Shown here in pieces: positions 1 through 64,000 of a stretch of 64,000 nt of DNA (its first letter is position 1; each line of letters starts with the position of its first letter). Location: assembly GCA_021739635.1 (NCBI GenBank), contig JAIPBH010000016.1, positions 1 to 64,000 of the forward strand. Direction: 5' to 3'. Position numbers and translations under genes: made by a program. The DNA is from Flavobacteriaceae bacterium. GTDB taxonomy: Bacteria; Bacteroidota; Bacteroidia; Flavobacteriales; Flavobacteriaceae. The notes beneath the pieces are model-generated. The model was not told where the DNA came from. It worked only from the letters and a program-made list of their open reading frames with translations, and made no database searches.

Positions 1-189
1 TTAGGGTTGATAGTTGCATTAGAATCATCACAATCATCAGTAGTTTGAGCCGCTAGCGCATAACCAGCACCAGGTGACAGACACTGCGTTACAGAGGTTG
101 TACTTCCAAAGAAGCCATCACTATCGGCATCCACACCAATATACCACACGGTATTAGGGTTAATAGTTGCATTAGAATCATCACAATCA
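1..189 (-). repeat. Direct repeat encoding Asp-rich metal-binding modules
   Basis: A 36-nt stretch at 1-36 recurs at 154-189 with one mismatch. The period is 153 nt, or 51 codons, so the reading frame is kept. Each copy encodes DCDDSNATINP, the end of a putative metal-binding module of the MopE-like type. This is an in-gene duplication inside the M14 peptidase, and further copies may lie to the left of the window. Confidence 0.75.
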
Positions 190-2543
190 GAATTATTAGC
201 AACATAACCAATAGGTTGATTTACAGCTTCTTGACTTACATTAGGGTTTCCAAATGTATCATTATCTGTATCAGCATACCAAGTGCTTAAATTACTAACC
301 ATATTTATAGTATAATCTTCTACTTCACCATATGTAAATGAACTACAAGACGGAGGTGTTCCTCCATTTCTAAGTGAGACTCTCATTCTTGTAGAACCAA
401 TTGAAGCTGTTAAAGGAATTGTAATATTTCCGGTTATAGGAGTAGTTAGTGATGCAGCACTAGTTACTATCTGTTCACCAAGATCACTAAAATCTCCGTC
501 TTTATTGTAATCAATCCATACATTGATTGCTGTAGTACGAGTACCTGAAATTATTTTGCCAATAGAAATGGTGTAAGTAGAACCAATTGTAACATTTGTA
601 CTTGACGATGTAAAATCAGAATAACCACCAGATCCATAACTAGTTGTATTATTAATTGTTCCAAATGAAACATTTCCTATATAGCCACGACTTGAATTTG
701 TGCTGTTTGAAGAACAATAAACAATAGCAGTTGTAGCAAAATTTGTAGAATTGGAGTAGGCCGAAGTAGAACTAGCACAAACACTTCTTACCTGAAATTC
801 ATAATTAGTAGAAACAGTTAAACCTGTTAAGTTATGAGGAGATGATGAAAGGCCTAAAACATCAATCCATGTTGAACTTCCAATTTCTCTGTACCTCAAA
901 TCAAAGGTGTTCCCAGAAGCAGAATTCCATGATATCGATGCTGAATTTGTTGTAATGCTTGATGCAGATAAGCCGTTTGGTAAGGCTGACGCTACAGGAG
1001 TTAATAAAACATCAGCTAATACTTTAGTTTCATAATCTGCAATTGTTTGATTTGTTAAAGTAAATGATTGGTAACAATCTGACTCATATATAATATCATA
1101 TGTTCCAGCTTTTATAGGTCTGTAGTAATCTCCATGAGAAATATCTGTAAAAGTATGAGAGCCATAATTATCGTGCCCAACAATTTTAACTGTCGCATTG
1201 ATAGGGTTTCCTGAAACAGCATCTTTCACAACACCTCTAAAACCATATGTTCCTTGAGTTAAGAAATCTAGAAGGGAATTTTTATTGAATAACCAATAAT
1301 TAACTAATTGACTTGCAGGTAAAATTTTAGTATCTGATAATTCTATTGTAATTTCTTTACATTGTTTATAGTAATTCATGTAATCTTGTCTTCCACCATA
1401 AACACGATACCATTCAGCTCCATGAGTTACGCCAGGACTAGGATATATATTACTATCATCATCTGCGGTCATATATGTCATGTCTCCTAATGTATTGCTA
1501 TCGTTTTGGGCATGTGTAGCGTATTCAACACCTGTAAATTCAAACCAATTTCCATCAGGATGGGTATATTGACTTACATAAGCATTATCAAAAGGATAAT
1601 TAACCAATTCTGTTCCTCCATGAAAGTTAGCAGAAATCACAAAATGTTCAGCATCGGCTAGTGCCATAAAAGCTAAAGTTTCTGTTTGGTAAGCATTACC
1701 ATCATAATGAGCTCCTGCTACATTATCAGGATAGTTTCTGTTTAAATCTATATTGTTATAGTTACCTCTTCTAGAACCAGTTACAGATGTGTTTCCTGGG
1801 CTTCCGTAGTATGTTCCATCTGGATTAGCACTTGGATTAATCCAAATTTCAGAGTTTTCAACTAAATTTTTTATTCTAGCATGATCAGAATGACCAGTAT
1901 CAGCATAAACAGTTAATATGTAATCTATTAAGCTTAACATCATTGGATAACCAGCAATTTCATCACCATGCATTGATGAAGTAAGCATTAATTTTGGCTC
2001 TTGTTCATCTGTATTAACATTATCAGAAATTTTTACAAAAAGCAACTCTTTCCCATCATTTTCAGTAGTATTTCCTAAACTAATTTTTTTAACCAATGCA
2101 GGGAATGAATTTTCAAAATCTTGCATTTGTTGTGCATATTGTGCATAGGTTGGATATGTTGAAACAGGAAATGATAGAGTATTTGCAGCAAATTTGTTTG
2201 TCTTGTTTGTATTCTTAGCAGTTACTTTGTTATCATAAATAAATGCTTCATCTACTTCATTTTCGCTTACAGGAATTTCAAAAGGAATATTTAATGATTC
2301 AAAATCTCTAAATTGTTTTTCATTAGCCCAAGCTAACACTTTATTAGTTTTAGGGTTGTAATTTACAATTGATAGATTTTTTGTAAAAGTCTCTATCTCT
2401 GCTTTATTTTTTACTTTAAATGTAAAAGTTAGTTCACCCTTGACAGATAAATATTTTTCAGCTTTTATTTTATTTGGGTTTTGTGAATAAATTTGGAATG
2501 CAAGTAAAAATAGCATACCAAATAGGAAGGTAATTTTTTTCAT
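1..2543 (-). CDS. Secreted M14 zinc carboxypeptidase, multidomain, C-terminus beyond the left edge
   Basis: The gene starts at the ATG at 2543 and is still open at base 1. The first 20 residues form a signal peptide (MKKITF then a hydrophobic core ending FQIYSQ). A metallocarboxypeptidase M14 domain follows: zinc ligands H192 and E195 in the MHGDE motif, substrate-binding DLNRNYP near 266-272, third zinc ligand H308 in NFHGG, and catalytic Glu in ITIELSD near residue 395. After it come a carboxypeptidase-regulatory-like beta sandwich (GFRGVVKDAVSGNPI), a fibronectin type III domain, a GEVED domain (GEVEDYT) and at least two Asp-rich calcium-type modules (WYADTDNDTFG, DCDDSNATINP). The family removes C-terminal residues from peptides; this one is probably secreted or on the surface, and a C-terminal type 9 secretion signal may lie outside the window. 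The promoter region is 2544-2862. Confidence 0.88.
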   Translation of the reverse strand, partial: MKKITFLFGMLFLLAFQIYSQNPNKIKAEKYLSVKGELTFTFKVKNKAEIETFTKNLSIVNYNPKTNKVLAWANEKQFRDFESLNIPFEIPVSENEVDEAFIYDNKVTAKNTNKTNKFAANTLSFPVSTYPTYAQYAQQMQDFENSFPALVKKISLGNTTENDGKELLFVKISDNVNTDEQEPKLMLTSSMHGDEIAGYPMMLSLIDYILTVYADTGHSDHARIKNLVENSEIWINPSANPDGTYYGSPGNTSVTGSRRGNYNNIDLNRNYPDNVAGAHYDGNAYQTETLAFMALADAEHFVISANFHGGTELVNYPFDNAYVSQYTHPDGNWFEFTGVEYATHAQNDSNTLGDMTYMTADDDSNIYPSPGVTHGAEWYRVYGGRQDYMNYYKQCKEITIELSDTKILPASQLVNYWLFNKNSLLDFLTQGTYGFRGVVKDAVSGNPINATVKIVGHDNYGSHTFTDISHGDYYRPIKAGTYDIIYESDCYQSFTLTNQTIADYETKVLADVLLTPVASALPNGLSASSITTNSASISWNSASGNTFDLRYREIGSSTWIDVLGLSSSPHNLTGLTVSTNYEFQVRSVCASSTSAYSNSTNFATTAIVYCSSNSTNSSRGYIGNVSFGTINNTTSYGSGGYSDFTSSSTNVTIGSTYTISIGKIISGTRTTAINVWIDYNKDGDFSDLGEQIVTSAASLTTPITGNITIPLTASIGSTRMRVSLRNGGTPPSCSSFTYGEVEDYTINMVSNLSTWYADTDNDTFGNPNVSQEAVNQPIGYVANNSDCDDSNATINPNTVWYIGVDADSDGFFGSTTSVTQCLSPGAGYALAAQTTDDCDDSNATINP

Positions 2544-2862
2544 GGAAGGATTATTTTAAGCAATTTACACTGCGAATATAAAAATATTTTCATAAAACAT
2601 CCATGAAAAGCAAAAAAAATCGTTGAAATGTATATTATTTTTTATACAAAATAATTAATATGTTGATTTTCAATAATTTAATATTGTGTTAAATTTTAAT
2701 AATTTTTTTTGAAATCATTGAATATTGTAGCTTTTAAATAAACACTAAACAAAATTGTAATACATTTAATTTATAATTTATTTTAATGGCGTTTAATTTA
2801 GGTTTGTCTATTTTTATCAAAAAAAATGTTAAATCAATATTTGTTTTTTTAAGTTTATAGAT
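2544..2862. promoter_or_regulatory. Divergent intergenic region with a Bacteroidota -7 element for the GH32 gene
   Basis: This 319-bp gap separates the divergent M14 peptidase and GH32 genes and is very A+T-rich. TAGGTTTG at 2799-2806 matches the Bacteroidota -7 consensus TAnnTTTG and lies 57 bp before the GH32 start. I see no clear -33 TTTG partner, no RNA gene and no strong palindrome. Confidence 0.4.
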
Positions 2863-4401
2863 ATGAAAAATTTATTGTATGTATTAATAGTTATCTGTGT
2901 TTTTGCTTGTAAAAATGAATCAAAACCTAAAGAAATTATTCTTCAAACTGGATTGGACGTTAAGTCAACTGACATTGAAAAATATCGTCCACAGTTTCAC
3001 TTTACACCTAAAGAAAAGTGGATGAATGACCCTAATGGGCTGGTTTATCACAATGGTTATTATCATTTATTTTATCAATATTATCCCGATAGTACTGTTT
3101 GGGGACCTATGCATTGGGGTCATGCCAAGAGTAAAGACCTATTACATTGGGTTCATAGGCCAGTTGCTTTATATCCTGATAGTCTTGGTTATATATTTTC
3201 TGGAAGTGCCGTAATCGATAAAAATAATACAACAGGTTTTGGTAAAGATGCTATGATAGCAATTTATACATATCATGACCCAATAAAAGAAAAAGAAGGC
3301 AACATATTATTTCAAACGCAAGGTATAGCCTATAGTAATGATGAAGGAGAAACGTGGAAGAAATATGAACATAATCCAGTAATTCAAAACCCTGGAATAA
3401 AAGATTTTCGTGATCCAAAAATGTTTTGGAATGATGAAAAATCTATTTGGCAAATGGTTTTAGTCGCTAAAGACCATGTTGAGTTTTATGAATCACCAAA
3501 TATTAAAAACTGGAAAAAAATAAGTGAGTTTAGATTTGAAGATAATCCACCATTAGGAGTTTGGGAATGTCCAGATTTATTTAAATTAAAAGTTGAAGGA
3601 ACACATGATGAAAAATGGGTACTCATAATAAGCCATGGTGATGGTGCTCCAAATAGCGGCTCTGGAACACGGTATTTTGTTGGAGATTATGATGGAACAA
3701 CATTTACTACTACTCAAAAATCAAGTCAATGGATTGATTATGGAACAGATAATTACGCAGGTATTACATTTAATAATGAACCCAATGACAAACGCATATT
3801 TATAGGTTGGATGAGTAATTGGAATTACGCTACAACAACACCTACTGAAAAATGGAGAAGTGCCATGACTTTGCCAAGAGAACTTTCATTGATAAAAGAA
3901 GATGAAAGTTATTATTTAAAAAGTAATGTAATTAGTGGCTTTGATAACTTAAAAAGCACTATTTCTAAAAGTACAATAACAGGCAATTTCCCTTATAACT
4001 TTAGTTATCATAATTTACAAGAAAGCATGATGTCATTTACTACTGAAGTACAAGAAGAAATTCATATTACGTTCTCAAATAGTAAAAACGAATCTTTTAA
4101 TATTAGTTATAACAAAAGCGAAGGCTTAATAAAATTAGACAGAAGTCGTTCTGGTTTAGTTGATTTTAATGAAAAATATGTATTAAGCTCAAATCAAACC
4201 ATGACAATTGGAAAATTAGATACATTGTCTTTCAAAATAGTTTTAGATGCATCTTCTATTGAAATTTTTATAAACAATGGTAAATTTGTAATGACCAATC
4301 AAATATTTCCAACAGAAAATTTTACTCAATTTGAAATATCTCCAAAGGAAACTGTAAAAGTTAGTAATTTTGAAATTCAATCTATAAATAGAAGTATTTA
4401 A
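2863..4401 (+). CDS. GH32 fructan hydrolase (levanase/inulinase/invertase family), lipoprotein
   Basis: This 512-aa protein is predicted to hydrolyse beta-fructosides such as levan, inulin or sucrose. The N-terminus is a lipoprotein signal with lipobox VFAC and Cys16, so the enzyme is probably tethered to the outer membrane or facing the periplasm. The five-bladed propeller carries the family triad: nucleophile D56 in WMNDPNG, transition-state Asp D184 in FRDPK, and acid/base E235 in WECPDLF. A C-terminal beta-sandwich fills about residues 350-512. The fructokinase gene begins 19 bp downstream, which supports a role in fructose release and use. No SusC/SusD pair is present in the window, so its import partner is unknown. 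Exo versus endo specificity cannot be told from sequence. Confidence 0.92.
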   Translation: MKNLLYVLIVICVFACKNESKPKEIILQTGLDVKSTDIEKYRPQFHFTPKEKWMNDPNGLVYHNGYYHLFYQYYPDSTVWGPMHWGHAKSKDLLHWVHRPVALYPDSLGYIFSGSAVIDKNNTTGFGKDAMIAIYTYHDPIKEKEGNILFQTQGIAYSNDEGETWKKYEHNPVIQNPGIKDFRDPKMFWNDEKSIWQMVLVAKDHVEFYESPNIKNWKKISEFRFEDNPPLGVWECPDLFKLKVEGTHDEKWVLIISHGDGAPNSGSGTRYFVGDYDGTTFTTTQKSSQWIDYGTDNYAGITFNNEPNDKRIFIGWMSNWNYATTTPTEKWRSAMTLPRELSLIKEDESYYLKSNVISGFDNLKSTISKSTITGNFPYNFSYHNLQESMMSFTTEVQEEIHITFSNSKNESFNISYNKSEGLIKLDRSRSGLVDFNEKYVLSSNQTMTIGKLDTLSFKIVLDASSIEIFINNGKFVMTNQIFPTENFTQFEISPKETVKVSNFEIQSINRSI

Positions 4402-4420
4402 TAATTTGTAAAAAATATAT

Positions 4421-5305
4421 ATGTCTAAAATAACTTGTTTTGGAGAAGTTTTGTGGGATGTGTTTCCAACTCATGAAAAAATTGGAGGCGCACCGTTAAA
4501 TGTAGCATTACGATTAAATTCACTTAATCATGAGGTTTTCATGATTAGCGCCATAGGTAAAGATAAACACGGAAAATTACTTTTAGATTATATCGCTGAA
4601 AACGGAGTAAAAACTGAATTCATTCAAGTGCATAATCATTTAGAAACCGGTAAAGTTCAAGTAACTTTAAATGAAAAAGGCTCAGCAACTTACGAGATTA
4701 CGTTTCCACGTGCTTGGGATTCAATTGTTATGAATGACGAACTGAAAACCCTTGTAGCTAATTCTGACGCTTTTGTTTTTGGAAGCTTAGTTGCTAGAGA
4801 TGAGATTTCAAAAAAAACCTTGTTTGAGCTTATTGAAGTCTCATCATATAATATTTTTGATTTGAATTTAAGAGCGCCATATTATACCAAAGAGCTTTTA
4901 ATACATTTGATGAATAAAGCAAATTTTATAAAATTTAATGATGATGAATTGTATGAGGTAAGCGCTTTTTTAGGTTCAAAATACTTATCATTGGAACAAA
5001 ATATTCATTTTATTTCAGAAAAAACAGGAACAAAACATATTTGCGTTACTAAAGGCCATCACGGAGCCGTATTATTATATAACGACCAATTTTATTATAA
5101 TAGTGGATATCTTATTAAAGTAAAAGATACCGTTGGAGCAGGAGATTCATTTTTAGGATCACTAATAAGTCAATTATTAAATAATGTTCATCCACAACAA
5201 GCCATAAATTTTGCTTGTGCTGTTGGAGCTTTAGTTGCACAAAGTGAAGGAGCTAATCCAAAAATTTCTATATCTGAAATTGAAAAGTTTATAAATCCTT
5301 ATTAA
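4421..5305 (+). CDS. PfkB-family carbohydrate kinase, probable fructokinase
   Basis: This 294-aa cytoplasmic kinase has the ribokinase/PfkB layout: an N-terminal GG-containing substrate motif (KIGGAPLNVALRL, residues 20-32) and the C-terminal ATP/anion-hole signature VGAGDSFLG with catalytic base D242. It starts 19 bp after the GH32 stop and is surely cotranscribed, so phosphorylation of the fructose released by that enzyme is the natural role. Other PfkB substrates (ribose, 2-keto-3-deoxygluconate) fit the context less well. A strong hairpin terminator follows immediately. Confidence 0.85.
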   Translation: MSKITCFGEVLWDVFPTHEKIGGAPLNVALRLNSLNHEVFMISAIGKDKHGKLLLDYIAENGVKTEFIQVHNHLETGKVQVTLNEKGSATYEITFPRAWDSIVMNDELKTLVANSDAFVFGSLVARDEISKKTLFELIEVSSYNIFDLNLRAPYYTKELLIHLMNKANFIKFNDDELYEVSAFLGSKYLSLEQNIHFISEKTGTKHICVTKGHHGAVLLYNDQFYYNSGYLIKVKDTVGAGDSFLGSLISQLLNNVHPQQAINFACAVGALVAQSEGANPKISISEIEKFINPY

Positions 5306-5323
5306 AAGAATCTATAATATTAT

Positions 5324-5354
5324 AAAAAAGGACAAGTTATTTTTGTCCTTTTTT
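5324..5354. terminator. Bidirectional intrinsic terminator between fructokinase and the desaturase-family gene
   Basis: A 12-bp perfect stem (AAAAAAGGACAA at 5324-5335 with TTGTCCTTTTTT at 5343-5354) encloses a 7-nt loop, with A and T runs on either side. It serves the + strand fructokinase operon and the - strand gene, whose stop codon lies in the loop. Confidence 0.85.
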
Positions 5355-6212
5355 AAATCCGTAAAGGTTCTGATTAATAAAATCATGCGGAAATGTATCA
5401 TCTCCTTCAAAACCTAATTTTATAGTACCACTATCTTCAGGAATGTAATTTGTTTTAAAAATATAATCCCAAACACTTAAACTTATTCCGTAATTAATTC
5501 CATGTTTTCCTTTTGGTAAAGTATAAGCATGATGGTATAAATGCATTACCGGATTGTTAAAAATATACTTCAATGGGCCATAAGTAATTTTAATATTGGA
5601 ATGATTTAAATGACCAATGACAATGGTTATAAAATGTATAATATATGCCTGATTAGGTTCAAAACCACCTAGTATCATAACTCCAAATGTTTTTAGAGGT
5701 TTATAAAGAATGTTTTCCATCCAATGATATCTTAAGTGAGCAGCAAATCCCATTTCTTTAACACTATGGTGCACTTTATGAAAATTCCATAAAAATGGAT
5801 ATGTATGCAATAAAACATGCGTAAACCACTGTACAAAATCAAGAATAATAAAAAATACGAGTAGTTGTAGCCACATTGCCCATTCTGAAATATTTAATAT
5901 GGCTAAGCTTTTGGTTGTTATATTAATATCATTAAAAAACAATCCTATTACCTTGTAAAATCCACTAATAACAATAGAAAATACAAAAAAATTAAAGAAC
6001 ATATAAAAAGCATCCAACCAAAAATCTTTTCTTATAATAGATTGGTTTTTTCTCCAAGGAAAAGCAATTTCTAAAAGCCAAACAATTACAGAAATTACAA
6101 TAAGTCCCCAAAAATAATTAGTATACCAAGGCACTTCAAAGAGTATTGATTTCCATGTCCAATCAACAGTTCCATTAAAAGCAGTTATAAACGTGTTAAT
6201 ATATTTTTCCAA
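5337..6212 (-). CDS. Sterol desaturase / fatty acid hydroxylase family membrane protein
   Basis: This 291-aa integral membrane protein belongs to the di-iron fatty-acid-hydroxylase superfamily. Four or five hydrophobic segments are visible. The histidine-box ligands are present: HVLLH, HKVHH, and HLYHHAYTLPKGKHG near the C-terminus. The family hydroxylates or desaturates lipids or carotenoids in the inner membrane using oxygen; the substrate cannot be named. It is convergent with the fructokinase and shares its terminator. It is divergent from moeA, but the operator upstream of moeA does not sit at the spacing needed to drive this gene. Confidence 0.85.
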   Translation of the reverse strand: MEKYINTFITAFNGTVDWTWKSILFEVPWYTNYFWGLIVISVIVWLLEIAFPWRKNQSIIRKDFWLDAFYMFFNFFVFSIVISGFYKVIGLFFNDINITTKSLAILNISEWAMWLQLLVFFIILDFVQWFTHVLLHTYPFLWNFHKVHHSVKEMGFAAHLRYHWMENILYKPLKTFGVMILGGFEPNQAYIIHFITIVIGHLNHSNIKITYGPLKYIFNNPVMHLYHHAYTLPKGKHGINYGISLSVWDYIFKTNYIPEDSGTIKLGFEGDDTFPHDFINQNLYGFKKGQK

Positions 6213-6338
6213 TTCTAATCTAGTTTATGCAATATCTTTTTCCATTAAATAATGTAATAAAGGTAAAATATTTTCTAGGAGATTTAAAGTTAAAGTTTCT
6301 AATGGTTAAGAATTATTTTTTACCAAAATTTTTATCAA

Positions 6339-6383
6339 ATGATAAAAGTCATAATTAAGTAACAAACTATTTCGTTATATTTG
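6339..6383 (+). promoter_or_regulatory. Crp/Fnr-type operator and -7 element of the Moco operon
   Basis: The operator ATGATAAAAGTCAT lies at 6339-6352. The -7 element TATATTTG (consensus TAnnTTTG) lies at 6376-6383, 30.5 bp from operator centre to first T. The operator is the exact reverse complement of the one before the psrA-like gene. Its position near -41 implies class II activation. Confidence 0.72.
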
Positions 6384-6406
6384 TTTTGACATAACGATAT
6401 ATAGCA

Positions 6407-7585
6407 ATGATTAGTATTGAAGATGCTTTACAAGCAGTTAAATTAAACAGTGAAGAAATCTCTAATGGAGTCACTGTTTCAATTGAAAAAGCTAATAATT
6501 CAACTTTGTTTAAAGATGTGTATTCACCTATAAACATGCCACCATTTAGGCAATCCGCTATGGATGGTTACGCGTTAAATTTACATGATGATTTCACATA
6601 TTCACTCATTGGAGAAGTTAAAGCAGGTGACAGCCATCAACCAAAATTAAACCAAGGTGAAGCTGTTAGAATTTTTACAGGAGCTGCCGTTCCAGATTCA
6701 GCAAATGCCGTTATTATGCAAGAAAAAGTCGTGGTTAACGGAAATGAAATAACGATTGTAAGTAAACCTTCAATAGAATACAATATTCGTCAAATAGGAG
6801 AACAAGTTAAAAAAGGTGCATTAGCTTTAAAAAAAGGCACAAAATTAACGCCTGCAGCCATAGGTTATTTATGCTCGTTAGGAATAAGCGAAGTTTCAGT
6901 TTATAAAAAACCTTCCATTGCCCTTATTACCACTGGCAATGAACTCATTGAAGCAGGAGAACCTTTAACCTATGGTAAAATATATGAAAGTAATTCTAAA
7001 ATGCTTCAAACGGCATTATTAAGTCTTGCATTTGATAGCGTTTCTGTTCATAAAATTAAGGATGATTATGATGACACCTATTCCAAATTGAATGAAGTGA
7101 TTGCTAAAAATGATTTAGTAATTATTAGCGGAGGAATTTCTGTGGGCGATTACGATTTTGTAGGCAAAGCATTAAACGAATTAAACGTTGAAGAAATTTT
7201 TTATAAAGTAAATCAAAAACCCGGAAAGCCTTTGTTCTTCGGAAAAAAAGATAACACACTGTTGTTTGCTCTTCCAGGAAATCCGGCTGCTGCTTTAACC
7301 TGCTTTTATATGTACGTTTTTGTGGCTTTGCAAAAACTGTCTGGATTTGAAGGTAAAGGTTTGGTTAAAATATTCGCTAAATCTACTTTAAATTATGTGA
7401 AAATTGGAGACAGACCATTGCTTTTAAAAGCATATTATGATGAAGGTAAAGTCACAATTTTAGAAGGTCAAAGTTCGGCCATGTTGCAAACCTATGCCAT
7501 ATCAAATGCTTTAGTTAAAATGTCTGGAGAAAATGAAAAGTTTTGTACAGATGATATTATTGAAGTCATGTTGCTTCCTGTTTAA
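6407..7585 (+). CDS. moeA: Molybdopterin molybdenumtransferase MoeA
   Basis: MoeA inserts molybdate into adenylylated molybdopterin in the cytoplasm. The 392-aa length is typical. Visible signatures are the PPFRQSAMDGYA motif near residues 45-56, the FTGAAVPDSANAVIMQE stretch, the MogA-like TTGNELIEAG and SGGISVGDYD segments, and QKPGKPLFFG followed by LPGNPAAAL. It is the first gene of a nine-gene Moco operon and has a recognisable Crp-type operator and -7 box upstream. The next gene starts 10 bp after its stop. It uses MPT-AMP made by the MoaB/MogA half of the fusion at 11021. Confidence 0.95.
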   Translation: MISIEDALQAVKLNSEEISNGVTVSIEKANNSTLFKDVYSPINMPPFRQSAMDGYALNLHDDFTYSLIGEVKAGDSHQPKLNQGEAVRIFTGAAVPDSANAVIMQEKVVVNGNEITIVSKPSIEYNIRQIGEQVKKGALALKKGTKLTPAAIGYLCSLGISEVSVYKKPSIALITTGNELIEAGEPLTYGKIYESNSKMLQTALLSLAFDSVSVHKIKDDYDDTYSKLNEVIAKNDLVIISGGISVGDYDFVGKALNELNVEEIFYKVNQKPGKPLFFGKKDNTLLFALPGNPAAALTCFYMYVFVALQKLSGFEGKGLVKIFAKSTLNYVKIGDRPLLLKAYYDEGKVTILEGQSSAMLQTYAISNALVKMSGENEKFCTDDIIEVMLLPV

Positions 7586-7595
7586 AAATTGTGCG

Positions 7596-7934
7596 ATGAA
7601 CTGTAAAATAAAAAGCAGAATTTGGATTGAACTTGACGGAGAAGAATTTCTGGGCGAAGGAAAAATCCAATTATTAAAAGCCATTGAAGAAACGGGTTCA
7701 TTATCAAAAGCTGCAAAATCTACACATATTTCCTATAAAAAAGCTTGGCATTTAATAGATGCCGTTAATAAAATATCTAAAAAACCCGTAACCATCAACA
7801 GTATTGGCGGCAAAGGTGGTGGCGGCACAGCGTTAACACCTTATGGTAAGTCTTTAATAACTGCCTTTGATGATATGAATAAAAATTGTTGGGAGTTTTT
7901 AGATAAGCAACTAGAAAAAATCAAAAGTTTATAA
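7596..7934 (+). CDS. ModE N-terminal-like winged helix-turn-helix regulator
   Basis: This 112-aa protein is a stand-alone winged HTH domain like the N-terminal part of ModE. The segment from GEGKIQLLKAIEETGSLSKA through KKAWHLIDAVN and the glycine-rich KGGGGTALTPYG is typical. No MOP/TOBE molybdate-binding domain follows, so any molybdate sensing would need a partner. A longer reading frame starts at 7533, but it overlaps moeA by 53 bp and adds residues unlike the family. I therefore use the ATG at 7596, 10 bp after moeA. Its place in the operon suggests local control of Mo genes, which is an inference. Confidence 0.8.
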   Translation: MNCKIKSRIWIELDGEEFLGEGKIQLLKAIEETGSLSKAAKSTHISYKKAWHLIDAVNKISKKPVTINSIGGKGGGGTALTPYGKSLITAFDDMNKNCWEFLDKQLEKIKSL

Positions 7935-7935
7935 T

Positions 7936-8676
7936 ATGCTACAGTTAGATAATATTTACTTGTTTTTAATTATGCTGCCTATCATTTCCTTTCTATATTC
8001 TAGTGTGGGACATGGTGGTGCTAGTGGTTATTTAGCGATGATGGCATTATTCTCTTTTGCTCCAGAAACTATGAAACCAACAGCACTCTTATTGAATTTA
8101 TTTGTAGCTGGTATTTCGTTTTACTATTACTATAAAGAAGGATATTTCAATAAAAAATTATTCATTTCATTTGCTTTAACGTCAATTCCATTGGCTTTTT
8201 TAGGTGGAACTATTGAAATTGATGCCTCTATCTACAAAAAAATATTAGCTGTTTTATTGGTTTTTGCTATCCTGAAAATGTTGAATGTTTTTGGAAAAGA
8301 AAGCGATACTATAAAACAAGTAAAGCTTTGGCAAGGTTTAGTAGTTGGAGGAATTATTGGGTTTTTCTCGGGTTTAATAGGTATTGGTGGCGGTATTATA
8401 TTAACTCCAGTTATTTTATTGTTGCATTGGGGTAAAATGAAAGAAGCCGCAGCAGTATCAGCCTTATTTATTTGGGTTAATTCTGCATCTGGTTTAATAG
8501 GGCAATTAAGCACAGGGATTAGTTTAAATATGGATTCCTTTATTTTAGTTGCAATAGCATTAATAGGAGGTATTTTTGGTGGTTACTTTGGAAGTAAAAA
8601 AATTAACAATCAAAATCTACGCTATATACTTGCTTTTGTATTGGTTATAGCATGTGTTAAATTATTTTTTACCTAA
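7936..8676 (+). CDS. TSUP family (TauE/SafE) membrane permease
   Basis: A 246-aa inner-membrane protein with about seven or eight hydrophobic segments and the two half-repeats of the TSUP family. One half begins with SSVGHGGASGYLAMMALF and the other has GFFSGLIGIGGGIILTPV. The family moves sulfur-containing anions such as sulfite, sulfoacetate or thiosulfate. It starts 1 bp after the HTH gene and ends 2 bp before mobA, so it is firmly inside the Moco operon. A role in exporting sulfite made by the neighbouring sulfur molybdoenzyme, or in anion uptake for Moco synthesis, would fit; neither can be proven here. Confidence 0.88.
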   Translation: MLQLDNIYLFLIMLPIISFLYSSVGHGGASGYLAMMALFSFAPETMKPTALLLNLFVAGISFYYYYKEGYFNKKLFISFALTSIPLAFLGGTIEIDASIYKKILAVLLVFAILKMLNVFGKESDTIKQVKLWQGLVVGGIIGFFSGLIGIGGGIILTPVILLLHWGKMKEAAAVSALFIWVNSASGLIGQLSTGISLNMDSFILVAIALIGGIFGGYFGSKKINNQNLRYILAFVLVIACVKLFFT

Positions 8677-8678
8677 AT

Positions 8679-9263
8679 ATGATAAAAAAAGAAGATATTA
8701 CGGGTATTATTTTAGCTGGAGGAAAAAGTTCTCGCATGGGAACAGATAAAGGTTTTTTAAAGCTAAATGGAACGTTATTTATTGAGTATAGTATTTCTGC
8801 TTTACAACCTTTAGTTTCTCAAATAATGATTGTTTCAAATAATGTTGATTATGATGTTTTTGGACTAAAACGTGTTGAAGATGTAATTAAAAATGCTGGC
8901 CCTTTAGCAGGAATCTATTCAGGATTACATCAATCAAAAACAGCCTATAATTTAGTTTTGAGTTGTGATATCCCTTTAATAAAAATAGAGATTTTAGAAC
9001 AATTGATTGAAGCTCAAGATGGCAATTCAGATGTTATTCAAATAGTAAGTCGTGGTAAATTTATGCCATTGATAGCTTTGTATAAAAAAAATTGTGAAAC
9101 AACATTCTATCAACTTTTACAAAATGATGAACGCCGATTGCAAGTGGCTATCAATCAATGTAAAGTGAAAAACATAGTCTTAAGTTCTAAATTAGACACT
9201 TTTACAGAAAATATTAATACACCCGAAGAATTAGAACAAATAGTAAATGAAAGTAACAATTAA
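8679..9263 (+). CDS. mobA: Molybdenum cofactor guanylyltransferase MobA
   Basis: MobA transfers GMP to Mo-molybdopterin to make MGD, the cofactor form used by DMSO-reductase-family enzymes. The 194-aa protein has the nucleotide-binding signature LAGGKSSRMGTDKGFL near residues 12-27, followed by RVEDVIKNAGPLAGIYSGL and the metal-site SCDIPL. It matters for interpretation because bis-MGD is exactly what the PsrA/PhsA-like enzyme at 15014 needs. The moaD start codon lies inside its 3' end (17-bp overlap), which indicates coupled translation. Confidence 0.93.
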   Translation: MIKKEDITGIILAGGKSSRMGTDKGFLKLNGTLFIEYSISALQPLVSQIMIVSNNVDYDVFGLKRVEDVIKNAGPLAGIYSGLHQSKTAYNLVLSCDIPLIKIEILEQLIEAQDGNSDVIQIVSRGKFMPLIALYKKNCETTFYQLLQNDERRLQVAINQCKVKNIVLSSKLDTFTENINTPEELEQIVNESNN

Positions 9264-9480
9264 ATATTTCGGATTGCTCTCAGAAGTCACTAAATGCGAA
9301 GAAGAGACTATTGATTTTTCAAAAACTCTTATTTCTGAGTTATTAGAAGAACTTTGCATAAAATACCCAAACTTAATAAACAAAGACTTTCAAGTGGCGC
9401 AAAACCAGGAGTTAGTGTCATTTGATACAAAACTATTAAGCAACGAATTAGTTTTATTACCACCTTTTTCCGGTGGATAA
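9247..9480 (+). CDS. moaD: Molybdopterin synthase sulfur carrier subunit MoaD
   Basis: A 77-aa ubiquitin-fold protein (MKVTIKYFGLLSEVT at the start) ending in LLPPFSGG. The terminal Gly-Gly is adenylylated by MoeB and converted to a thiocarboxylate, which donates sulfur for the dithiolene. It overlaps mobA by 17 bp, and moeB starts 3 bp later. The large subunit MoaE is two genes downstream. Confidence 0.93.
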   Translation: MKVTIKYFGLLSEVTKCEEETIDFSKTLISELLEELCIKYPNLINKDFQVAQNQELVSFDTKLLSNELVLLPPFSGG

Positions 9481-9483
9481 AAT

Positions 9484-10578
9484 ATGGATAGATATAACAG
9501 ACATATTATACTTTCTGAAATTGGTCAAATAGGTCAAAATAAATTGCTAAGCGCTAAAGTTTTAGTGGTTGGAGCTGGTGGATTGGGTTGTCCGGTTTTA
9601 CAATACCTTGCAGCCGCAGGTGTTGGTACAATTGGAATTATTGATTTTGATGTTGTTGAAAAATCTAATCTACAACGTCAAGTATTATTTGGAACATCAT
9701 CTTTGGGTAAAAATAAAGCTGAAGAGGCAAAAAGTAGATTACAAGATTTAAATGATACTATTACTATAAAGGCGTATCTTGAAATGTTAACGTTTCAAAA
9801 TGCAATTGACTTATTCAATCAATATGATATTATAGTTGATGGCACAGATAATTTTGAAACACGATATCTTATAAATGATGGATGCGTTATAACAGGTAAA
9901 CCGTTGGTTTTTGGGGCTATATATAAATTTCAAGGGCAAGTGTCGGTTTTTAATTATGAAAACGGACCAACTTACAGATGTGCATTTCCAAACAAACCAA
10001 AAAAGGATACAGTTCCAAATTGTTCAGAAATAGGTGTTTTAGGCGTGTTGCCGGGTATTATAGGAACCATGCAAGCTAATGAAGTTCTTAAAATCATTTT
10101 GGGTATTGGCAGTATTCTTTCAGGGAAATTATTGTGCTATGATGCTTTATCCTATCAAACTTCGATACTTAATATTAAAAAGTCTGAAAATGAAATTCAA
10201 AAAGTTTTGAAGAACAAGTCGGATTTTAAAAATCAGAAGAGTGAAGTCCATTGTGACTCTCAAAGTGTAGAAATTTCAATTAAAGAAGTTTGGAATAATA
10301 AAAACATACAGTTTATTGATGTGAGAGAAGCTCATGAACAACCTAAAATAAAAGGTCTGAATGTAATACATCTTCCTTTAAGTGCCTTTTTAGAAAATCT
10401 AGATTTAGTAGAAAAGGATAAGAAAAAAGTAGTCTTTTGTCAATCTGGAATTCGAAGTAAAATGGCTGTCTTTCTATTTAAAAAACATAACATACATAAT
10501 TGCTATAGTATTAAAGAAGGTGCTTTAGAAATAAATAAGTATTTAAAAAAATCAAATAAACAAGTATCAAATGAGTGA
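9484..10578 (+). CDS. moeB: MoeB/ThiF-family adenylyltransferase with C-terminal rhodanese domain
   Basis: This 364-aa E1-like enzyme activates the MoaD C-terminus with ATP. The N-terminal domain has the nucleotide-binding GAGGLGCPVLQYLAAAGVG, then SNLQRQ with the arginine finger, and DGTDNFETRYLIND. Zinc-site cysteines are less complete than in E. coli MoeB: C186 (YRCAFP) and the PNCSEIG cysteine are visible. From about residue 265 a rhodanese domain follows with an intact active loop VVFCQSGIRSK, so it can probably also supply the sulfur. It overlaps moaE by 8 bp. In context it serves MoaD; a second role with ThiS is possible, because no thi genes are seen here to argue either way. Confidence 0.9.
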   Translation: MDRYNRHIILSEIGQIGQNKLLSAKVLVVGAGGLGCPVLQYLAAAGVGTIGIIDFDVVEKSNLQRQVLFGTSSLGKNKAEEAKSRLQDLNDTITIKAYLEMLTFQNAIDLFNQYDIIVDGTDNFETRYLINDGCVITGKPLVFGAIYKFQGQVSVFNYENGPTYRCAFPNKPKKDTVPNCSEIGVLGVLPGIIGTMQANEVLKIILGIGSILSGKLLCYDALSYQTSILNIKKSENEIQKVLKNKSDFKNQKSEVHCDSQSVEISIKEVWNNKNIQFIDVREAHEQPKIKGLNVIHLPLSAFLENLDLVEKDKKKVVFCQSGIRSKMAVFLFKKHNIHNCYSIKEGALEINKYLKKSNKQVSNE

Positions 10579-11014
10579 TAAAAAAATTAAAAGTGTTTTT
10601 ATACAAGGCGCTATTTCTTCAGAATTTATAGGAGAATCCATTGCCAAACATCAAACTAAAATTAGCATTGGCGCTCATAATATTTTTTTGGGACAGGTTA
10701 GGGCAGATGTTATTGATAATAAAATAGTAGCAGCTATAGAATATACGGCTTATGAAGATATGGCAAATGCTAAATTTCATGAGATTAGAGAAGCAGCATT
10801 TGAAAAATTTGAACTCACGTGTATGCATATTTACCATAGTTTAGGCACTGTTAATGCAGGTGAAATTTGTTTGTTTGTTTTTGTGTCGTCTCCACACAGA
10901 AAAGCAGTTTTTGATGCTTTAGAGTTTATTGTAGAGGAAATTAAGTCTAAAGTTCCTGTTTTTGGGAAAGAAATTTTTGAAGATAATTCACATCAATGGA
11001 AAGTAAATAGTTAA
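10571..11014 (+). CDS. moaE: Molybdopterin synthase catalytic subunit MoaE
   Basis: A 147-aa protein that, with MoaD, converts cyclic pyranopterin monophosphate to molybdopterin. It has typical MoaE features: GAHNIFLGQVR near residue 33, the IEYTAYEDMA segment, YHSLGTVNAGE, SSPHRKAVFDA and the KSKVPVFGKE motif with the catalytic lysine. It overlaps moeB by 8 bp, and the moaCB fusion starts 6 bp after its stop. Confidence 0.94.
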   Translation: MSDKKIKSVFIQGAISSEFIGESIAKHQTKISIGAHNIFLGQVRADVIDNKIVAAIEYTAYEDMANAKFHEIREAAFEKFELTCMHIYHSLGTVNAGEICLFVFVSSPHRKAVFDALEFIVEEIKSKVPVFGKEIFEDNSHQWKVNS

Positions 11015-11020
11015 GTTATT

Positions 11021-11932
11021 ATGGTAGATATCACATATAAAAGTAGCACATTAAGAACCGCTGTTGCACAAGCTATTGTTAAAGTAAGTAAACAGGAAAC
11101 AATCACCGCTATTCAAAACGATACAGTTCCTAAGGGCAATGTATTTGCCATGAGCAAAGCAGCAGGATTACTTGGCGTTAAAAGAACACCGGATATTTTG
11201 CCTGATTGCCATCCGTTACCTATAGAATTTACGAGTGTGGATTATGAAATAAACGGATTAGAAATAACGGTAATTTTCACAGTGAAAACTATTTATAAAA
11301 CGGGTGTTGAGGTAGAAGCTATGCATGGCGCTAGTGTTGTTGCGTTAAATATGTATGACATGTTAAAACCAATTGATAAAGGCATTGAAATACATCATAT
11401 TAAATTGATTAGTAAAAAGGGAGGAAAATCAGATTTTACAGATAAATTTAGAAAAGATTTAACCGCTGCTGTGATTGTCTGTTCAGATACTATTTCGGCA
11501 GGGCAAAAAGAAGATAGAGCAGGAAAAGCAATTATTAAAAAATTGGAAGAATGTTATGTGAAAATAGCCGATTATATTATCATTCCAGATGAAAAAGACA
11601 TCATTCAAGAAAAAGCAAAAACATACCAAGCTCAAGGAGTGGATTTAATTATTTATACAGGTGGAACCGGACTATCAACCAGAGATGTAACACCAGAAGC
11701 TTTATCAACAATTTTAGATAGAAGAATTCCAGGTATAGAAGAAGCCATTCGTAATTATGGACAAGATAGAACACCTTTTTCCATGTTATCAAGAAGTATT
11801 GCCGGAACCTTGAAAAACACTTTAGTTTTAGGATTACCTGGTTCAACCAATGGAGCAAAAGAATCTATGGATGCAATTTTCCCATCGGTTTTACATATTT
11901 TCAGAATATTAAAAGGTGCAAGCCACGATTAA
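11021..11932 (+). CDS. moaCB: Bifunctional MoaC-MoaB/MogA fusion
   Basis: This 303-aa protein joins two steps of Moco synthesis. Residues 1 to about 145 are MoaC (cyclic pyranopterin monophosphate synthase), with [13 protein letters not shown], the [11 protein letters not shown] motif and [17 protein letters not shown]. Residues from about 148 are a MoaB/MogA molybdopterin adenylyltransferase, with [38 protein letters not shown] and [14 protein letters not shown]. Separate genes are the rule in Proteobacteria; the fusion is common in Bacteroidota. It sits directly against moaA (next codon after the stop). Confidence 0.93.
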
Positions 11933-12940
11933 ATGACTAATCAAAATAACATACTGCAAGATTCACACGAGAGAAATCATACCTATTTGCGTATTTCATT
12001 AGTGGAACGCTGTAATTTGCGTTGTTTCTATTGTATGCCTGCAGAAGGTGTACAACTAACTCCTAAAAGTCATATTATGACTTATGAGGAGATTTATGAA
12101 ATTGCAAAAACCTTTGTAAAACATGGAGTTACCAAAATACGATTAACAGGTGGCGAGCCATTAATTAGAAAAGATATTCCTTTTATTTTAGAAAAATTAG
12201 CGTCTTTGCCAGTAGAATTATCAATAACAAGCAACGCAGTTATCATTCATAAATTTATTGATATTCTAAAAAAACACCATGTCAATAATATCAATTTAAG
12301 TCTAGATACTTTAATCTCTAAAAAATTTAAAGAAATTACCCTAAGAGATGAGTTTGATATTGTGTATAAAAATATATTCTTGTTGGTAAAGGAAGGCTTT
12401 AACGTCAAAATAAATGCCGTGTTGATGAAAGGTGTTAATGATAATGAAATTATTGATTTTATTAAGCTTACTAAAAACTTGCCTGTTTCTATTCGCTTTA
12501 TTGAATTTATGCCTTTTGATGGCAATAAATGGGATTTAAGCAACATGGTATCGTATGCAGAAGTTATGGACATTGTAAACACATCTTTTCAAGAAACGGA
12601 TATTGAAAGACTTCAAGATGCACCCAATGATACATCTAAAAACTATAAAATAAAAGGTTTTAAAGGAAGTTTTGCTATAATAAGTTCGGTAACCAATCCG
12701 TTTTGCGATTCTTGTAACAGACTACGTTTAACAGCCAACGGTCAACTTAAAAACTGCTTATTTTCTTCAACAGAATCTGATTTATTAACAAGTTTAAGAA
12801 CAGGAAAATCTATTGAGCCCATCATTAAAAAAGCTGTTTTGGCAAAGTTAAAAGTTCGCGGAGGCATGGATACTTTAGAAAAACTTCAAGAACCAAAACT
12901 TCATAATAATAATCGGAGCATGATTACTATTGGTGGTTAA
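11933..12940 (+). CDS. moaA: GTP 3',8-cyclase MoaA (radical SAM)
   Basis: MoaA performs the first step of Moco synthesis, turning GTP into 3',8-cyclo-7,8-dihydro-GTP. The 335-aa sequence has the radical-SAM cluster CNLRCFYCMP near residue 27, the SAM-binding TGGEPL, and the C-terminal second cluster CDSCNRLRLTANGQLKNC. It lacks the C-terminal GG tail of the canonical enzyme but ends in MITIGG, so a Gly-Gly terminus is in fact present. It is the last gene of the Moco operon. The convergent cytochrome gene ends 2 bp away and there is no obvious terminator between them. Confidence 0.94.
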   Translation: MTNQNNILQDSHERNHTYLRISLVERCNLRCFYCMPAEGVQLTPKSHIMTYEEIYEIAKTFVKHGVTKIRLTGGEPLIRKDIPFILEKLASLPVELSITSNAVIIHKFIDILKKHHVNNINLSLDTLISKKFKEITLRDEFDIVYKNIFLLVKEGFNVKINAVLMKGVNDNEIIDFIKLTKNLPVSIRFIEFMPFDGNKWDLSNMVSYAEVMDIVNTSFQETDIERLQDAPNDTSKNYKIKGFKGSFAIISSVTNPFCDSCNRLRLTANGQLKNCLFSSTESDLLTSLRTGKSIEPIIKKAVLAKLKVRGGMDTLEKLQEPKLHNNNRSMITIGG

Positions 12941-12942
12941 GA

Positions 12943-14829
12943 TTATTTATCAGGCAAAGCACATTTAGCACTTAACTTTTTCAAAATAGGTTGTAATCCA
13001 AACTCCAAAGTTTGTTTCATCACTTTTGAATCATCTTTATGGCATTGCAAACAAGCGCCAACTAAAAGCATTCGTTTTTGTTCTTCTAGATTAAAAGGCC
13101 TGAAATCTGTTCTTGTAGATTGAATAACAGTTTTATCAACGGGTTTTAAGAAAGGAATCCAGGCATCTTCAGGTAGATTGTCATAACTATTTAAAGCATA
13201 TTCAGGAGTAAAAACCCATTCACCTTTTCTATTATTAATTTCATATTTTAAAGAACCTTGACCATAGCCTAATGTGACTGAATTAGAATGACAAGATTTA
13301 CAATCACGTACTTGTTTGGTTGTGGTATGAGGAGAATTTGGTGCATACAGTCTGTGAAATGAAATATCATTACCAGTTTTACCAGAAAAACTTCCTTTAT
13401 CAATAGTTAAAATCATCCCAGGAATAGCTGGTTCAAAAACTCTTTTACCTTTATGTTCTCTAACTCCTATAGCAGGTTTTGAAGATGAAAACTCAGCGAC
13501 ATATTCTTTCCATTGTCCTTTTACAAATTTTTTATCTAATAAATCAAAAGCTTTTGGTTCATTTTCGTCATATTGATTATGGCAACCAATACATCGAGAT
13601 GTCCAAGATGAATGACACGCACTACAACTTACGTTTTCATGAGCTTTGTCTCTTGAACAAACCTTTGATTGGGGTTTTAAATTATGAAGTTTGCCATCGC
13701 CTTTTCCAATTAAAAATGCATGTCCTATAGAGTCAACATAGGTATTTACTAATGGATGACCATCTTTTTTAGCAATTAATATTTCTTTGTTTGAATGTTT
13801 ATAATCTCTGTGCAGAAACACTAAAAGACTTTCAGAATCTAATGAGTCATAGGGAATAGTATTAGGTTTTTCTTTAAAATGACAATCTACACATTGCAAT
13901 GCTACAGCATCTTCTTCATGGGTGTACAATTTGCCGTTTCCCATAACTTCATGCGAAGAATGACAATCTATACACAACAAACCTTTTGTATGATGTACAT
14001 CTTGATCCATGTGTTTATAAACACGTTTGTCTTGTAATACTGTATATAAATCATTATCTGCAATATCTTTCTCATCCAACAAAGTTTCTTGAAGTCCTTC
14101 GTAATTTGTAGAAATTCTACTTGATCTGCTATGACAACCAAAACAATGCGTATTATTAACAAAAACAGTAGTTGAAGGATGAAATTTGGGTAATACTGTT
14201 TTGTTTGAAGCCAAATAATTTTTTAAATCATTTTTAGCTTCCTCAGAATAATTTAAATGACACGCATTACAGCCACCACCTCGACTTTCTTGAGTAATTT
14301 CACCATATTCAGTTTTCTCAGCACCTAAATGACAGTTAGCACACAAATCTCTAATGTGTTTTTCTGAAGCTGAATTTTTTATATCTTTTATATGAAATTG
14401 ATGGTTTGGATGATTTGTTTCTCCAAAAATAAATTTGTCAATAGCAATAATGCCACTATTGGTGGTCATTAATGAACTATTAATTTTATTTAATTCTTCT
14501 ATATGACATTTTCCACAAGTTTCTTTAGCATCTGCTAAATTGCCCGGAATTAAAATCATGCCTTTATGGGCTTCATTTTTATCTAATGAAGAGGTATTTC
14601 CTAAATGACAACTAGCACAACCTATAAGTTCTGGATTATGATAATTTGAAAAACCAGTTGTATTTTGATGACATTGCAAACAAGATTCCTCATTGGCAAC
14701 TTCAATATTAGTATATGGATTGGTATCAAAAGGTGATAGATAAAAACCCTTGTTTATTACATAGAAAAGCGTAGTAATCAGTAAAATAACCACTGTAAAT
14801 ATACCAAGAAAAACGTATTTTTTTTTCAT
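12943..14829 (-). CDS. Membrane-anchored dodecaheme cytochrome c
   Basis: A 628-aa protein with one N-terminal membrane helix (residues about 5-25) and a large periplasmic part with 12 CXXCH heme-binding motifs. In order they are CLQCH, CASCH, CGKCH, CANCH, CNACH, CFGCH, CIDCH, CVDCH, CSACH, CIGCH, CKSCH and CLQCH. Several free His residues could be distal ligands. It is divergent from the psrA-like operon and shares its control region, so it is probably the electron partner or a second terminal reductase for the same process. It resembles octaheme and NapC/NrfH-associated families in style, but I cannot assign a catalytic activity. The last heme motif is 25-30 residues from the C-terminus. 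Confidence 0.85.
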   Translation of the reverse strand: MKKKYVFLGIFTVVILLITTLFYVINKGFYLSPFDTNPYTNIEVANEESCLQCHQNTTGFSNYHNPELIGCASCHLGNTSSLDKNEAHKGMILIPGNLADAKETCGKCHIEELNKINSSLMTTNSGIIAIDKFIFGETNHPNHQFHIKDIKNSASEKHIRDLCANCHLGAEKTEYGEITQESRGGGCNACHLNYSEEAKNDLKNYLASNKTVLPKFHPSTTVFVNNTHCFGCHSRSSRISTNYEGLQETLLDEKDIADNDLYTVLQDKRVYKHMDQDVHHTKGLLCIDCHSSHEVMGNGKLYTHEEDAVALQCVDCHFKEKPNTIPYDSLDSESLLVFLHRDYKHSNKEILIAKKDGHPLVNTYVDSIGHAFLIGKGDGKLHNLKPQSKVCSRDKAHENVSCSACHSSWTSRCIGCHNQYDENEPKAFDLLDKKFVKGQWKEYVAEFSSSKPAIGVREHKGKRVFEPAIPGMILTIDKGSFSGKTGNDISFHRLYAPNSPHTTTKQVRDCKSCHSNSVTLGYGQGSLKYEINNRKGEWVFTPEYALNSYDNLPEDAWIPFLKPVDKTVIQSTRTDFRPFNLEEQKRMLLVGACLQCHKDDSKVMKQTLEFGLQPILKKLSAKCALPDK

Positions 14830-14885
14830 TCATTAATGAGCCTTTTCAAAGTTACAATAATTTATAATTCTAACGATTTGAAATT

Positions 14886-14930
14886 CAGGGTTACTAAAAA
14901 AATAAATATAGTTATGTAACATTTGTTACA
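14886..14930 (-). promoter_or_regulatory. Perfect Crp-like palindrome upstream of the cytochrome gene
   Basis: TGTAACATTTGTTACA at 14915-14930 is a perfect inverted repeat with 4 bp between half-sites, the same geometry as the ATGAY-N4-RTCAT operators nearby. On the minus strand a TA dinucleotide starting a weak -7 box (TAACCCTG, 14893 down to 14886) lies 29.5 bp from the palindrome centre, the spacing seen at the other sites. A better -7 match (TAACTTTG, minus strand, 14854 down to 14847) lies closer to the gene. Which element is used is uncertain. Confidence 0.5.
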
Positions 14931-14947
14931 CATAAAATGCTGATTAT

Positions 14948-14991
14948 ATGACTTTTATCATAATATAAAATAACATATAGAAATATCTTTA
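14948..14991 (+). promoter_or_regulatory. Crp/Fnr-type operator and -7 element of the psrA-like operon
   Basis: The operator ATGACTTTTATCAT is at 14948-14961. A -7 element TATCTTTA is at 14984-14991, 29.5 bp from operator centre to first T. The psrA-like start codon is at 15014. The operator is identical, read on the other strand, to the one before moeA. Confidence 0.75.
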
Positions 14992-15013
14992 CATCAGAAA
15001 AACAGTTATAATT

Positions 15014-17257
15014 ATGACCGCTTCTAGACGAAAATTTATAAAAATTTCAGCCTTAGGGTTAGGAGGTTTAGCAACAACTTCTGGCGCATTTAAAATGTTT
15101 GGTGTGAACCCAATTTTAGATACCGCTGTGAAAGAAAACATTGCTAAAAAATTTGTAAGATCTGCTACCTATTGTGAAGTTTGCTTTTGGAAATGTGCTG
15201 CTTGGGCTTATACCGATGAAGAAGGCGATATTAAAAAAATTATAGGAAATGAAGATGATACCCATTGTAACGGTCGCCTTTGTCCAAGAGGAACAGGTGG
15301 CGTTGGTATGTACAGTGATGAAGACAGATTAAAAACACCATTAATTAGAACAACAATTAATGGACAAGAAACCTATAGAGAAGCAAGTTGGGAAGAAGCG
15401 TTAGACTTGATTGCTTCTAAATTTAAAGGTATAAAAGAAAAATATGGGGCAGAATCATTTGCTTTGCTTAAGCATGGTTCACCAGGAAGTCATTTAGAAC
15501 ATTTATTTAAAGCATATGGGTCAGATACTATTGCTGAACCTGCTTATGCTCAATGTAGAGGTCCAAGAGAAACTGGGTTTGGATTAACCTTTGGATCTTG
15601 GATTGGTTCACCAGAACCAACAGATATTAGAGATACTAAATGTTTAGTGTTAATTGGGTCGCATATTGGAGAAAACATGCACAACTCCCAAGTTCAAGAA
15701 ATGTCTGATGCTATTGACAATGGCGCTACAATAATTACAGTAGATCCAAGACTTTCAACAGCAGCAAGCAAATCAAAACATTGGTTAGCCATTAAGCCAG
15801 CTACAGACATAGCCTTATTACTTTCTTGGATGCATGTTTTAATAGAAGAAGGCTTATACAATAAAGATTATGTTGAAAAATATACTTCTGGGTTTGATCA
15901 GTTAAAAGCTCATGTTAAACAATTTACACCAGAATGGGCGTATGGTATTACAACTATAAAACCTGAAGATATAAGAAAAACAGCACGTGTTATGGCTGCT
16001 GCTGCACCTTCTGTGATTGTACATCCTGGAAGGCATGTAGTTTGGTATGGTGATGATTCTCAAAGAGAAAGAGCTATTGCTATTTTAAATGGTTTGTTAG
16101 GTTCTTGGGGAAATAGAGGAGGTTTTTATTTTAAAGAAAGTTTAAAACTGCCAAAATATCCGCATCCAGAATATCCAGAACCAAAATGGGGTTGGAAAGA
16201 CATTGGAGAACAATATCCGTTTGCCGAAATGGGAATTACTTCAGAATTAATAAAAGCTACACTTCCTAGTACAGACAATAAATATCCAATAAAGGCTTGG
16301 ATGATTGCCGGAACTAATTTGATTAATACCTTACCTCAAAGAGAAAAAACCATTGAGGCTATTAACGCTGTAGAATTCTTGGTTGTTATAGATACCATGC
16401 CAATGGAAATTACTGGTTATGCCGATGTTGTACTGCCAGAATGTACCTATTTAGAACGTTATGATGATATCCGTTCTGCAACAAACAGAACACCTTCAAT
16501 AGCTGTACGAATTCCAGCAGTAAAACCTAAATATAACACTAAACCAGCTTGGTGGATAAGTAAAGAAATTGGTAATCGTTTAGGCTTAGGTGACTATTTT
16601 AATTACAATGATTATGAGGAAGTTATAGAATGGCAACTTAATAAGCTAGGAACTTCTTTAGATGAAATGAAAAAAATTGGGGTTAAAAATTTTGATAGAG
16701 TATCAGGACCATTATTTTTAGAAGAAGGACAAGATTATGAATTTGCAACACCTAGCGGTAAAATAGAGTTTTATTCACATCAACTTACCGAAAAAGGATT
16801 TGATCCTATGCCTGTTTATACAGCACATCCAGAACCACCTCAAGGGTTTTATAGATTAAATTATGGCAGATCACCTATGCATACCTTTAGTAGAACTATT
16901 AATAATCCTAATTTAAGTGATTTAAAAAGTGAAAACACTTTGTGGGTTAATCCAAAAGTTGCTAGAGTATTAGGATTGAAAAAGAATCAAGAAGTTTGGT
17001 TAAAAAATCAAGACGGAATTCTTTCAACATTTTCAATAAAAGTTAGAGTTACTGAAAGAATACGCTGGGATTCAGTCTATATGTATCATGGTTTTGGGCA
17101 TAATAATGAAAAATTATCTAGAGCTTTTGGAAAAGGGATAAGTGATACTGAATTGATATCACAAACAGTAGTAGATCCACTTATGGGTGGCACAGGACTT
17201 AGAGGAAATTTTGTGTCCATTTTAACAGAAGATCCACATAAAAATTCAGAGATATGA
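15014..17257 (+). CDS. Periplasmic molybdopterin oxidoreductase, PsrA/PhsA-like catalytic subunit
   Basis: A 747-aa member of the DMSO-reductase family, close in length to polysulfide and thiosulfate reductase large subunits. The N-terminus is a Tat signal (SRRKFIK then a hydrophobic stretch), so the folded holoenzyme is exported. A [4Fe-4S] site is formed by CEVCFWKC and the cysteine of GRLCPRG. The cysteine in AYAQCRGPRE is the likely Mo ligand. The C-terminal molybdopterin-dinucleotide domain begins near residue 600 (NYGRSPMHTFSRT). It overlaps the ferredoxin gene by 4 bp. The substrate is probably an inorganic sulfur species given the YeeE and rhodanese neighbours. Arsenate or selenate cannot be excluded from sequence alone. 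Confidence 0.88.
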   Translation: MTASRRKFIKISALGLGGLATTSGAFKMFGVNPILDTAVKENIAKKFVRSATYCEVCFWKCAAWAYTDEEGDIKKIIGNEDDTHCNGRLCPRGTGGVGMYSDEDRLKTPLIRTTINGQETYREASWEEALDLIASKFKGIKEKYGAESFALLKHGSPGSHLEHLFKAYGSDTIAEPAYAQCRGPRETGFGLTFGSWIGSPEPTDIRDTKCLVLIGSHIGENMHNSQVQEMSDAIDNGATIITVDPRLSTAASKSKHWLAIKPATDIALLLSWMHVLIEEGLYNKDYVEKYTSGFDQLKAHVKQFTPEWAYGITTIKPEDIRKTARVMAAAAPSVIVHPGRHVVWYGDDSQRERAIAILNGLLGSWGNRGGFYFKESLKLPKYPHPEYPEPKWGWKDIGEQYPFAEMGITSELIKATLPSTDNKYPIKAWMIAGTNLINTLPQREKTIEAINAVEFLVVIDTMPMEITGYADVVLPECTYLERYDDIRSATNRTPSIAVRIPAVKPKYNTKPAWWISKEIGNRLGLGDYFNYNDYEEVIEWQLNKLGTSLDEMKKIGVKNFDRVSGPLFLEEGQDYEFATPSGKIEFYSHQLTEKGFDPMPVYTAHPEPPQGFYRLNYGRSPMHTFSRTINNPNLSDLKSENTLWVNPKVARVLGLKKNQEVWLKNQDGILSTFSIKVRVTERIRWDSVYMYHGFGHNNEKLSRAFGKGISDTELISQTVVDPLMGGTGLRGNFVSILTEDPHKNSEI

Positions 17258-17787
17258 GATATGCAATGGTAATAGACACCTTAAAATGTGTTGGATGTAG
17301 TGATTGTGTTGTGGCTTGTCAAACAGAAAACAACGTACCACATGGATATTGTAGAGATTGGATTACTGAATCTGTTAGTGGTTCTTATCCAAAAGTAGAA
17401 TTAGAATTAAAATCTGAAAGATGTAATCATTGTGATAATGCACCTTGTGTAAGATGTTGCCCAACAGGCGCTAGTCATATTGTTGATGGTGGTATAGTAT
17501 TAGTTACTGCAAATGAATGTATAGGTTGTGGTGCTTGTATAGAATCATGCCCATACGATGCTCGTTACCAACATCCTGATGGTTATGTAGATAAGTGTAC
17601 CTTCTGTCACCATAGATTAGAAAAAGGTCAGCTTCCTGCTTGTGTATCTGTTTGTCCTACTAAATGCATGTATTTTGGAGACTTAGATAATCCAAATAGC
17701 GAAGTTTCACAATTATTAAAAAATAGAAATTACAAAACTTTAGCGCCTGAAGCAGGAACTAATCCACACGTGTTTTACCTAATTTAA
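17254..17787 (+). CDS. Four-cluster ferredoxin subunit, PsrB-like
   Basis: A 177-aa electron-transfer subunit that moves electrons between the membrane subunit and the molybdoenzyme. Four cysteine clusters are visible: CVGCSDCVVAC, CNHCDNAPCVRCC, CIGCGACIESC and CTFCHH with PACVSVC. It has no signal of its own, which fits export by hitch-hiking with the Tat-dependent large subunit. The start overlaps the large-subunit stop by 4 bp and the NrfD gene begins 12 bp downstream. Confidence 0.93.
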   Translation: MRYAMVIDTLKCVGCSDCVVACQTENNVPHGYCRDWITESVSGSYPKVELELKSERCNHCDNAPCVRCCPTGASHIVDGGIVLVTANECIGCGACIESCPYDARYQHPDGYVDKCTFCHHRLEKGQLPACVSVCPTKCMYFGDLDNPNSEVSQLLKNRNYKTLAPEAGTNPHVFYLI

Positions 17788-17799
17788 AGTATTCAGATT

Positions 17800-18759
17800 A
17801 TGCAAGAAGAATTATTTACAAGTGGAAGACATATTCCAAATATAGACCCATCATTACAAATTTGGCATTGGCCAATAGCACTCTATTTGTTTTTAGGTGG
17901 ACTTGCTGCAGGCATATTATTTTTTGCAGCCTTATTTTATGTTTTAGGAAAGGAAAAAGAATATCCGGCAGCAGTAAAAATAGCTTCTATTGTGCCTCCA
18001 ATAGCTTTATCTTTAGGTTTATTGGCTTTGGTGTATGATTTAACACATCCTTTATACACATGGCAATTATATACAACTTTTAGAATTGAATCGCCAATGT
18101 CTTGGGGTGCATGGGTTTTAATGATAGTTACTCCTCTATCATTTCTTTGGACTTTTAGTTATTACAGAGAATCGTATTCTAAAATAGAGTCTAAATTAAA
18201 CTTGTTTAAACGTTTTAAATTCTTAAAAACCTTTGAGCAATTTATTAAAACTAATAGAATCTATATAGCTTATGCGTTAATTCCATTATCAATAATTTTA
18301 GGTGTTTATACCGGAATTTTGTTATCAGCCTTTAATGCCAGACCTTTATGGAACAATGCCATTCTTGGCCCATTGTTTTTAACTTCCGGGTTATCAACTG
18401 GCGCAGCAGCTATTATTTTAATTTCAAAAAGTGTTGAAGAGAGACATATGTTTGGCAAAATAGATTTAGGACTAATCATTATAGAATTAGCCTTAATTGT
18501 CCATATGATTATGGGATATTATGCCGGTTCTCAAGTTCAACTTGAAGCAATGGACTTATTGGTTGGAGGTGAATTTACCTTAATGTTCTTTGGGTTTGTA
18601 GTATTACTAGGTCTTTTAGTTCCAGCTATATTAGAATCTATTGAGCTTTTAGGATATAAAGTACCAGTGATTGTACCTGCACTTTTGGTTATTCTTGGAG
18701 GACTTATTTTCCGATTTGTTATGATTGAAGCAGGTCAATTAACACGATACCTTTATTAA
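17800..18759 (+). CDS. NrfD/PsrC-family membrane quinone subunit
   Basis: A 319-aa inner-membrane protein with eight hydrophobic helices, as in PsrC. It anchors the complex and exchanges electrons with the quinone pool without heme. Characteristic features are the N-terminal WHWPIALYLFLGGLAAG, YDLTHPLYTWQLYTTFRIESPMSWGAW and SAFNARPLWNNAILGPLFL. The presence of a NrfD-type rather than a cytochrome-b-type anchor favours a Psr-like over a Phs-like architecture. The 101 bp after it (18760-18860) hold only a 14-codon reading frame that I do not call a gene. Confidence 0.93.
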   Translation: MQEELFTSGRHIPNIDPSLQIWHWPIALYLFLGGLAAGILFFAALFYVLGKEKEYPAAVKIASIVPPIALSLGLLALVYDLTHPLYTWQLYTTFRIESPMSWGAWVLMIVTPLSFLWTFSYYRESYSKIESKLNLFKRFKFLKTFEQFIKTNRIYIAYALIPLSIILGVYTGILLSAFNARPLWNNAILGPLFLTSGLSTGAAAIILISKSVEERHMFGKIDLGLIIIELALIVHMIMGYYAGSQVQLEAMDLLVGGEFTLMFFGFVVLLGLLVPAILESIELLGYKVPVIVPALLVILGGLIFRFVMIEAGQLTRYLY

Positions 18760-18860
18760 AATAATTAGTTATGAAATGCATATTAGTAAGTTTTGTAAAA
18801 CAATATAAGGTTTAAAAAGGCATTTCTTTTGATCATTAAAAAACAAATAATTTTAAACAA

Positions 18861-19391
18861 ATGAAAACAGATAGTAAAACAAATAAACACGTGTATTGGA
18901 ATCCATATTATGGTGGTTTTTTGTTAGGGATTTTAATCATATTCACCTTTTATCTAACAGGTAGAGGTTTAGGTGCAAGTGGCGCCATGAAAAGCAGTGT
19001 TGTCACCATAGTTGATAAAGTAGCACCCACACATGCCGAAAACAATGAATATTATAGCAAGTTTATCAGTAAAGATAATTCGCCAATGAACACATGGTTG
19101 GTTTTTGAAACTTTAGGAGTTTTAATTGGGGCTTTTATTTCAGGTGGTTTAGCTGGCAGAATTAAATGGAGAGTACAACATTCACCAAAAATAACTCGTA
19201 AACGCAGACTCGTTTTTGCTCTTGCTGGAGGAGTATTATTTGGGTTAGGAGCTCAAATTGCTCGTGGATGTACAAGTGGAGCTGCTCTTAGTGGTATGGC
19301 CGTATTATCGTCTGGAGGCTTTTTAACTATGTTAGCCATTTTTGGTTCGGCATATGCTGCTGCTTACTTTTTTAGAAAAAATTGGATTTAA
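18861..19391 (+). CDS. YeeE/YedE family permease, N-terminal half-type protein
   Basis: A 176-aa membrane protein of the DUF395 (YeeE/YedE) family. Hydrophobic helices begin near residue 15 and again after residue 75. The conserved cysteine motif ARGCTSGAALSGMA is at about residues 134-147. In the characterised member TsuA (YeeE), such cysteines relay thiosulfate across the inner membrane. Here the fold is split over this gene and the next, 19 bp apart, so the two are expected to form a heteromer. An unusual periplasmic-looking loop (residues 40-75, including PTHAENNEYYSKF) separates the first helices. Confidence 0.87.
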   Translation: MKTDSKTNKHVYWNPYYGGFLLGILIIFTFYLTGRGLGASGAMKSSVVTIVDKVAPTHAENNEYYSKFISKDNSPMNTWLVFETLGVLIGAFISGGLAGRIKWRVQHSPKITRKRRLVFALAGGVLFGLGAQIARGCTSGAALSGMAVLSSGGFLTMLAIFGSAYAAAYFFRKNWI

Positions 19392-19410
19392 TTAAATAAA
19401 AAATATAATT

Positions 19411-20001
19411 ATGGGACCATTAATTCCTAACGGTATGATTCCTATTGAATGGGATAGTATAATAGCCATTTTTATTGGTATTGTTTTTGGCTTTGTTTTA
19501 GAATCCTCAGGATTTTCATCTTCAAGAAAGCTTGCAGGTGTATTTTATGGCTATGATTTTGCAGTATTAAAAGTATTTTTTACAGCGGCAGCAGTATCTG
19601 TAATAGGACTTTATTATATGGACTATTTAGGCTATCTAGATATCAATCAATTATACGTGCATCCTACCTATTTATGGGGAGCAATTATAGGTGGTATTAT
19701 TATGGGAATAGGTTTTGTAGCTGGTGGTTTTTGTCCAGGTACAAGTTTATGTGCTGTAGCTATAGGAAAATTAGATGCTTGGGTTTATGTAGCAGGAATC
19801 ATGATTGGAGTATTTTTATTTTCAGAGCTATATCCTTTTTTTGAACCTATTTATAATGGTTATTTTTTGGGAAATGTAACCTTAATTGATTCATTTGGTT
19901 GGAATCCCTATTGGGTGATATTTATTTTTTCAATGATAGCAATTGTTGCATTTGCAATATCCGATATAGTTAGAAAAAAAATTAAAAGTGTGTTTTACTA
20001 A
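19411..20001 (+). CDS. YeeE/YedE family permease, partner half
   Basis: A 196-aa membrane protein with about six hydrophobic segments and the second DUF395 signature AGGFCPGTSLCAVAIGKLDAW, which contains two cysteines. It complements the preceding gene in the way paired half-size YeeE/YedE genes do in other bacteria. The operon places it between the NrfD subunit and two rhodanese-fold proteins, so its cargo is probably thiosulfate or another sulfane-sulfur compound. The direction of transport and the substrate are inferences. Confidence 0.87.
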   Translation: MGPLIPNGMIPIEWDSIIAIFIGIVFGFVLESSGFSSSRKLAGVFYGYDFAVLKVFFTAAAVSVIGLYYMDYLGYLDINQLYVHPTYLWGAIIGGIIMGIGFVAGGFCPGTSLCAVAIGKLDAWVYVAGIMIGVFLFSELYPFFEPIYNGYFLGNVTLIDSFGWNPYWVIFIFSMIAIVAFAISDIVRKKIKSVFY

Positions 20002-20016
20002 TAAAACGATAGTACA

Positions 20017-20679
20017 ATGGATAAAAAGAAGATTGCCAAAGTAGCATCTTTCAGGTACAAAATTTTAGCAATAATTTTTTTAGTGCTTGCAGGAGGCTTG
20101 GTTTTACTACCTAAATATCAAAAGCAAGAAGGTATCAAATCTGAAGCATTATTAAGTCATGCAAATAGTGCTGAAAGATATATATCTACAGATCAAATTG
20201 CCAATAAAATTATTAACCAAGACCCTTCTTTTATATTAATTGATGTAAGAGATGAAGAAAGTTATAATAATTATTCGCTCCCAAATGCTATTAACATTCC
20301 TCTTAAAAAAATATTTGATGAAGAATCTATAGCTTATTTAAATCAAAATGAGTTTGATGTCATCTTTTTTTCTAATGATAATTTTTATGCAGATCAAGCA
20401 TGGATGTTGTGTGATAGATTAGGTTTTAAAAACTTACGAGTTTTAAATGGTGGTTTAAATAAATGGTTTACTACTATAATTAACCCTACAAAACCAAATG
20501 ACGATATGCCAGATCAAGCATTTGAATTATATACAACACGTAAAGCCTCTAGCATGTATTTTGGAGTAGCGTACCCAGACCAGGTAATAACTGATGATTC
20601 TAGTTTAAAAACAGAAACTCCTAAACAAGTCATTACAGTTCAAAAGAAAAAGAAAAAAGCAGCTGAAGGTGGTTGTTAA
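20017..20679 (+). CDS. Membrane-anchored rhodanese-fold protein with C-terminal Gly-Gly-Cys tail (copy 1)
   Basis: A 220-aa protein with one N-terminal membrane helix (residues about 15-32) and a periplasmic rhodanese domain (about 58-152; FILIDVRDEESY, LPNAINIPL, GGLNKWF). The loop that normally holds the catalytic cysteine reads FFSNDNFYADQAW, so Ser119 or Asn120 is in place of Cys. A linker then leads to a lysine-rich tail VITVQKKKKKAAEGGC, with Cys220 as the last residue; the only other cysteine is C132. I infer that sulfur is carried on the terminal Cys, as on the GGCGG arm of SoxY. It lies 15 bp after the YeeE pair. A different possibility is a metal-binding or thioether-linked tail. 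Confidence 0.85.
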   Translation: MDKKKIAKVASFRYKILAIIFLVLAGGLVLLPKYQKQEGIKSEALLSHANSAERYISTDQIANKIINQDPSFILIDVRDEESYNNYSLPNAINIPLKKIFDEESIAYLNQNEFDVIFFSNDNFYADQAWMLCDRLGFKNLRVLNGGLNKWFTTIINPTKPNDDMPDQAFELYTTRKASSMYFGVAYPDQVITDDSSLKTETPKQVITVQKKKKKAAEGGC

Positions 20680-21321
20680 TTTTAAAACTTTATAAGAATT
20701 TCTATTATGAAAGAGTTAGAAAAAGTAAAACGTATATCAATAGTTTCAACACTTTTTATATTAGCCATATTAATAGGTGTGTTAACTTTTGAACGTCCTA
20801 AAAATATGTATGCAATTAACACCAAAGTCACATTAGAAAAATTAACGGCTAATAATTATTTAATTTCATTAAATGAGATTAATAATCCAAACATCATATT
20901 AATAGATGTAAGAAGCCAATTTGAATATGATAAAGGATATTTAAAAAATGCTATTAATATTTCAACACCAGATATTTTAAGCCAAGAAAATCAAGAACTA
21001 TTTAAGGAATTTAAAGACAATAAAAAAACAGTTGTTATATATGGAAAAAACCCTCAAGAAGCTAATATCCCTTTTCTTTTATTGTATCAATTAGGATATG
21101 ATAATCTTAAATTGTTGGCGGTTGAGAATAATTATTTGCAAAATAAATTAATTACAAGCCAAAGTGAAATTGAAAAACCAATTGCAGATATTAAAGCATT
21201 CATAGATGAATCAACTAAAAATTTGAAAACCACTAATACCGAAACAGACAAAAAAGAACCTATTAAAAAGGTGATTACAGTTCAAAAGAAAAAGAAAAAA
21301 GCTGCTGAAGGAGGTTGTTAA
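20632..21321 (+). repeat. 48-nt near-identical repeat encoding the GGC tails
   Basis: Bases 20632-20679 and 21274-21321 form the 3' ends of the two rhodanese-fold genes including the stop codons. They differ at two positions only, both synonymous third positions (GCA/GCT and GGT/GGA). The coding sequence upstream of each copy has diverged strongly. Confidence 0.9.
20707..21321 (+). CDS. Membrane-anchored rhodanese-fold protein with C-terminal Gly-Gly-Cys tail (copy 2)
   Basis: A 204-aa paralog of the preceding protein with the same plan: membrane helix at about residues 9-27, rhodanese domain about 48-145 (IILIDVRSQFEYDKGYL, NAINIS) and the tail VITVQKKKKKAAEGGC. The active loop reads VVIYGKNPQEANIP, with glycine where the catalytic cysteine should be. 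Cys204, the final residue, is the only cysteine in the whole protein, so any thiol chemistry must occur at the tail. The two globular domains are only distantly similar while the tails are identical over the last 16 residues. It starts 27 bp after copy 1 and ends 47 bp before the Crp regulator. Confidence 0.85.
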   Translation: MKELEKVKRISIVSTLFILAILIGVLTFERPKNMYAINTKVTLEKLTANNYLISLNEINNPNIILIDVRSQFEYDKGYLKNAINISTPDILSQENQELFKEFKDNKKTVVIYGKNPQEANIPFLLLYQLGYDNLKLLAVENNYLQNKLITSQSEIEKPIADIKAFIDESTKNLKTTNTETDKKEPIKKVITVQKKKKKAAEGGC

Positions 21322-21368
21322 TCTATTACAAATTCTATATTCTTTTAATAAAAATAATTATATAAAAA

Positions 21369-22028
21369 TTGAATAATAAAGATATCATATTAAAAGAAAA
21401 ATTTATTAACCACTTTTCAAAAGTCTTTGAAGAAAAATTAATTCAAGAAATCATAAAAGTTGGTCATTTTAATACAATGAAATCCGGTCAACTTTTAATT
21501 GATATTGGAGACGATTTAACACATATTCCATTAATTTTTGAAGGTACAGCAAAGGTTATAAGGCATATAAAGATTGATGGAGAATTGGTTTTGTATTATT
21601 TGAAACCTGGTGATACTTGTGCCGTTTCTTTTATTAACTGTATTGAAAGCAAAAAAAGTGTTTTTGAGGTTATTATTGAAACAGATATGTCTGCAGTTTT
21701 TATTCCGGTTGATATAATTGATGAATGGTTAGTAACATATAAATCTTGGAGACGTTACATTATTGACAGTTACCATTTTAGATTAATGGAAATGCTAGAG
21801 TCTATAGATGGTTTAGCATTCACCAACTTGCATGAACGGTTATTTAAATATTTAACAGATAAGGTTAAAAGAAATAACAAAAAAATATTACAAGTTACAC
21901 ACCAAGAACTTGCAAATGACATGAATACTTCAAGAGTAGTAATTTCTAGAATTATTAAGCAATTACAAGACGAAGGAAAAATTATTTCTACCAGAAATAA
22001 AATTAAAGTCTTAGATATTAATACTTAG
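21369..22028 (+). CDS. Crp/Fnr-family transcriptional regulator
   Basis: A 219-aa regulator with an N-terminal cyclic-nucleotide-type beta-barrel (about residues 30-125) and a C-terminal winged HTH (about 165-215; THQELANDMNTSRVVISRIIKQL). The start is TTG at 21369, as no ATG fits the domain. Two cysteines close together in the effector domain (C84 and C91, in DTCAVSFINC) have no role in ordinary cAMP binding and could sense redox or sulfur species; this is inference. It is the last gene of the psr-like operon and is one of two candidates for the activator that binds the ATGAY-N4-RTCAT operators. A strong terminator follows. Confidence 0.88.
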   Translation: MNNKDIILKEKFINHFSKVFEEKLIQEIIKVGHFNTMKSGQLLIDIGDDLTHIPLIFEGTAKVIRHIKIDGELVLYYLKPGDTCAVSFINCIESKKSVFEVIIETDMSAVFIPVDIIDEWLVTYKSWRRYIIDSYHFRLMEMLESIDGLAFTNLHERLFKYLTDKVKRNNKKILQVTHQELANDMNTSRVVISRIIKQLQDEGKIISTRNKIKVLDINT

Positions 22029-22077
22029 TTTTAAATTTCTTATTAATCAATTTATTATAAAATATTAATAACGCTAA

Positions 22078-22113
22078 ACAAAAAAGACTGCCAAATTTGG
22101 CAGTCTTTTTTGT
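22078..22113. terminator. Bidirectional intrinsic terminator
   Basis: A perfect 36-nt palindrome. The half-stem ACAAAAAAGACTGCCAAA is followed directly by its complement, and there is a T run on either strand. It lies between the convergent Crp gene and fadL-like gene. Confidence 0.93.
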
Positions 22114-22147
22114 TTATAGACTTTAACTTCTTAATTAGAATTAAATT

Positions 22148-23494
22148 TTATTTATTAAAAGTATAACTTATACCAAGCTGTACCATAGAAGTTGTCATTT
22201 TATAAGAAACAGATGAACCAGGAATAGCTCCTAAAGGATTACTAGAAGAAATCATAAATGGTGAAAGTATTTGCCCTTCAGTTGATCCATTACTATCTCC
22301 ATAATGGTAAACAGCATCTAGCTTCCAACTATTGTTAACTTCATAACTAAAACCAAATTGATAAGCATTTTTAATTACTGCTGTGGCTGGAATGTTAAAA
22401 AAAGTTATTTCTTCAGGAATTGGGTTAGAACTATAAGTATAGCCAATACGTAATGGTAATTTATTAATTCCTTTATATTGTAAACCTGTAGAAAGAACAC
22501 TAATATTTTTCCATCCAAAACCAGCTACTGAAGCAGTATTAGTCCAGCCTGAATTCATAAACCCTGCAGTTTCTTCGTAAAATACTCTTCTAAAATCTAA
22601 AGCAAAATCAACATTGCCTTTTGAGTATCCCAATCCAAAAGACAAAATTCCAGGATAGTCCATTTGAAATTCGTTTTTAGAGCTACTGTTATCTAAATAA
22701 GTGTCTTCAAATTTAAATTTAAGGAATGTTTGAGGCATTTTATATGCAGCACCAAATTTTAAACCATTTCCTGTATCATAAAACATTCCAAATTGAGCTC
22801 CAAAACCAACAGCTGTTGCTTTATTAGTTGAAGGATATCCAGCTGTAAGAGAAGGGTTTGCTGTTGGATTTGGTGATAATTCTAATGACGAATAATTGAT
22901 TGTTGGTTGTATCCCAACAGAGAATTTATCAGATAATTCGTAGGCCCAAGTAGCACCAACTTGTAAAAGCATATAATCTGATTCTATATGTCCAAATCCT
23001 CCTGCATTTTGTGGATAGTTTATTGGATTTGAATTTACCATAGGATTAAAAGCCGGGTTAAAAGGATTGTTGCCTTCTTCAGGAAAAGTAACTCCAAATC
23101 CACTAATTCCAAAAGCAGATAATCCAAAAGTATGTTTACTTCCTTCTTTACCCCAAACCATGGCTAAAGCTGGCATAGGTGAAACACCTCTATCGTCTTT
23201 TGTTGTACCACTTACACTTGGTGCTCCTGGACCCAACATTCCTGCTGGTAATGAAGATGATAGCTCAGGTGAAGAATAAAATAAACCAATATCAAGTTTT
23301 AATATCTTATCATCAAAAACTGATATGGCAGCAGGATTCCATTGAAGTGCTCCAGAAATATCTAATGGTTGTGCTGTAGAAGCGCCTCCCATTGACATAT
23401 TAACAGCACCTACTCCTTGCATAATGTGTCCTGCTTGTGAAAACATCATAGCAGAAAAACTTAAAAAAAAGACTGAGAAAAGTAACGATTTCAT
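22148..23494 (-). CDS. OmpP1/FadL/TodX-family outer-membrane transport protein
   Basis: A 448-aa beta-barrel porin with a 19-residue signal peptide (ending FSQA) and the FadL-style N-terminal hatch (GHIMQGVGAVNMSMGGAST). The C-terminus ends in the aromatic strand LGISYTFNK typical of outer-membrane barrels. The family takes up hydrophobic compounds such as fatty acids or aromatics. Its promoter has the same operator and spacing as moeA and psrA-like, so it belongs to the same regulon, which is unexpected for a plain fatty-acid channel. The cargo in this context is unknown. Confidence 0.87.
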   Translation of the reverse strand: MKSLLFSVFFLSFSAMMFSQAGHIMQGVGAVNMSMGGASTAQPLDISGALQWNPAAISVFDDKILKLDIGLFYSSPELSSSLPAGMLGPGAPSVSGTTKDDRGVSPMPALAMVWGKEGSKHTFGLSAFGISGFGVTFPEEGNNPFNPAFNPMVNSNPINYPQNAGGFGHIESDYMLLQVGATWAYELSDKFSVGIQPTINYSSLELSPNPTANPSLTAGYPSTNKATAVGFGAQFGMFYDTGNGLKFGAAYKMPQTFLKFKFEDTYLDNSSSKNEFQMDYPGILSFGLGYSKGNVDFALDFRRVFYEETAGFMNSGWTNTASVAGFGWKNISVLSTGLQYKGINKLPLRIGYTYSSNPIPEEITFFNIPATAVIKNAYQFGFSYEVNNSWKLDAVYHYGDSNGSTEGQILSPFMISSSNPLGAIPGSSVSYKMTTSMVQLGISYTFNK

Positions 23495-23586
23495 AATTTA
23501 AAAGTTAGTTAGACAGATTAAAATAAATTAGAATTAAATATGTAAAGATTGATTTTAAATCTGTTTATTGTTTATATTAATAATAA

Positions 23587-23630
23587 CAAATTTACGCTTT
23601 GAAATTGTAGATAATCATGACTTTTGTTAG
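23587..23630 (-). promoter_or_regulatory. Crp/Fnr-type operator and -7 element of the fadL-like gene
   Basis: On the plus strand the operator reads ATGACTTTTGTTAG (23617-23630), one half-site perfect and one degenerate. The minus-strand -7 element TAAATTTG runs from 23594 down to 23587, a full match to TAnnTTTG, 29.5 bp from the operator centre. Confidence 0.68.
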
Positions 23631-23714
23631 TCTTTTATTACTAATACAAATAAATTAAAACGAAAAAGTTAAGCGAACTTTTAAATAGTTATAAGAAATT
23701 TAAAATTAATATTT

Positions 23715-24167
23715 TCAGAATTTTTGCTTACCTAAAATTTCTTTAATTTTAATTCTGTAAACAATAGGTATAGAGCCTGTATTTAATTTACTTGAAAAAG
23801 AACTTATTAGTTCTGCATTTATATTTTCTTTTTTTGCCATGATACTTTTTACATTTTGAGCAAATTTATGAAGTTGCATTTTAGCTTCACTTCCATTAAG
23901 TTCTTCAAATTCACCAATTATTTGAACAGATTTCCAATTATTTATTGAATTAATTTCTTCAAATTGTAAAGCTACAATAGGATTTAATCTCATAGCATTA
24001 ATTTTATGCCCTTCATTAGAATAGCTTATTATTATATTCTCTTTTTGGTCAAAATAATAAGTAATAGGTAAAATAAAAGGCACATTATTATGTATATAGG
24101 CTAAGTGGGCTATATAATTATTGTTGAGTATTTGAATACAATCTTTTTTTAAAATGCTATCACTCAT
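23715..24167 (-). CDS. FMN-binding split-barrel protein (pyridoxamine 5'-phosphate oxidase-like)
   Basis: A 150-aa protein of the pyridoxamine-phosphate-oxidase-like split-barrel superfamily. It has NYIAHLAYIHNNVPFILPITYYFD near the N-terminus and the HKINAMRLNPIVALQFEEI core strand. Members bind FMN, F420 or heme, and many act as stress-related flavin reductases; the true PdxH signature is absent. It has its own operator and -7 box, so it is a separate transcription unit in the same regulon as uspA and fadL. Small split-barrel proteins of this kind are often co-regulated with universal stress proteins under low oxygen. Confidence 0.8.
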   Translation of the reverse strand: MSDSILKKDCIQILNNNYIAHLAYIHNNVPFILPITYYFDQKENIIISYSNEGHKINAMRLNPIVALQFEEINSINNWKSVQIIGEFEELNGSEAKMQLHKFAQNVKSIMAKKENINAELISSFSSKLNTGSIPIVYRIKIKEILGKQKF

Positions 24168-24214
24168 TATTAATTTGGTTTTTAAGTAATTAAAAAATCA
24201 GAGATGAATTATAC

Positions 24215-24258
24215 TCAATATAGTTTATATTAAAATACTATACTATGACTAAAATCAT
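24215..24258 (-). promoter_or_regulatory. Crp/Fnr-type operator and weak -7 element of the split-barrel gene
   Basis: The operator ATGACTAAAATCAT is at 24245-24258. The minus-strand sequence TATATTGA from 24222 down to 24215 partly matches TAnnTTTG, 29.5 bp from the operator centre. The split-barrel start codon is at 24167. Confidence 0.65.
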
Positions 24259-24267
24259 ATATAAGGA

Positions 24268-24567
24268 TTATATATTCGACTTTATTATTGAAACAATCTG
24301 GTTTTTATCCATAACACCAGATTGTTTCCAAATCTGAACGCCATTTTTAAAAAGTATCATAGTTGGCACACCACGTACTTGATATTTAGCTGACAAGGCT
24401 TGGTTTTTATCAACATCAATTTTGATAATCTTTATTAAGTCACCAAGTTCAGCTTTAACCTCTTTAAGAATTGGAGCTAAAATTTTACATGGGTTACACC
24501 ATTCAGCAAAAAAATCTACAAGAATAGGTGTTTCAGAATTAATAATATTTTGGAATGATTGTTTCAT
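24268..24567 (-). CDS. Thioredoxin with CNPC active site
   Basis: A 99-aa cytoplasmic thioredoxin (PILVDFFAEWCNPCKILAPIL, cis-Pro in RGVPTMILFKNG). The active site is WCNPC rather than the classical WCGPC, so the redox potential may be shifted. It precedes the split-barrel gene on the same strand, but an operator and promoter lie between them, so the two are not necessarily one transcript. I see no copy of the shared operator upstream of this gene in 24568-24744. Confidence 0.9.
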   Translation of the reverse strand: MKQSFQNIINSETPILVDFFAEWCNPCKILAPILKEVKAELGDLIKIIKIDVDKNQALSAKYQVRGVPTMILFKNGVQIWKQSGVMDKNQIVSIIKSNI

Positions 24568-24744
24568 TTTTTATAATCATTTATTTATCAGTATAATGAA
24601 AAGAACATGTTAAGTTAAAAATTTTAAAACAAAAAACAGTTTAAATAATTACTAATATTTAATAATTTTGAACCATTCTTATACTTAAAGTCTATATTTT
24701 TTTTTCGTACTTTTAAACTTTAAAATTTTCAAACCAATAAATAA

Positions 24745-25986
24745 ATGTTTCAGAAAGATCAGGATGTTTTTAATTTACTTTTTGAAGCCGTTTCTGAAGG
24801 TGTTATAGTTGTTGACGCATCTCAAAATATTGTTGCAACTAACATTTCAGCAGAACAAATGTTTGGTTATGAAAATAAAGAACTAATAGGTAAGCATCTC
24901 AATGTTTTAATACCAAAAAATTATCATTTAGGTCATACAGGGCATTTTAATGGTTTTATAAAACAAAACGTTAGCCGTAAAATGGGTAATGGTAGAGACC
25001 TCAATGGAATTAGAAAAGATTCTACTATTTTTCCTTTAGAAATTGGACTTAACCCTTTCAATGCTTATGGTGAAACTTATGTGATGGCTTTAGTTATTAA
25101 TGTTTCAATTAGAAAAAAGCATGAGCAAGAAATCATTGAGTTAAATCAGCAACTAGAAGATAAAGTGTTGAGGCGTACTCAAGAACTTAACAATGCCATA
25201 GATGAACTCAAAGCAGTTAATAGTAGATTAGAAGCAGAAAATATAAAACGAATAGAAGCAGAGAGAAAAACAAAAATAGCTTTAAAAAGAGAAATTGAAC
25301 TTAATGAGCTTAAAACAAAATTTTTATCTTTAGTTTCACATGAGTTTAAAACACCTTTAAGTGGTATTTTAACATCAACTATGCTTTTGGGTAAGTATAA
25401 GTTAACAGAGCAGCAAGACAATAGAGATAAGCATTTAAAAACTATTACAGATAGAGTTCATTACTTAAACAACATACTCAATGACTTTTTATCAATTGAT
25501 AAGCTTGAAACAGGTAAAATAAAATATAATTTTAGTGAATTTAAACTTAGTAAAGTTATTAATGAAGTAGTTTATAATTGTAATTTGTTATTAAAAGAAG
25601 GGCAAAGAATTAAATACCCAGATAATATAGACGATATTTCACTGTATCAAGATGAAAAAATTATTGAATTAACATTGTCCAATTTAGTCCATAACTCATT
25701 AAAATATTCACCTGAAAACACTAATATTGTTATAGATGTAAGGCATGATTATGAGAAAACCAGCTTTATAATTAAAGACAAAGGAATTGGAATTCCAGAA
25801 AAAGATCAAAAAAACATATTTAATCGTTATTTTAGAGCTGAAAATGCCTTACTAACTCAAGGTACTGGCATTGGATTAAATATTGTAAAAACACATTTAG
25901 AAAATTTAGGCGGAAAAATTAAATTTGTAAGTGAAGAGAATAAAGGAACAACATTTACTGTTACCATACCAAATAAAGCTTTATGA
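24745..25986 (+). CDS. FixL-like PAS sensor histidine kinase
   Basis: A 413-aa soluble kinase with no membrane helix. A PAS domain covers about residues 5-125, a coiled coil about 126-190, then HisKA with phospho-acceptor H199 (SLVSHEFKTP) and HATPase with N-box N313/N317, DKGIGI and GTGIGL. The PAS segment IPKNYHLGHTGHF...GNGRDLNGIRKDS aligns with the FixL heme-PAS. H64 falls on the proximal heme histidine and R84 on the oxygen-sensing arginine of the FG loop. H64 is also frequent in non-heme PAS domains, so heme binding is a hypothesis. It overlaps the receiver-Crp gene by 4 bp, which makes that protein its likely partner. Confidence 0.88.
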   Translation: MFQKDQDVFNLLFEAVSEGVIVVDASQNIVATNISAEQMFGYENKELIGKHLNVLIPKNYHLGHTGHFNGFIKQNVSRKMGNGRDLNGIRKDSTIFPLEIGLNPFNAYGETYVMALVINVSIRKKHEQEIIELNQQLEDKVLRRTQELNNAIDELKAVNSRLEAENIKRIEAERKTKIALKREIELNELKTKFLSLVSHEFKTPLSGILTSTMLLGKYKLTEQQDNRDKHLKTITDRVHYLNNILNDFLSIDKLETGKIKYNFSEFKLSKVINEVVYNCNLLLKEGQRIKYPDNIDDISLYQDEKIIELTLSNLVHNSLKYSPENTNIVIDVRHDYEKTSFIIKDKGIGIPEKDQKNIFNRYFRAENALLTQGTGIGLNIVKTHLENLGGKIKFVSEENKGTTFTVTIPNKAL

Positions 25987-27044
25987 TTAAAAAAGTATTA
26001 CTAATAGAAGACGATGTAGTTTTAAGAGAAAATACTGCAGAACTTCTAGAATTATCAGGTTATCAAGTTGAAACAGCTTCAAATGGAAGAGCAGGAGTTG
26101 AAGTTGCAAAAAAATATCTTCCTAGTATTATAATTTGTGATATTATGATGCCAGAACTTGACGGTTATGGCGTTTTAGAAAATTTATCAAAAAATGATAT
26201 CACAAAATATATCCCTTTTATTTTTCTATCAGCAAAAACAGAAAGACAAGATGTTAGAAAAGGAATGGATCTTGGTGCTGATGATTATATTACAAAACCA
26301 TTTAATGAAGATGAGCTAATAAGTGCTATTGAAAGCAGAATAGCTAAAACGGCTATTCTTCATGACGAAAGAGAAGCCAAAACATTTAATGCTAACGATA
26401 GTGAAGTTTATGATGACATTAGAACCCTAAACGATTTAAAAAATTTCTTTGATGATAATGGCAAAACATTTCTTTTTTCAAAAGGGGACATTATATATGA
26501 AGAAGGAAATAACTCAAACTATATTTTTTTAATAAGAAAAGGCGTTGTAAAAAACTTTAAGTTTGACCATGATGGTAAAGAACTTACCACAAATTTATAT
26601 CAAGAAGATGAGTTGTTTGGATACACATCTTTTACTCAAAACGTTCCTTATCAAGAGTCAGCTACTGCTATAAAAGACACAGAACTAGTTGGTGTTTCAA
26701 AGCAAGAGCTAAAAGATGTTTTAGATAATAATCATAAAATAACACTTGAACTTATTCAATTATTAACAGACAACCTTTCTGGTGCCAGAGACCAATTGTT
26801 AGATATGGCCTATAGTTCTGTAAATAAAAAAACGGCTACTACTATATTAAAATTTGCCGAAAAATTAAACAACAAATCTGGTGAGCCAATCAGGATTTCA
26901 AGAAATGACTTAGCAAGTGTTGCAGGCATAGCTACAGAAACGTTAATTAGAACCTTATCAAGCTTTAAAAAAGATGGACTTATTGAAATTGAAGCTAGAA
27001 ATATTAAAATTTTAGACTTGCAAAAGCTTCAACAAGTTAACTAA
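25983..27044 (+). CDS. Receiver-Crp fusion response regulator
   Basis: A 353-aa protein joining a CheY-type receiver (residues 1-120; phospho-acceptor D53 in ICDIMMPELDGYG, K105 in ITKPF) to a Crp-like effector barrel (about 145-265) and a winged HTH (about 300-345; SRNDLASVAGIATETLIRTLSSFKKDGLI). It is like FixJ and FixK merged into one polypeptide, so a phosphorelay could act directly on a Crp-type promoter. It overlaps the PAS kinase gene by 4 bp. The HTH segment ETLIRTL is of the Crp/Fnr kind and is a plausible reader of the ATGAY-N4-RTCAT operators, one of which lies just downstream in front of uspA. Confidence 0.9.
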   Translation: MIKKVLLIEDDVVLRENTAELLELSGYQVETASNGRAGVEVAKKYLPSIIICDIMMPELDGYGVLENLSKNDITKYIPFIFLSAKTERQDVRKGMDLGADDYITKPFNEDELISAIESRIAKTAILHDEREAKTFNANDSEVYDDIRTLNDLKNFFDDNGKTFLFSKGDIIYEEGNNSNYIFLIRKGVVKNFKFDHDGKELTTNLYQEDELFGYTSFTQNVPYQESATAIKDTELVGVSKQELKDVLDNNHKITLELIQLLTDNLSGARDQLLDMAYSSVNKKTATTILKFAEKLNNKSGEPIRISRNDLASVAGIATETLIRTLSSFKKDGLIEIEARNIKILDLQKLQQVN

Positions 27045-27066
27045 TAATATTACAGTACATCCAAAT

Positions 27067-27110
27067 ATGATTTATATCATTTTTTGAAATGATATACCCT
27101 TATATTTTTG
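27067..27110 (+). promoter_or_regulatory. Crp/Fnr-type operator and -7 element of uspA
   Basis: The operator ATGATTTATATCAT is at 27067-27080, with perfect 5-bp half-sites. The -7 element TATTTTTG, a full TAnnTTTG match, is at 27103-27110, 29.5 bp from operator centre to first T. Confidence 0.75.
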
Positions 27111-27137
27111 TTTTTGATTAAAAGTTGATTGCAAAGA

Positions 27138-27977
27138 ATGAGGAATATATTAATACCTACTGATTTTTCAGAAAATTCATGGAATGCCATTGAGTATGCT
27201 ATTCATTTTTTTGAAAATTCAACTTGTAACTTTTATTTATTATATGTAGATCAAATTAACACATTTGTTGTTGCTGAAACTACTTATTTGCCTTCTCAAA
27301 CCGTTATTGAAGCTACATATATTAAACCTACTAAAACTAAATTAAATGAGGTTTTAAAGCGCATTACAAATATATCTACAAATGAAAATCATAAGTTTTT
27401 TGGATTAACCGATTATAACTATTTTATTGATTCCATAAGAAAACATGTTGTTGAAAAGAAAATAGACATGATTGTAATGGGCACAAAAGGCGCTTCTGGA
27501 CTTAAAAAACTTATTATAGGAAGTAACACAGGCGATGTTATTACAAGAGTTAGATGCTCAACTCTAGTAGTTCCAGAAAACGCAAAATATATAAAACCAA
27601 GTGTCATAGCGTTTCCAACAGATTTTTCTTCATTCTATTCAAGCAACCTATTACAACCAATTATTGAATTATTAGATATGTATAAATCGTCAATAAACGT
27701 TTTGCATATTAATAAGAAAAAAATAAATTTAAACTTAGACCAAGAAATTAATAAAGGCTATTTAGAAGATTATTTTGTTAATTATAATTATAATTTTTTT
27801 AATTTAAATAACAATCATATTGAATCTGCCATTCAAACTTTTGTTGAAAAAAATAAAGTTAACTTAATTACTATGGTAGCCAAAAACTTAAATTATTTTC
27901 AACGTATTTTATTTCATCCAACAGTTAAAGAAATAAGTTATCATACAGACATTCCTTTTTTAGTTCTTCACGAGTAA
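27138..27977 (+). CDS. Tandem universal stress protein (UspA family)
   Basis: A 279-aa protein with two Usp domains. The first (MRNILIPTDFSENSWNAIEYA to about residue 150) keeps the nucleotide-binding pattern GTKGASGLKKLIIGSNT. The second (about 155-279) lacks it, so only one ATP site is likely. I start at the ATG at 27138 because it gives the standard family N-terminus; a TTG nine bases upstream would add MQR. It has a class II type operator and -7 box of its own. Universal stress proteins with such control are typical members of low-oxygen or energy-limitation regulons. A terminator-like hairpin follows. Confidence 0.88.
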   Translation: MRNILIPTDFSENSWNAIEYAIHFFENSTCNFYLLYVDQINTFVVAETTYLPSQTVIEATYIKPTKTKLNEVLKRITNISTNENHKFFGLTDYNYFIDSIRKHVVEKKIDMIVMGTKGASGLKKLIIGSNTGDVITRVRCSTLVVPENAKYIKPSVIAFPTDFSSFYSSNLLQPIIELLDMYKSSINVLHINKKKINLNLDQEINKGYLEDYFVNYNYNFFNLNNNHIESAIQTFVEKNKVNLITMVAKNLNYFQRILFHPTVKEISYHTDIPFLVLHE

Positions 27978-28063
27978 AAAAATACAAAACCTAACATTTG
28001 TCATGTTTTATTACATTAAAAAAAACTACTTTAGTACAACTTAATGTTAATAGCAATTTTAAG

Positions 28064-28114
28064 AAGGACAGTAGGCAAATTTAGGAAGGATTTTGTCAAT
28101 TGTCCTTTTTTTTA
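28064..28114 (+). terminator. Probable terminator after uspA
   Basis: AAGGACA (28064-28070) pairs with TGTCCTT (28101-28107). Inside, GGCAAA pairs with TTTGTC (one G-U), giving a long interrupted stem followed by a T run. The gap between uspA and the next gene is 361 bp; it also holds the operator at 28245 and nothing else I can name. Confidence 0.55.
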
Positions 28115-28244
28115 TTTAACACTTTTTATTTTAATCAAACTAGAAAAAATATTAGTTTGAATTCTAAAATTACTTTAATAGTATTTTAAAACATAGAAAA
28201 AACTTATTTAACGAAAGTCTCATACTTGTTAAAGTTTCTAGTTG

Positions 28245-28288
28245 CTAACATATGTCATTTTTTTTAAATTAATATTGTATTACATTGA
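28245..28288 (+). promoter_or_regulatory. Crp/Fnr-type operator and weak -7 element of the 147-aa gene
   Basis: The operator CTAACATATGTCAT (28245-28258) has one perfect half-site, and its other half matches the degenerate half of the fadL site. TACATTGA at 28281-28288 partly matches the -7 box and lies 29.5 bp from the operator centre. The gene starts at 28339. Confidence 0.58.
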
Positions 28289-28338
28289 TGCATAAAATTG
28301 AAAATTAAAGATGTCAATTTTATTTAATCTTTATCATC

Positions 28339-28782
28339 ATGAAAATAATTAGTAATACACCAAAACACATTGAATGGTTAAATGCAGAATTAATGCACGA
28401 AGAATCAAGCAGATGGTTGTCCGAATTGCGTTTTATTAAAGACGAAGAACACTTTTTTGAAGATTTGATTAAACTTTTTACGTTGCAATTAATTGATACA
28501 AAAAATTTTGCAAATAGTATAGAAATTGTGTCGTTAATTAAATTACTTCGAATTAAAAATACCGAACTTGTTAATGCCATTATGATTCATGAAAAAGAAC
28601 TCAAAATTATGGTTGATGGTAAAAATCAACTACAAGAAGAAGCATTTTATAAAGAAAAACATAGAAGTCTTTTAATTGCAGTAAAAAAATATTTTAAAGA
28701 ATATAGAAAACTTAAAAGTCAGGTTTTTAAAACTGTTAAAGGCATTATGAAAACCGAAAAGCAAAAACATTTACTGCCATGA
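28339..28782 (+). CDS. Uncharacterised helical protein, regulon member
   Basis: A 147-aa soluble, highly charged, predominantly alpha-helical protein with no signal peptide, membrane segment or cysteine. I do not recognise a family. Residues 1-30 (HIEWLNAELMHEESSRWLSEL) and 55-110 look like amphipathic helices, and the C-terminus is very basic (KEYRKLKSQVFKTVKGIMKTEKQKH). A four-helix-bundle arrangement is conceivable, but I find no metal-binding His/Glu pattern that would prove a hemerythrin or ferritin-like site. It follows uspA and has a variant of the shared operator at the conserved spacing, so a role in the same stress or respiratory response is inferred. Confidence 0.7.
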   Translation: MKIISNTPKHIEWLNAELMHEESSRWLSELRFIKDEEHFFEDLIKLFTLQLIDTKNFANSIEIVSLIKLLRIKNTELVNAIMIHEKELKIMVDGKNQLQEEAFYKEKHRSLLIAVKKYFKEYRKLKSQVFKTVKGIMKTEKQKHLLP

Positions 28783-28789
28783 ACGCATT

Positions 28790-29968
28790 TTAAATTTTTG
28801 TTGAAACAATAACAATTTTGTTTAATTCAAAATCAGTAGTAAAAAACAAATAGACATCTCCGCCATCTTTTAAAGCTAGTTTTTTTCTAATTATCTCAAC
28901 ACTATCAGGAAAATTTCTTGTAGTAACATTTGCTTTTTTTAATCCTAAGGTTTTAATTTCTTTGGTATTATAAGGCAATATAGCGTCTATTTTAAAACGT
29001 CTTCCTGGAAAATCAATAAGATTTTTACTTGTATATAAATGTGAATGTTTTTGAAGTTTAAAAACATTTAACAGATTTGATGTTGAATTAAATGCACCAG
29101 CCTTTAAAATAGCTGCATTGGGTTCATATAAATAAGTGAGTGGCTTAGAATATAATGATTCTTGGTTCTTTTCTACTTCCAAAAAAAAGTCAAAATGAAC
29201 ATCTTTGTTTTTGGTAAGATTAACTGTTTTAATTTCAATTTCATTTGTAAATCCTTTTTCTAAAATCCAGATTAATTCTTTTACTTCATTATTAACAGCA
29301 ACTACATGAATTGTTTTTACAAACTTCAATTCGTTAATACCTATTGATATATCAAGTAATGGAGATGATTTAATCATGATATTTTTAGTGTACTTAAATA
29401 GATTATTTAAGTGTTCAGGAATGTTTGGCAGGCAATCATTTAAAAAAAATACTTTACCCTTAGTATCGTGTCTTCTTGATGGATCTGCATAAATCCAGTC
29501 AAATAATTTATTATTTGTGCTTAAAAATTGAATGCCATCTATGTTTTTTGTATCAATGGAATTAACACCAAGTTGTTTGTAATTATAACTAACCAATTTA
29601 GATAAATGCATATCTAATTCACAATGAACTACTTGCTTAAATTGTTTTGAAAAGTAATAACAATCAACACCAAAACCTCCTGTTAAATCTATAATATGTT
29701 CTCCATAAATTAATTTAGACTTGTAAGAAGCCGTTATTTCAGAAGATGTTTGCTCAATATTTAATTTATTTGGATAATAAATATTTTTAGTTTGAAACCA
29801 AGTTGGCAATTTGTATTCACATTTATTTTTAGCTTCTATTTGCTCAATAATTTCTTTAGTATTTACAGATGAAAATGATGTGCCTTTTAATATAATAGAA
29901 GTAATATTTTTATCTAAACTATTAGTTATAAAAGTCTGAATATCAATATTTAATATTTCTTTATTCAA
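28790..29968 (-). CDS. Class I SAM-dependent methyltransferase with THUMP-like domain
   Basis: A 392-aa cytoplasmic protein. The central Rossmann methyltransferase fold has motif I IDLTGGFGVDCYYFS near residue 93, acidic motif CELD and motif IV WIYADPSRR near residue 160. The C-terminal third (from about residue 300) corresponds to the THUMP-like region found with this family in Bacteroidota, which suggests an RNA substrate. It lies 7 bp downstream of the AI-2E permease gene on the same strand and probably shares its transcript. The modified nucleotide is not known. Confidence 0.78.
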   Translation of the reverse strand: MNKEILNIDIQTFITNSLDKNITSIILKGTSFSSVNTKEIIEQIEAKNKCEYKLPTWFQTKNIYYPNKLNIEQTSSEITASYKSKLIYGEHIIDLTGGFGVDCYYFSKQFKQVVHCELDMHLSKLVSYNYKQLGVNSIDTKNIDGIQFLSTNNKLFDWIYADPSRRHDTKGKVFFLNDCLPNIPEHLNNLFKYTKNIMIKSSPLLDISIGINELKFVKTIHVVAVNNEVKELIWILEKGFTNEIEIKTVNLTKNKDVHFDFFLEVEKNQESLYSKPLTYLYEPNAAILKAGAFNSTSNLLNVFKLQKHSHLYTSKNLIDFPGRRFKIDAILPYNTKEIKTLGLKKANVTTRNFPDSVEIIRKKLALKDGGDVYLFFTTDFELNKIVIVSTKI

Positions 29969-29975
29969 ACTAAAA

Positions 29976-31064
29976 TTATAAGTCTTTGGTAAGTTTTTTT
30001 ACAATATCATTTTCTGCTAAAAACTCCTTTAAAATCACTTTAATTGCTGTATAAGCAGGAACTGCAACAATAAGACCAACAACGCCAAATAAAACTCCTG
30101 AAATTAAAATTATTAAAAAAATTTCTAACGGATGTGACTTAACACTTTTAGAAAATATAAATGGCTGACTAAAAAAATTATCAATTAATTGCCCTATGAT
30201 AAAAACTAAAAACACCCATAAAGTTTTTGTAAAAATAGCAGCAACAAAACCCTGATCAAGATTACTAGTCATTGTTAGAGTAAGCATTAAAAAACAACCT
30301 ATTAAAGGGCCAATATAAGGAATGAGATTTAAAAGTGCACACAAAAAAGCAATGACCACAGCATTTTCAACACCTACAATAAGTAATCCTATAGTATAAA
30401 TTAAAAAGATGATTAAAATTTGAAAAATAAGACCAACAAAATATCTTGAAAGTAAATCTTTAATTGTGTTTAAAGAGTTTGTTAAGCGCTTTTCTTTGGA
30501 TTTTGGTATAAAAACTAAAAGTCCGTTTTCAAATAGTTTGCTGTCTTTTAAAAAGAAAAAAGAAATAAAAAGTACTGAAAACAAACCAACGCTAAAACTT
30601 CCTAATCCGCTAATAACTGAATTAAAAAAATCTGGTATGATAGAATAATCAATTTTTGAAAGCAAACTTGAATCTTGAAATGATTGCTCAATATTGATAT
30701 TATTTACTTTAAAATAAGAAATAACTTGTTGGTACAGATTTTCAACATTAGTCTGTAATTTATTTATATCTAATAGAGAAAGGTTATGGCCTTGCTTGAT
30801 AATTAATGGAATAAAAAGCAATACCAAACCAACAAACAAACTAATAAGAAGTAGCATGGAAACGACAACCGCAATGGTGTTTTTAAACTTTAACCGTTTT
30901 TCTAAAAATAAAACAATAGGTCTGCCAATTAAAGAAATAACAACGGCAATAGCTAAATAAACAATTACAGATTGTACTTTATAAAAAAAGTATAATAATA
31001 ACACTATAGCAAAAATAATACCTAAAGCTCTTAAAATACCATTTGCTATAATTTTTGAGTTCAT
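29976..31064 (-). CDS. AI-2E family transporter (PerM-like permease)
   Basis: A 362-aa integral membrane protein with about eight hydrophobic helices in the arrangement of the AI-2 exporter family: three N-terminal helices, a soluble segment (residues about 85-150), then five more with NLIPYIGPLIG and the C-terminal PLEIFLIILISGVLFGVVGLIVAVP. Members are implicated in autoinducer or sodium/proton exchange; the actual cargo here is unknown. It follows the TrmH-like gene by 22 bp in a minus-strand cluster. Confidence 0.88.
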   Translation of the reverse strand: MNSKIIANGILRALGIIFAIVLLLYFFYKVQSVIVYLAIAVVISLIGRPIVLFLEKRLKFKNTIAVVVSMLLLISLFVGLVLLFIPLIIKQGHNLSLLDINKLQTNVENLYQQVISYFKVNNINIEQSFQDSSLLSKIDYSIIPDFFNSVISGLGSFSVGLFSVLFISFFFLKDSKLFENGLLVFIPKSKEKRLTNSLNTIKDLLSRYFVGLIFQILIIFLIYTIGLLIVGVENAVVIAFLCALLNLIPYIGPLIGCFLMLTLTMTSNLDQGFVAAIFTKTLWVFLVFIIGQLIDNFFSQPFIFSKSVKSHPLEIFLIILISGVLFGVVGLIVAVPAYTAIKVILKEFLAENDIVKKLTKDL

Positions 31065-31086
31065 TTTGTAAAGATAATAAAACAGA

Positions 31087-31587
31087 TTACATAAGTTGCT
31101 TGGTGATTTCGTATAAAGCTATATTAGTAGCTTGTACAACATTCATACTACTATTTTGCCCAAACATATCAATATGTATAATATGATTTGATAGATTAAG
31201 AATGGCTTCTGAAATTCCAAAATTTTCATCTCCAATAATTAATGCTATAGGTTTGTCTTTTAAAAAATTAAATAGATGAAGTGGTTTACTTTGTGTTGTA
31301 ATTTCTAAAGATATAATTTGAAAACCTTGATTTTTTAAATTTAAAACTACGTTTAAAGCAGATGTAGAAAACTCATGATTTACTACTTTTTCTGTGGCTC
31401 TTGAAGTTTTTGCCGTTTTTCTACCTAAAGAAATATGCTCACCGCAAAGAATTAATTTTTCAATACCAAAGGCATCAGCCATTCTAAATAAACTACCAAT
31501 ATTTGGTGCATTAGTTACATTTTCAGAAACTAAAATAATAGGAAAGCTTTGCTTTTTAAAGTTTGTATTGTAATGATTGAGTTGCAA
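31087..31587 (-). CDS. TrmH/SpoU-family RNA 2'-O-methyltransferase
   Basis: A 166-aa SPOUT methyltransferase. The trefoil-knot motifs are present: ENVTNAPNIGSLFRMADAFG (motif 1 with the catalytic Arg), ALIIGDENFGIS (motif 2) and IDMFGQNSSMNVVQATNIALYE (motif 3). At this length it is the core domain with no N-terminal extension. The target tRNA or rRNA position cannot be told from sequence. It is in line with the DUF4159 gene, 15 bp downstream of it. Confidence 0.87.
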   Translation of the reverse strand: MQLNHYNTNFKKQSFPIILVSENVTNAPNIGSLFRMADAFGIEKLILCGEHISLGRKTAKTSRATEKVVNHEFSTSALNVVLNLKNQGFQIISLEITTQSKPLHLFNFLKDKPIALIIGDENFGISEAILNLSNHIIHIDMFGQNSSMNVVQATNIALYEITKQLM

Positions 31588-31602
31588 ATGGCGTTTGTTT
31601 TA

Positions 31603-32247
31603 TTAATTTTCAAAAGCGTATTTTACTATATTGGCTCCCATTTTTAAGGCTTTTTCTCTTACTTCAAATGGGTCATTATGTACTTCTTCATTTTCCCAAC
31701 CATCACCTAAATCACATTCATAAGTAAATAGTAATACTAATCTATCTTCATAAAATATTCCAAATGCTTGCGCACGTTTAGCATCATGTTCATGAATTTT
31801 TGGTAATCCATCAGGGAATTTATAAATATTGTTGAAAATTGGGTGATTGGCAGGAAGTTCAACCAATTCTTTGTCTGGAAATACCTTTTTTAGTTCTTTA
31901 ACAAGATAAGGTTGCATGCCATAGTTGTCATCAATATGTAAAAATCCACCAGAAATTAAATAATTTCTAAGATTTTCAGCTTCATCATCTGTAAAAAACA
32001 TATTTCCATGGCCTGTCATGTGCAAAAAAGGAAATTCAAAAATATCAGGACTACCAACTTCAACTGTTTGTGGTTTAGGGTTGATTTTGGTGTTTATGTT
32101 GGTGTTGCAAAACTTAATTAAATTAGGTAATGATGTAGGGTTAGCATACCAATCTCCTCCACCTTTATACTTTAAAAGTGCTATTTCTTGAGCAGATAAA
32201 GAGAAAATTGAAAAATAAAAAGCGCAAAAAACAACTATCTTTTTCAT
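31603..32247 (-). CDS. DUF4159 domain protein, secreted
   Basis: A 214-aa protein with a signal peptide (MKKIVVFCAFYFSIFSLSAQ) and the DUF4159 fold, a glutamine-amidotransferase-like alpha/beta domain of unknown activity. Recognisable features are KYKGGGDWYANPTSLPNLIKF, FLHMTGHGN, GGFLHIDDNYG and YECDLGDGWEN. The gene ends one base before the rsmE start in the same cluster (spacing 1 bp), so both are probably cotranscribed. No function is known; the family is common in Bacteroidota next to rRNA methyltransferase genes. Confidence 0.85.
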   Translation of the reverse strand: MKKIVVFCAFYFSIFSLSAQEIALLKYKGGGDWYANPTSLPNLIKFCNTNINTKINPKPQTVEVGSPDIFEFPFLHMTGHGNMFFTDDEAENLRNYLISGGFLHIDDNYGMQPYLVKELKKVFPDKELVELPANHPIFNNIYKFPDGLPKIHEHDAKRAQAFGIFYEDRLVLLFTYECDLGDGWENEEVHNDPFEVREKALKMGANIVKYAFEN

Positions 32248-32248
32248 G

Positions 32249-32953
32249 TTATTCGTTTATAAAAGCCACACTATGACATGCTACAATAGCCGCAGTTTCT
32301 GTTCGCAATCTGGTTTCTCCCAAAGTTACAGGAATAAAATTCTTTTTTAAAGCCATTTCAATTTCTTTAACACTAAAATCACCTTCAGGTCCAATTAAAA
32401 TGGTAATATTCATGTTTTTTTCAATCTCATTTTTAAGTGATTTTTTATCTGTTTCTTCACAATGTGCTATTAGCAATTGCCCGTTAAATGGTTGATTCAT
32501 AAAATCTTTAAACAGCATGGCCTCATTAAGTTTAGGTAAATAGCAACTTAAAGATTGTTTCATGGCAGATTGTATTATTTTTTCAAACCTATCTAATTTT
32601 ATAATTTTTCGTTCACTATGGTCGCAAATAATAGGCGTAATGGAATCAATACCAATTTCAGTAGCTTTTTCTAAAAACCATTCATAACGATCATTCATTT
32701 TTGTTGGTGCTACCGCCAAATGCAAATGATACTTATGTTTTTGTTTTAATTCTTTTGATATAATTTTTGCTACGCAATTCTTTATATCAGGAATCGTTAT
32801 TTCAGCTGTAAACAACCAGCCATTTCCATTAGTTATATATAAAACATCACCACTTGTTTTTCGTAAAACTTTTACAATGTGTTTACTTTCTTCTTTGTCA
32901 AAAGAAAGCTGTTTGGTGTGTTCAGATATTTCAGGATTATAAAAAAGTTGCAT
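32249..32953 (-). CDS. rsmE: 16S rRNA (uracil-1498-N3)-methyltransferase RsmE
   Basis: A 234-aa SPOUT enzyme that methylates U1498 of 16S rRNA. An N-terminal PUA-like domain (HIVKVLRKTSGDVLYITNGNGWLF) is followed by the knot domain with KATEIGIDSITPIICDHSER, LIGPEGDFSVKEI and the C-terminal LGETRLRTETAAIVA signature. The length is typical. It overlaps the PPIase gene by one base at its start. Confidence 0.93.
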   Translation of the reverse strand: MQLFYNPEISEHTKQLSFDKEESKHIVKVLRKTSGDVLYITNGNGWLFTAEITIPDIKNCVAKIISKELKQKHKYHLHLAVAPTKMNDRYEWFLEKATEIGIDSITPIICDHSERKIIKLDRFEKIIQSAMKQSLSCYLPKLNEAMLFKDFMNQPFNGQLLIAHCEETDKKSLKNEIEKNMNITILIGPEGDFSVKEIEMALKKNFIPVTLGETRLRTETAAIVACHSVAFINE

Positions 32954-33594
32954 TAATTGTTGGGTTCAGTAATTTTTAAAACTTTTATTTCAGCAATATT
33001 TTTAGGTTCAAAGGTCTTTAAAATCACATAATATCCATTATTTGAAGGTGTATCAATTGTGAAAATATCATCAATATCATGATTATCAGTAATAATAAAT
33101 TTTTCAAAAGCATATTTTGAATCTCCTTCTTTAAACCATCCAGAATCGCCACCTCGTGTAGCGTTTTTATCCATAGAATATTGTTTTGCTAAAAAGTCAA
33201 AATCAGTTCCTGATTTATAGCTTTTTATAATTTTTTCTCTTACAGAATTAATTTCGCTGGGTTTTATTTGATTTCCATCAAAAAATATATAGGATACTCT
33301 GTAATATGGTATGAAATTTTTCTCTACAATTTTATAATAAACCTTTTCATTATCGTTAATGCTTGTTTTAACAACACCTTTTGATAATTTAAACAGCTCT
33401 TTTGCTAAAACAGATTTATGCATTTCTTCATTAAAAACAATAAGTTGATTTTTATGAGTTGATTTTGTGCTTATAAATTTTTCGGCAAGCTCAGTGTTTT
33501 CAATTGTTAATAGCTCTTTTTCTGTTTCATTTTGAGCTGAAATAGTTAACGAAAATACAATCAATATAAATGTGAGGCCTGCTTTAATCATCAT
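32953..33594 (-). CDS. Periplasmic PpiC-type peptidyl-prolyl isomerase
   Basis: A 213-aa protein with a signal peptide (MMIKAGLTFILIVFSLTISAQ) and a parvulin (rotamase) domain at about residues 85-205. The signature is YKSGTDFDFLAKQYSMDKNATRGGDSGWFKEGD. It is shorter than SurA and lacks that chaperone's large N-terminal domain, so it is probably a single-domain periplasmic foldase. It begins the minus-strand cluster that runs through rsmE. tsaD lies 105 bp further along on the same strand. Confidence 0.82.
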   Translation of the reverse strand: MMIKAGLTFILIVFSLTISAQNETEKELLTIENTELAEKFISTKSTHKNQLIVFNEEMHKSVLAKELFKLSKGVVKTSINDNEKVYYKIVEKNFIPYYRVSYIFFDGNQIKPSEINSVREKIIKSYKSGTDFDFLAKQYSMDKNATRGGDSGWFKEGDSKYAFEKFIITDNHDIDDIFTIDTPSNNGYYVILKTFEPKNIAEIKVLKITEPNN

Positions 33595-33699
33595 ATAATT
33601 TTAATAATTTTTATTTTCAAATTTAGTTTTAATAATGATTTATGATATGGATATTGTATTTAGTTTTAAGATATAATTGTTTATAACCTAATAATAGAA

Positions 33700-34722
33700 T
33701 TAAATTTTTAACCTAGCAGATGCTGTAACACTTTGATTGGCAAACGTGTTATCTAAAAATTTTAAATAGCCAACAATAGCAATCATGGCAGCATTATCTG
33801 TTGTAAATTCAAATTTTGGAACATAGGTTGTCCATCCAAATTTATGTTCGCCATCTTTTAAAGCTTGTCTAATTCCAGAATTAGCTGAAACGCCACCACC
33901 AATGGCTATATGTTTAATTCCTGTTTTTTTAGTAGCTAGTTTTAATTTATCAATTAAAATTTCAATAATTGTGTATTGAATTGAGGCACAAATATCATTC
34001 AAGTTTTCTTCAATAAAATTAGGATTTGCTTTTGTTTCAGTTTGAATAAAATATAAAATAGCAGTTTTTAAACCAGAGAAACTAAAATTTAAACCATCTA
34101 CTTTTGGTTTTGTAAATTGAAACTTTTTAGGGTTTCCTAATTTGGCTAATTTATCAATAATTGGTCCGGCAGGATAACCTAAGCCTAGTATTTTACCGCT
34201 TTTATCAAAAGCTTCTCCAACAGCATCGTCAATGGTTTCGCCAATAACTTCCATATCAAAAAAGCTAGAAACCTTAACAATTTGTGTATGTCCTCCAGAA
34301 ATGGTCATTCCTATAAACGGAAATGGTGGTTTGTTAAATCCTTCTTCATCAATAAAATGAGCTAAAATATGTGCTTGCATATGGTTAACATCAACCAAAG
34401 GAATGTTTAAACCATACGCTAATGATTTTGCAAAAGATGTGCCTACTAAAAGTGAACCCATCAAGCCTGGGCCTCTTGTAAAAGCTATAGCATGAAGTTG
34501 ATTTTTTGTAATATTAGCTTTTGTTAAAGCTTGTGACACCACGGGAACAATGTTTTGTTGATGTGCTCTTGAGGCTAATTCTGGCACAACACCACCATAT
34601 GCTTCATGTATTTTTTGGTTGGCAATAACGTTACTTAAAATCTTACCATTATGTATTACAGCCGCAGCCGTATCATCACATGATGATTCAATTCCTAGTA
34701 TATAAATATTTTGTTCAGACAT
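33700..34722 (-). CDS. tsaD: tRNA threonylcarbamoyladenosine transferase TsaD
   Basis: TsaD makes the universal t6A37 modification of tRNAs that read ANN codons. The 340-aa length is normal. Signatures are GIESSCDDTAAAVI at the N-terminus, the metal-binding HMQAHILAH near residue 131, MTISGGHTQIV, and the C-terminal GGGVSANSGIRQAL with FTTDNAAMIA. It is divergent from tamB, with 181 bp between the first recognised start codons. Confidence 0.96.
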   Translation of the reverse strand: MSEQNIYILGIESSCDDTAAAVIHNGKILSNVIANQKIHEAYGGVVPELASRAHQQNIVPVVSQALTKANITKNQLHAIAFTRGPGLMGSLLVGTSFAKSLAYGLNIPLVDVNHMQAHILAHFIDEEGFNKPPFPFIGMTISGGHTQIVKVSSFFDMEVIGETIDDAVGEAFDKSGKILGLGYPAGPIIDKLAKLGNPKKFQFTKPKVDGLNFSFSGLKTAILYFIQTETKANPNFIEENLNDICASIQYTIIEILIDKLKLATKKTGIKHIAIGGGVSANSGIRQALKDGEHKFGWTTYVPKFEFTTDNAAMIAIVGYLKFLDNTFANQSVTASARLKI

Positions 34723-34903
34723 TAATTAGAATTAGGCACAATAATTGTTAATTTTGGATTTAAATAAAAGTCTTTTTTTATTCTTTTATTCGTAATTACA
34801 AAAATAGTTTTTTCTTAATTAAATAATAACTTTAACAACTATCAAAAAGTTTCTAAAAATAATATCAAAAATAGCAGCTATTTTACTGTTATTATTCATC
34901 ATT

Positions 34904-37900
34904 TTGGTGTTGATATTATCTATTCCAGCAGTTCAAACTAGAATAGGGAATTATGCTACAAATAGAATTAATGGAGATTTTGGTACCAATATTAATATTG
35001 ACAAAGTAGGTTTGCAGTTTAATGGCGATGTTGAACTTAAGAATATTTACATAGAAGATTTTAAACAAGACACTTTAATTAGCATAACAGAACTTAATAC
35101 ATCTATTTTAAGTGTTAGAAACTTAATTAACGGCAGGTTGGTTTTTGGTGATATAGATATTTATGGTTTGCTATTTAATGTTAAAACATATCAAGGTGAA
35201 AAAGATACCAATCTTGATGTTTTTGTAGCCAAATTTGATGATGATAACCCTAGAACAGAGAAAAGCGATTTTTTATTATCATCAAGTGACGTTTCAATTT
35301 ATGAAGGTATTTTTAAACTTACCGATGAAAATAGAGAAACCAAAAAAATTCTTGATTTTAAAGATTTAAACATTAACGCTACCAATTTTTTAATTAATGG
35401 AAGCGACGTGAGTGCCAGAATTAATACACTTGCACTTAAAGATAGTAGAGGAGTTGTTATTAAAAATATGATGACAAATTTCTCGTACACACTTCAAGAT
35501 ATGACCTTTGCTAACTTAGAAATTAAAACTACAAATTCTATTTTGAAAGGCGATTTAAAATTTTCATACAACAGAGAAGATTTTAAATTTTTTGAAGACA
35601 AAGTTAAAATATCAGCTAAGTTTACAGATGCCAACATTCTACTTAATGAGTTAAACACTTTTTATAATGAATTTGGAGAAAACCAACATGCCGCATTTAG
35701 TGTAGATTTATCAGGAACATTAAATAATTTATATGCCAATAATTTAAATTTAAATACAAGTACTAACTCAAAAATTATTGGAAATTTTAATTTTAAAAAC
35801 TTATTCAACAAAGAGGAAAATAATTTTTATATGATGGCTAAATTTAGCAATTTAACCTCTACATATAAAGATTTAAAAGCCCTTTTACCCAATGTTTTAG
35901 GATTATCTATACCTTCTTCATTTGACCGCTTTGGAACCTTTACTTTAGATGGGCAAACAGAATTAACACCATCAACAATTCTAGCCGATTTAAGTATTGA
36001 AACCGATTTAGGATTTATTGATTCTAATTTAAGCATGACCAGAATCAACAATATTGATAATGCTTCTTACAAAGGAAATTTAATGCTTATAGATTTTGAT
36101 TTGGGCACATTAATAGAAGATCCAAATTTTGGAAACGTTACTTTAGATGTTGATGTTAATGGAACAGGTTTTGTTGCAGAAACTATTAACACACAAGTTA
36201 AAGGAGATGTTTTTGAAATGGAATTTAATAATTACAATTATGAAGATATTAAAGTAGCCGGAAATGTAAAAAACAGAATTTTTGATGGAAATTTAATTGT
36301 AAACGACAAAAATTTAAAATTAAATTTTAATGGCCTTGTTGATTTTTCTGAAAAGATAAAAAAGTATGATTTTGAAGCCAATGTGTTTTATGCAAATTTA
36401 AAAGATTTAAACTTTGTTAAAAATGATAGTATTTCAATTTTTCAAAGTAATGTGAGAATGAATATGAATGCTAGTGATTTAGATGACGCCTATGGGCAAA
36501 TAGCATTTAAAAACACATCATATAAAAACCAAATTGACACCTATCGTTTTAATGAATTTGCTATATCTTCTCGTTTTGAAGACAAAACTAGATTCATTCA
36601 AATTAATTCGCCTGATATTATGGAAGGCACCATGAGCGGTGAGTTTGTTTTTAATGATATTTCAAAACTCTTTGAAAATGCCATTGGTAGTATTTATACA
36701 AATTACATTCCAAACAAGGTAAAGAAAAACCAATCAATCAAATTTAATTTTAAAATTTATAATAAAATTATTGAAGTGTTTTATCCTGAAATCAAGTTAG
36801 GAAAAAATACATTTATAAGAGGTCAAGTTGAAAGTAATGAAAAAGGATTTCAACTCACCTTTAAATCTCCAGAAATTAAATATTTAGATTATTTTGCCAA
36901 CAATATAGAGTTGCAAGTAGATAATAATAACCCACTTTTTAATACCTATATAGAAGTTGATAGTATTAAAACCAAATACTATAATGTATCAAAATTTAAT
37001 CTTATCAATGTAACCGTTAATGATACATTATTTATACGATCTGAATTTAAAGGTGGAAATAAAAATAACGACATTTATAATTTAAGTTTTTACCATACTA
37101 TTAATGAAGAAAACAAATCAGTCGTTGGTTTTAAAAAGTCTGATATAACTATTAAGGATCATGTTTGGTTTATAAATGAAAATAAAGATAGTTTCAATAA
37201 AATTTCATTTGATAAAAATTTGTCTTCTTTTGAAATTGATAATATTAGAATAAATCATAAAAACGAAGAAATTCAATTATCCGGATTTTTAAAAGACTCT
37301 ACTCAAAAAGATATTCATTTAAAATTTAAAAATGTTGATTTAGCAAAAATCACTCCCAATATTGATAGTTTATCATTTGCTGGTAGCGTAAACGGCAAAC
37401 TTGATATACTTCAAAAGAAAGGGAATTATTTACCAAACTCTACTATTACCATTGATGATTTTAAGGTAAATGATTATAAATTAGGCTCATTCAATGCAAA
37501 TATTGAAGGCAATGAAAATTTAACAAATTACTTGGTTGATGTTACAATAAAAGATGATATATCAAAATCATTCAGCGCTGTTGGAAATATAGATGTATCA
37601 AAAAACAACTCAAATATTGATATTGACCTAATATTTAATAAGTTTAATTTATCACCTTTAAATCCATTATTGCAAGATGTTTTAAGTAATATAAGAGGCA
37701 CAGTTACAGGTAAAACAAAAGTTTCAGGAAATTTAAAAAAGCCTGATGTAAGTGGAGATCTTATAGCAAATAAAGCAGGATTTAAAATACCTTATTTAAA
37801 TGTTGATTATGATATTGCAGATAATACTGTTATAGCTTTAAAAAATCAAAGTTTTATTTTTAATAAACTTCAATTAACAGACACAAAATTTAAGTCTAAA

Positions 37901-39283
37901 GGACAACTTAATGGTTCTTTAAGTCATGTTAATTTATCTGATTGGAATTTAAATTTTGATTTAAATACACCAAGACTATTAATTTTAAATACTACAGAAA
38001 CAGAGGAAGCTTTATATTATGGAACCGGATTTGTAGGTGGTACAGCTTCAATAAAAGGCCCAGCAGACCAATTAGTTATCAATGTAACCGGTGAAACCAA
38101 GTCAGGAACAGTTTTTAAAATTCCATTAAGTGACTCAGAGTCGTTTGGCGATAATTCATATATACATTTTTTAAGTCCAGATGAAAAATTAGCAAGGCAA
38201 AATGGCGTTGAACTTATTTTTAATGAAATTAAAGGACTTGAGCTTGATTTTGATTTAGACATAACCGAAGATGCTGAGATTGAAATTATTATAAATAAAG
38301 ATACAGGTCACGGACTAAAAGGTAGAGGAAGAGGCGGTATTTTAGTAGAAATAAACACCAATGGAAAGTTTAATATGTTTGGTGACTTTTCTGTGTTTGA
38401 AGGCGTTTATAATTTTGCTTTTGGTGGTTTGGTTGCCAAGAAATTTATAGCACAGCCAGGTGGAACTATTGATTGGAATGGAGATCCATTAAAAGCCAAT
38501 ATCAATATTGAAGCTATTTATAAAACACAAGCAAACCCATCGCCATTACTAGATAATCCTATTAACAGAAGCATTCCAGTCGAGTTAAATATTATTTTAA
38601 CAGGTGAATTAGAACAACCAGAACCAAGTTTTGAATTTGAATTTCCTAATGTAAATTCAACATTAAAATCAGAATTACAATATAGACTTGAATCTACTGA
38701 AGACAGACAAAATCAAGCACTTTACTTATTATCAACCGGTGCTTTTTCAAAAGGTTTAAGTGAACTTAATTTTTCAGGCACCATTGCAGAGCGTTTAAAT
38801 GGTATTGTAAATAGTATTTTTTCTAGTGATGATAGTAAATTTAATGTAGGTATAAATTATGAAGTTGGTGAGAATAGGCCAGATTATAAAACAGATGATA
38901 GATTTGACCTAACTCTGCAAACCCAAATAAGTGACAGAGTACTTATTAATGGTAAAGTTGGAGTACCAGTTGGCGGAGAAACCCAAACCGTTGTTGCAGG
39001 TGATGTTCAAATTGAGTTTTTATTAAATGAAGAAGGAACATTAAGAGCTAAAGTATTCAATAGAGAAAATAGCATTCGTAATTTTGGTGAAGAAATAGGG
39101 TATACACAAGGTGTAGGTATTTCATACAATGTAGATTTTGATACTTTTAAAGAATTACTTCAAAAATTATTCACAAAGCCTAAGAAAAACACTAAAATAA
39201 CTGAACAAGAACCTGATGAAAAAGCTGAAAATTCGATACCAGAATTTATAAGTGTTAAAAATTCACAAAAAAAAGAAAATTGA
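34904..39283 (+). CDS. tamB: TamB-like translocation/assembly protein (DUF490)
   Basis: A very large (1459 aa from this start) AsmA/TamB-type protein that bridges inner and outer membrane and is linked to lipid transfer and outer-membrane assembly. It is a repetitive beta-rich groove with the conserved C-terminal DUF490 region from about residue 1150 (SGTIAERLNGIVNSIFSSD, LTLQTQISDRVLINGKVGVPVGG). The first canonical start in frame is TTG at 34904, inside the membrane anchor. The open frame extends upstream to 34823 and encodes a basic flank and the first half of the anchor (IKKFLKII from ATC at 34841), so the true start is probably upstream at a non-standard codon. A -7-like TAACTTTA lies at 34827-34834. 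Confidence 0.88.
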   Translation: MVLILSIPAVQTRIGNYATNRINGDFGTNINIDKVGLQFNGDVELKNIYIEDFKQDTLISITELNTSILSVRNLINGRLVFGDIDIYGLLFNVKTYQGEKDTNLDVFVAKFDDDNPRTEKSDFLLSSSDVSIYEGIFKLTDENRETKKILDFKDLNINATNFLINGSDVSARINTLALKDSRGVVIKNMMTNFSYTLQDMTFANLEIKTTNSILKGDLKFSYNREDFKFFEDKVKISAKFTDANILLNELNTFYNEFGENQHAAFSVDLSGTLNNLYANNLNLNTSTNSKIIGNFNFKNLFNKEENNFYMMAKFSNLTSTYKDLKALLPNVLGLSIPSSFDRFGTFTLDGQTELTPSTILADLSIETDLGFIDSNLSMTRINNIDNASYKGNLMLIDFDLGTLIEDPNFGNVTLDVDVNGTGFVAETINTQVKGDVFEMEFNNYNYEDIKVAGNVKNRIFDGNLIVNDKNLKLNFNGLVDFSEKIKKYDFEANVFYANLKDLNFVKNDSISIFQSNVRMNMNASDLDDAYGQIAFKNTSYKNQIDTYRFNEFAISSRFEDKTRFIQINSPDIMEGTMSGEFVFNDISKLFENAIGSIYTNYIPNKVKKNQSIKFNFKIYNKIIEVFYPEIKLGKNTFIRGQVESNEKGFQLTFKSPEIKYLDYFANNIELQVDNNNPLFNTYIEVDSIKTKYYNVSKFNLINVTVNDTLFIRSEFKGGNKNNDIYNLSFYHTINEENKSVVGFKKSDITIKDHVWFINENKDSFNKISFDKNLSSFEIDNIRINHKNEEIQLSGFLKDSTQKDIHLKFKNVDLAKITPNIDSLSFAGSVNGKLDILQKKGNYLPNSTITIDDFKVNDYKLGSFNANIEGNENLTNYLVDVTIKDDISKSFSAVGNIDVSKNNSNIDIDLIFNKFNLSPLNPLLQDVLSNIRGTVTGKTKVSGNLKKPDVSGDLIANKAGFKIPYLNVDYDIADNTVIALKNQSFIFNKLQLTDTKFKSKGQLNGSLSHVNLSDWNLNFDLNTPRLLILNTTETEEALYYGTGFVGGTASIKGPADQLVINVTGETKSGTVFKIPLSDSESFGDNSYIHFLSPDEKLARQNGVELIFNEIKGLELDFDLDITEDAEIEIIINKDTGHGLKGRGRGGILVEINTNGKFNMFGDFSVFEGVYNFAFGGLVAKKFIAQPGGTIDWNGDPLKANINIEAIYKTQANPSPLLDNPINRSIPVELNIILTGELEQPEPSFEFEFPNVNSTLKSELQYRLESTEDRQNQALYLLSTGAFSKGLSELNFSGTIAERLNGIVNSIFSSDDSKFNVGINYEVGENRPDYKTDDRFDLTLQTQISDRVLINGKVGVPVGGETQTVVAGDVQIEFLLNEEGTLRAKVFNRENSIRNFGEEIGYTQGVGISYNVDFDTFKELLQKLFTKPKKNTKITEQEPDEKAENSIPEFISVKNSQKKEN

Positions 39284-39434
39284 TAGAATTTGCATGTTTC
39301 AAATATTAAATTAATAAAAAAAAATGTTTTTTATTAACTAAAACGTTGTAGTTTTGGCACTCGCATAAAAAAACTAAAATGCTATTAGTTATCTAATTTT
39401 TGTTTAGTAATTTTACTATATAATTATAGAATGA

Positions 39435-40421
39435 ATGTCAAATACAATTAAAAAAATAGGTGTTTTAACTTCTGGAGGCGATTCTCCAGGTATGAATGCA
39501 GCTATCAGATCTGTTGTTAGAACTTGTGCTTATCATGACATCGAATGCGTTGGAGTTTATCGCGGATATGAAGGCTTGATTGAAGGCGATTTTAAAGAAA
39601 TGAATGCCAGAAGTGTTAAAGATATTATAAACAAAGGAGGAACTATTTTAAAATCTGCCAGATCAAAAGGTTTTAGAACTAAAGAAGGAAGAGAATTAGC
39701 ATATACCCAAATAAAAAATAAAAATATTGATGCCTTAGTCTTAATTGGTGGAGATGGAACTTTTACTGGAGGAATGATATTTAATCAAGAATTTGGTTTT
39801 CCAGTTATAGGAATTCCAGGAACTATTGATAATGATATTTACGGAACTACCCATACATTAGGTTTTGATACCGCTTTAAATACAGTTGTAGAAGCCATTG
39901 ACAAAATTAGAGATACAGCCAGTTCACACAATAGATTATTTTTTATCGAAGTAATGGGTCGTGATGTTGGTCACATAGCTCTTAATGTAGGTGTTGGCGC
40001 AGGCGCTGAAGAAATTTTAATACCAGAAGAAGATCTAGGTTTAGATAGATTGGTTGAATCATTAAGAAGAAGTAGAGCTTCAGGTAAATCTTCAAGCATA
40101 GTTATTGTTGCTGAAGGCGATAAAATAGGAAAAAGCGTCTTTGAATTGAAAGACTATGTTGATGAAAACATGGAAGGTTATGATGTGCGAGTTTCTGTAC
40201 TTGGACACATGCAACGAGGTGGAGCACCATCATGTTTTGATCGTGTTTTAGCAAGTAGAATGGGTGTAAAAGCTGTTGAATCATTAATGGCTGGAAAAAC
40301 CAATTACATGGTTGGATTAGTTAATAATGAAATGGTATTAACACCATTAGAAAGTGCAATTAAAGGAAAATCAAAAATAAATTTAGAATTATTGCGTGTG
40401 TCTGAAATTATGGCCACTTAA
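39435..40421 (+). CDS. pfkA: 6-phosphofructokinase
   Basis: A 328-aa bacterial-type phosphofructokinase for the committed step of glycolysis. It has TSGGDSPGMNAAIRSVVR at the N-terminus, GGDGTFTGG, the catalytic PGTIDNDIYGT and HMQRGGAPSCFDR. The Gly in GGDGT is typical of ATP-dependent rather than PPi-dependent enzymes. It is followed 18 bp later by gapA, so the two glycolytic genes form an operon. TAGTTTTG at 39349-39356 matches the -7 consensus and could be the promoter. Confidence 0.96.
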   Translation: MSNTIKKIGVLTSGGDSPGMNAAIRSVVRTCAYHDIECVGVYRGYEGLIEGDFKEMNARSVKDIINKGGTILKSARSKGFRTKEGRELAYTQIKNKNIDALVLIGGDGTFTGGMIFNQEFGFPVIGIPGTIDNDIYGTTHTLGFDTALNTVVEAIDKIRDTASSHNRLFFIEVMGRDVGHIALNVGVGAGAEEILIPEEDLGLDRLVESLRRSRASGKSSSIVIVAEGDKIGKSVFELKDYVDENMEGYDVRVSVLGHMQRGGAPSCFDRVLASRMGVKAVESLMAGKTNYMVGLVNNEMVLTPLESAIKGKSKINLELLRVSEIMAT

Positions 40422-41441
<1,020 letters not shown>

Positions 41442-41529
41442 TTTCAAATAAAAATAATTATTAATGACTCCATAATTTATTGTAATTTTAAATACAGTAG
41501 TTTATGGAGTTTTTCTTTAAAACAAGCTT

Positions 41530-42393
41530 ATGATTTTAATTGTTGATAGCGGTTCTACCAAGTGTGATTGGATAGCAGTTGATAAAAATGGAGACCAATT
41601 ATTGGAAAAAATGCGTACTAAAGGTCTCAATCCTGAAATTTTAACAGAAAAAAAACTAAAGAAAACAATTAAAAAAAATCCTGATCTAAAGGCCAATAAG
41701 GATATTGTTACTCATGTATTTTTTTATGGTGCTGGTTGTGGAACTGATCGAGGTAAAGAATTAGTAGCAAATGTTTTGAGAGAAGTATTTGTTAACGCTG
41801 AAGTTAAGGTTGAAGAAGACACCATGGCTGCAGTTTATGCGACTATTAATAATGATAATGAAGCTGCCGTAGTTTGTATTATGGGTACAGGTTCAAACTG
41901 CAGTTATTATGATGGTAAAAAATTGCATCAAAAAGTTCAATCTTTAGGCTATATTTTAATGGATGATGCTTCAGGAAATTTTTATGGAAAACAATTAATT
42001 AGAGATTATTATTTTAATCACATGCCAGATGATATTAGGGTTGCTTTTTCTACTAAATATAATTTAGAAGCTGATTATATTAAGTATAATATTTATAAAC
42101 AACCAAATCCTAATGCATATTTAGCCAATTTTGCTGAATTTATGTTTTTAAATAGAGATTCAGAATATATTAGAGAAGTTATAAAAGATGGTATTAGACT
42201 TTTTGTGAAAAATTTTATAATGCAATATAAGGAAGAAGTTAAAACTGTTCCAGTACATTTTGCTGGCTCAATAGCTTATTTTTCTCAACAAGAAATTAAA
42301 GAGATAGCAGAAGAAATGGGCTTTAAAACTGGTAATTTTGAAAGAAGACCTATCGAAGGTTTAGTTTCTTTTCACACAAAAAGCTTGAAATAG
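41530..42393 (+). CDS. BadF/BadG/BcrA/BcrD-type ATPase, N-acetylglucosamine-kinase-like
   Basis: A 287-aa ASKHA-fold kinase. The phosphate-1 motif is DSGSTKCDWIAVD, phosphate-2 is MGTGSNCSYYDGK and the adenosine motif HFAGSIAYF is near the C-terminus. Proteins like this in Bacteroidota are annotated as N-acetylglucosamine kinases. The position after pfkA and gapA fits a role in feeding amino sugars into glycolysis. The substrate is an inference. A strong terminator follows. Confidence 0.78.
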   Translation: MILIVDSGSTKCDWIAVDKNGDQLLEKMRTKGLNPEILTEKKLKKTIKKNPDLKANKDIVTHVFFYGAGCGTDRGKELVANVLREVFVNAEVKVEEDTMAAVYATINNDNEAAVVCIMGTGSNCSYYDGKKLHQKVQSLGYILMDDASGNFYGKQLIRDYYFNHMPDDIRVAFSTKYNLEADYIKYNIYKQPNPNAYLANFAEFMFLNRDSEYIREVIKDGIRLFVKNFIMQYKEEVKTVPVHFAGSIAYFSQQEIKEIAEEMGFKTGNFERRPIEGLVSFHTKSLK

Positions 42394-42416
42394 TTTAAAA
42401 AAAGAATTAAATACAA

Positions 42417-42446
42417 AAAAAAAGATGAGTTATCTCATCTTTTTTT
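42417..42446. terminator. Bidirectional intrinsic terminator
   Basis: AAAGATGAG (42421-42429) and CTCATCTTT (42434-42442) form a 9-bp perfect stem around TTAT, extended by flanking A and T runs. It separates the convergent kinase and transglutaminase genes. Confidence 0.92.
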
Positions 42447-42451
42447 ATTTA

Positions 42452-43339
42452 TTAAATTGAAGGTCTAATATCTACAGAAACTTCCATTTTGTTTTTTCCT
42501 GTACTATAAATAACTCCTTTTAAAGGTGGTACATCATAATAATCTCTTCCCCAAGATACTACAATATGTTGATTTTTAGGAATTTGATTATTTGTTGGGT
42601 CAAAATCAACCCATCCAAAAGTTGGAATATAAACAGAAAACCAAGCGTGAGATGCATCGGCTCCAACAAGTTTCTCTTTTCCTGCTGGTGGAATGGTTTC
42701 TATATAACCACTAACATATTTTGCAGCTAGACCAACTGAGCGGAGACAAGCAATAGCTATTTGAGCAAAATCCTGACAAACACCTTTTTTTTCTTTCATT
42801 ACTTCATGTATTGGTGTTGCTACATTAGTGAATTCTGGATCAAATTCAAAATCTTTATATATGCGTTGCATTAATTCATATGAAGCGTCAAAAACAGACC
42901 TATTTGGTTTAAATGAAACTTCTGCATAGTCTTTAATTTCTGAGTTAATATTTGAAATTAGAACCGATTCAAAAGCGAATTGTTTAGCATCTAAAATGTC
43001 TGTATCATGGCCTTTTAAAGCAACTAATGCATCTTGTAATGTAATATGTCTTGCTGGATTAGAAATAATATTAGGCAATAAGCTACTGTCTTTTAAAACC
43101 TGACTAATAGCTGTTACTTTTAATTCATTGTGATGTTTCTGAATTGAAAATCTAGTGACAGTATTTCCAAAAAAATCTACTTTTTCTGAAATCTCTGTTG
43201 GTGTAGGACTTATCTCTAATTTATAGTCAATTAACGTTTGACCAATCATAGTTTTTGGTTTTAAAGTAGCTATATTATGACAAAATGTAACACCATTTTC
43301 ATATTTATAACTTGTGGTATGTGAAAGTTTAAAAACCAT
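42452..43339 (-). CDS. Transglutaminase-like cysteine peptidase/amidase
   Basis: A 295-aa cytoplasmic protein with the bacterial transglutaminase N-terminal beta domain (HTTSYKYENGVTFCHN) and a transglutaminase core. The triad is visible: Cys in KKGVCQDFAQIAIACLR, His in DASHAWFSVYIP and Asp in WVDFDPTNN. It ends a three-gene minus-strand cluster and starts 3 bp after the ATP-grasp/alpha-E gene. The expected chemistry is hydrolysis or transfer at amide bonds on a peptide made or modified by the neighbouring ligases. The natural substrate is unknown. Confidence 0.85.
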   Translation of the reverse strand: MVFKLSHTTSYKYENGVTFCHNIATLKPKTMIGQTLIDYKLEISPTPTEISEKVDFFGNTVTRFSIQKHHNELKVTAISQVLKDSSLLPNIISNPARHITLQDALVALKGHDTDILDAKQFAFESVLISNINSEIKDYAEVSFKPNRSVFDASYELMQRIYKDFEFDPEFTNVATPIHEVMKEKKGVCQDFAQIAIACLRSVGLAAKYVSGYIETIPPAGKEKLVGADASHAWFSVYIPTFGWVDFDPTNNQIPKNQHIVVSWGRDYYDVPPLKGVIYSTGKNKMEVSVDIRPSI

Positions 43340-43342
43340 GAT

Positions 43343-45898
43343 TTATATTGGAAAATTTTGATTTACTAATTGAGTTTGTTGATAAGAATGATTAAAATAA
43401 GTATTAGAAATAGATAAGGATGTTTCGTGTAATAAATCACTTAATTCAGAAAGAGAATCATCTAGGTTTTGCCTTAAACTACCATCATTATTTACTTTTA
43501 ATAAATCAAAAATATTCAAACATTTTATTGTTGAGTTAGCTTTATAAATATTTTTTTGACAATCTGTAAAATCATTATTATTTGTTGAATGCGGTAATCT
43601 ATCAATATCTTTTTGAATCCTTTTAAGTTGATACTTTAATGATTTTGGATAATTTTTATCTAAAAGAATAAAATTAATAACATTTTCAATACTTAAGTAA
43701 GATCTATAACTATATCTATAAATATTTAAACTTTCATGACTTGTTAGCAAAGATTCTAAAATTTCATATTGTAATTGTTCATCATAATTAAAAACTAGCA
43801 ATGCTCTACATTTTGCAATATTCATCATGGCTTGCTCAGTTTGTAAACCAATAAAATAAAGTAAAAGGCCTTGTTCAACCATAATACTTTCTTCTATTAA
43901 CCCCATAAATGCAATTAATCGTGTTATAATACGGTCTAATAATTTTGTGAGCTCAGGAATAGAATAGTCATTTTCTTCTTTAAATTTTCTCCACAATTTT
44001 TGAATACTTTCAAAAACACGCCACATATCTTTTGACCACAGGTTTCTTAATGAGTAATATGAATTATTAAAACTGTTTAAAGATTGAGCAAAACTTCCTA
44101 AGCGTTTATCATCCATTATAAGAGAGCGAATTTCTTTTAATGGATTATTTAAAACATCTTCTTTTCCTTTTCCTACAAAACCAGGAAATGTAGATGTAAT
44201 ATTTGTGACAGCTTGAAAAATATACTGCAAGCTTTCAACTTCTGTTTTCTTGCCGTCAAAATGCGTATTACTCATTTTATTGAGTGTCATTCTTAAAAAC
44301 CTTGCTGTAACTAAAGCTCTGCCAAGATATCTGCCAGACCAAAATAGGTTTTCAGCCGTATTACTAGGTAAATCATTAATGTCAGAAATTGTTATTTTGC
44401 ATGAATTGTCCCAACTATAATTTTGAATATTAGTTTGCTCTTCATCACTAAGTACCCAAAAATCTTTACTAATTCCACCTCGTTGGTTTGAAACATATAA
44501 TTCTTCTCGTTCTGCAGCAACTCTAACCAAACCACCAGGCATCACACTGTAGCTATCTTTTTTGGCAATAGCAAAGGTTCTGCACATAACTTTTCTGGGT
44601 TCTAAATGGTCTTTAACAAAATCTGGAGCAGTTGAGAATGAAATTCTTTCTTGAGCAACAAAATTATAAGGATTTGATTGTATTGCCTTTTTAAGATTAT
44701 TTAATTGTGTTTCATTTAAAAATTCACAGAAAAATATATTTTCTCTATTAGATCTATCAATACGTTTAACTACAAGTTGTGGTAAATTATTTAAAACATA
44801 GTTTTTCTCTTTTTCTTGTCCGCACCACCAAGAAGCTATTTGAGGCAAAATGAGGTCTTCATTTAAAAAATATTTGCAAATGCTGTTCATAAAAGGTATG
44901 AGTCCGGAATTTTCTAAAATACCACTACCTATTGGATTTACAACGGTTACGTTTTGTTCTCTAATAACATCTAATAAACCAACTACACCTAAATAAGAAT
45001 CTTCTTTTAGTTCTAAAGGATCCATAAAAATGTCATCAACACGTCTTAAAATAACATCAACTTGTTTTAATCCTTTTAATGATTTCATGTACACTTTACT
45101 ATTGCGTACTACCAAATCATTTCCTGTTACTAGTGGATACCCAAGATAAGTTGATAGGTAAGCATGCTCAAAATATGTTTCATTAAGCGGTCCAGGCGTA
45201 AGTATAATAATATTTGGATCTTGCTTGTTTTGAGGAGCAGCATCTACAAGCATTTGATTGAAATCTGAAAAAAAATCAGATGCTTGAATAACATTGATGT
45301 TTTTAAAAGCATCAGGGAAGATTTTACTTATAGAATATCTGTTTTCTAAGGCATAACCCATACCAGAAGGTGCTTGTGTTCTATCATTAACAACCCACAT
45401 GCGTCCATCTGGTCCTCTGGCTAAATCAGCCGAGTGAATTAGTAAATTTTTTGCAGTTTTATATTGAATTTGATCGCATTGTCTTAAAAATCCACGATGC
45501 GCAAAAATAACTTCATGCGGAATAATACCCTTTTTTATAAGTTGTCTTTCGCCGTAAATATCTTTTAAAATAAGATTTAATACTTCTGCACGTTGTTTTA
45601 TGCCTTTTTCAACAGTTTCCCATTCTTTTTGATGTAAGATAAAAGGAACAATATTTAAATTCCAAGGGCGATGTAATCCTTTTGGGTCATTATAAACATT
45701 ATAAGTTACTCCATTTTCTGCCATTAACCAATTAACCTCATTTTGCTTGGAGATCAATTTTTCAACACCCATTTCTGTAAGATTATTAAGTAATTTTTCC
45801 CAATTTGAATTAATTTTCATATCAGATTTTAATACTTCGTCATAATTCTTAAAATCAGAAAAATAATTTTGGAAAAGTATGTTTGAATGGGTTGTCAT
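43343..45898 (-). CDS. Circularly permuted ATP-grasp and alpha-E fusion protein
   Basis: An 851-aa protein. Residues about 60-480 are the circularly permuted ATP-grasp domain (IFAHRGFLRQC, LARGPDGRMWVVNDRTQAPSGMGYALENR, LRRVDDIFMDPLEL, IGSGILENSGLIPF). Residues from about 510 form the helical alpha-E domain (TAENLFWSGRYLGRALVTARFLR). In many bacteria these are two genes; here they are fused. ATP-grasp enzymes ligate carboxylates to amines, so the protein probably builds or extends a peptide. The alpha-E part has no known activity. It lies 10 bp after the DUF2126 gene. Confidence 0.86.
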   Translation of the reverse strand: MTTHSNILFQNYFSDFKNYDEVLKSDMKINSNWEKLLNNLTEMGVEKLISKQNEVNWLMAENGVTYNVYNDPKGLHRPWNLNIVPFILHQKEWETVEKGIKQRAEVLNLILKDIYGERQLIKKGIIPHEVIFAHRGFLRQCDQIQYKTAKNLLIHSADLARGPDGRMWVVNDRTQAPSGMGYALENRYSISKIFPDAFKNINVIQASDFFSDFNQMLVDAAPQNKQDPNIIILTPGPLNETYFEHAYLSTYLGYPLVTGNDLVVRNSKVYMKSLKGLKQVDVILRRVDDIFMDPLELKEDSYLGVVGLLDVIREQNVTVVNPIGSGILENSGLIPFMNSICKYFLNEDLILPQIASWWCGQEKEKNYVLNNLPQLVVKRIDRSNRENIFFCEFLNETQLNNLKKAIQSNPYNFVAQERISFSTAPDFVKDHLEPRKVMCRTFAIAKKDSYSVMPGGLVRVAAEREELYVSNQRGGISKDFWVLSDEEQTNIQNYSWDNSCKITISDINDLPSNTAENLFWSGRYLGRALVTARFLRMTLNKMSNTHFDGKKTEVESLQYIFQAVTNITSTFPGFVGKGKEDVLNNPLKEIRSLIMDDKRLGSFAQSLNSFNNSYYSLRNLWSKDMWRVFESIQKLWRKFKEENDYSIPELTKLLDRIITRLIAFMGLIEESIMVEQGLLLYFIGLQTEQAMMNIAKCRALLVFNYDEQLQYEILESLLTSHESLNIYRYSYRSYLSIENVINFILLDKNYPKSLKYQLKRIQKDIDRLPHSTNNNDFTDCQKNIYKANSTIKCLNIFDLLKVNNDGSLRQNLDDSLSELSDLLHETSLSISNTYFNHSYQQTQLVNQNFPI

Positions 45899-45908
45899 TT
45901 ATGGCTAA

Positions 45909-48900
45909 TTATTTTTTTCTTAAATCAAGTGTGTTTGGAAATTCAGAATTAATTGGTAACTCTTTATACTTGAATTTTTTTAATGCTGCTTGTTCAATAA
46001 CGTTTTTATTAGATTTTTTTGAATCTTGATTGATTTCTTCAACAGATTCTATGTCACCTTGTGAATGACCAAATCCCCAAAAACGATTAATTCTTCTTGA
46101 TTCTGCTTCAAAGCTATTTATTGGATAGGTTTCATAAGATCTTCCACCTGGATGTGCCACAAAATAGGTGCAGCCACCTATGGAGCGTCTATTCCATGTA
46201 TCAACAATATCAAAAACTAATGGTGTATCTACACCTATAGTTGGATGCAATGCTGAATAAGGATTCCAAGCTTTATATCTAATTCCAGCAACATATTCTT
46301 CTTTAACAGGTGTTTTATTAAGATTTACTTTAACACCGTTACAGCTTAATACATATCGGTCATTATTAAAATTAGAAACTTTTACCTGAACACGTTCAAC
46401 AGAAGAATCTACATATCTAGCAGTTCCTCCGCCAGTCATTTCTTCTCCTAAAACATTCCAAGGCTCAATTCCTGCACGCAATTCTAAATGAATATTATTA
46501 ATTTCAACCATGCCATGTAGAGGAAATCTAAATTCAAAAAATGGATTAAACCAATCTTCACTAAACTTGTATCCAGCTTTATTAAGTTGATTAACAATAT
46601 CTTTTATATCTTCTCTAACAAAATGTTCAATTAAGAATTTATCATGCAATTCTGTTCCCCAACGTACTAAGTTATGCTCATAAGGTTTTTTCCAAAACCA
46701 AGCTACTAGGGTTCTAACTAATAAATTTTGCATTAAACTCATTTGGGCATGAGGTGGCATATCAAAAGCACGAAGCTCTAAAATACCTAATCTTCCTGAG
46801 GATGAATCTGGAGAGTATAGCTTGTCAATGCAAAACTCAGAGCGATGCGTATTACCAGTAAGGTCTGTTAATAAATGTCTAAACAATCTATCGGTTAACC
46901 AAAAAGGGACTTCACCATTTTTTGGAATTTGATTGAAAGCTATTTCAAGTTCATATAAATTTTCCATTCTGGCTTCATCAATTCTTGGAGCTTGACTGGT
47001 TGCTCCTATAAATGCTCCAGAAAATAAATATGATAATCCAGGATGGTGTTGCCAAAAGGTTAATAAACTTCTTAGTAAACTTGGTTTTCGTAGCAAAGGG
47101 CTATCAGCAGGTGTAATGCCACCTAACGTAACATGATTTCCTCCACCTGTTCCTGTGTGTTTACCATCAAGCATAAATTTTTCAGTGCCTAAGCGCGATT
47201 GTTTTGCTTGATTGTATAAAGTAAACGTGTTATTTACAAGTTCTTCCCAGTTTTTTATCGGAGCTATATTTACTTCAATAACACCAGGATCGGGAGTAAT
47301 TTTTAAGGATTCTAATCTATGGTCTTTTGGTGCGTCATAACCTTCTAAAATGACGGGTATTTTAAGTTCTTTTGAGGTTGCTTCAATAGATGCCAATAAA
47401 TCTAAAAATATTTCTGCACTATCTAAAGGAGGTAAAAATAAATATAGTTTTCCTTCTCTAATTTCTGCACAAAGGCCTGTTCTTATAAAATAGTTTTCTG
47501 AGCTTTCGCTAAGTTTGGTTTTTTTTGTTTCTTTTACTCGTTTTGAAACAATAAGTTTATAACTAGGAAAAGGTTTCTTTTTTGAAAAATTGTCGGGAAT
47601 ATAAACAGGAAACTCGCCTTGTTCAGGTTTTATTATTAATGCATTTAAAGGTAATCGTAACCCAATTGGAGAATTACCAGGTATTAGGAATAAATGGGTT
47701 CTTCTAAAAGTCCATTCACTAGTGTACCACTTTCCTTTAGAATTATTTAAAGGTAAAACATAACCTATAGGTTTTGAAGTTCCTTCATTTAAAATATCTT
47801 TTAATTTGTTTTTAACTAAAAGATTACCATCCTCTTTTGTTGGGTCAATATCAATTGGTAAATTACCTTCTTGCCACAGAAAATAAAAAGAATCTTCATA
47901 TGAAGGAATGATATATTTATCTGTTATAGCAAGATATTTAGTAAGCGTTTTTAAGAATGACTTATCAGAATCTTTGGGTATTGTTGGATTCTCAGAAAAT
48001 AATGATAGTAGTTTTTTGTTATGCCAAATTGGTTTTCCGTCTTTTCTCCAACAAATCTCAATTTGCCAACGTGGTAGTGGTTCTCCTGGATACCATTTAC
48101 CTTGAGCCTGATGTAAAAAACCACCTTCACCAAATTTATCATATAATCTGGCCGCTAAATTTTTAGCAAGTTCACGTTTGTGTGGCCCATCAGCATCGGT
48201 ATTCCATTCTGGAGATTCCATATCATCAATAGATACAAAAGTTGGTTCTCCACCCATAGTAAGGCGAACATCTCCTTTTTCTAACTCTTTTTCAACTTTA
48301 AAACCTAATTTATAAATGGCTTTCCATTGTTCGTCGGTGTATGGTTTAGTAACTCTTGGAGATTCAAAAATACGCTTTACTGAGTTTTCAAAAAAGAATT
48401 CTGTTTCACAAACATCAGTAAGACCAGAAACAGGAGCTGCACTTTCAAATGATGGGGTACAAGCCAAAGGAATGTGTCCTTCACCAGCAAGTAATCCTGA
48501 AGTAGCATCAAAGCCAATCCAGCCAGCACCAGGAATGTAAACTTCTGCCCAAGCATGCAAATCTGTAAAATCTGCTTCAGGACCAGAAGGACCATCTAAA
48601 GATTTTTCATCAGATTTTAACTGTACAATATATCCAGATACAAAACGAGCTCCAAAACCCAGATGTCGTAATGTTTGAACAAATAACCAAGCAAAATCTC
48701 TACAGGAACCATTTTTTCGTTGCAACGTTTCTTCACAAGATTGAACACCTGGTTCCATTCGAATGTTGTAACTTAAATATTCATATATTTTTCTATTAAT
48801 ATCAATTAAAAAATAAATGGTTTTTCTTGGTGTATAATCAATGGTTTTTATAAAATCATTTAAAAGTGTGCCGTTATCGGTAATTTCAAGATAGGGAAGA

Positions 48901-49241
48901 AGCTCTTTTTTTACGGTTTCATTGTATTCAAAAGGAAATTCTTCTGCGTATTCTTCAACAAAAAAATCAAACGGATTGATAGTTTTTAAGTCGGCTATAA
49001 TTTCAACATCAATTGATAATTCTGTTGTTTTTTCAGGAAAAACTAAACGCGCAAGATAATTTCCAAATGGATCTTGTTGCCAGTTAAAAAACTGATTTTT
49101 TGGTTCTATTTTTATGGAGTATGCTTCTATAGGTGTTCTGCTGTGAGGCGCAGGCCGTAATCTAAAAATGTGAGGTGATAACGATACCGGACGATCGTAT
49201 TTATATTTGGTTTTATGAGAAATAACAATTTTTAAAGCCAT
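45909..49241 (-). CDS. Transglutaminase-DUF2126 giant protein
   Basis: A 1110-aa cytoplasmic protein. The first 300 residues are a transglutaminase unit with N-terminal beta domain (SHKTKYKYDRPVSLSPH) and triad Cys (RKNGSCRDFAWLF), His (DLHAWAEVYIPG) and Asp (IGFDATSG). The rest is DUF2126, with VRLTMGGEPTFVSIDD, the ligase-like HTGTGGGNHVTLGG and LGILELRAFDMPPH. That part is thought to be a glutamine-synthetase/GCS-like carboxylate-amine ligase. The first gene of the cluster, it precedes the ATP-grasp/alpha-E gene. Together the three suggest synthesis and trimming of an unknown amide-linked peptide. Confidence 0.86.
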   Translation of the reverse strand: MALKIVISHKTKYKYDRPVSLSPHIFRLRPAPHSRTPIEAYSIKIEPKNQFFNWQQDPFGNYLARLVFPEKTTELSIDVEIIADLKTINPFDFFVEEYAEEFPFEYNETVKKELLPYLEITDNGTLLNDFIKTIDYTPRKTIYFLIDINRKIYEYLSYNIRMEPGVQSCEETLQRKNGSCRDFAWLFVQTLRHLGFGARFVSGYIVQLKSDEKSLDGPSGPEADFTDLHAWAEVYIPGAGWIGFDATSGLLAGEGHIPLACTPSFESAAPVSGLTDVCETEFFFENSVKRIFESPRVTKPYTDEQWKAIYKLGFKVEKELEKGDVRLTMGGEPTFVSIDDMESPEWNTDADGPHKRELAKNLAARLYDKFGEGGFLHQAQGKWYPGEPLPRWQIEICWRKDGKPIWHNKKLLSLFSENPTIPKDSDKSFLKTLTKYLAITDKYIIPSYEDSFYFLWQEGNLPIDIDPTKEDGNLLVKNKLKDILNEGTSKPIGYVLPLNNSKGKWYTSEWTFRRTHLFLIPGNSPIGLRLPLNALIIKPEQGEFPVYIPDNFSKKKPFPSYKLIVSKRVKETKKTKLSESSENYFIRTGLCAEIREGKLYLFLPPLDSAEIFLDLLASIEATSKELKIPVILEGYDAPKDHRLESLKITPDPGVIEVNIAPIKNWEELVNNTFTLYNQAKQSRLGTEKFMLDGKHTGTGGGNHVTLGGITPADSPLLRKPSLLRSLLTFWQHHPGLSYLFSGAFIGATSQAPRIDEARMENLYELEIAFNQIPKNGEVPFWLTDRLFRHLLTDLTGNTHRSEFCIDKLYSPDSSSGRLGILELRAFDMPPHAQMSLMQNLLVRTLVAWFWKKPYEHNLVRWGTELHDKFLIEHFVREDIKDIVNQLNKAGYKFSEDWFNPFFEFRFPLHGMVEINNIHLELRAGIEPWNVLGEEMTGGGTARYVDSSVERVQVKVSNFNNDRYVLSCNGVKVNLNKTPVKEEYVAGIRYKAWNPYSALHPTIGVDTPLVFDIVDTWNRRSIGGCTYFVAHPGGRSYETYPINSFEAESRRINRFWGFGHSQGDIESVEEINQDSKKSNKNVIEQAALKKFKYKELPINSEFPNTLDLRKK

Positions 49242-49588
49242 AAATTAATTGGTTTTATCAAGAGCGCAATTTAAACGTTTTTTTTTATGAAAACGGATGT
49301 GCTTATTATAAATAAAGAGCTCTTTATTAACATGTTTATATGGCCTAATTTACAAATTACTAGTTAGTAATATATTAATTTTTAACATAGCATTTAAGTT
49401 TTATATAATCAATAAAATTTTAATTTTAAACTGTTGTAATCGCATATTTGACAATGAAATAATCAAAAGTTGCTAATGGTTTTTTACACAATTATTAAAA
49501 ACCTTTTGAATACTTTAAAAAAGACTATTAAAAGTAAAGGGTTTAATTAGATTAAAAAAAGTTTATTTACCCTTATATAGTGAAGATA
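49242..49588. other. Intergenic region with an 18-bp perfect palindrome
   Basis: This 347-bp gap holds the upstream region of the DUF2126 cluster. AATAAAGAGCTCTTTATT at 49311-49328 is a perfect palindrome about 70 bp upstream of that start. No full TAnnTTTG box is evident. Near 49535-49580 a short AAGGGT/ACCCTT inverted repeat could weakly terminate guaC-side transcripts. I see no gene here. Confidence 0.4.
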
Positions 49589-50626
49589 TTACTCATACAC
49601 TTTGTTTTCTTGTTCTGCTACTCTTATAAATGTTGTTCGCTTGGTAAGTTCTTTTAAACGTTGAGCACCAACATATGTACAAGTACTTCTTAAACCACCT
49701 AAAACATCTTGTAAGGTTGATTCAACATTTCCTCTGTATGGTATTTCAACAGTTTTGCCTTCACTAGCTCTATATTCAGCAACGCCACCAATATGTTTTT
49801 CCATGGCTGTTGATGAACTCATTCCATAAAATTTTCTATATGATTTTCCATTACGTTCAATGATTTCTCCACCACTTTCGTCATGTCCAGCAAGCATACC
49901 TCCAAGCATTACAAAATCTGCACCAGCTCCAAATGCTTTAGCAACATCGCCAGGTGTTGTACAACCTCCATCACTTATAATTTGACCGCCTAATCCGTGA
50001 GCTGCATCGGCACATTCAATAATTGCAGATAATTGTGGATAGCCAACTCCAGTTTTAACTCTTGTAGTACAAACAGAACCTGGCCCAATACCAACTTTTA
50101 TAATATCAGCTCCAGATAGTAGTAATTCTTCAACCATTTCACCAGTAACTACATTTCCTGCAATAATCACTTTATCAGGATATTGATCTCTTGTTTTCTT
50201 AACAAAATTTGCAAAATGCTCAGAATAGCCATTGGCTACATCAATACATATAAATTTTAATTGTGGGTTTGATGAAAAGGTTTCTGCTAATTTTTCAGAA
50301 TCTTTTTTACCAGTTCCAGTACTTATTGCTAAATAGTTTTCAATTCCTTTAGGAGAATTTGCAAAAAAATGATTCCAATCATCAATAGAATAATGTTTGT
50401 GAATAGCCGTAAATAATTTTTTGCTAGCTAAAGCTTTAGCCATCTCAAACGTGCCAACAGTATCCATATTGGCAGCCATAATAGGAACACCTTCCCAAGT
50501 AAAAGGACTATGTAAAAATTTAAACTCTCTATCTAAATTAACTTGTGATCTACTTTTTAAGGTTGAACGTTTAGGTCTTATCATTACATCTTTAAAACCT
50601 AGCTTTAAATCATATTCTATGCGCAT
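49589..50626 (-). CDS. guaC: GMP reductase
   Basis: A 345-aa NADPH-dependent enzyme that deaminates GMP to IMP in purine salvage. It follows the E. coli GuaC pattern from the start ([19 protein letters not shown]) and has the TIM-barrel active-site loop [22 protein letters not shown] with the catalytic cysteine. The phosphate-binding [28 protein letters not shown] is intact. Length and the absence of CBS domains distinguish it from IMP dehydrogenase. It is divergent from the hybrid kinase gene. Confidence 0.94.
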
Positions 50627-50839
50627 TTTCTATCAAATTAAAGGACTTTCAAATGTATTATTTTTAAAGTTGAGTTTTTAATTTAAAAGTAATAATTTAT
50701 ATAATTAAGAAGTTAAATTTTAGTAGTACCTTTAAGATGAATAGATTAGAAAAAACAGTAAATTATATTAAAACTTATAGCTCTATTAGTTTTGGGAATT
50801 ACATCAATTATAAATAAGTTTGTGAAAAATCGATTAAAG

Positions 50840-52720
50840 ATGGCATTTCTTTTTCAATCAATGCAATCCTTTAAAGTAAGGATAACATTGATTTTTTTTA
50901 CTTTTATTTTGGTATTGATTTTACTTTTTATTGGGTATTCTCAAATGCAAAAAAAAATTGATGATTTAGATTCTTTAGTTGAAAAATTAAATGATATTAA
51001 ATTTGATATTTCTAAAAACACTTTAAACCTTCAATCTTCTTTATTAGAAATAAATCAGGATTTTAAAGAATCTTCTCAAAGTGCTACTCCTTTTAAAACA
51101 TTTAATTCAACTATAAACAGAAATAAATTAAAATTAGAAACTCTTAAAAGCGAGTTAAATAGCCATTTTTTTCATTTTGATGATGAAATTAATGTTATAA
51201 TAAAAGAATTAATTTTAATTGAGAAATCATCTTTTAAAAGCGGCATTAATATTTTACACATATCTGAAAAACTAGATTCTCTAGCTATTAAAATCAGTCA
51301 AAACATTTATATTAAAAATAATGATTTTAAAAAAAATACGCTGTTATTATTTATTCTAATAGCAATGATGCTTTTAGCTATGGTGTATTTTTTGGGTTAC
51401 AGAATGACCAGAGATTTAGATAAGTTAAATGAAAAAGCTAACAATTTAGATGACCTTAGTCAAAAATCATTGAACTCTAGTATTGAAGATGTTAACAATC
51501 TAGATAAAACTTTTGAATCACTTAAATCTAAACTACGTAGGCTAGAATCTGATTTAGATGAAGCTATTAAAACATGTGATTATAAATCTGTTTTCTTAGC
51601 CAATATGAGTTATGAAATTCGCACACCTTTAAACTCGGTTTTAGGTATGATAAATATGCTAAAGAAAAGTGAGTTAACAACAGAACAACAAATACAACTT
51701 GAAATTGCTGAATACTCTTCTGAACATGTTTTGCAGTTGGTAAATATGATTTTAGATAATTCAAAAGTTGAAAAAGGAAAAGTAGAGCTAGAATTATCAG
51801 CTATTGATTTAAAGTCAGATTTATCTAAACTTATAAAAGTTTTTGAATATGAAGCTTGGGATAATCGTTTAGAGTTTGAATTCAAATTTTTATCAGATGA
51901 AAACCAAAAGTTTTTGTTATTAGGTGATCTTAAAAGAATTAAACAGATTTTAACCAATTTAATGAGCAATGCTATTAAATTTACAAACGCTGGTAAAATT
52001 TCATTAATTATAGATCAAACGGTTGGACCAGATGATTTTCAAATAGTTACCTTTTATGTAAAGGATACTGGAATTGGTATTTCACCTGAAAAAGCAAAAC
52101 GCATTTTGAATGAGTCTGAAAAAAATAGTCTGTCTATTATAGATTATTATGGTGGAACAGGTTTAGGGCTTACAGCATCTTGTCAGCTTATAAATTTAAT
52201 GGGTGGAGAGCTTAAACTTGAAAGTAAAGAAAATGAAGGCTCCATTTTTTATTTTAGTATTCAACTTCAAAAAACGCTAAATCTTGAGAGAGAAAAAGTT
52301 GAACCAAGCTCTATATTATTAAATAGATTTGACTATAAATTTACGGTACTTGTAGCTGAAGATAATATTATGAATCAAAAAGTTATCAAGTTTCTTTTAG
52401 AACAGCAAGGCGCTGACTGTACCTTTGTGAAAAACGGTTCAGATGCAGTAAAGCTTTTTAATATTTTAGATTTTGACATGGTTTTTATGGATATTTTTAT
52501 GCCAGAAATGGATGGATATGAAGCCACAAAATTAATTAAAGCCAGCGAAAAATATAAAGAAAACAAAATTCCAATAATAGCAGTATCTGCAAGTGCTTTT
52601 GAAGAAGATATAGAAAATGCAAAAAAAGCAGGAATTGATGATTTTTTAGCTAAACCAATTGAATCAGAAAAACTTAAAGAATTATTAGTTAAATATGCTC
52701 CAAAAAGCATTGAAAATTAA
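50840..52720 (+). CDS. Hybrid sensor kinase-like protein lacking the phospho-acceptor histidine
   Basis: A 626-aa membrane protein. A membrane helix follows the start, then a periplasmic sensor region with coiled-coil character, a second helix near 51350-51400, a HisKA-like hairpin, HATPase and a C-terminal receiver. The H-box reads NMSYEIRTPLNS, so Tyr replaces the phospho-acceptor His (codon TAT at 51610-51612). The N-box NLMSNAIKFTN, DTGIGI, GGTGLGL and the receiver MDIFMPEMDGYEA with LAKPI are intact. It may be a pseudokinase, an allosteric partner or a phosphatase. I use ATG 50840; TTG 50792 is in frame, and an upstream ATG at 50737 is out of frame. Confidence 0.82.
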   Translation: MAFLFQSMQSFKVRITLIFFTFILVLILLFIGYSQMQKKIDDLDSLVEKLNDIKFDISKNTLNLQSSLLEINQDFKESSQSATPFKTFNSTINRNKLKLETLKSELNSHFFHFDDEINVIIKELILIEKSSFKSGINILHISEKLDSLAIKISQNIYIKNNDFKKNTLLLFILIAMMLLAMVYFLGYRMTRDLDKLNEKANNLDDLSQKSLNSSIEDVNNLDKTFESLKSKLRRLESDLDEAIKTCDYKSVFLANMSYEIRTPLNSVLGMINMLKKSELTTEQQIQLEIAEYSSEHVLQLVNMILDNSKVEKGKVELELSAIDLKSDLSKLIKVFEYEAWDNRLEFEFKFLSDENQKFLLLGDLKRIKQILTNLMSNAIKFTNAGKISLIIDQTVGPDDFQIVTFYVKDTGIGISPEKAKRILNESEKNSLSIIDYYGGTGLGLTASCQLINLMGGELKLESKENEGSIFYFSIQLQKTLNLEREKVEPSSILLNRFDYKFTVLVAEDNIMNQKVIKFLLEQQGADCTFVKNGSDAVKLFNILDFDMVFMDIFMPEMDGYEATKLIKASEKYKENKIPIIAVSASAFEEDIENAKKAGIDDFLAKPIESEKLKELLVKYAPKSIEN

Positions 52721-52721
52721 G

Positions 52722-53102
52722 TTACTTAATGGCAATCATACTTATTTCAACATGAACATTTTTTGGAAGCTTTGCCACTTGAACGGTTTCTCTTGCAGGT
52801 GCATTTTCTTCGTTTAAATAACTTCCATATACTTCATTTATTTGTACAAAGTCATTCATATCAGAAATGAATATGGTGGCTTTAACAACATCGTCAAAAG
52901 TCATTTCGGCAGCCTTTAAAACGGCTTTTAAATTTTTCATGACTTGGTTAGTTTCAGATTTTATATCATTTAAAACTAATTCGTCATTTTCAGGATTTAT
53001 AGCAATTTGACCAGATGTATATAATGTATTTCCTTTTAATATGGCTTGGTTATAAGGGCCAATAGGAGCTGGAGCGTTTGGAGTAATGATAATTTTTCTC
53101 AT
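52722..53102 (-). CDS. ridA: RidA family reactive-intermediate deaminase
   Basis: A 126-aa cytoplasmic protein of the YjgF/YER057c/UK114 family that hydrolyses enamine/imine intermediates such as 2-aminoacrylate. Signatures are PNAPAPIGPYNQAI near the N-terminus, LYTSGQIAINPE, and PARETVQVAKLPKNVHVEISMIA with the catalytic Arg (R111 region). It is convergent with the kinase-like gene (1-bp gap) and lies 43 bp downstream of lptD. Confidence 0.94.
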   Translation of the reverse strand: MRKIIITPNAPAPIGPYNQAILKGNTLYTSGQIAINPENDELVLNDIKSETNQVMKNLKAVLKAAEMTFDDVVKATIFISDMNDFVQINEVYGSYLNEENAPARETVQVAKLPKNVHVEISMIAIK

Positions 53103-53145
53103 GATTTTTTTATGTTATGAGTTATGGTAAAACAAATTTTCATCA

Positions 53146-55848
53146 TTAAAGTTGAATATCTGGTTGATTTCTCTTATCATATTTAAGATCTTTCAAGATA
53201 TTTGATTTTATACCAATAAAAAAGTACCAAGAGGCTCTTGAACTAAACGGAACCCAACTAAAATTCATTCGCCAACTTAACAAATCTCGTTCAAAGCGTA
53301 ATTGTGTATAAGTAAAACCTTGATTTTTTAAATCATAGCCTGATGAAGCTCCAAGAGACCATTTTGGTGAAAGTTCAATATCACCAGAAAACATTAATGA
53401 ATGTGACGATATTTCATTTTGCCGTCTAGAATTATTATAATTTACAGCATATGCAACACGTACGCTCCATGGAATTTTAAAATTGTAAAACTGACTCACT
53501 TTTTCTTCTTCACCATCTTTTTTATCATCATCAAATCGGCTAGTTGTTTGCCCGTCAGGAAGCCCAAACAAATCATCATCACGGCCACCACTGTTTAGGT
53601 TTTCTTGTATTCCAGAGTCATTTTTGTTTTTATCATCTTTTTTACTAGAAAACGAATAATTTAAGGTAAGATTGGCGCTGGTTAATCTAAAAAGGCTTCC
53701 GCCATTATCAATATTAAATTTGCCAATTTTGTTATTGTTATTATCAAGCGCATATGGGTCTAAAGTAGCGCCAAAATTTATACTCATTTTATTTTTAAAA
53801 AGTTGTGTCCCGCCTGTCATTCTAACAGGGCTCCATTGCAAAGAATCACCTGCAAAATTGTATGATGTTGAAAAGTTTAAGTTATTAAGTAGAGTTATTT
53901 TTTTTGCTTCTGTTACCGTACTATCTCTATCTTTTACTTTGGCTTCAAAATTATTCGATAATGATATACCCATGGAACTTGAAAAGTTTTTATTAGGCGA
54001 ACCAAATATACCTTGTTCAAAACGAGAATAATCAATTTCACTTGTTGTTAAACCATCAGCACTAACTACTTCATAAGAATCATAATACTTATCAAAAGCA
54101 GGATTTATGTTGTAGCTTATTGATGGCCTCATAACATGCCTGATAGCTTGAATTTTAGGGTCTTTTCCTTCCTTTTTAAAATCAAACATACCGTAAATAG
54201 TTGTTCCTATACTTGTACTAAAGTTATAAGTTCTAAAAGTGTCAAATCCATTTATGGTTTCTGTAATAGCAGTTCTTTGTGTTTGATCATAAGATTTTTT
54301 AATTGTTTTAAAAGTCCATACTTCGTTATAATTAGTGCTGGCACTTAAACTAAAATATTTAAAAACCTTAAAATTGGTACTTAAAGGAATAGAATGTTGA
54401 AACCCTGCTTTAGCATCTTGAAACATTTCTTTTTTAAAGAATAAAGAATCAGTTGTTTGAATTCTATTTTCTCCTCTAACATTATATTGAAGATTAATGT
54501 TTTGTATGATACCTTTTTTAGAACCTGTTTTAGGTGCAAACGGAAAAATTCGTCCAACACTGCCTTGAAACGTTGGAAGTGTCATGTTAATCTGTTCTGT
54601 ATTTGTGTTTTGAGAATGTGTTGCCGTTAAGCTAATATTAACTTGAGGATCTCCTTGAAACGATTTTGAATACGATACAGATGATGATAGTGTGTTATTT
54701 AAAAAACTGCCTGTATTCACTTGATTTAAAGATGTTTTGTAATAGGTACTACTACCAAGGTTTACTGATGCTGAGAAACGAGAGTTTGGGCTAGATTTAC
54801 CATCTTTACTATGTGACCAACGTAAGTTGTAAACCGTAGATTTTGAATAATCAGGAAAACCCCTTTCACTATTAATTAAATTTTCATACCGAAACCCAAA
54901 ATTTCCTCTAAACTTGTAGCGAAATGCATAATTGCTTTCTGCCCTAAAACCATAACTACCATTAGTATAATAATCTCCTAAAACCGCTAAATCTACAAAA
55001 TCATTAATAGCAAAATAGTAACCGCCATTTTGTAAAAAATACCCTCGTTGGTTTTGTTCACCAAAGGTTGGAAATAAAATTCCAGAAGTTTGTTTTTCAG
55101 ATTGCGGGAAAAATCCAAAAGGTAACCCTAAAGGAGTTGGCACATTATAAATAAATAAGTTTGCCAAACCTGTAACAATTTTTTTACCGGGAACAACTTT
55201 AGCTTTTCTTAATAAAATGTAATATTCAGGATCTTCTAAATCTTGTGCTGTTGTATATTTTCCTCTGGCAATAAAATAGACAGAATCATTTTCTTTTTTT
55301 GTGATTTCAGCTATAACAGTACCACCAGATTGTTCTGTTTTTGAGTTGTAGATAAGCGCTTTTTGAGTTTTTGTATTAAATAATATAGAATCTGGTTCTA
55401 CCACATTGGTTCCTTGAGTAAATACTGGAGATTGAGAATAGTCTCCTATACTATCTTTAATTCCTTTGGCATATACTTCATTTTTGCTGTAATCTATAAT
55501 AATATTACCTGCTTTAATATTCATATCGCCATATGTTATTTCGGCTTGATTATATAAATATAGTTTTTGTTGCTTTTGGTTAAATGACGTAAAATCAGTT
55601 GCTTTATAATCAACAATATGTTCTAAAAGATCTTTCTTTTTAGGTTTTAAGGTATCTTTAAAAGCTGAATCTTGTTTTTTTTCTGAAACTTCTAATTTTG
55701 ATAAATCTTTAATATCAAGAACAATGCTGTCTTTTACAGTTGGTTGTATAGAAGTGGCTTTTTTAGGTATATCTTGAGCAAAGCTAAACATGTTTATAAA
55801 CACTGTAAAACTTAATGCAAAAAGTAGTTTAAAGTTGTTTGTATGCAA
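53146..55848 (-). CDS. LptD-like LPS-assembly outer-membrane protein
   Basis: A 900-aa outer-membrane protein: an OstA-like N-terminal domain (YNQAEITYGDMNIKAGNIIIDYSKNEVYAKGI) then a large beta barrel with many aromatic strands to the C-terminus. Bacteroidota proteins of this type are annotated as putative LPS-assembly LptD, and the role would be delivery of LPS to the outer leaflet. The longest frame starts at 55986, but its first 46 residues do not look like a signal. I start at the TTG at 55848, which gives HTNNFKLLFALSFTVFINMFSFAQ, a clean signal peptide. It is divergent from the amidase gene. Confidence 0.82.
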   Translation of the reverse strand: MHTNNFKLLFALSFTVFINMFSFAQDIPKKATSIQPTVKDSIVLDIKDLSKLEVSEKKQDSAFKDTLKPKKKDLLEHIVDYKATDFTSFNQKQQKLYLYNQAEITYGDMNIKAGNIIIDYSKNEVYAKGIKDSIGDYSQSPVFTQGTNVVEPDSILFNTKTQKALIYNSKTEQSGGTVIAEITKKENDSVYFIARGKYTTAQDLEDPEYYILLRKAKVVPGKKIVTGLANLFIYNVPTPLGLPFGFFPQSEKQTSGILFPTFGEQNQRGYFLQNGGYYFAINDFVDLAVLGDYYTNGSYGFRAESNYAFRYKFRGNFGFRYENLINSERGFPDYSKSTVYNLRWSHSKDGKSSPNSRFSASVNLGSSTYYKTSLNQVNTGSFLNNTLSSSVSYSKSFQGDPQVNISLTATHSQNTNTEQINMTLPTFQGSVGRIFPFAPKTGSKKGIIQNINLQYNVRGENRIQTTDSLFFKKEMFQDAKAGFQHSIPLSTNFKVFKYFSLSASTNYNEVWTFKTIKKSYDQTQRTAITETINGFDTFRTYNFSTSIGTTIYGMFDFKKEGKDPKIQAIRHVMRPSISYNINPAFDKYYDSYEVVSADGLTTSEIDYSRFEQGIFGSPNKNFSSSMGISLSNNFEAKVKDRDSTVTEAKKITLLNNLNFSTSYNFAGDSLQWSPVRMTGGTQLFKNKMSINFGATLDPYALDNNNNKIGKFNIDNGGSLFRLTSANLTLNYSFSSKKDDKNKNDSGIQENLNSGGRDDDLFGLPDGQTTSRFDDDKKDGEEEKVSQFYNFKIPWSVRVAYAVNYNNSRRQNEISSHSLMFSGDIELSPKWSLGASSGYDLKNQGFTYTQLRFERDLLSWRMNFSWVPFSSRASWYFFIGIKSNILKDLKYDKRNQPDIQL

Positions 55849-56080
55849 TGCTTTTAAATGTATTTTTGTAAAAGTATGGCTCGGTTTTTGAAAAGCCAAA
55901 ATTACATATATTTTTTTTGTGATTATTTCTTTATCAAATAAAAATTTAAATAAAATAAACTTAGATTTTAAGTTGTTAAAATACATATGAAATCGCCTTT
56001 AACCATAAGTTTGCTTGCAAGTAAATACCAATGAAAATTAGTCGATACAATATGACCTCTAAAACAATAACTATTTGCAT

Positions 56081-57202
56081 ATGAAAACGCATAAACTATT
56101 ACTTTTCGTATCTTTTATATTAGTATTAACATTTTCTTCTTTTGTTTCAAAAGATAAAGGTAAACCACAGCAGTTCGTTGTTGTTCTTGATGCTGGTCAT
56201 GGTGGTAATGACCCAGGTAACGTTGGCAATGGTTACAAAGAGAAAGATATTGCTCTTAAAGTAGTTTTAGAAGTTGGTAAACAACTTGAAAAGAACCCAA
56301 ATATAAAAGTGATATATACCAGAGATAAAGATGTTTTTATTGATTTATTTGTAAGAGGTCAAATTGCCAATAAAGCTAATGCTGATTTGTTTGTATCTGT
56401 TCACTGCAATGCTCATCATTCAGATGCTCATGGAACAGAAACTTTTGTGTTAGGAACTCACCGAAACCATACAAATTTTGAAGTTGCAAAAAAAGAGAAC
56501 TCTGTAATTTTTCTTGAAAATGATTATGAAAGTAAATATGGAGGTTTTGACCCAAATTCGCCAGAATCTGTTATAGGTTTAACCTTAGCACAAGAAGAAT
56601 ATTTAGATCAAAGCATTCAATTGGCAAGTTTTATCCAAAATAAGTTTACTAACAAATTAAAACGAAAAAGCAGAGGTGTTAAACAAGCTGGTTTTATTGT
56701 GCTTCATCAAACAGTTATGCCTAGTGTATTAGTGGAAATCGGCTTTTTAACTTATAAAGATGAAGGTAAATATTTAAATTCTGATACCGGACAAAAAGAA
56801 ATATCAACGGCAATTACAGATGCTATTTTTGAGTATAAACATACTATAGATGGAAATGTAGGCGACTATAATTATCATGAAAACTCAAATTCTAATCAAA
56901 TTTCAGAAATTAATGAACCATTAAAACAAAACGATACAGGTATTATTTATAAAGTTCAAATAGCAGCTGGTTCAACCAAAATTGAGCCAAAACCATATAA
57001 TTTTAAAAAACTTGAAGATATTTCATTTGACTTTGAAAGTAACCTATATAAATATTACTCTGGAGCAACTTCAAGCTATAATAAAGCAAAAGAATTAGAA
57101 GAAAAAGCAAAATCTAAAGGATATAAATCTAGTTTTATTGTTGCTTTTAAAGATGGTAATAGAATTCCTTTATCTGAAGCTTTAAAAACATCTACTAATT
57201 AA
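56081..57202 (+). CDS. N-acetylmuramoyl-L-alanine amidase with SPOR domain
   Basis: A 373-aa secreted Amidase_3 enzyme that cleaves the bond between muramic acid and the peptide stem in cell separation. After a signal peptide, the zinc-dependent core has LDAGHGGNDPG (Zn His), a Glu in GYKEKDIALKV, SVHCNAH (second Zn His) and the catalytic Glu in VLVEIGFLTY. Residues from about 290 to the end form a SPOR peptidoglycan-binding domain (IYKVQIAAG, YYSGATSSYNKAKELEEKAK). The ATG at 56081 is preferred to the TTG at 56075. It leads a run of co-oriented genes to 60896. Confidence 0.9.
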   Translation: MKTHKLLLFVSFILVLTFSSFVSKDKGKPQQFVVVLDAGHGGNDPGNVGNGYKEKDIALKVVLEVGKQLEKNPNIKVIYTRDKDVFIDLFVRGQIANKANADLFVSVHCNAHHSDAHGTETFVLGTHRNHTNFEVAKKENSVIFLENDYESKYGGFDPNSPESVIGLTLAQEEYLDQSIQLASFIQNKFTNKLKRKSRGVKQAGFIVLHQTVMPSVLVEIGFLTYKDEGKYLNSDTGQKEISTAITDAIFEYKHTIDGNVGDYNYHENSNSNQISEINEPLKQNDTGIIYKVQIAAGSTKIEPKPYNFKKLEDISFDFESNLYKYYSGATSSYNKAKELEEKAKSKGYKSSFIVAFKDGNRIPLSEALKTSTN

Positions 57203-57256
57203 CCGTATTGTTTTTAAATTTATTTTAAATTTGTTTTTAATAAAAAAAACAAAGCT

Positions 57257-58189
57257 TTGAAAATATCAAAAGAAGTTAAAACTGCCATACTTGTATTACT
57301 AGGAATTATCCTTTTTATTTTTGGGTTTAATTATCTTAAAGGAATAAATTTATTTGAGCCAGACAATATTTACTATACTGAATTTGATTATAACGCGTTA
57401 AATAAATCTTCAGTAGTTACACTTAAAGGAAATACCGTTGGAAAAGTTCAAGACATTATATACGATTACAAAACAGGCAAAACAAGAATTGCTTTTTCAG
57501 TTAATGAACAGTTAAAATTTTCTAAAAATAGTACCATTCGTTTGTATGAAACTGGGTTAATGGGCGGCAATGCTATTTCTATTATTTTAGCCTATGATCA
57601 AGATATTGCTAAGCCTGGCGATGTTTTAAAATCTGAGGTAGAAATGGGTCTTATAAGAACGCTTTCAAAAAACTTCTCGGGTTTAAGTGATAATTTAGAT
57701 TCCACTTTAAAATCAACAGATACTCTTTTAGGTAACATTAATAAAATTGTAATTGATGAGTCTGATGCTGGCTTAAAAAAGACTATTCAGGAACTTAATG
57801 CTACATTAACTGCTTATAAAAATTTGGCATATTCTATTAATGGAGTCGTCTCAGAAAACGATAAAAACATTAATACCATTCTTGAGAATTTTAAAACCAC
57901 AAGCACTGAGTTATCACAAATAACTGCTCAATTAAAACAAGCAAATTTGGGTCAAACGGTTGAGTCTTTAAATACCACATTATCAAATGTAAACACGCTT
58001 CTTGCTGGTTTAAATAACGGAGAAGGCTCTATGGGTAAATTACTTAAAGATGAAACATTATACAAAAATCTTGAAGGCGCTTCAAAAGAAATTGAAGAGT
58101 TGTTAAGAGATATTAAGTTGCATCCAAAACGTTATTTTAGGGTTTTATCAAAAAAGGAAATTCCTTACGGAGATTCTGAAACTAAATAA
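57257..58189 (+). CDS. MCE family protein (MlaD-like)
   Basis: A 310-aa protein with an N-terminal membrane helix (residues about 8-28) and one MCE domain (about 38-115; VVTLKGNTVGKVQDIIYD, GLMGGNAISIIL). A long helical C-terminal part follows with NTLLAGLNNGEGSMGKLLKDETLY. The family moves lipids between membranes from a periplasmic anchor. The usual MlaE/MlaF partners are not adjacent. The start is TTG at 57257, 54 bp after the amidase. The Fe-S gene starts 6 bp downstream. Confidence 0.86.
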   Translation: MKISKEVKTAILVLLGIILFIFGFNYLKGINLFEPDNIYYTEFDYNALNKSSVVTLKGNTVGKVQDIIYDYKTGKTRIAFSVNEQLKFSKNSTIRLYETGLMGGNAISIILAYDQDIAKPGDVLKSEVEMGLIRTLSKNFSGLSDNLDSTLKSTDTLLGNINKIVIDESDAGLKKTIQELNATLTAYKNLAYSINGVVSENDKNINTILENFKTTSTELSQITAQLKQANLGQTVESLNTTLSNVNTLLAGLNNGEGSMGKLLKDETLYKNLEGASKEIEELLRDIKLHPKRYFRVLSKKEIPYGDSETK

Positions 58190-58195
58190 AAAGCA

Positions 58196-59497
58196 ATGAA
58201 TTACTTACCAAATGTTCTATTTGCAATAGCACTTATTGTTGGAGTTGGTTATTTTACAAGAAATGTAAAAAAACTAATACGCAACATTAAATTAGGTCAT
58301 GATGTTGACGTAAGTGATAACACATCACAACGTTGGAAAAACATGACTATGATTGCACTTGGGCAAAGTAAAATGGTAAGTCGCCCAATTGCAGGGTTTT
58401 TACATATTATTGTTTATGTTGGTTTTGTAATTATCAATATAGAAGTCCTAGAAATTATTATTGATGGCTTAATAGGAAGTCATAGAATTTTTTCTTCAAT
58501 AGGCGTATTGTACGGAGTTTTAATTGGTGCTTTTGAAATTTTAGCCCTTTTAGTTTTTATTGCAGTGATTGTTTTTTGGATTAGAAGAAACATTATAAAA
58601 CTAAATAGGTTCTGGAAGAGTGAAATGACCAGTTGGCCAAAAAATGATGCTAACTACATTTTGTATTTTGAAATGGTTTTAATGACCTTGTTTTTGGTTA
58701 TGAATGCTACCGATGTGCATTTCCAAACCATGAATTCAGGAAACTTTATCAGTCAATTTATAGCGCCATTCTTTAACGGACTTTCTGAAACAGCATTGCA
58801 TACCATAGAAAGAACAGCATGGTGGATGCATATTATAGGCATTTTAGTATTCTTAAACTATCTCTATTTTTCAAAACATTTACATATTCTCTTAGCATTC
58901 CCAAACACATTTTATGCTAGTTTAAAACCAAAAGGGCAATTTAACAACCTTGAAGCGGTAACAAAAGAAGTAAAAATGATGATGGATGCCACCATTTACC
59001 CTGCAACATCACCAACTGATGATACAGAAATGCCCGCAAAATTTGGCGCTAGTGATGTACAAGATTTAAACTGGGTACAACTTTTAAATGCTTACACTTG
59101 TACAGAATGTGGACGATGCACCAGCGAATGCCCAGCAAATCTAACCGGTAAAAAACTGTCGCCTCGCAAAATAATGATGGATACTAGAGACCGTTTAGAA
59201 GAAGTTGGAAAAAATATAGATGCTAATAAAGGAACTTTTGTAGACGACGGCAAACAACTGTTAGACAACTATATAACAAGAGAAGAACTTTGGGCTTGTA
59301 CCTCATGCAATGCCTGCGTTGAAGCTTGTCCGGTTAGCATCAATCCGTTGTCAATCATTTTAGACATGCGTCGTTTTCTTGTTATGGAACAGTCTGCAGC
59401 ACCAGTAGAATTAAATAATATGATGACTAATATAGAAAATAATGGCGCACCATGGCCATACAATCAAATGGATAGAATAAACTGGAAAAACGAATAA
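58196..59497 (+). CDS. Membrane-bound [4Fe-4S] electron-transfer protein
   Basis: A 433-aa protein with about five membrane helices in the first 240 residues and a C-terminal cytoplasmic ferredoxin domain with two clusters, CTECGRCTSECP and CTSCNACVEACP. This is the layout of heterodisulfide-reductase-related (HdrC/E-like) membrane electron carriers. Together with the CCG protein encoded next, it would pass electrons between the quinone pool and a thiol/disulfide-like substrate. The real partner is unknown. An intergenic repeat-like element lies between the two genes. Confidence 0.87.
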   Translation: MNYLPNVLFAIALIVGVGYFTRNVKKLIRNIKLGHDVDVSDNTSQRWKNMTMIALGQSKMVSRPIAGFLHIIVYVGFVIINIEVLEIIIDGLIGSHRIFSSIGVLYGVLIGAFEILALLVFIAVIVFWIRRNIIKLNRFWKSEMTSWPKNDANYILYFEMVLMTLFLVMNATDVHFQTMNSGNFISQFIAPFFNGLSETALHTIERTAWWMHIIGILVFLNYLYFSKHLHILLAFPNTFYASLKPKGQFNNLEAVTKEVKMMMDATIYPATSPTDDTEMPAKFGASDVQDLNWVQLLNAYTCTECGRCTSECPANLTGKKLSPRKIMMDTRDRLEEVGKNIDANKGTFVDDGKQLLDNYITREELWACTSCNACVEACPVSINPLSIILDMRRFLVMEQSAAPVELNNMMTNIENNGAPWPYNQMDRINWKNE

Positions 59498-59506
59498 AAC
59501 AATAAA

Positions 59507-59581
59507 GGCGTTACCACAAGGGTCGGGCTTTTCGCTATATCTTTTGCTTAGGCAAAAGGATGCCGCTACAATCCCTAACGC
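59507..59581. repeat. REP-like palindromic intergenic element
   Basis: A 75-bp element of noticeably higher G+C than its surroundings. Terminal GCGTTA (59508-59513) pairs with TAACGC (59576-59581). Inside, ATCTTTTGC and GCAAAAGGAT form a near-perfect hairpin around TTAG. The text GGGTCGGGCTTTTCGCT near the left side and GCCGCTACAATCCCTAACGC near the right are familiar from repeated elements dispersed in Bacteroidota genomes, from memory and unchecked. Only one copy is in the window. Confidence 0.65.
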
Positions 59582-59610
59582 ATAAAAAAAGTCAATATAA
59601 ACCTAATAAT

Positions 59611-60402
59611 ATGAGCGAATTACTTAACGTGCCAACCATGGCAGATTTTATGGCTCAAGGCAAACAACCCGAAGTACTATTTTGGGTTGGCTGCGCAGGA
59701 AGTTTTGATGATAGAGCAAAAAAAATAACCAAAGCTTTTGTAAAACTTCTAAATAAAGCGCAAGTAGAATTTGCAGTGTTGGGAACTGAAGAAAGTTGTA
59801 CTGGTGATCCAGCAAAACGTGCTGGAAATGAATTTTTATTCCAAATGCAAGCCGTTACTAACATTGAAGTAATGAATGCCTATGAAATAAAAAAAATAGT
59901 AACAGCCTGTCCACATTGCTTCAATACATTAAAAAATGAGTATCCTCAACTTGGAGGAAATTATGAAGTAATGCATCATACAGAATTCTTGAAAAGTCTA
60001 TTGGATGAAGGAAGATTAACTATTGAAGGAGGTAAATTTAAAGGAAAGCGCATCACATTTCATGACCCATGTTATTTAGGAAGAGCAAACAATATTTATG
60101 AGGCTCCTAGAGATTTAATTATTAAGCTTGAAGCAGAATTAGTCGAAATGAAAAACTGCAAAAAAACAGGCTTATGTTGTGGTGCTGGTGGAGCTCAAAT
60201 GTTTAAAGATGCAGAAAAAGGTGATAAAGAAGTAAATATTGAACGTACAGAACAAGCCTTAGATATAAAACCAGAAATTATTGCTGCTGGTTGCCCTTTT
60301 TGTAATACCATGATGACAGATGGTATTAAGGCAAAAGAAAAAGAAGGTCAAATTACTGTAATGGATATAGCCGAATTAATTGCAAATGCACAAGATTTAT
60401 AA
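59611..60402 (+). CDS. CCG-domain Fe-S oxidoreductase (HdrB-like)
   Basis: A 263-aa cytoplasmic protein with two cysteine-rich CCG-type motifs, which in HdrB-type enzymes bind an unusual [4Fe-4S] cluster for thiol/disulfide chemistry. Visible parts are FWVGCAGSFDDR, TACPHCFNTLKNEYP, FHDPCYLGR, CCGAGGAQMFKD and GCPFCNTMMTDG. A longer frame from 59560 exists, but it would begin inside the REP-like element, so I use the ATG at 59611, giving MSELLNVPTMADFMAQG. It is the soluble partner of the preceding membrane Fe-S protein. Confidence 0.87.
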   Translation: MSELLNVPTMADFMAQGKQPEVLFWVGCAGSFDDRAKKITKAFVKLLNKAQVEFAVLGTEESCTGDPAKRAGNEFLFQMQAVTNIEVMNAYEIKKIVTACPHCFNTLKNEYPQLGGNYEVMHHTEFLKSLLDEGRLTIEGGKFKGKRITFHDPCYLGRANNIYEAPRDLIIKLEAELVEMKNCKKTGLCCGAGGAQMFKDAEKGDKEVNIERTEQALDIKPEIIAAGCPFCNTMMTDGIKAKEKEGQITVMDIAELIANAQDL

Positions 60403-60410
60403 ATAAAAAA

Positions 60411-60896
60411 ATGCTAGTAGATTTTAACATATTACCTAACGAATCAAGAGTTTGGATTTACCAAGCAAACCGTTCTTTTTCTGACCAAGAAATTGAAGAA
60501 ATAAGTTCAAGATTAGAAACATTTATTTCTAACTGGACAGCTCATGGAGGTGATTTGGAAGCAGGCTATTGTATTAAATATAAACGTTTTATAGTATTAG
60601 GTTTAAACCAAGAATTAAATCATGCTACCGGATGTTCTATAGATGCTTCAGTTAATTTTATTCAGCAATTAGAAAAAGATTTTTCAGTTGATTTATTAGA
60701 TAAAATGAATGTGTCATATAAGCAAGGTGAGTTTGTAGCTTATAAAACACTGATTGATTTTAAAAAAATGGCTAAAGAAAAAGCCGTGTCAAAAAACACC
60801 ATTGTTTTTAATAATTTGGTTAACAACATTGCAGAATTTAAAGAAAATTGGGAAGTTCCTGCAAGTGAAAGTTGGCACAGTAGATTTTTAAATTAA
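60411..60896 (+). CDS. Conserved hypothetical protein
   Basis: A 161-aa soluble protein that lies 8 bp after the HdrB-like gene. Orthologs in this family are often labelled ABC transporter ATPase, but I see no Walker A, signature or Walker B motif, so that name is not supported. Conserved-looking parts are LPNESRVWIYQANRSFSD, WTAHGGDLEAGYCIKYKRFIVLGL and ATGCSIDASVNFI. The invariant-looking Cys pair (in GYCIKY and ATGCSID) might interact with the adjacent Fe-S proteins; this is inference. Confidence 0.75.
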   Translation: MLVDFNILPNESRVWIYQANRSFSDQEIEEISSRLETFISNWTAHGGDLEAGYCIKYKRFIVLGLNQELNHATGCSIDASVNFIQQLEKDFSVDLLDKMNVSYKQGEFVAYKTLIDFKKMAKEKAVSKNTIVFNNLVNNIAEFKENWEVPASESWHSRFLN

Positions 60897-60974
60897 CAAT
60901 TATTTAATACTACATATTGCAATACAAGTAGACAAGATACGTTTCTATCTTGTTTCTACATAATAAATAACAAA

Positions 60975-61418
60975 ATGAAATGTAAATTCATTGTAATTTT
61001 TGTATTCTTAATTACTGGCCATGTTTTTGCTCAAGAATGGCAGACAAATTTTGAGAATGCTAAAGCACTAGCATCAAAAAGTAATCATAATATTGTTTTA
61101 GTTTTTCAAGGTTCAGATTGGTGTGCACCATGTATGAAGTTAGATAAGGAAATATGGAGTTCTTCTGAATTTCAAAATCTTTCAAAAAATCATTTTATAA
61201 TGTTTAAAGCAGACTTTCCCAGAAAGAAAGCTAATAAATTATCTGATGATATGACTGCTCAAAACACTAAACTGGCAGAAATGTATAATAGCCAAGGATT
61301 TTTTCCATTAGTGGTTGTTTTAGATAAAAATGGAAAAGTTTTAGGAAAAACAGGATACCAAAAGCTAAGTCCCAATGACTATTATAAAAAGCTAACATCA
61401 TTTGAAACATCACTTTGA
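60975..61418 (+). CDS. Periplasmic thioredoxin-like protein
   Basis: A 147-aa protein with a signal peptide (MKCKFIVIFVFLITGHVFAQ) and a thioredoxin fold of the DUF255/thioredoxin_7 type. The active site is SDWCAPCMKLDKEIW and the cis-proline segment is GFFPLVVVLDKNG. It overlaps the apbE gene by 4 bp. With apbE, DUF4266 and DUF3570 it forms a recognisable cluster and probably keeps cysteines of the partner proteins reduced in the periplasm. Confidence 0.88.
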   Translation: MKCKFIVIFVFLITGHVFAQEWQTNFENAKALASKSNHNIVLVFQGSDWCAPCMKLDKEIWSSSEFQNLSKNHFIMFKADFPRKKANKLSDDMTAQNTKLAEMYNSQGFFPLVVVLDKNGKVLGKTGYQKLSPNDYYKKLTSFETSL

Positions 61419-62398
61419 AAAACACTTTCATTGTAATATTATTTTTATTTTCTACACTTTCATTTTCCCAACAAGTTTATACAAGAACTTTAAAGCTTAT
61501 GGGAAGTCGTTTTGATATTTCTGTTATAGCAGAAAATCAAATTGAAGCAGATGATAATATTGATATTGCTGTAAATGAAATTTCAAGAATTGAAAAATTG
61601 ATATCCTCATGGGATTCATTATCTCAAACATCATCTATTAATAAAAATGCTGGAATAAAACCTGTTGTGGTAGATTTAGAGCTTTTTAATTTAATTCAAA
61701 GAGCTATTAAAATTTCAAAATTGACAGAAGGAGCATTTGATATTAGTTACGCTTCTATGGATAAAGTTTGGAAGTTTGATGGAAGCATGAGAGAAATGCC
61801 GAGTGAAGAATCAATAAAGAATTCTGTTTCTAAAGTAGGATATCAAAATATCATTTTAGACGAAACTAATCATTCTGTTTTTTTAAAATTAAGCGGAATG
61901 AAGATTGGTTTTGGAGCTATAGGTAAAGGTTATGCAGCAGATAAAGCAAAAGAATTACTTAAAATTAAAGGCGTAAAGGCAGGAATTATAAATGCTTCTG
62001 GCGATTTAAATACTTGGGGAAAACAGCCAGATGGTAAAGATTGGATGGTAGCAATTGTTAACCCAATTAATAAAGAAAAGGTGTTTTCATGGATGCCAGT
62101 TTATAACTCGGCAGTTGTTACTTCTGGTAATTATGAAAAATATGTAAGTTTTAATGGAGTATTATATACTCACATCATTGACCCAAGAACTGGTTATCCA
62201 AGCACAGGAATTTTAAGTGCATCCATATTTACAGCAAATGCAGAATTGGCAGATGCTCTGGCAACTTCACTTTTTGTTATGGGTGTTGATGTTGGCTTAG
62301 ATTTTATAAATCAATTAAACGGAGTAGAATGTATAATTGTTGATAAAAACAATAAAGTGCACACTTCAAAAAATATAAATTTAAAACAGTTGAATTAA
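61415..62398 (+). CDS. apbE: FAD:protein FMN transferase (ApbE)
   Basis: A 327-aa periplasmic enzyme that attaches FMN covalently to threonine of target proteins, using FAD and Mg. It begins at TTG 61415 with a signal peptide (MKNTFIVILFLFSTLSFSQQ). Signatures are LMGSRFDISVIA, SSWDSLSQTSSINKNAG, GFGAIGKGYAADKAKELL, GDLNTWGKQPDGKDW and HIIDPRTGYPST, with the metal-site Asp in ADALATSLFVMG. It overlaps the thioredoxin gene by 4 bp and precedes the DUF4266 lipoprotein by 2 bp. No obvious flavinylation target motif is seen in the two downstream products. Confidence 0.93.
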   Translation: MKNTFIVILFLFSTLSFSQQVYTRTLKLMGSRFDISVIAENQIEADDNIDIAVNEISRIEKLISSWDSLSQTSSINKNAGIKPVVVDLELFNLIQRAIKISKLTEGAFDISYASMDKVWKFDGSMREMPSEESIKNSVSKVGYQNIILDETNHSVFLKLSGMKIGFGAIGKGYAADKAKELLKIKGVKAGIINASGDLNTWGKQPDGKDWMVAIVNPINKEKVFSWMPVYNSAVVTSGNYEKYVSFNGVLYTHIIDPRTGYPSTGILSASIFTANAELADALATSLFVMGVDVGLDFINQLNGVECIIVDKNNKVHTSKNINLKQLN

Positions 62399-62400
62399 TT

Positions 62401-62610
62401 ATGAAAAAACTGATTATAGTAGTTTTTGCAGCTATTTCTTTTACATCTTGCATGGCTGTGAAGGAATATGATAAAGTAAACTTGAATGACCCTGATATGG
62501 CATTAGTTCGGAAAAAGTCTGATCGATTTGAAACTAATTTTCAGGTGTATAGAGAAGGAGCTTCTGGAGCAAATGGTGGAAAATCTGGTGGTGGTTGTGG
62601 TTGCAATTAA
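62401..62610 (+). CDS. DUF4266 small lipoprotein with cysteine-rich C-terminus
   Basis: A 69-aa lipoprotein. The signal ends in the lipobox ISFTSC, with the lipidated cysteine near residue 17. The mature part has the DUF4266 core AVKEYDKVNLNDPDMALVRKK and ends GANGGKSGGGCGCN. The last two cysteines (CGC) on a glycine-rich tail are unusual and may bind metal or flavin or be reduced by the neighbouring thioredoxin. It lies 2 bp after apbE and 38 bp before the DUF3570 gene. Confidence 0.88.
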   Translation: MKKLIIVVFAAISFTSCMAVKEYDKVNLNDPDMALVRKKSDRFETNFQVYREGASGANGGKSGGGCGCN

Positions 62611-62648
62611 TCTATTTAAAAAAAACATTAATTAGTATCAAAATTCAA

Positions 62649-64000
62649 ATGAAAACAATATTTAAAGTAGTACTATTATTTTTGGTGTTTACATCATTTA
62701 CTTTTGCTCAAGAAGATCAAGGATCATATAAAAAAAGAGTTTTAGAGACAGCTGAAGTAGATTTTTTAACAAGTTACTACACTCAAGATGGAAATAATGC
62801 CTCTGTTACTGGAGGGATTGGTGACGAGCATTTAACAGATTTTACTCCAACAATTGTTATTAGCGTGCCATTGAATGATGATGATGTATTAACAGTTGAT
62901 GCTGGATTTTCAGCATACTCTTCGGCATCATCAAGTAATTTAAATCCATTTAATTTTGGTGGAGAAGGAGATGAAATTAATTCGCAAACTGTTCCTTCAA
63001 ATATTATTGGTAGTCCTTGGGTTGCTTCATCTGGAGCATCTAAGTCAGACATTTGGGCTAATTTAAATGCTGATTATTCACATAGTTCTGATGACAGAAA
63101 TACAATATGGAATGCAGATGTTTCTTTTGCTACTGAGTTTGATTATTCTTCAATTGGATTTGGTGGTGGTTTAACTAAATTGTTTAACGATAAAAACACA
63201 ACACTTGGTATAAGCACAAAAATATATTTAGATACTTGGAGTCCAAGATATCCTATTGAATTACAATGGTATTTGGGAGTAAATGGAAATTTAAATTCCG
63301 GACTTTTTAGAAATGTACCTATTTTTGATGAAACTGGTATTGCTATAGATAAATCTGGAAATTCCACTCCAATTTGGAATCCAAATAATTATAAAGGTAT
63401 AACTGACAAATCAAGGAATTCTTATTCTTTATCATTTAGTTTTTCTCAAATATTGAGTAAAAATGCACAGTTTTCCTTGTTTTTTGATGTGGTTAAACAA
63501 CAAGGTTGGTTGTCTAATCCTATGCAACGTGTTTATTTTGCTGATGTAGCTAATTACTATATAGGAAACGCAAACAGTATTCCAAATTACACATTAAATT
63601 CAAATAAAGATGTATTTCAATTAGCTGATGATATAGAGCGTATGCCAAGTAGTCGTTTGAAGTTTCCAATTGGTATGACTTTTAATTATTATTTAAATGA
63701 AACCTTTGTTTTAAGAACATATTACAGATATTATACAGATGATTGGGGAATTAAATCGAATACCGCTAGTGTTGAATTACCCATAAAAATAAGTTCTAAA
63801 TTTACATTGTATCCATCTTATAGATATTATGATCAAACGGCCGCTGATTATTTTGCTCCTTACGAGCAAAACCTATCAACTAATGATTATTATACTTCAG
63901 ATTATGATTTATCAAAATTTAATGCTAATCAATATGGGTTTGGTATTGGATATGCAGATATTTTTGCTAAATGCCATATTTGGAAGTTTGGTTTAAAAAA
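62649..64000 (+). CDS. DUF3570 outer-membrane beta-barrel protein, 3' end missing
   Basis: The frame opens at ATG 62649 and is still open at the window edge. The first 21 residues are a signal peptide (MKTIFKVVLLFLVFTSFTFAQ). The mature part has DFLTSYYTQDGNNASVTGGIGDE, typical of the DUF3570 family, then many alternating aromatic strands that indicate a beta barrel. The family always occurs near DUF4266, ApbE and thioredoxin genes and is of unknown function; an outer-membrane pore for the same pathway is plausible. The C-terminal strands lie beyond base 64000. Confidence 0.85.
   Translation, partial: MKTIFKVVLLFLVFTSFTFAQEDQGSYKKRVLETAEVDFLTSYYTQDGNNASVTGGIGDEHLTDFTPTIVISVPLNDDDVLTVDAGFSAYSSASSSNLNPFNFGGEGDEINSQTVPSNIIGSPWVASSGASKSDIWANLNADYSHSSDDRNTIWNADVSFATEFDYSSIGFGGGLTKLFNDKNTTLGISTKIYLDTWSPRYPIELQWYLGVNGNLNSGLFRNVPIFDETGIAIDKSGNSTPIWNPNNYKGITDKSRNSYSLSFSFSQILSKNAQFSLFFDVVKQQGWLSNPMQRVYFADVANYYIGNANSIPNYTLNSNKDVFQLADDIERMPSSRLKFPIGMTFNYYLNETFVLRTYYRYYTDDWGIKSNTASVELPIKISSKFTLYPSYRYYDQTAADYFAPYEQNLSTNDYYTSDYDLSKFNANQYGFGIGYADIFAKCHIWKFGLK

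Follow-up and report, generated by a model that had tools for sequence, protein, structure and literature searches.

The terminal arm of SoxY ends in GGCGG, and Sud is a rhodanese-type protein that carries sulfur on its single loop cysteine; the molybdoenzyme of the Srr selenite reductase operon is Psr-like. The swinging arm of SoxYZ has been described (PMC11237559), and Sud is known to present polysulfide to PsrABC (PMC2628731). A Psr operon of Desulfurivibrio is reported to include an exported three-domain rhodanese (PMC12142623); the combination of Psr with a periplasmic rhodanese is therefore already known, and the new part in the locus described here is a cysteine-tipped arm. On the importer side, the YedE1E2 half-pair is reported to import zero-valent sulfur and to need two conserved cysteines (PMC10812762), transfer from SoxY to SoxT1, with the SoxY cysteine delivering along the pore cysteines, has been called conceivable (PMC11582611), and the YeeE of Spirochaeta is described as relaying thiosulfate via three cysteines and handing it over to YeeD in the cytoplasm (PMC11073785).

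The window analyzed here, a stretch of 64,000 nucleotides from a Flavobacteriaceae bacterium, contains an operon with the gene order PhsA-like, PsrB-like, NrfD, YeeE1, YeeE2, Rho1, Rho2, and Crp; upstream of it, an ExtM-like cytochrome with 12 haems is encoded divergently (Table 1). The twin proteins Rho1 and Rho2, which occupy 20017-21321, resemble SoxY in their proposed role, that of a periplasmic carrier with sulfur intermediates on the cysteine of a terminal glycine-rich arm. Unlike SoxY, they have a rhodanese fold, as identified by Foldseek, a membrane anchor, and a lysine-rich linker, and neither a SoxZ partner nor any other Sox family is among the Pfam and NCBIfam matches listed for the operon proteins. 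Like Sud in the PsrABC system of Wolinella (PMC2628731), they would be periplasmic partners of a Psr-like molybdoenzyme that present sulfur to it; unlike Sud, they have no loop cysteine, carry a cysteine at the tip of an arm, and are also tied to YeeE. The permease halves form the same PF04143 half-pair with conserved cysteines as YedE1E2, PmpAB, and SoxT, and the parts of those accounts at hand mention neither an armed rhodanese nor a YeeE-rhodanese fusion (PMC10812762, PMC11582611). The Srr operon of Bacillus selenitireducens also combines rhodanese-domain proteins, SrrE and SrrF, with a molybdoenzyme but differs, as compared by description only, in that these proteins are of 38 and 45 kDa and that no YeeE pair is mentioned in the part of the description at hand (PMC12481199). 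A likeness to the octaheme tetrathionate reductase family (TIGR04315) lies in the cytochromes found beside YeeE2-rhodanese fusions. No account of an armed rhodanese-YeeE module beside an octaheme tetrathionate reductase, and no description of a cysteine-tipped rhodanese arm, was found in the open-access literature, which was represented mainly by titles and abstracts, with subscription papers mostly outside it. Because swinging-arm sulfur carriers are known and the armed rhodanese looks like an independent design, it would be a new version of a known type.

Table 1. Features of the operon and its divergent neighbor, in coordinates of the window
Feature	Coordinates	Strand	Remarks
Multiheme cytochrome, 12 CXXCH, ExtM-like	12943..14829	-	Divergent
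PhsA/PsrA-like molybdopterin catalytic subunit	15014..17257	+	PF00384; best NCBIfam match PhsA
PsrB-like iron-sulfur subunit	17254..17787	+	Pfam/NCBIfam matches
NrfD/PsrC-like membrane subunit	17800..18759	+	PF03916, 170.7 bits
YeeE1, half-size YeeE/YedE permease	18861..19391	+	C-terminal half of PF04143
YeeE2, half-size YeeE/YedE permease	19411..20001	+	N-terminal half of PF04143
Rho1	20017..20679	+	220 aa; rhodanese fold with predicted inner-membrane anchor; Ser119-Asn120 in place of the loop Cys; arm tipped by Cys
Rho1 arm VITVQKKKKKAAEGGC	20629..20676	+	Cys220 is the final codon before the stop
Rho2	20707..21321	+	204 aa; rhodanese fold with predicted inner-membrane anchor; Gly113 in place of the loop Cys; arm tipped by Cys
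Rho2 arm VITVQKKKKKAAEGGC	21271..21318	+	Cys204 is the final codon before the stop
Crp/Fnr-type regulator	21369..22028	+	PF13545

Rho1 and Rho2 match the rhodanese model PF00581 with 53.9 and 54.8 bits, respectively (cut-off, 22.2), and the best Foldseek matches of their models in the PDB are rhodaneses, which places both proteins in the rhodanese fold by sequence and by structure. At the active loop, where catalytic rhodaneses and sulfurtransferases, Sud included, have their cysteine, Rho1 presents a serine and Rho2 a glycine. Their C-terminal sequences (VITVQKKKKKAAEGGC, followed by the stop codon) are identical and finish with KKKKKAAEGGC. The terminal cysteine is one of two in Rho1 (132 and 220) and, as the first-pass annotation had stated, the only one in Rho2; its description of the twins as sharing a membrane helix, a rhodanese domain without an active-loop cysteine, and a tail ending in cysteine proved exact in the translations, the PF00581 matches, and the alignments. 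Each protein has a single hydrophobic helix near the N terminus, preceded by a Lys/Arg-rich start. The AlphaFold2 models (mean pLDDT of 86.3 and 87.5) both predict an N-terminal helix followed by the rhodanese domain, another helix, and a tail without secondary structure; block means for the arm are 51 to 68 in Rho1 and 55 to 74 in Rho2, corresponding to low to moderate confidence. The rhodanese domain looks periplasmic, since the twins carry features of exported proteins. By hydropathy only, a periplasmic domain is indicated by the Lys/Arg residues that precede the helix and, in the fused versions, by a basic loop linking YeeE2 to the following helix, and lipobox-like N termini occur in the armed Rho2 and Rho3 of loci L059 and L060. 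Rhodanese domains are present in eight other proteins of the source genome (3.36 Mb). All seven that were inspected, including a MoeB-like one, have the loop cysteine (one of two domains in L004) and none has a terminal cysteine; the eighth, on contig C15, is outside this count.

The two permease genes qualify as a half-size YeeE/YedE pair, with YeeE1 spanning positions 176 to 308 and YeeE2 positions 8 to 149 of the 310 of PF04143, and each contains a conserved cysteine: the single cysteine of YeeE1 (137) is kept in 22/22 aligned sequences and Cys108 of YeeE2 is invariant in 8/8. In other genomes, it is YeeE2 that forms a fusion with the armed rhodanese. The catalytic subunit reaches 478.4 bits with the PhsA thiosulfate reductase equivalog NF012032 (cut-off, 694) and the multiheme cytochrome 237.6 bits with the ExtM selenite/tellurite equivalog NF040943 (cut-off, 800); with both scores under their cut-offs, assignment of the operon to a Phs or an Ext system by model score was rejected. 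A promoter and terminator scan of 18700-22200 gave nothing above shuffled sequences.

Molybdenum cofactor genes at 6407-12940 adjoin the reductase operon and are kept beside the reductase in several relatives. They include genes that we take to be those of MoeA, MobA, MoaE, and MoaA, a MoaC-MoaB-like fusion, and a ThiF protein with a rhodanese domain. Inside this cluster, at 7936-8673, lies a gene of the TauE/SafE sulfite-exporter family (118 bits), which recurs there in L041, L042, and L044 and gives a hint that sulfite may be a product of the reductase. Near the operon, a FadL/OmpP1-type outer membrane protein is encoded at 22148-23494, with relatives nearby in L039, L041, and L044, and might admit the substrate. 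A gene at 25983-27041 encodes a response regulator with a fused Crp-type cNMP and HTH domain and has a PAS histidine kinase as its neighbor.

These surroundings bear on the possibility that the twins carry selenium or tellurium in a selenite or tellurite respiratory operon related to SrrABCDEF of Bacillus selenitireducens, with the arm cysteine binding selenium as a selenotrisulfide or selenopersulfide. The neighboring cytochrome is indeed closest to ExtM of a selenite/tellurite operon, and YeeE1 and YeeE2 weakly match YedE selenium models; however, the ExtM and YedE matches all lie far under the cut-offs. Rhodanese-domain proteins are reported from the Srr operon too, as SrrE and SrrF (PMC12481199), but the YeeE-armed rhodanese module also accompanies cytochromes of the tetrathionate reductase family, and the TauE/SafE-type gene in the molybdenum cofactor cluster belongs to a sulfite-exporter type. 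Selenium or tellurium transport by the arm is thus quite unlikely.

A search with the Rho1 protein of 299 genomes of the family returned 26 matches, including the window's own, with the pair present in 24 of the 25 others; L062, an unrelated rhodanese, was left out of the family table, which comprises 24 loci. A PhsA-like gene is found at 23 of these (L051 runs off its contig) and a relative of the 12-CXXCH cytochrome adjoins the reductase gene at 20. The YeeE pair is found at 21, being cut in L051 and missing from the Psr operons of L054 (7073-7759) and L058 (670-1374), where the armed twins come directly after NrfD. At 11 loci, the stretch covered includes a Crp match downstream of Rho2. Every Rho1 of the family loci has cysteine as its last or second-last residue (GGC in 21, EGC in 1, and GGCG in 2), and Rho2 has a cysteine-tipped end at 22 of 24. 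Retention of fold and neighborhood with loss of the terminal cysteine, which the first-pass annotation had named as speaking against its reading, therefore does occur, at two loci for Rho2 and at none for Rho1: in L042 the tail codons persist in other frames, and in L045 the arm is truly lost and a third rhodanese ends in EGGC. The closest named Rho1 matches are from Flavobacteriaceae, namely two MAGs (86 and 80%), Yeosuana (76%), and Mangrovimonas (71%). At the 80 named loci, which are the best 80 of 328 confirmed matches and lean to close relatives, all complete Rho1 (79/79) and Rho2 (77/77) proteins end in GGC; Rho1 is cut in L111, Rho2 is cut in L088, and no Rho2 is present in L076 and L111. 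Since at least five contigs (L066, L068, L072, L095, and L103), judged by their lengths, are common to the named and family sets, the two sets overlap.

Within alignments of 55 sequences each, K212, G218, G219, and C220 are among the 21 invariant columns of Rho1, and four of the only seven invariant columns of Rho2 fall in the tail. The ends observed include GGC, GGCG, GGCA, GGCS, GGCT, EGC, and MGC, so that the cysteine is kept while the rest changes. By comparison, among the non-rhodanese open frames of L001-L242, spurious ones included, 38/2952 end in C, 5/2952 in GC, and 1/2952 in GGC, and among frames of at least 300 aa none of 775 ends in GC. The shared GGC ends of the twins are not due to chance. 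The tails are also charged, with a mean net charge over the last 20 residues of +5.3 in 230 distinct armed tails versus +0.2 in 111 unarmed rhodaneses. They are basic (net +2 or more) in 220/230 and not basic (net charge of 0 or below) in 6/230, and the lysine-rich stretch is therefore not universal among armed tails. Nearly all members have a SoxY-like glycine-rich end with cysteine, (G)GC, and the exact GGCGG was not seen; the most SoxY-like are eight unique frames ending in GGCG, with others ending in GGCA or GGCS. That different proteins of one operon end in short tails of almost the same sequence would also be expected if GGC were a chemically inactive sorting signal recognized by an envelope processing enzyme, but the letters of the tail vary widely except for the cysteine and the preceding glycine, the tail is absent from the seven other rhodanese proteins inspected in the source genome, and known envelope sorting tails look different, which together leave this explanation scarcely probable.

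The arm and the loop cysteine mostly exclude each other in these sequences. Counted as unique frames, which are not dereplicated, 240 have the arm and no loop cysteine, 110 the loop cysteine and no arm, 9 both, and 4 neither. With domains dereplicated at 75%, the counts are 169 armed without the cysteine, 93 unarmed with it, 5 armed with it, and 24 unarmed without it, the last including one of the two domains of double proteins. The nine frames with both features comprise five third rhodaneses and four armed proteins of a single domain with a cysteine at the loop position (L133, L141, L168, and L169). The third rhodanese of L059 and of L060 is a double one with the canonical cysteine, and its GGCG tail is almost that of the twins; in the third rhodanese of L045, which is the one ending in EGGC, the second loop cysteine is a serine, and two more third proteins (L047 and L077) have PGCD ends. 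The third proteins of L045, L059, and L060 group with unarmed double rhodaneses, outside the armed clade, by topology among the branches listed of a domain tree. At L069 (1827-3894) and other Lutibacter loci, Rho2 is followed by two further double rhodaneses with canonical loop cysteines, the second with a lipobox-like start, which are possible sulfur-transfer partners.

The tails of twins from one genome resemble each other (identity of 0.794, versus 0.482 for shuffled pairs, with a standard deviation of 0.016 and a maximum of 0.541 in 2000 shuffles of 68 distinct pairs, a procedure that ignores relatedness). Because 335 of the 810 codons for identical residues differ, this likeness is not only a matter of recent copying; gene conversion could contribute to it. 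Such covariation would also suit a structural tether, in which the terminal cysteine carries no sulfur but holds a membrane complex together through a stable disulfide that joins the twins to each other, copies to copies, or the protein to a reductase or YeeE subunit. The terminal cysteine could equally be structural. Of 200 armed single-domain frames, 108 have no other cysteine, and disulfide bonds are reported to link envelope proteins in the gliding and type 9 secretion of Bacteroidota (PMC12635249). However, a tail predicted to lack structure, with Gly-Gly before the cysteine, favors mobility, the single-arm and fused versions have no twin, and the conserved cysteines of YeeE1 (22/22) and YeeE2 (Cys108) sit where halves of the PmpAB type are thought to relay sulfur (PMC11582611) rather than at free docking sites. 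A purely structural function of the arm therefore appears unlikely.

The first-pass annotation had suggested looking for GGC tails beside YeeE and Psr genes. Independently of the tail, a YeeE2 alignment searched against 395 genomes of the phylum Bacteroidota retrieved 71 places in 65 genomes, 67 strong (E of 4.9e-42 or better) and 4 weak (E of 8.8e-26 or worse), and the neighborhoods of all 71 were inspected. An adjacent or fused rhodanese with cysteine as the last or second-last residue is present at 66 of the 67 strong places; at the remaining one, G581, a frameshift interrupts it, with a tail end of KKKKREGC still encoded in a different frame. The four weak places (L227, L265, L266, and L267) yielded no armed rhodanese. 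YeeE2 had no match in the plasmid collection, and spread by plasmids was rejected.

The contexts of the strong places are an octaheme cytochrome unit at 35, a Psr-type operon at 27, and neither at 5. The octaheme unit has the order octaheme cytochrome, b-type cytochrome (33/35), YeeE1, YeeE2, and armed rhodanese, with YeeE2 and the rhodanese in one frame in 34/35 and split by a stop in G303. Two octaheme proteins that were scanned pass the TIGR04315 model of the tetrathionate reductase family (578 and 560 bits versus 375), and their b-type partners match PF01292; the other 33 were recognized by BLAST (41-71% identity) and eight CXXCH motifs. A PhsA-like gene is seen at 21 of the 27 Psr-type places, and at the other six (G304, G309, G350, G377, G462, and G416) the view comprises 1.5-kb flanks; in G477, which is Psr type, YeeE2 and the rhodanese are also in one frame. 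At the five places with neither reductase in view, the rhodanese ends in RMGC or RFQC. L191, L230, L231, and L232 have a YeeE pair and a rhodanese ending in RMGC with no Psr or octaheme gene in view, and in L191 and L230 a rhodanese with the loop cysteine lies nearby.

The pair of periplasmic sulfur carriers proposed in the first-pass annotation, working with YeeE and Psr, retains the support of the conserved terminal cysteine, the exported look, and the genetic tie to YeeE pairs and reductases; neither YeeE nor Psr is obligatory, as arms persist with a reductase and no YeeE, and with YeeE and an octaheme cytochrome and no close PhsA. G181, one genome (99% complete), keeps Psr and both arms with no PF04143 match anywhere, and YeeE as the sole partner is rejected because of it; in G223, PF04143 matches occur at two other places only. 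Psr as the sole partner was likewise rejected. In 40 chosen genomes, 33 of them with an octaheme unit and with G312 and G357, which have both unit kinds, left out, a PhsA-like search gave no match above 30% identity at E of 1e-20 in the 33 octaheme-unit genomes and distant matches in three. The pair occurs at the 24 family loci, but the twin design is one version only, and a twin-only reading was rejected, since single armed proteins, YeeE2 fusions, and armed third proteins exist.

Comparison across the family and phylum shows loss of the loop cysteine, a near-universal terminal (G)GC, a basic tail predicted to be without structure, apparent export features, and linkage to a YeeE half-pair and a sulfur-compound reductase. 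On this comparison, Rho1 and Rho2 are probably periplasmic, membrane-anchored swinging-arm carriers that transport sulfur by the terminal cysteine between the reductase and the YeeE pair. The rhodanese fold, having given up its own catalytic cysteine, would act as a docking body, and the cysteine at the tip of the arm would be the working thiol, acquiring a sulfane-sulfur adduct in the form of a persulfide, or of an S-thiosulfonate, from thiosulfate or polysulfide. The lysine-rich stretch may draw the anionic substrate and steer the arm, which would swing between two sites. One is the active site on the periplasmic side of the reductase, which is Psr/Phs-like here and an octaheme cytochrome in other genomes; the other is the opening of the YeeE1-YeeE2 pore, where conserved cysteines could pass the sulfur inward. 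The arm would thereby present sulfur to the reductase as Sud does and share it with the importer; candidate substrates are thiosulfate, polysulfide, tetrathionate, or a selenium analogue.

Crp/Fnr and histidine kinase genes nearby, and a basic tail that might bind and block the pore, would be compatible with the arm cysteine as a redox switch or substrate sensor that responds to oxygen or sulfane sulfur by gating the reductase or the YeeE pore. This is very unlikely, as up to three armed proteins per operon and the tight tie to the transporter halves fit a stoichiometric carrier better, and no signaling domain is among the Pfam matches of the armed proteins scanned. For the carrier, a broader proposal, whose chances we consider evenly balanced, is a phylum-wide sulfur-relay module in which dead rhodaneses with cysteine-tipped arms would provide a common sulfur dock for half-size YeeE importers and for two respiratory reductases that are unrelated to each other, a molybdenum Psr-like enzyme and an octaheme haem c enzyme, with the arm itself transferable onto third rhodaneses.

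For the delivery of sulfane sulfur from the periplasm to YeeE-type importers, transfer from SoxY to SoxT1 has only been called conceivable (PMC11582611). The armed rhodanese is a putative cysteine-tipped carrier that gene fusions link to the importer and shared operons link to two unrelated reductases, and sulfur hand-over is therefore testable with one cysteine change. The conservation of the tail in many Bacteroidota beside two unrelated sulfur-respiration enzymes and a sulfur transporter suggests an undescribed hand-over of sulfur between proteins. If this is true, a common fold can give up its reaction center and have it rebuilt on a flexible arm, and the Bacteroidota would gain a respiratory sulfur trait that is recognizable from sequence.
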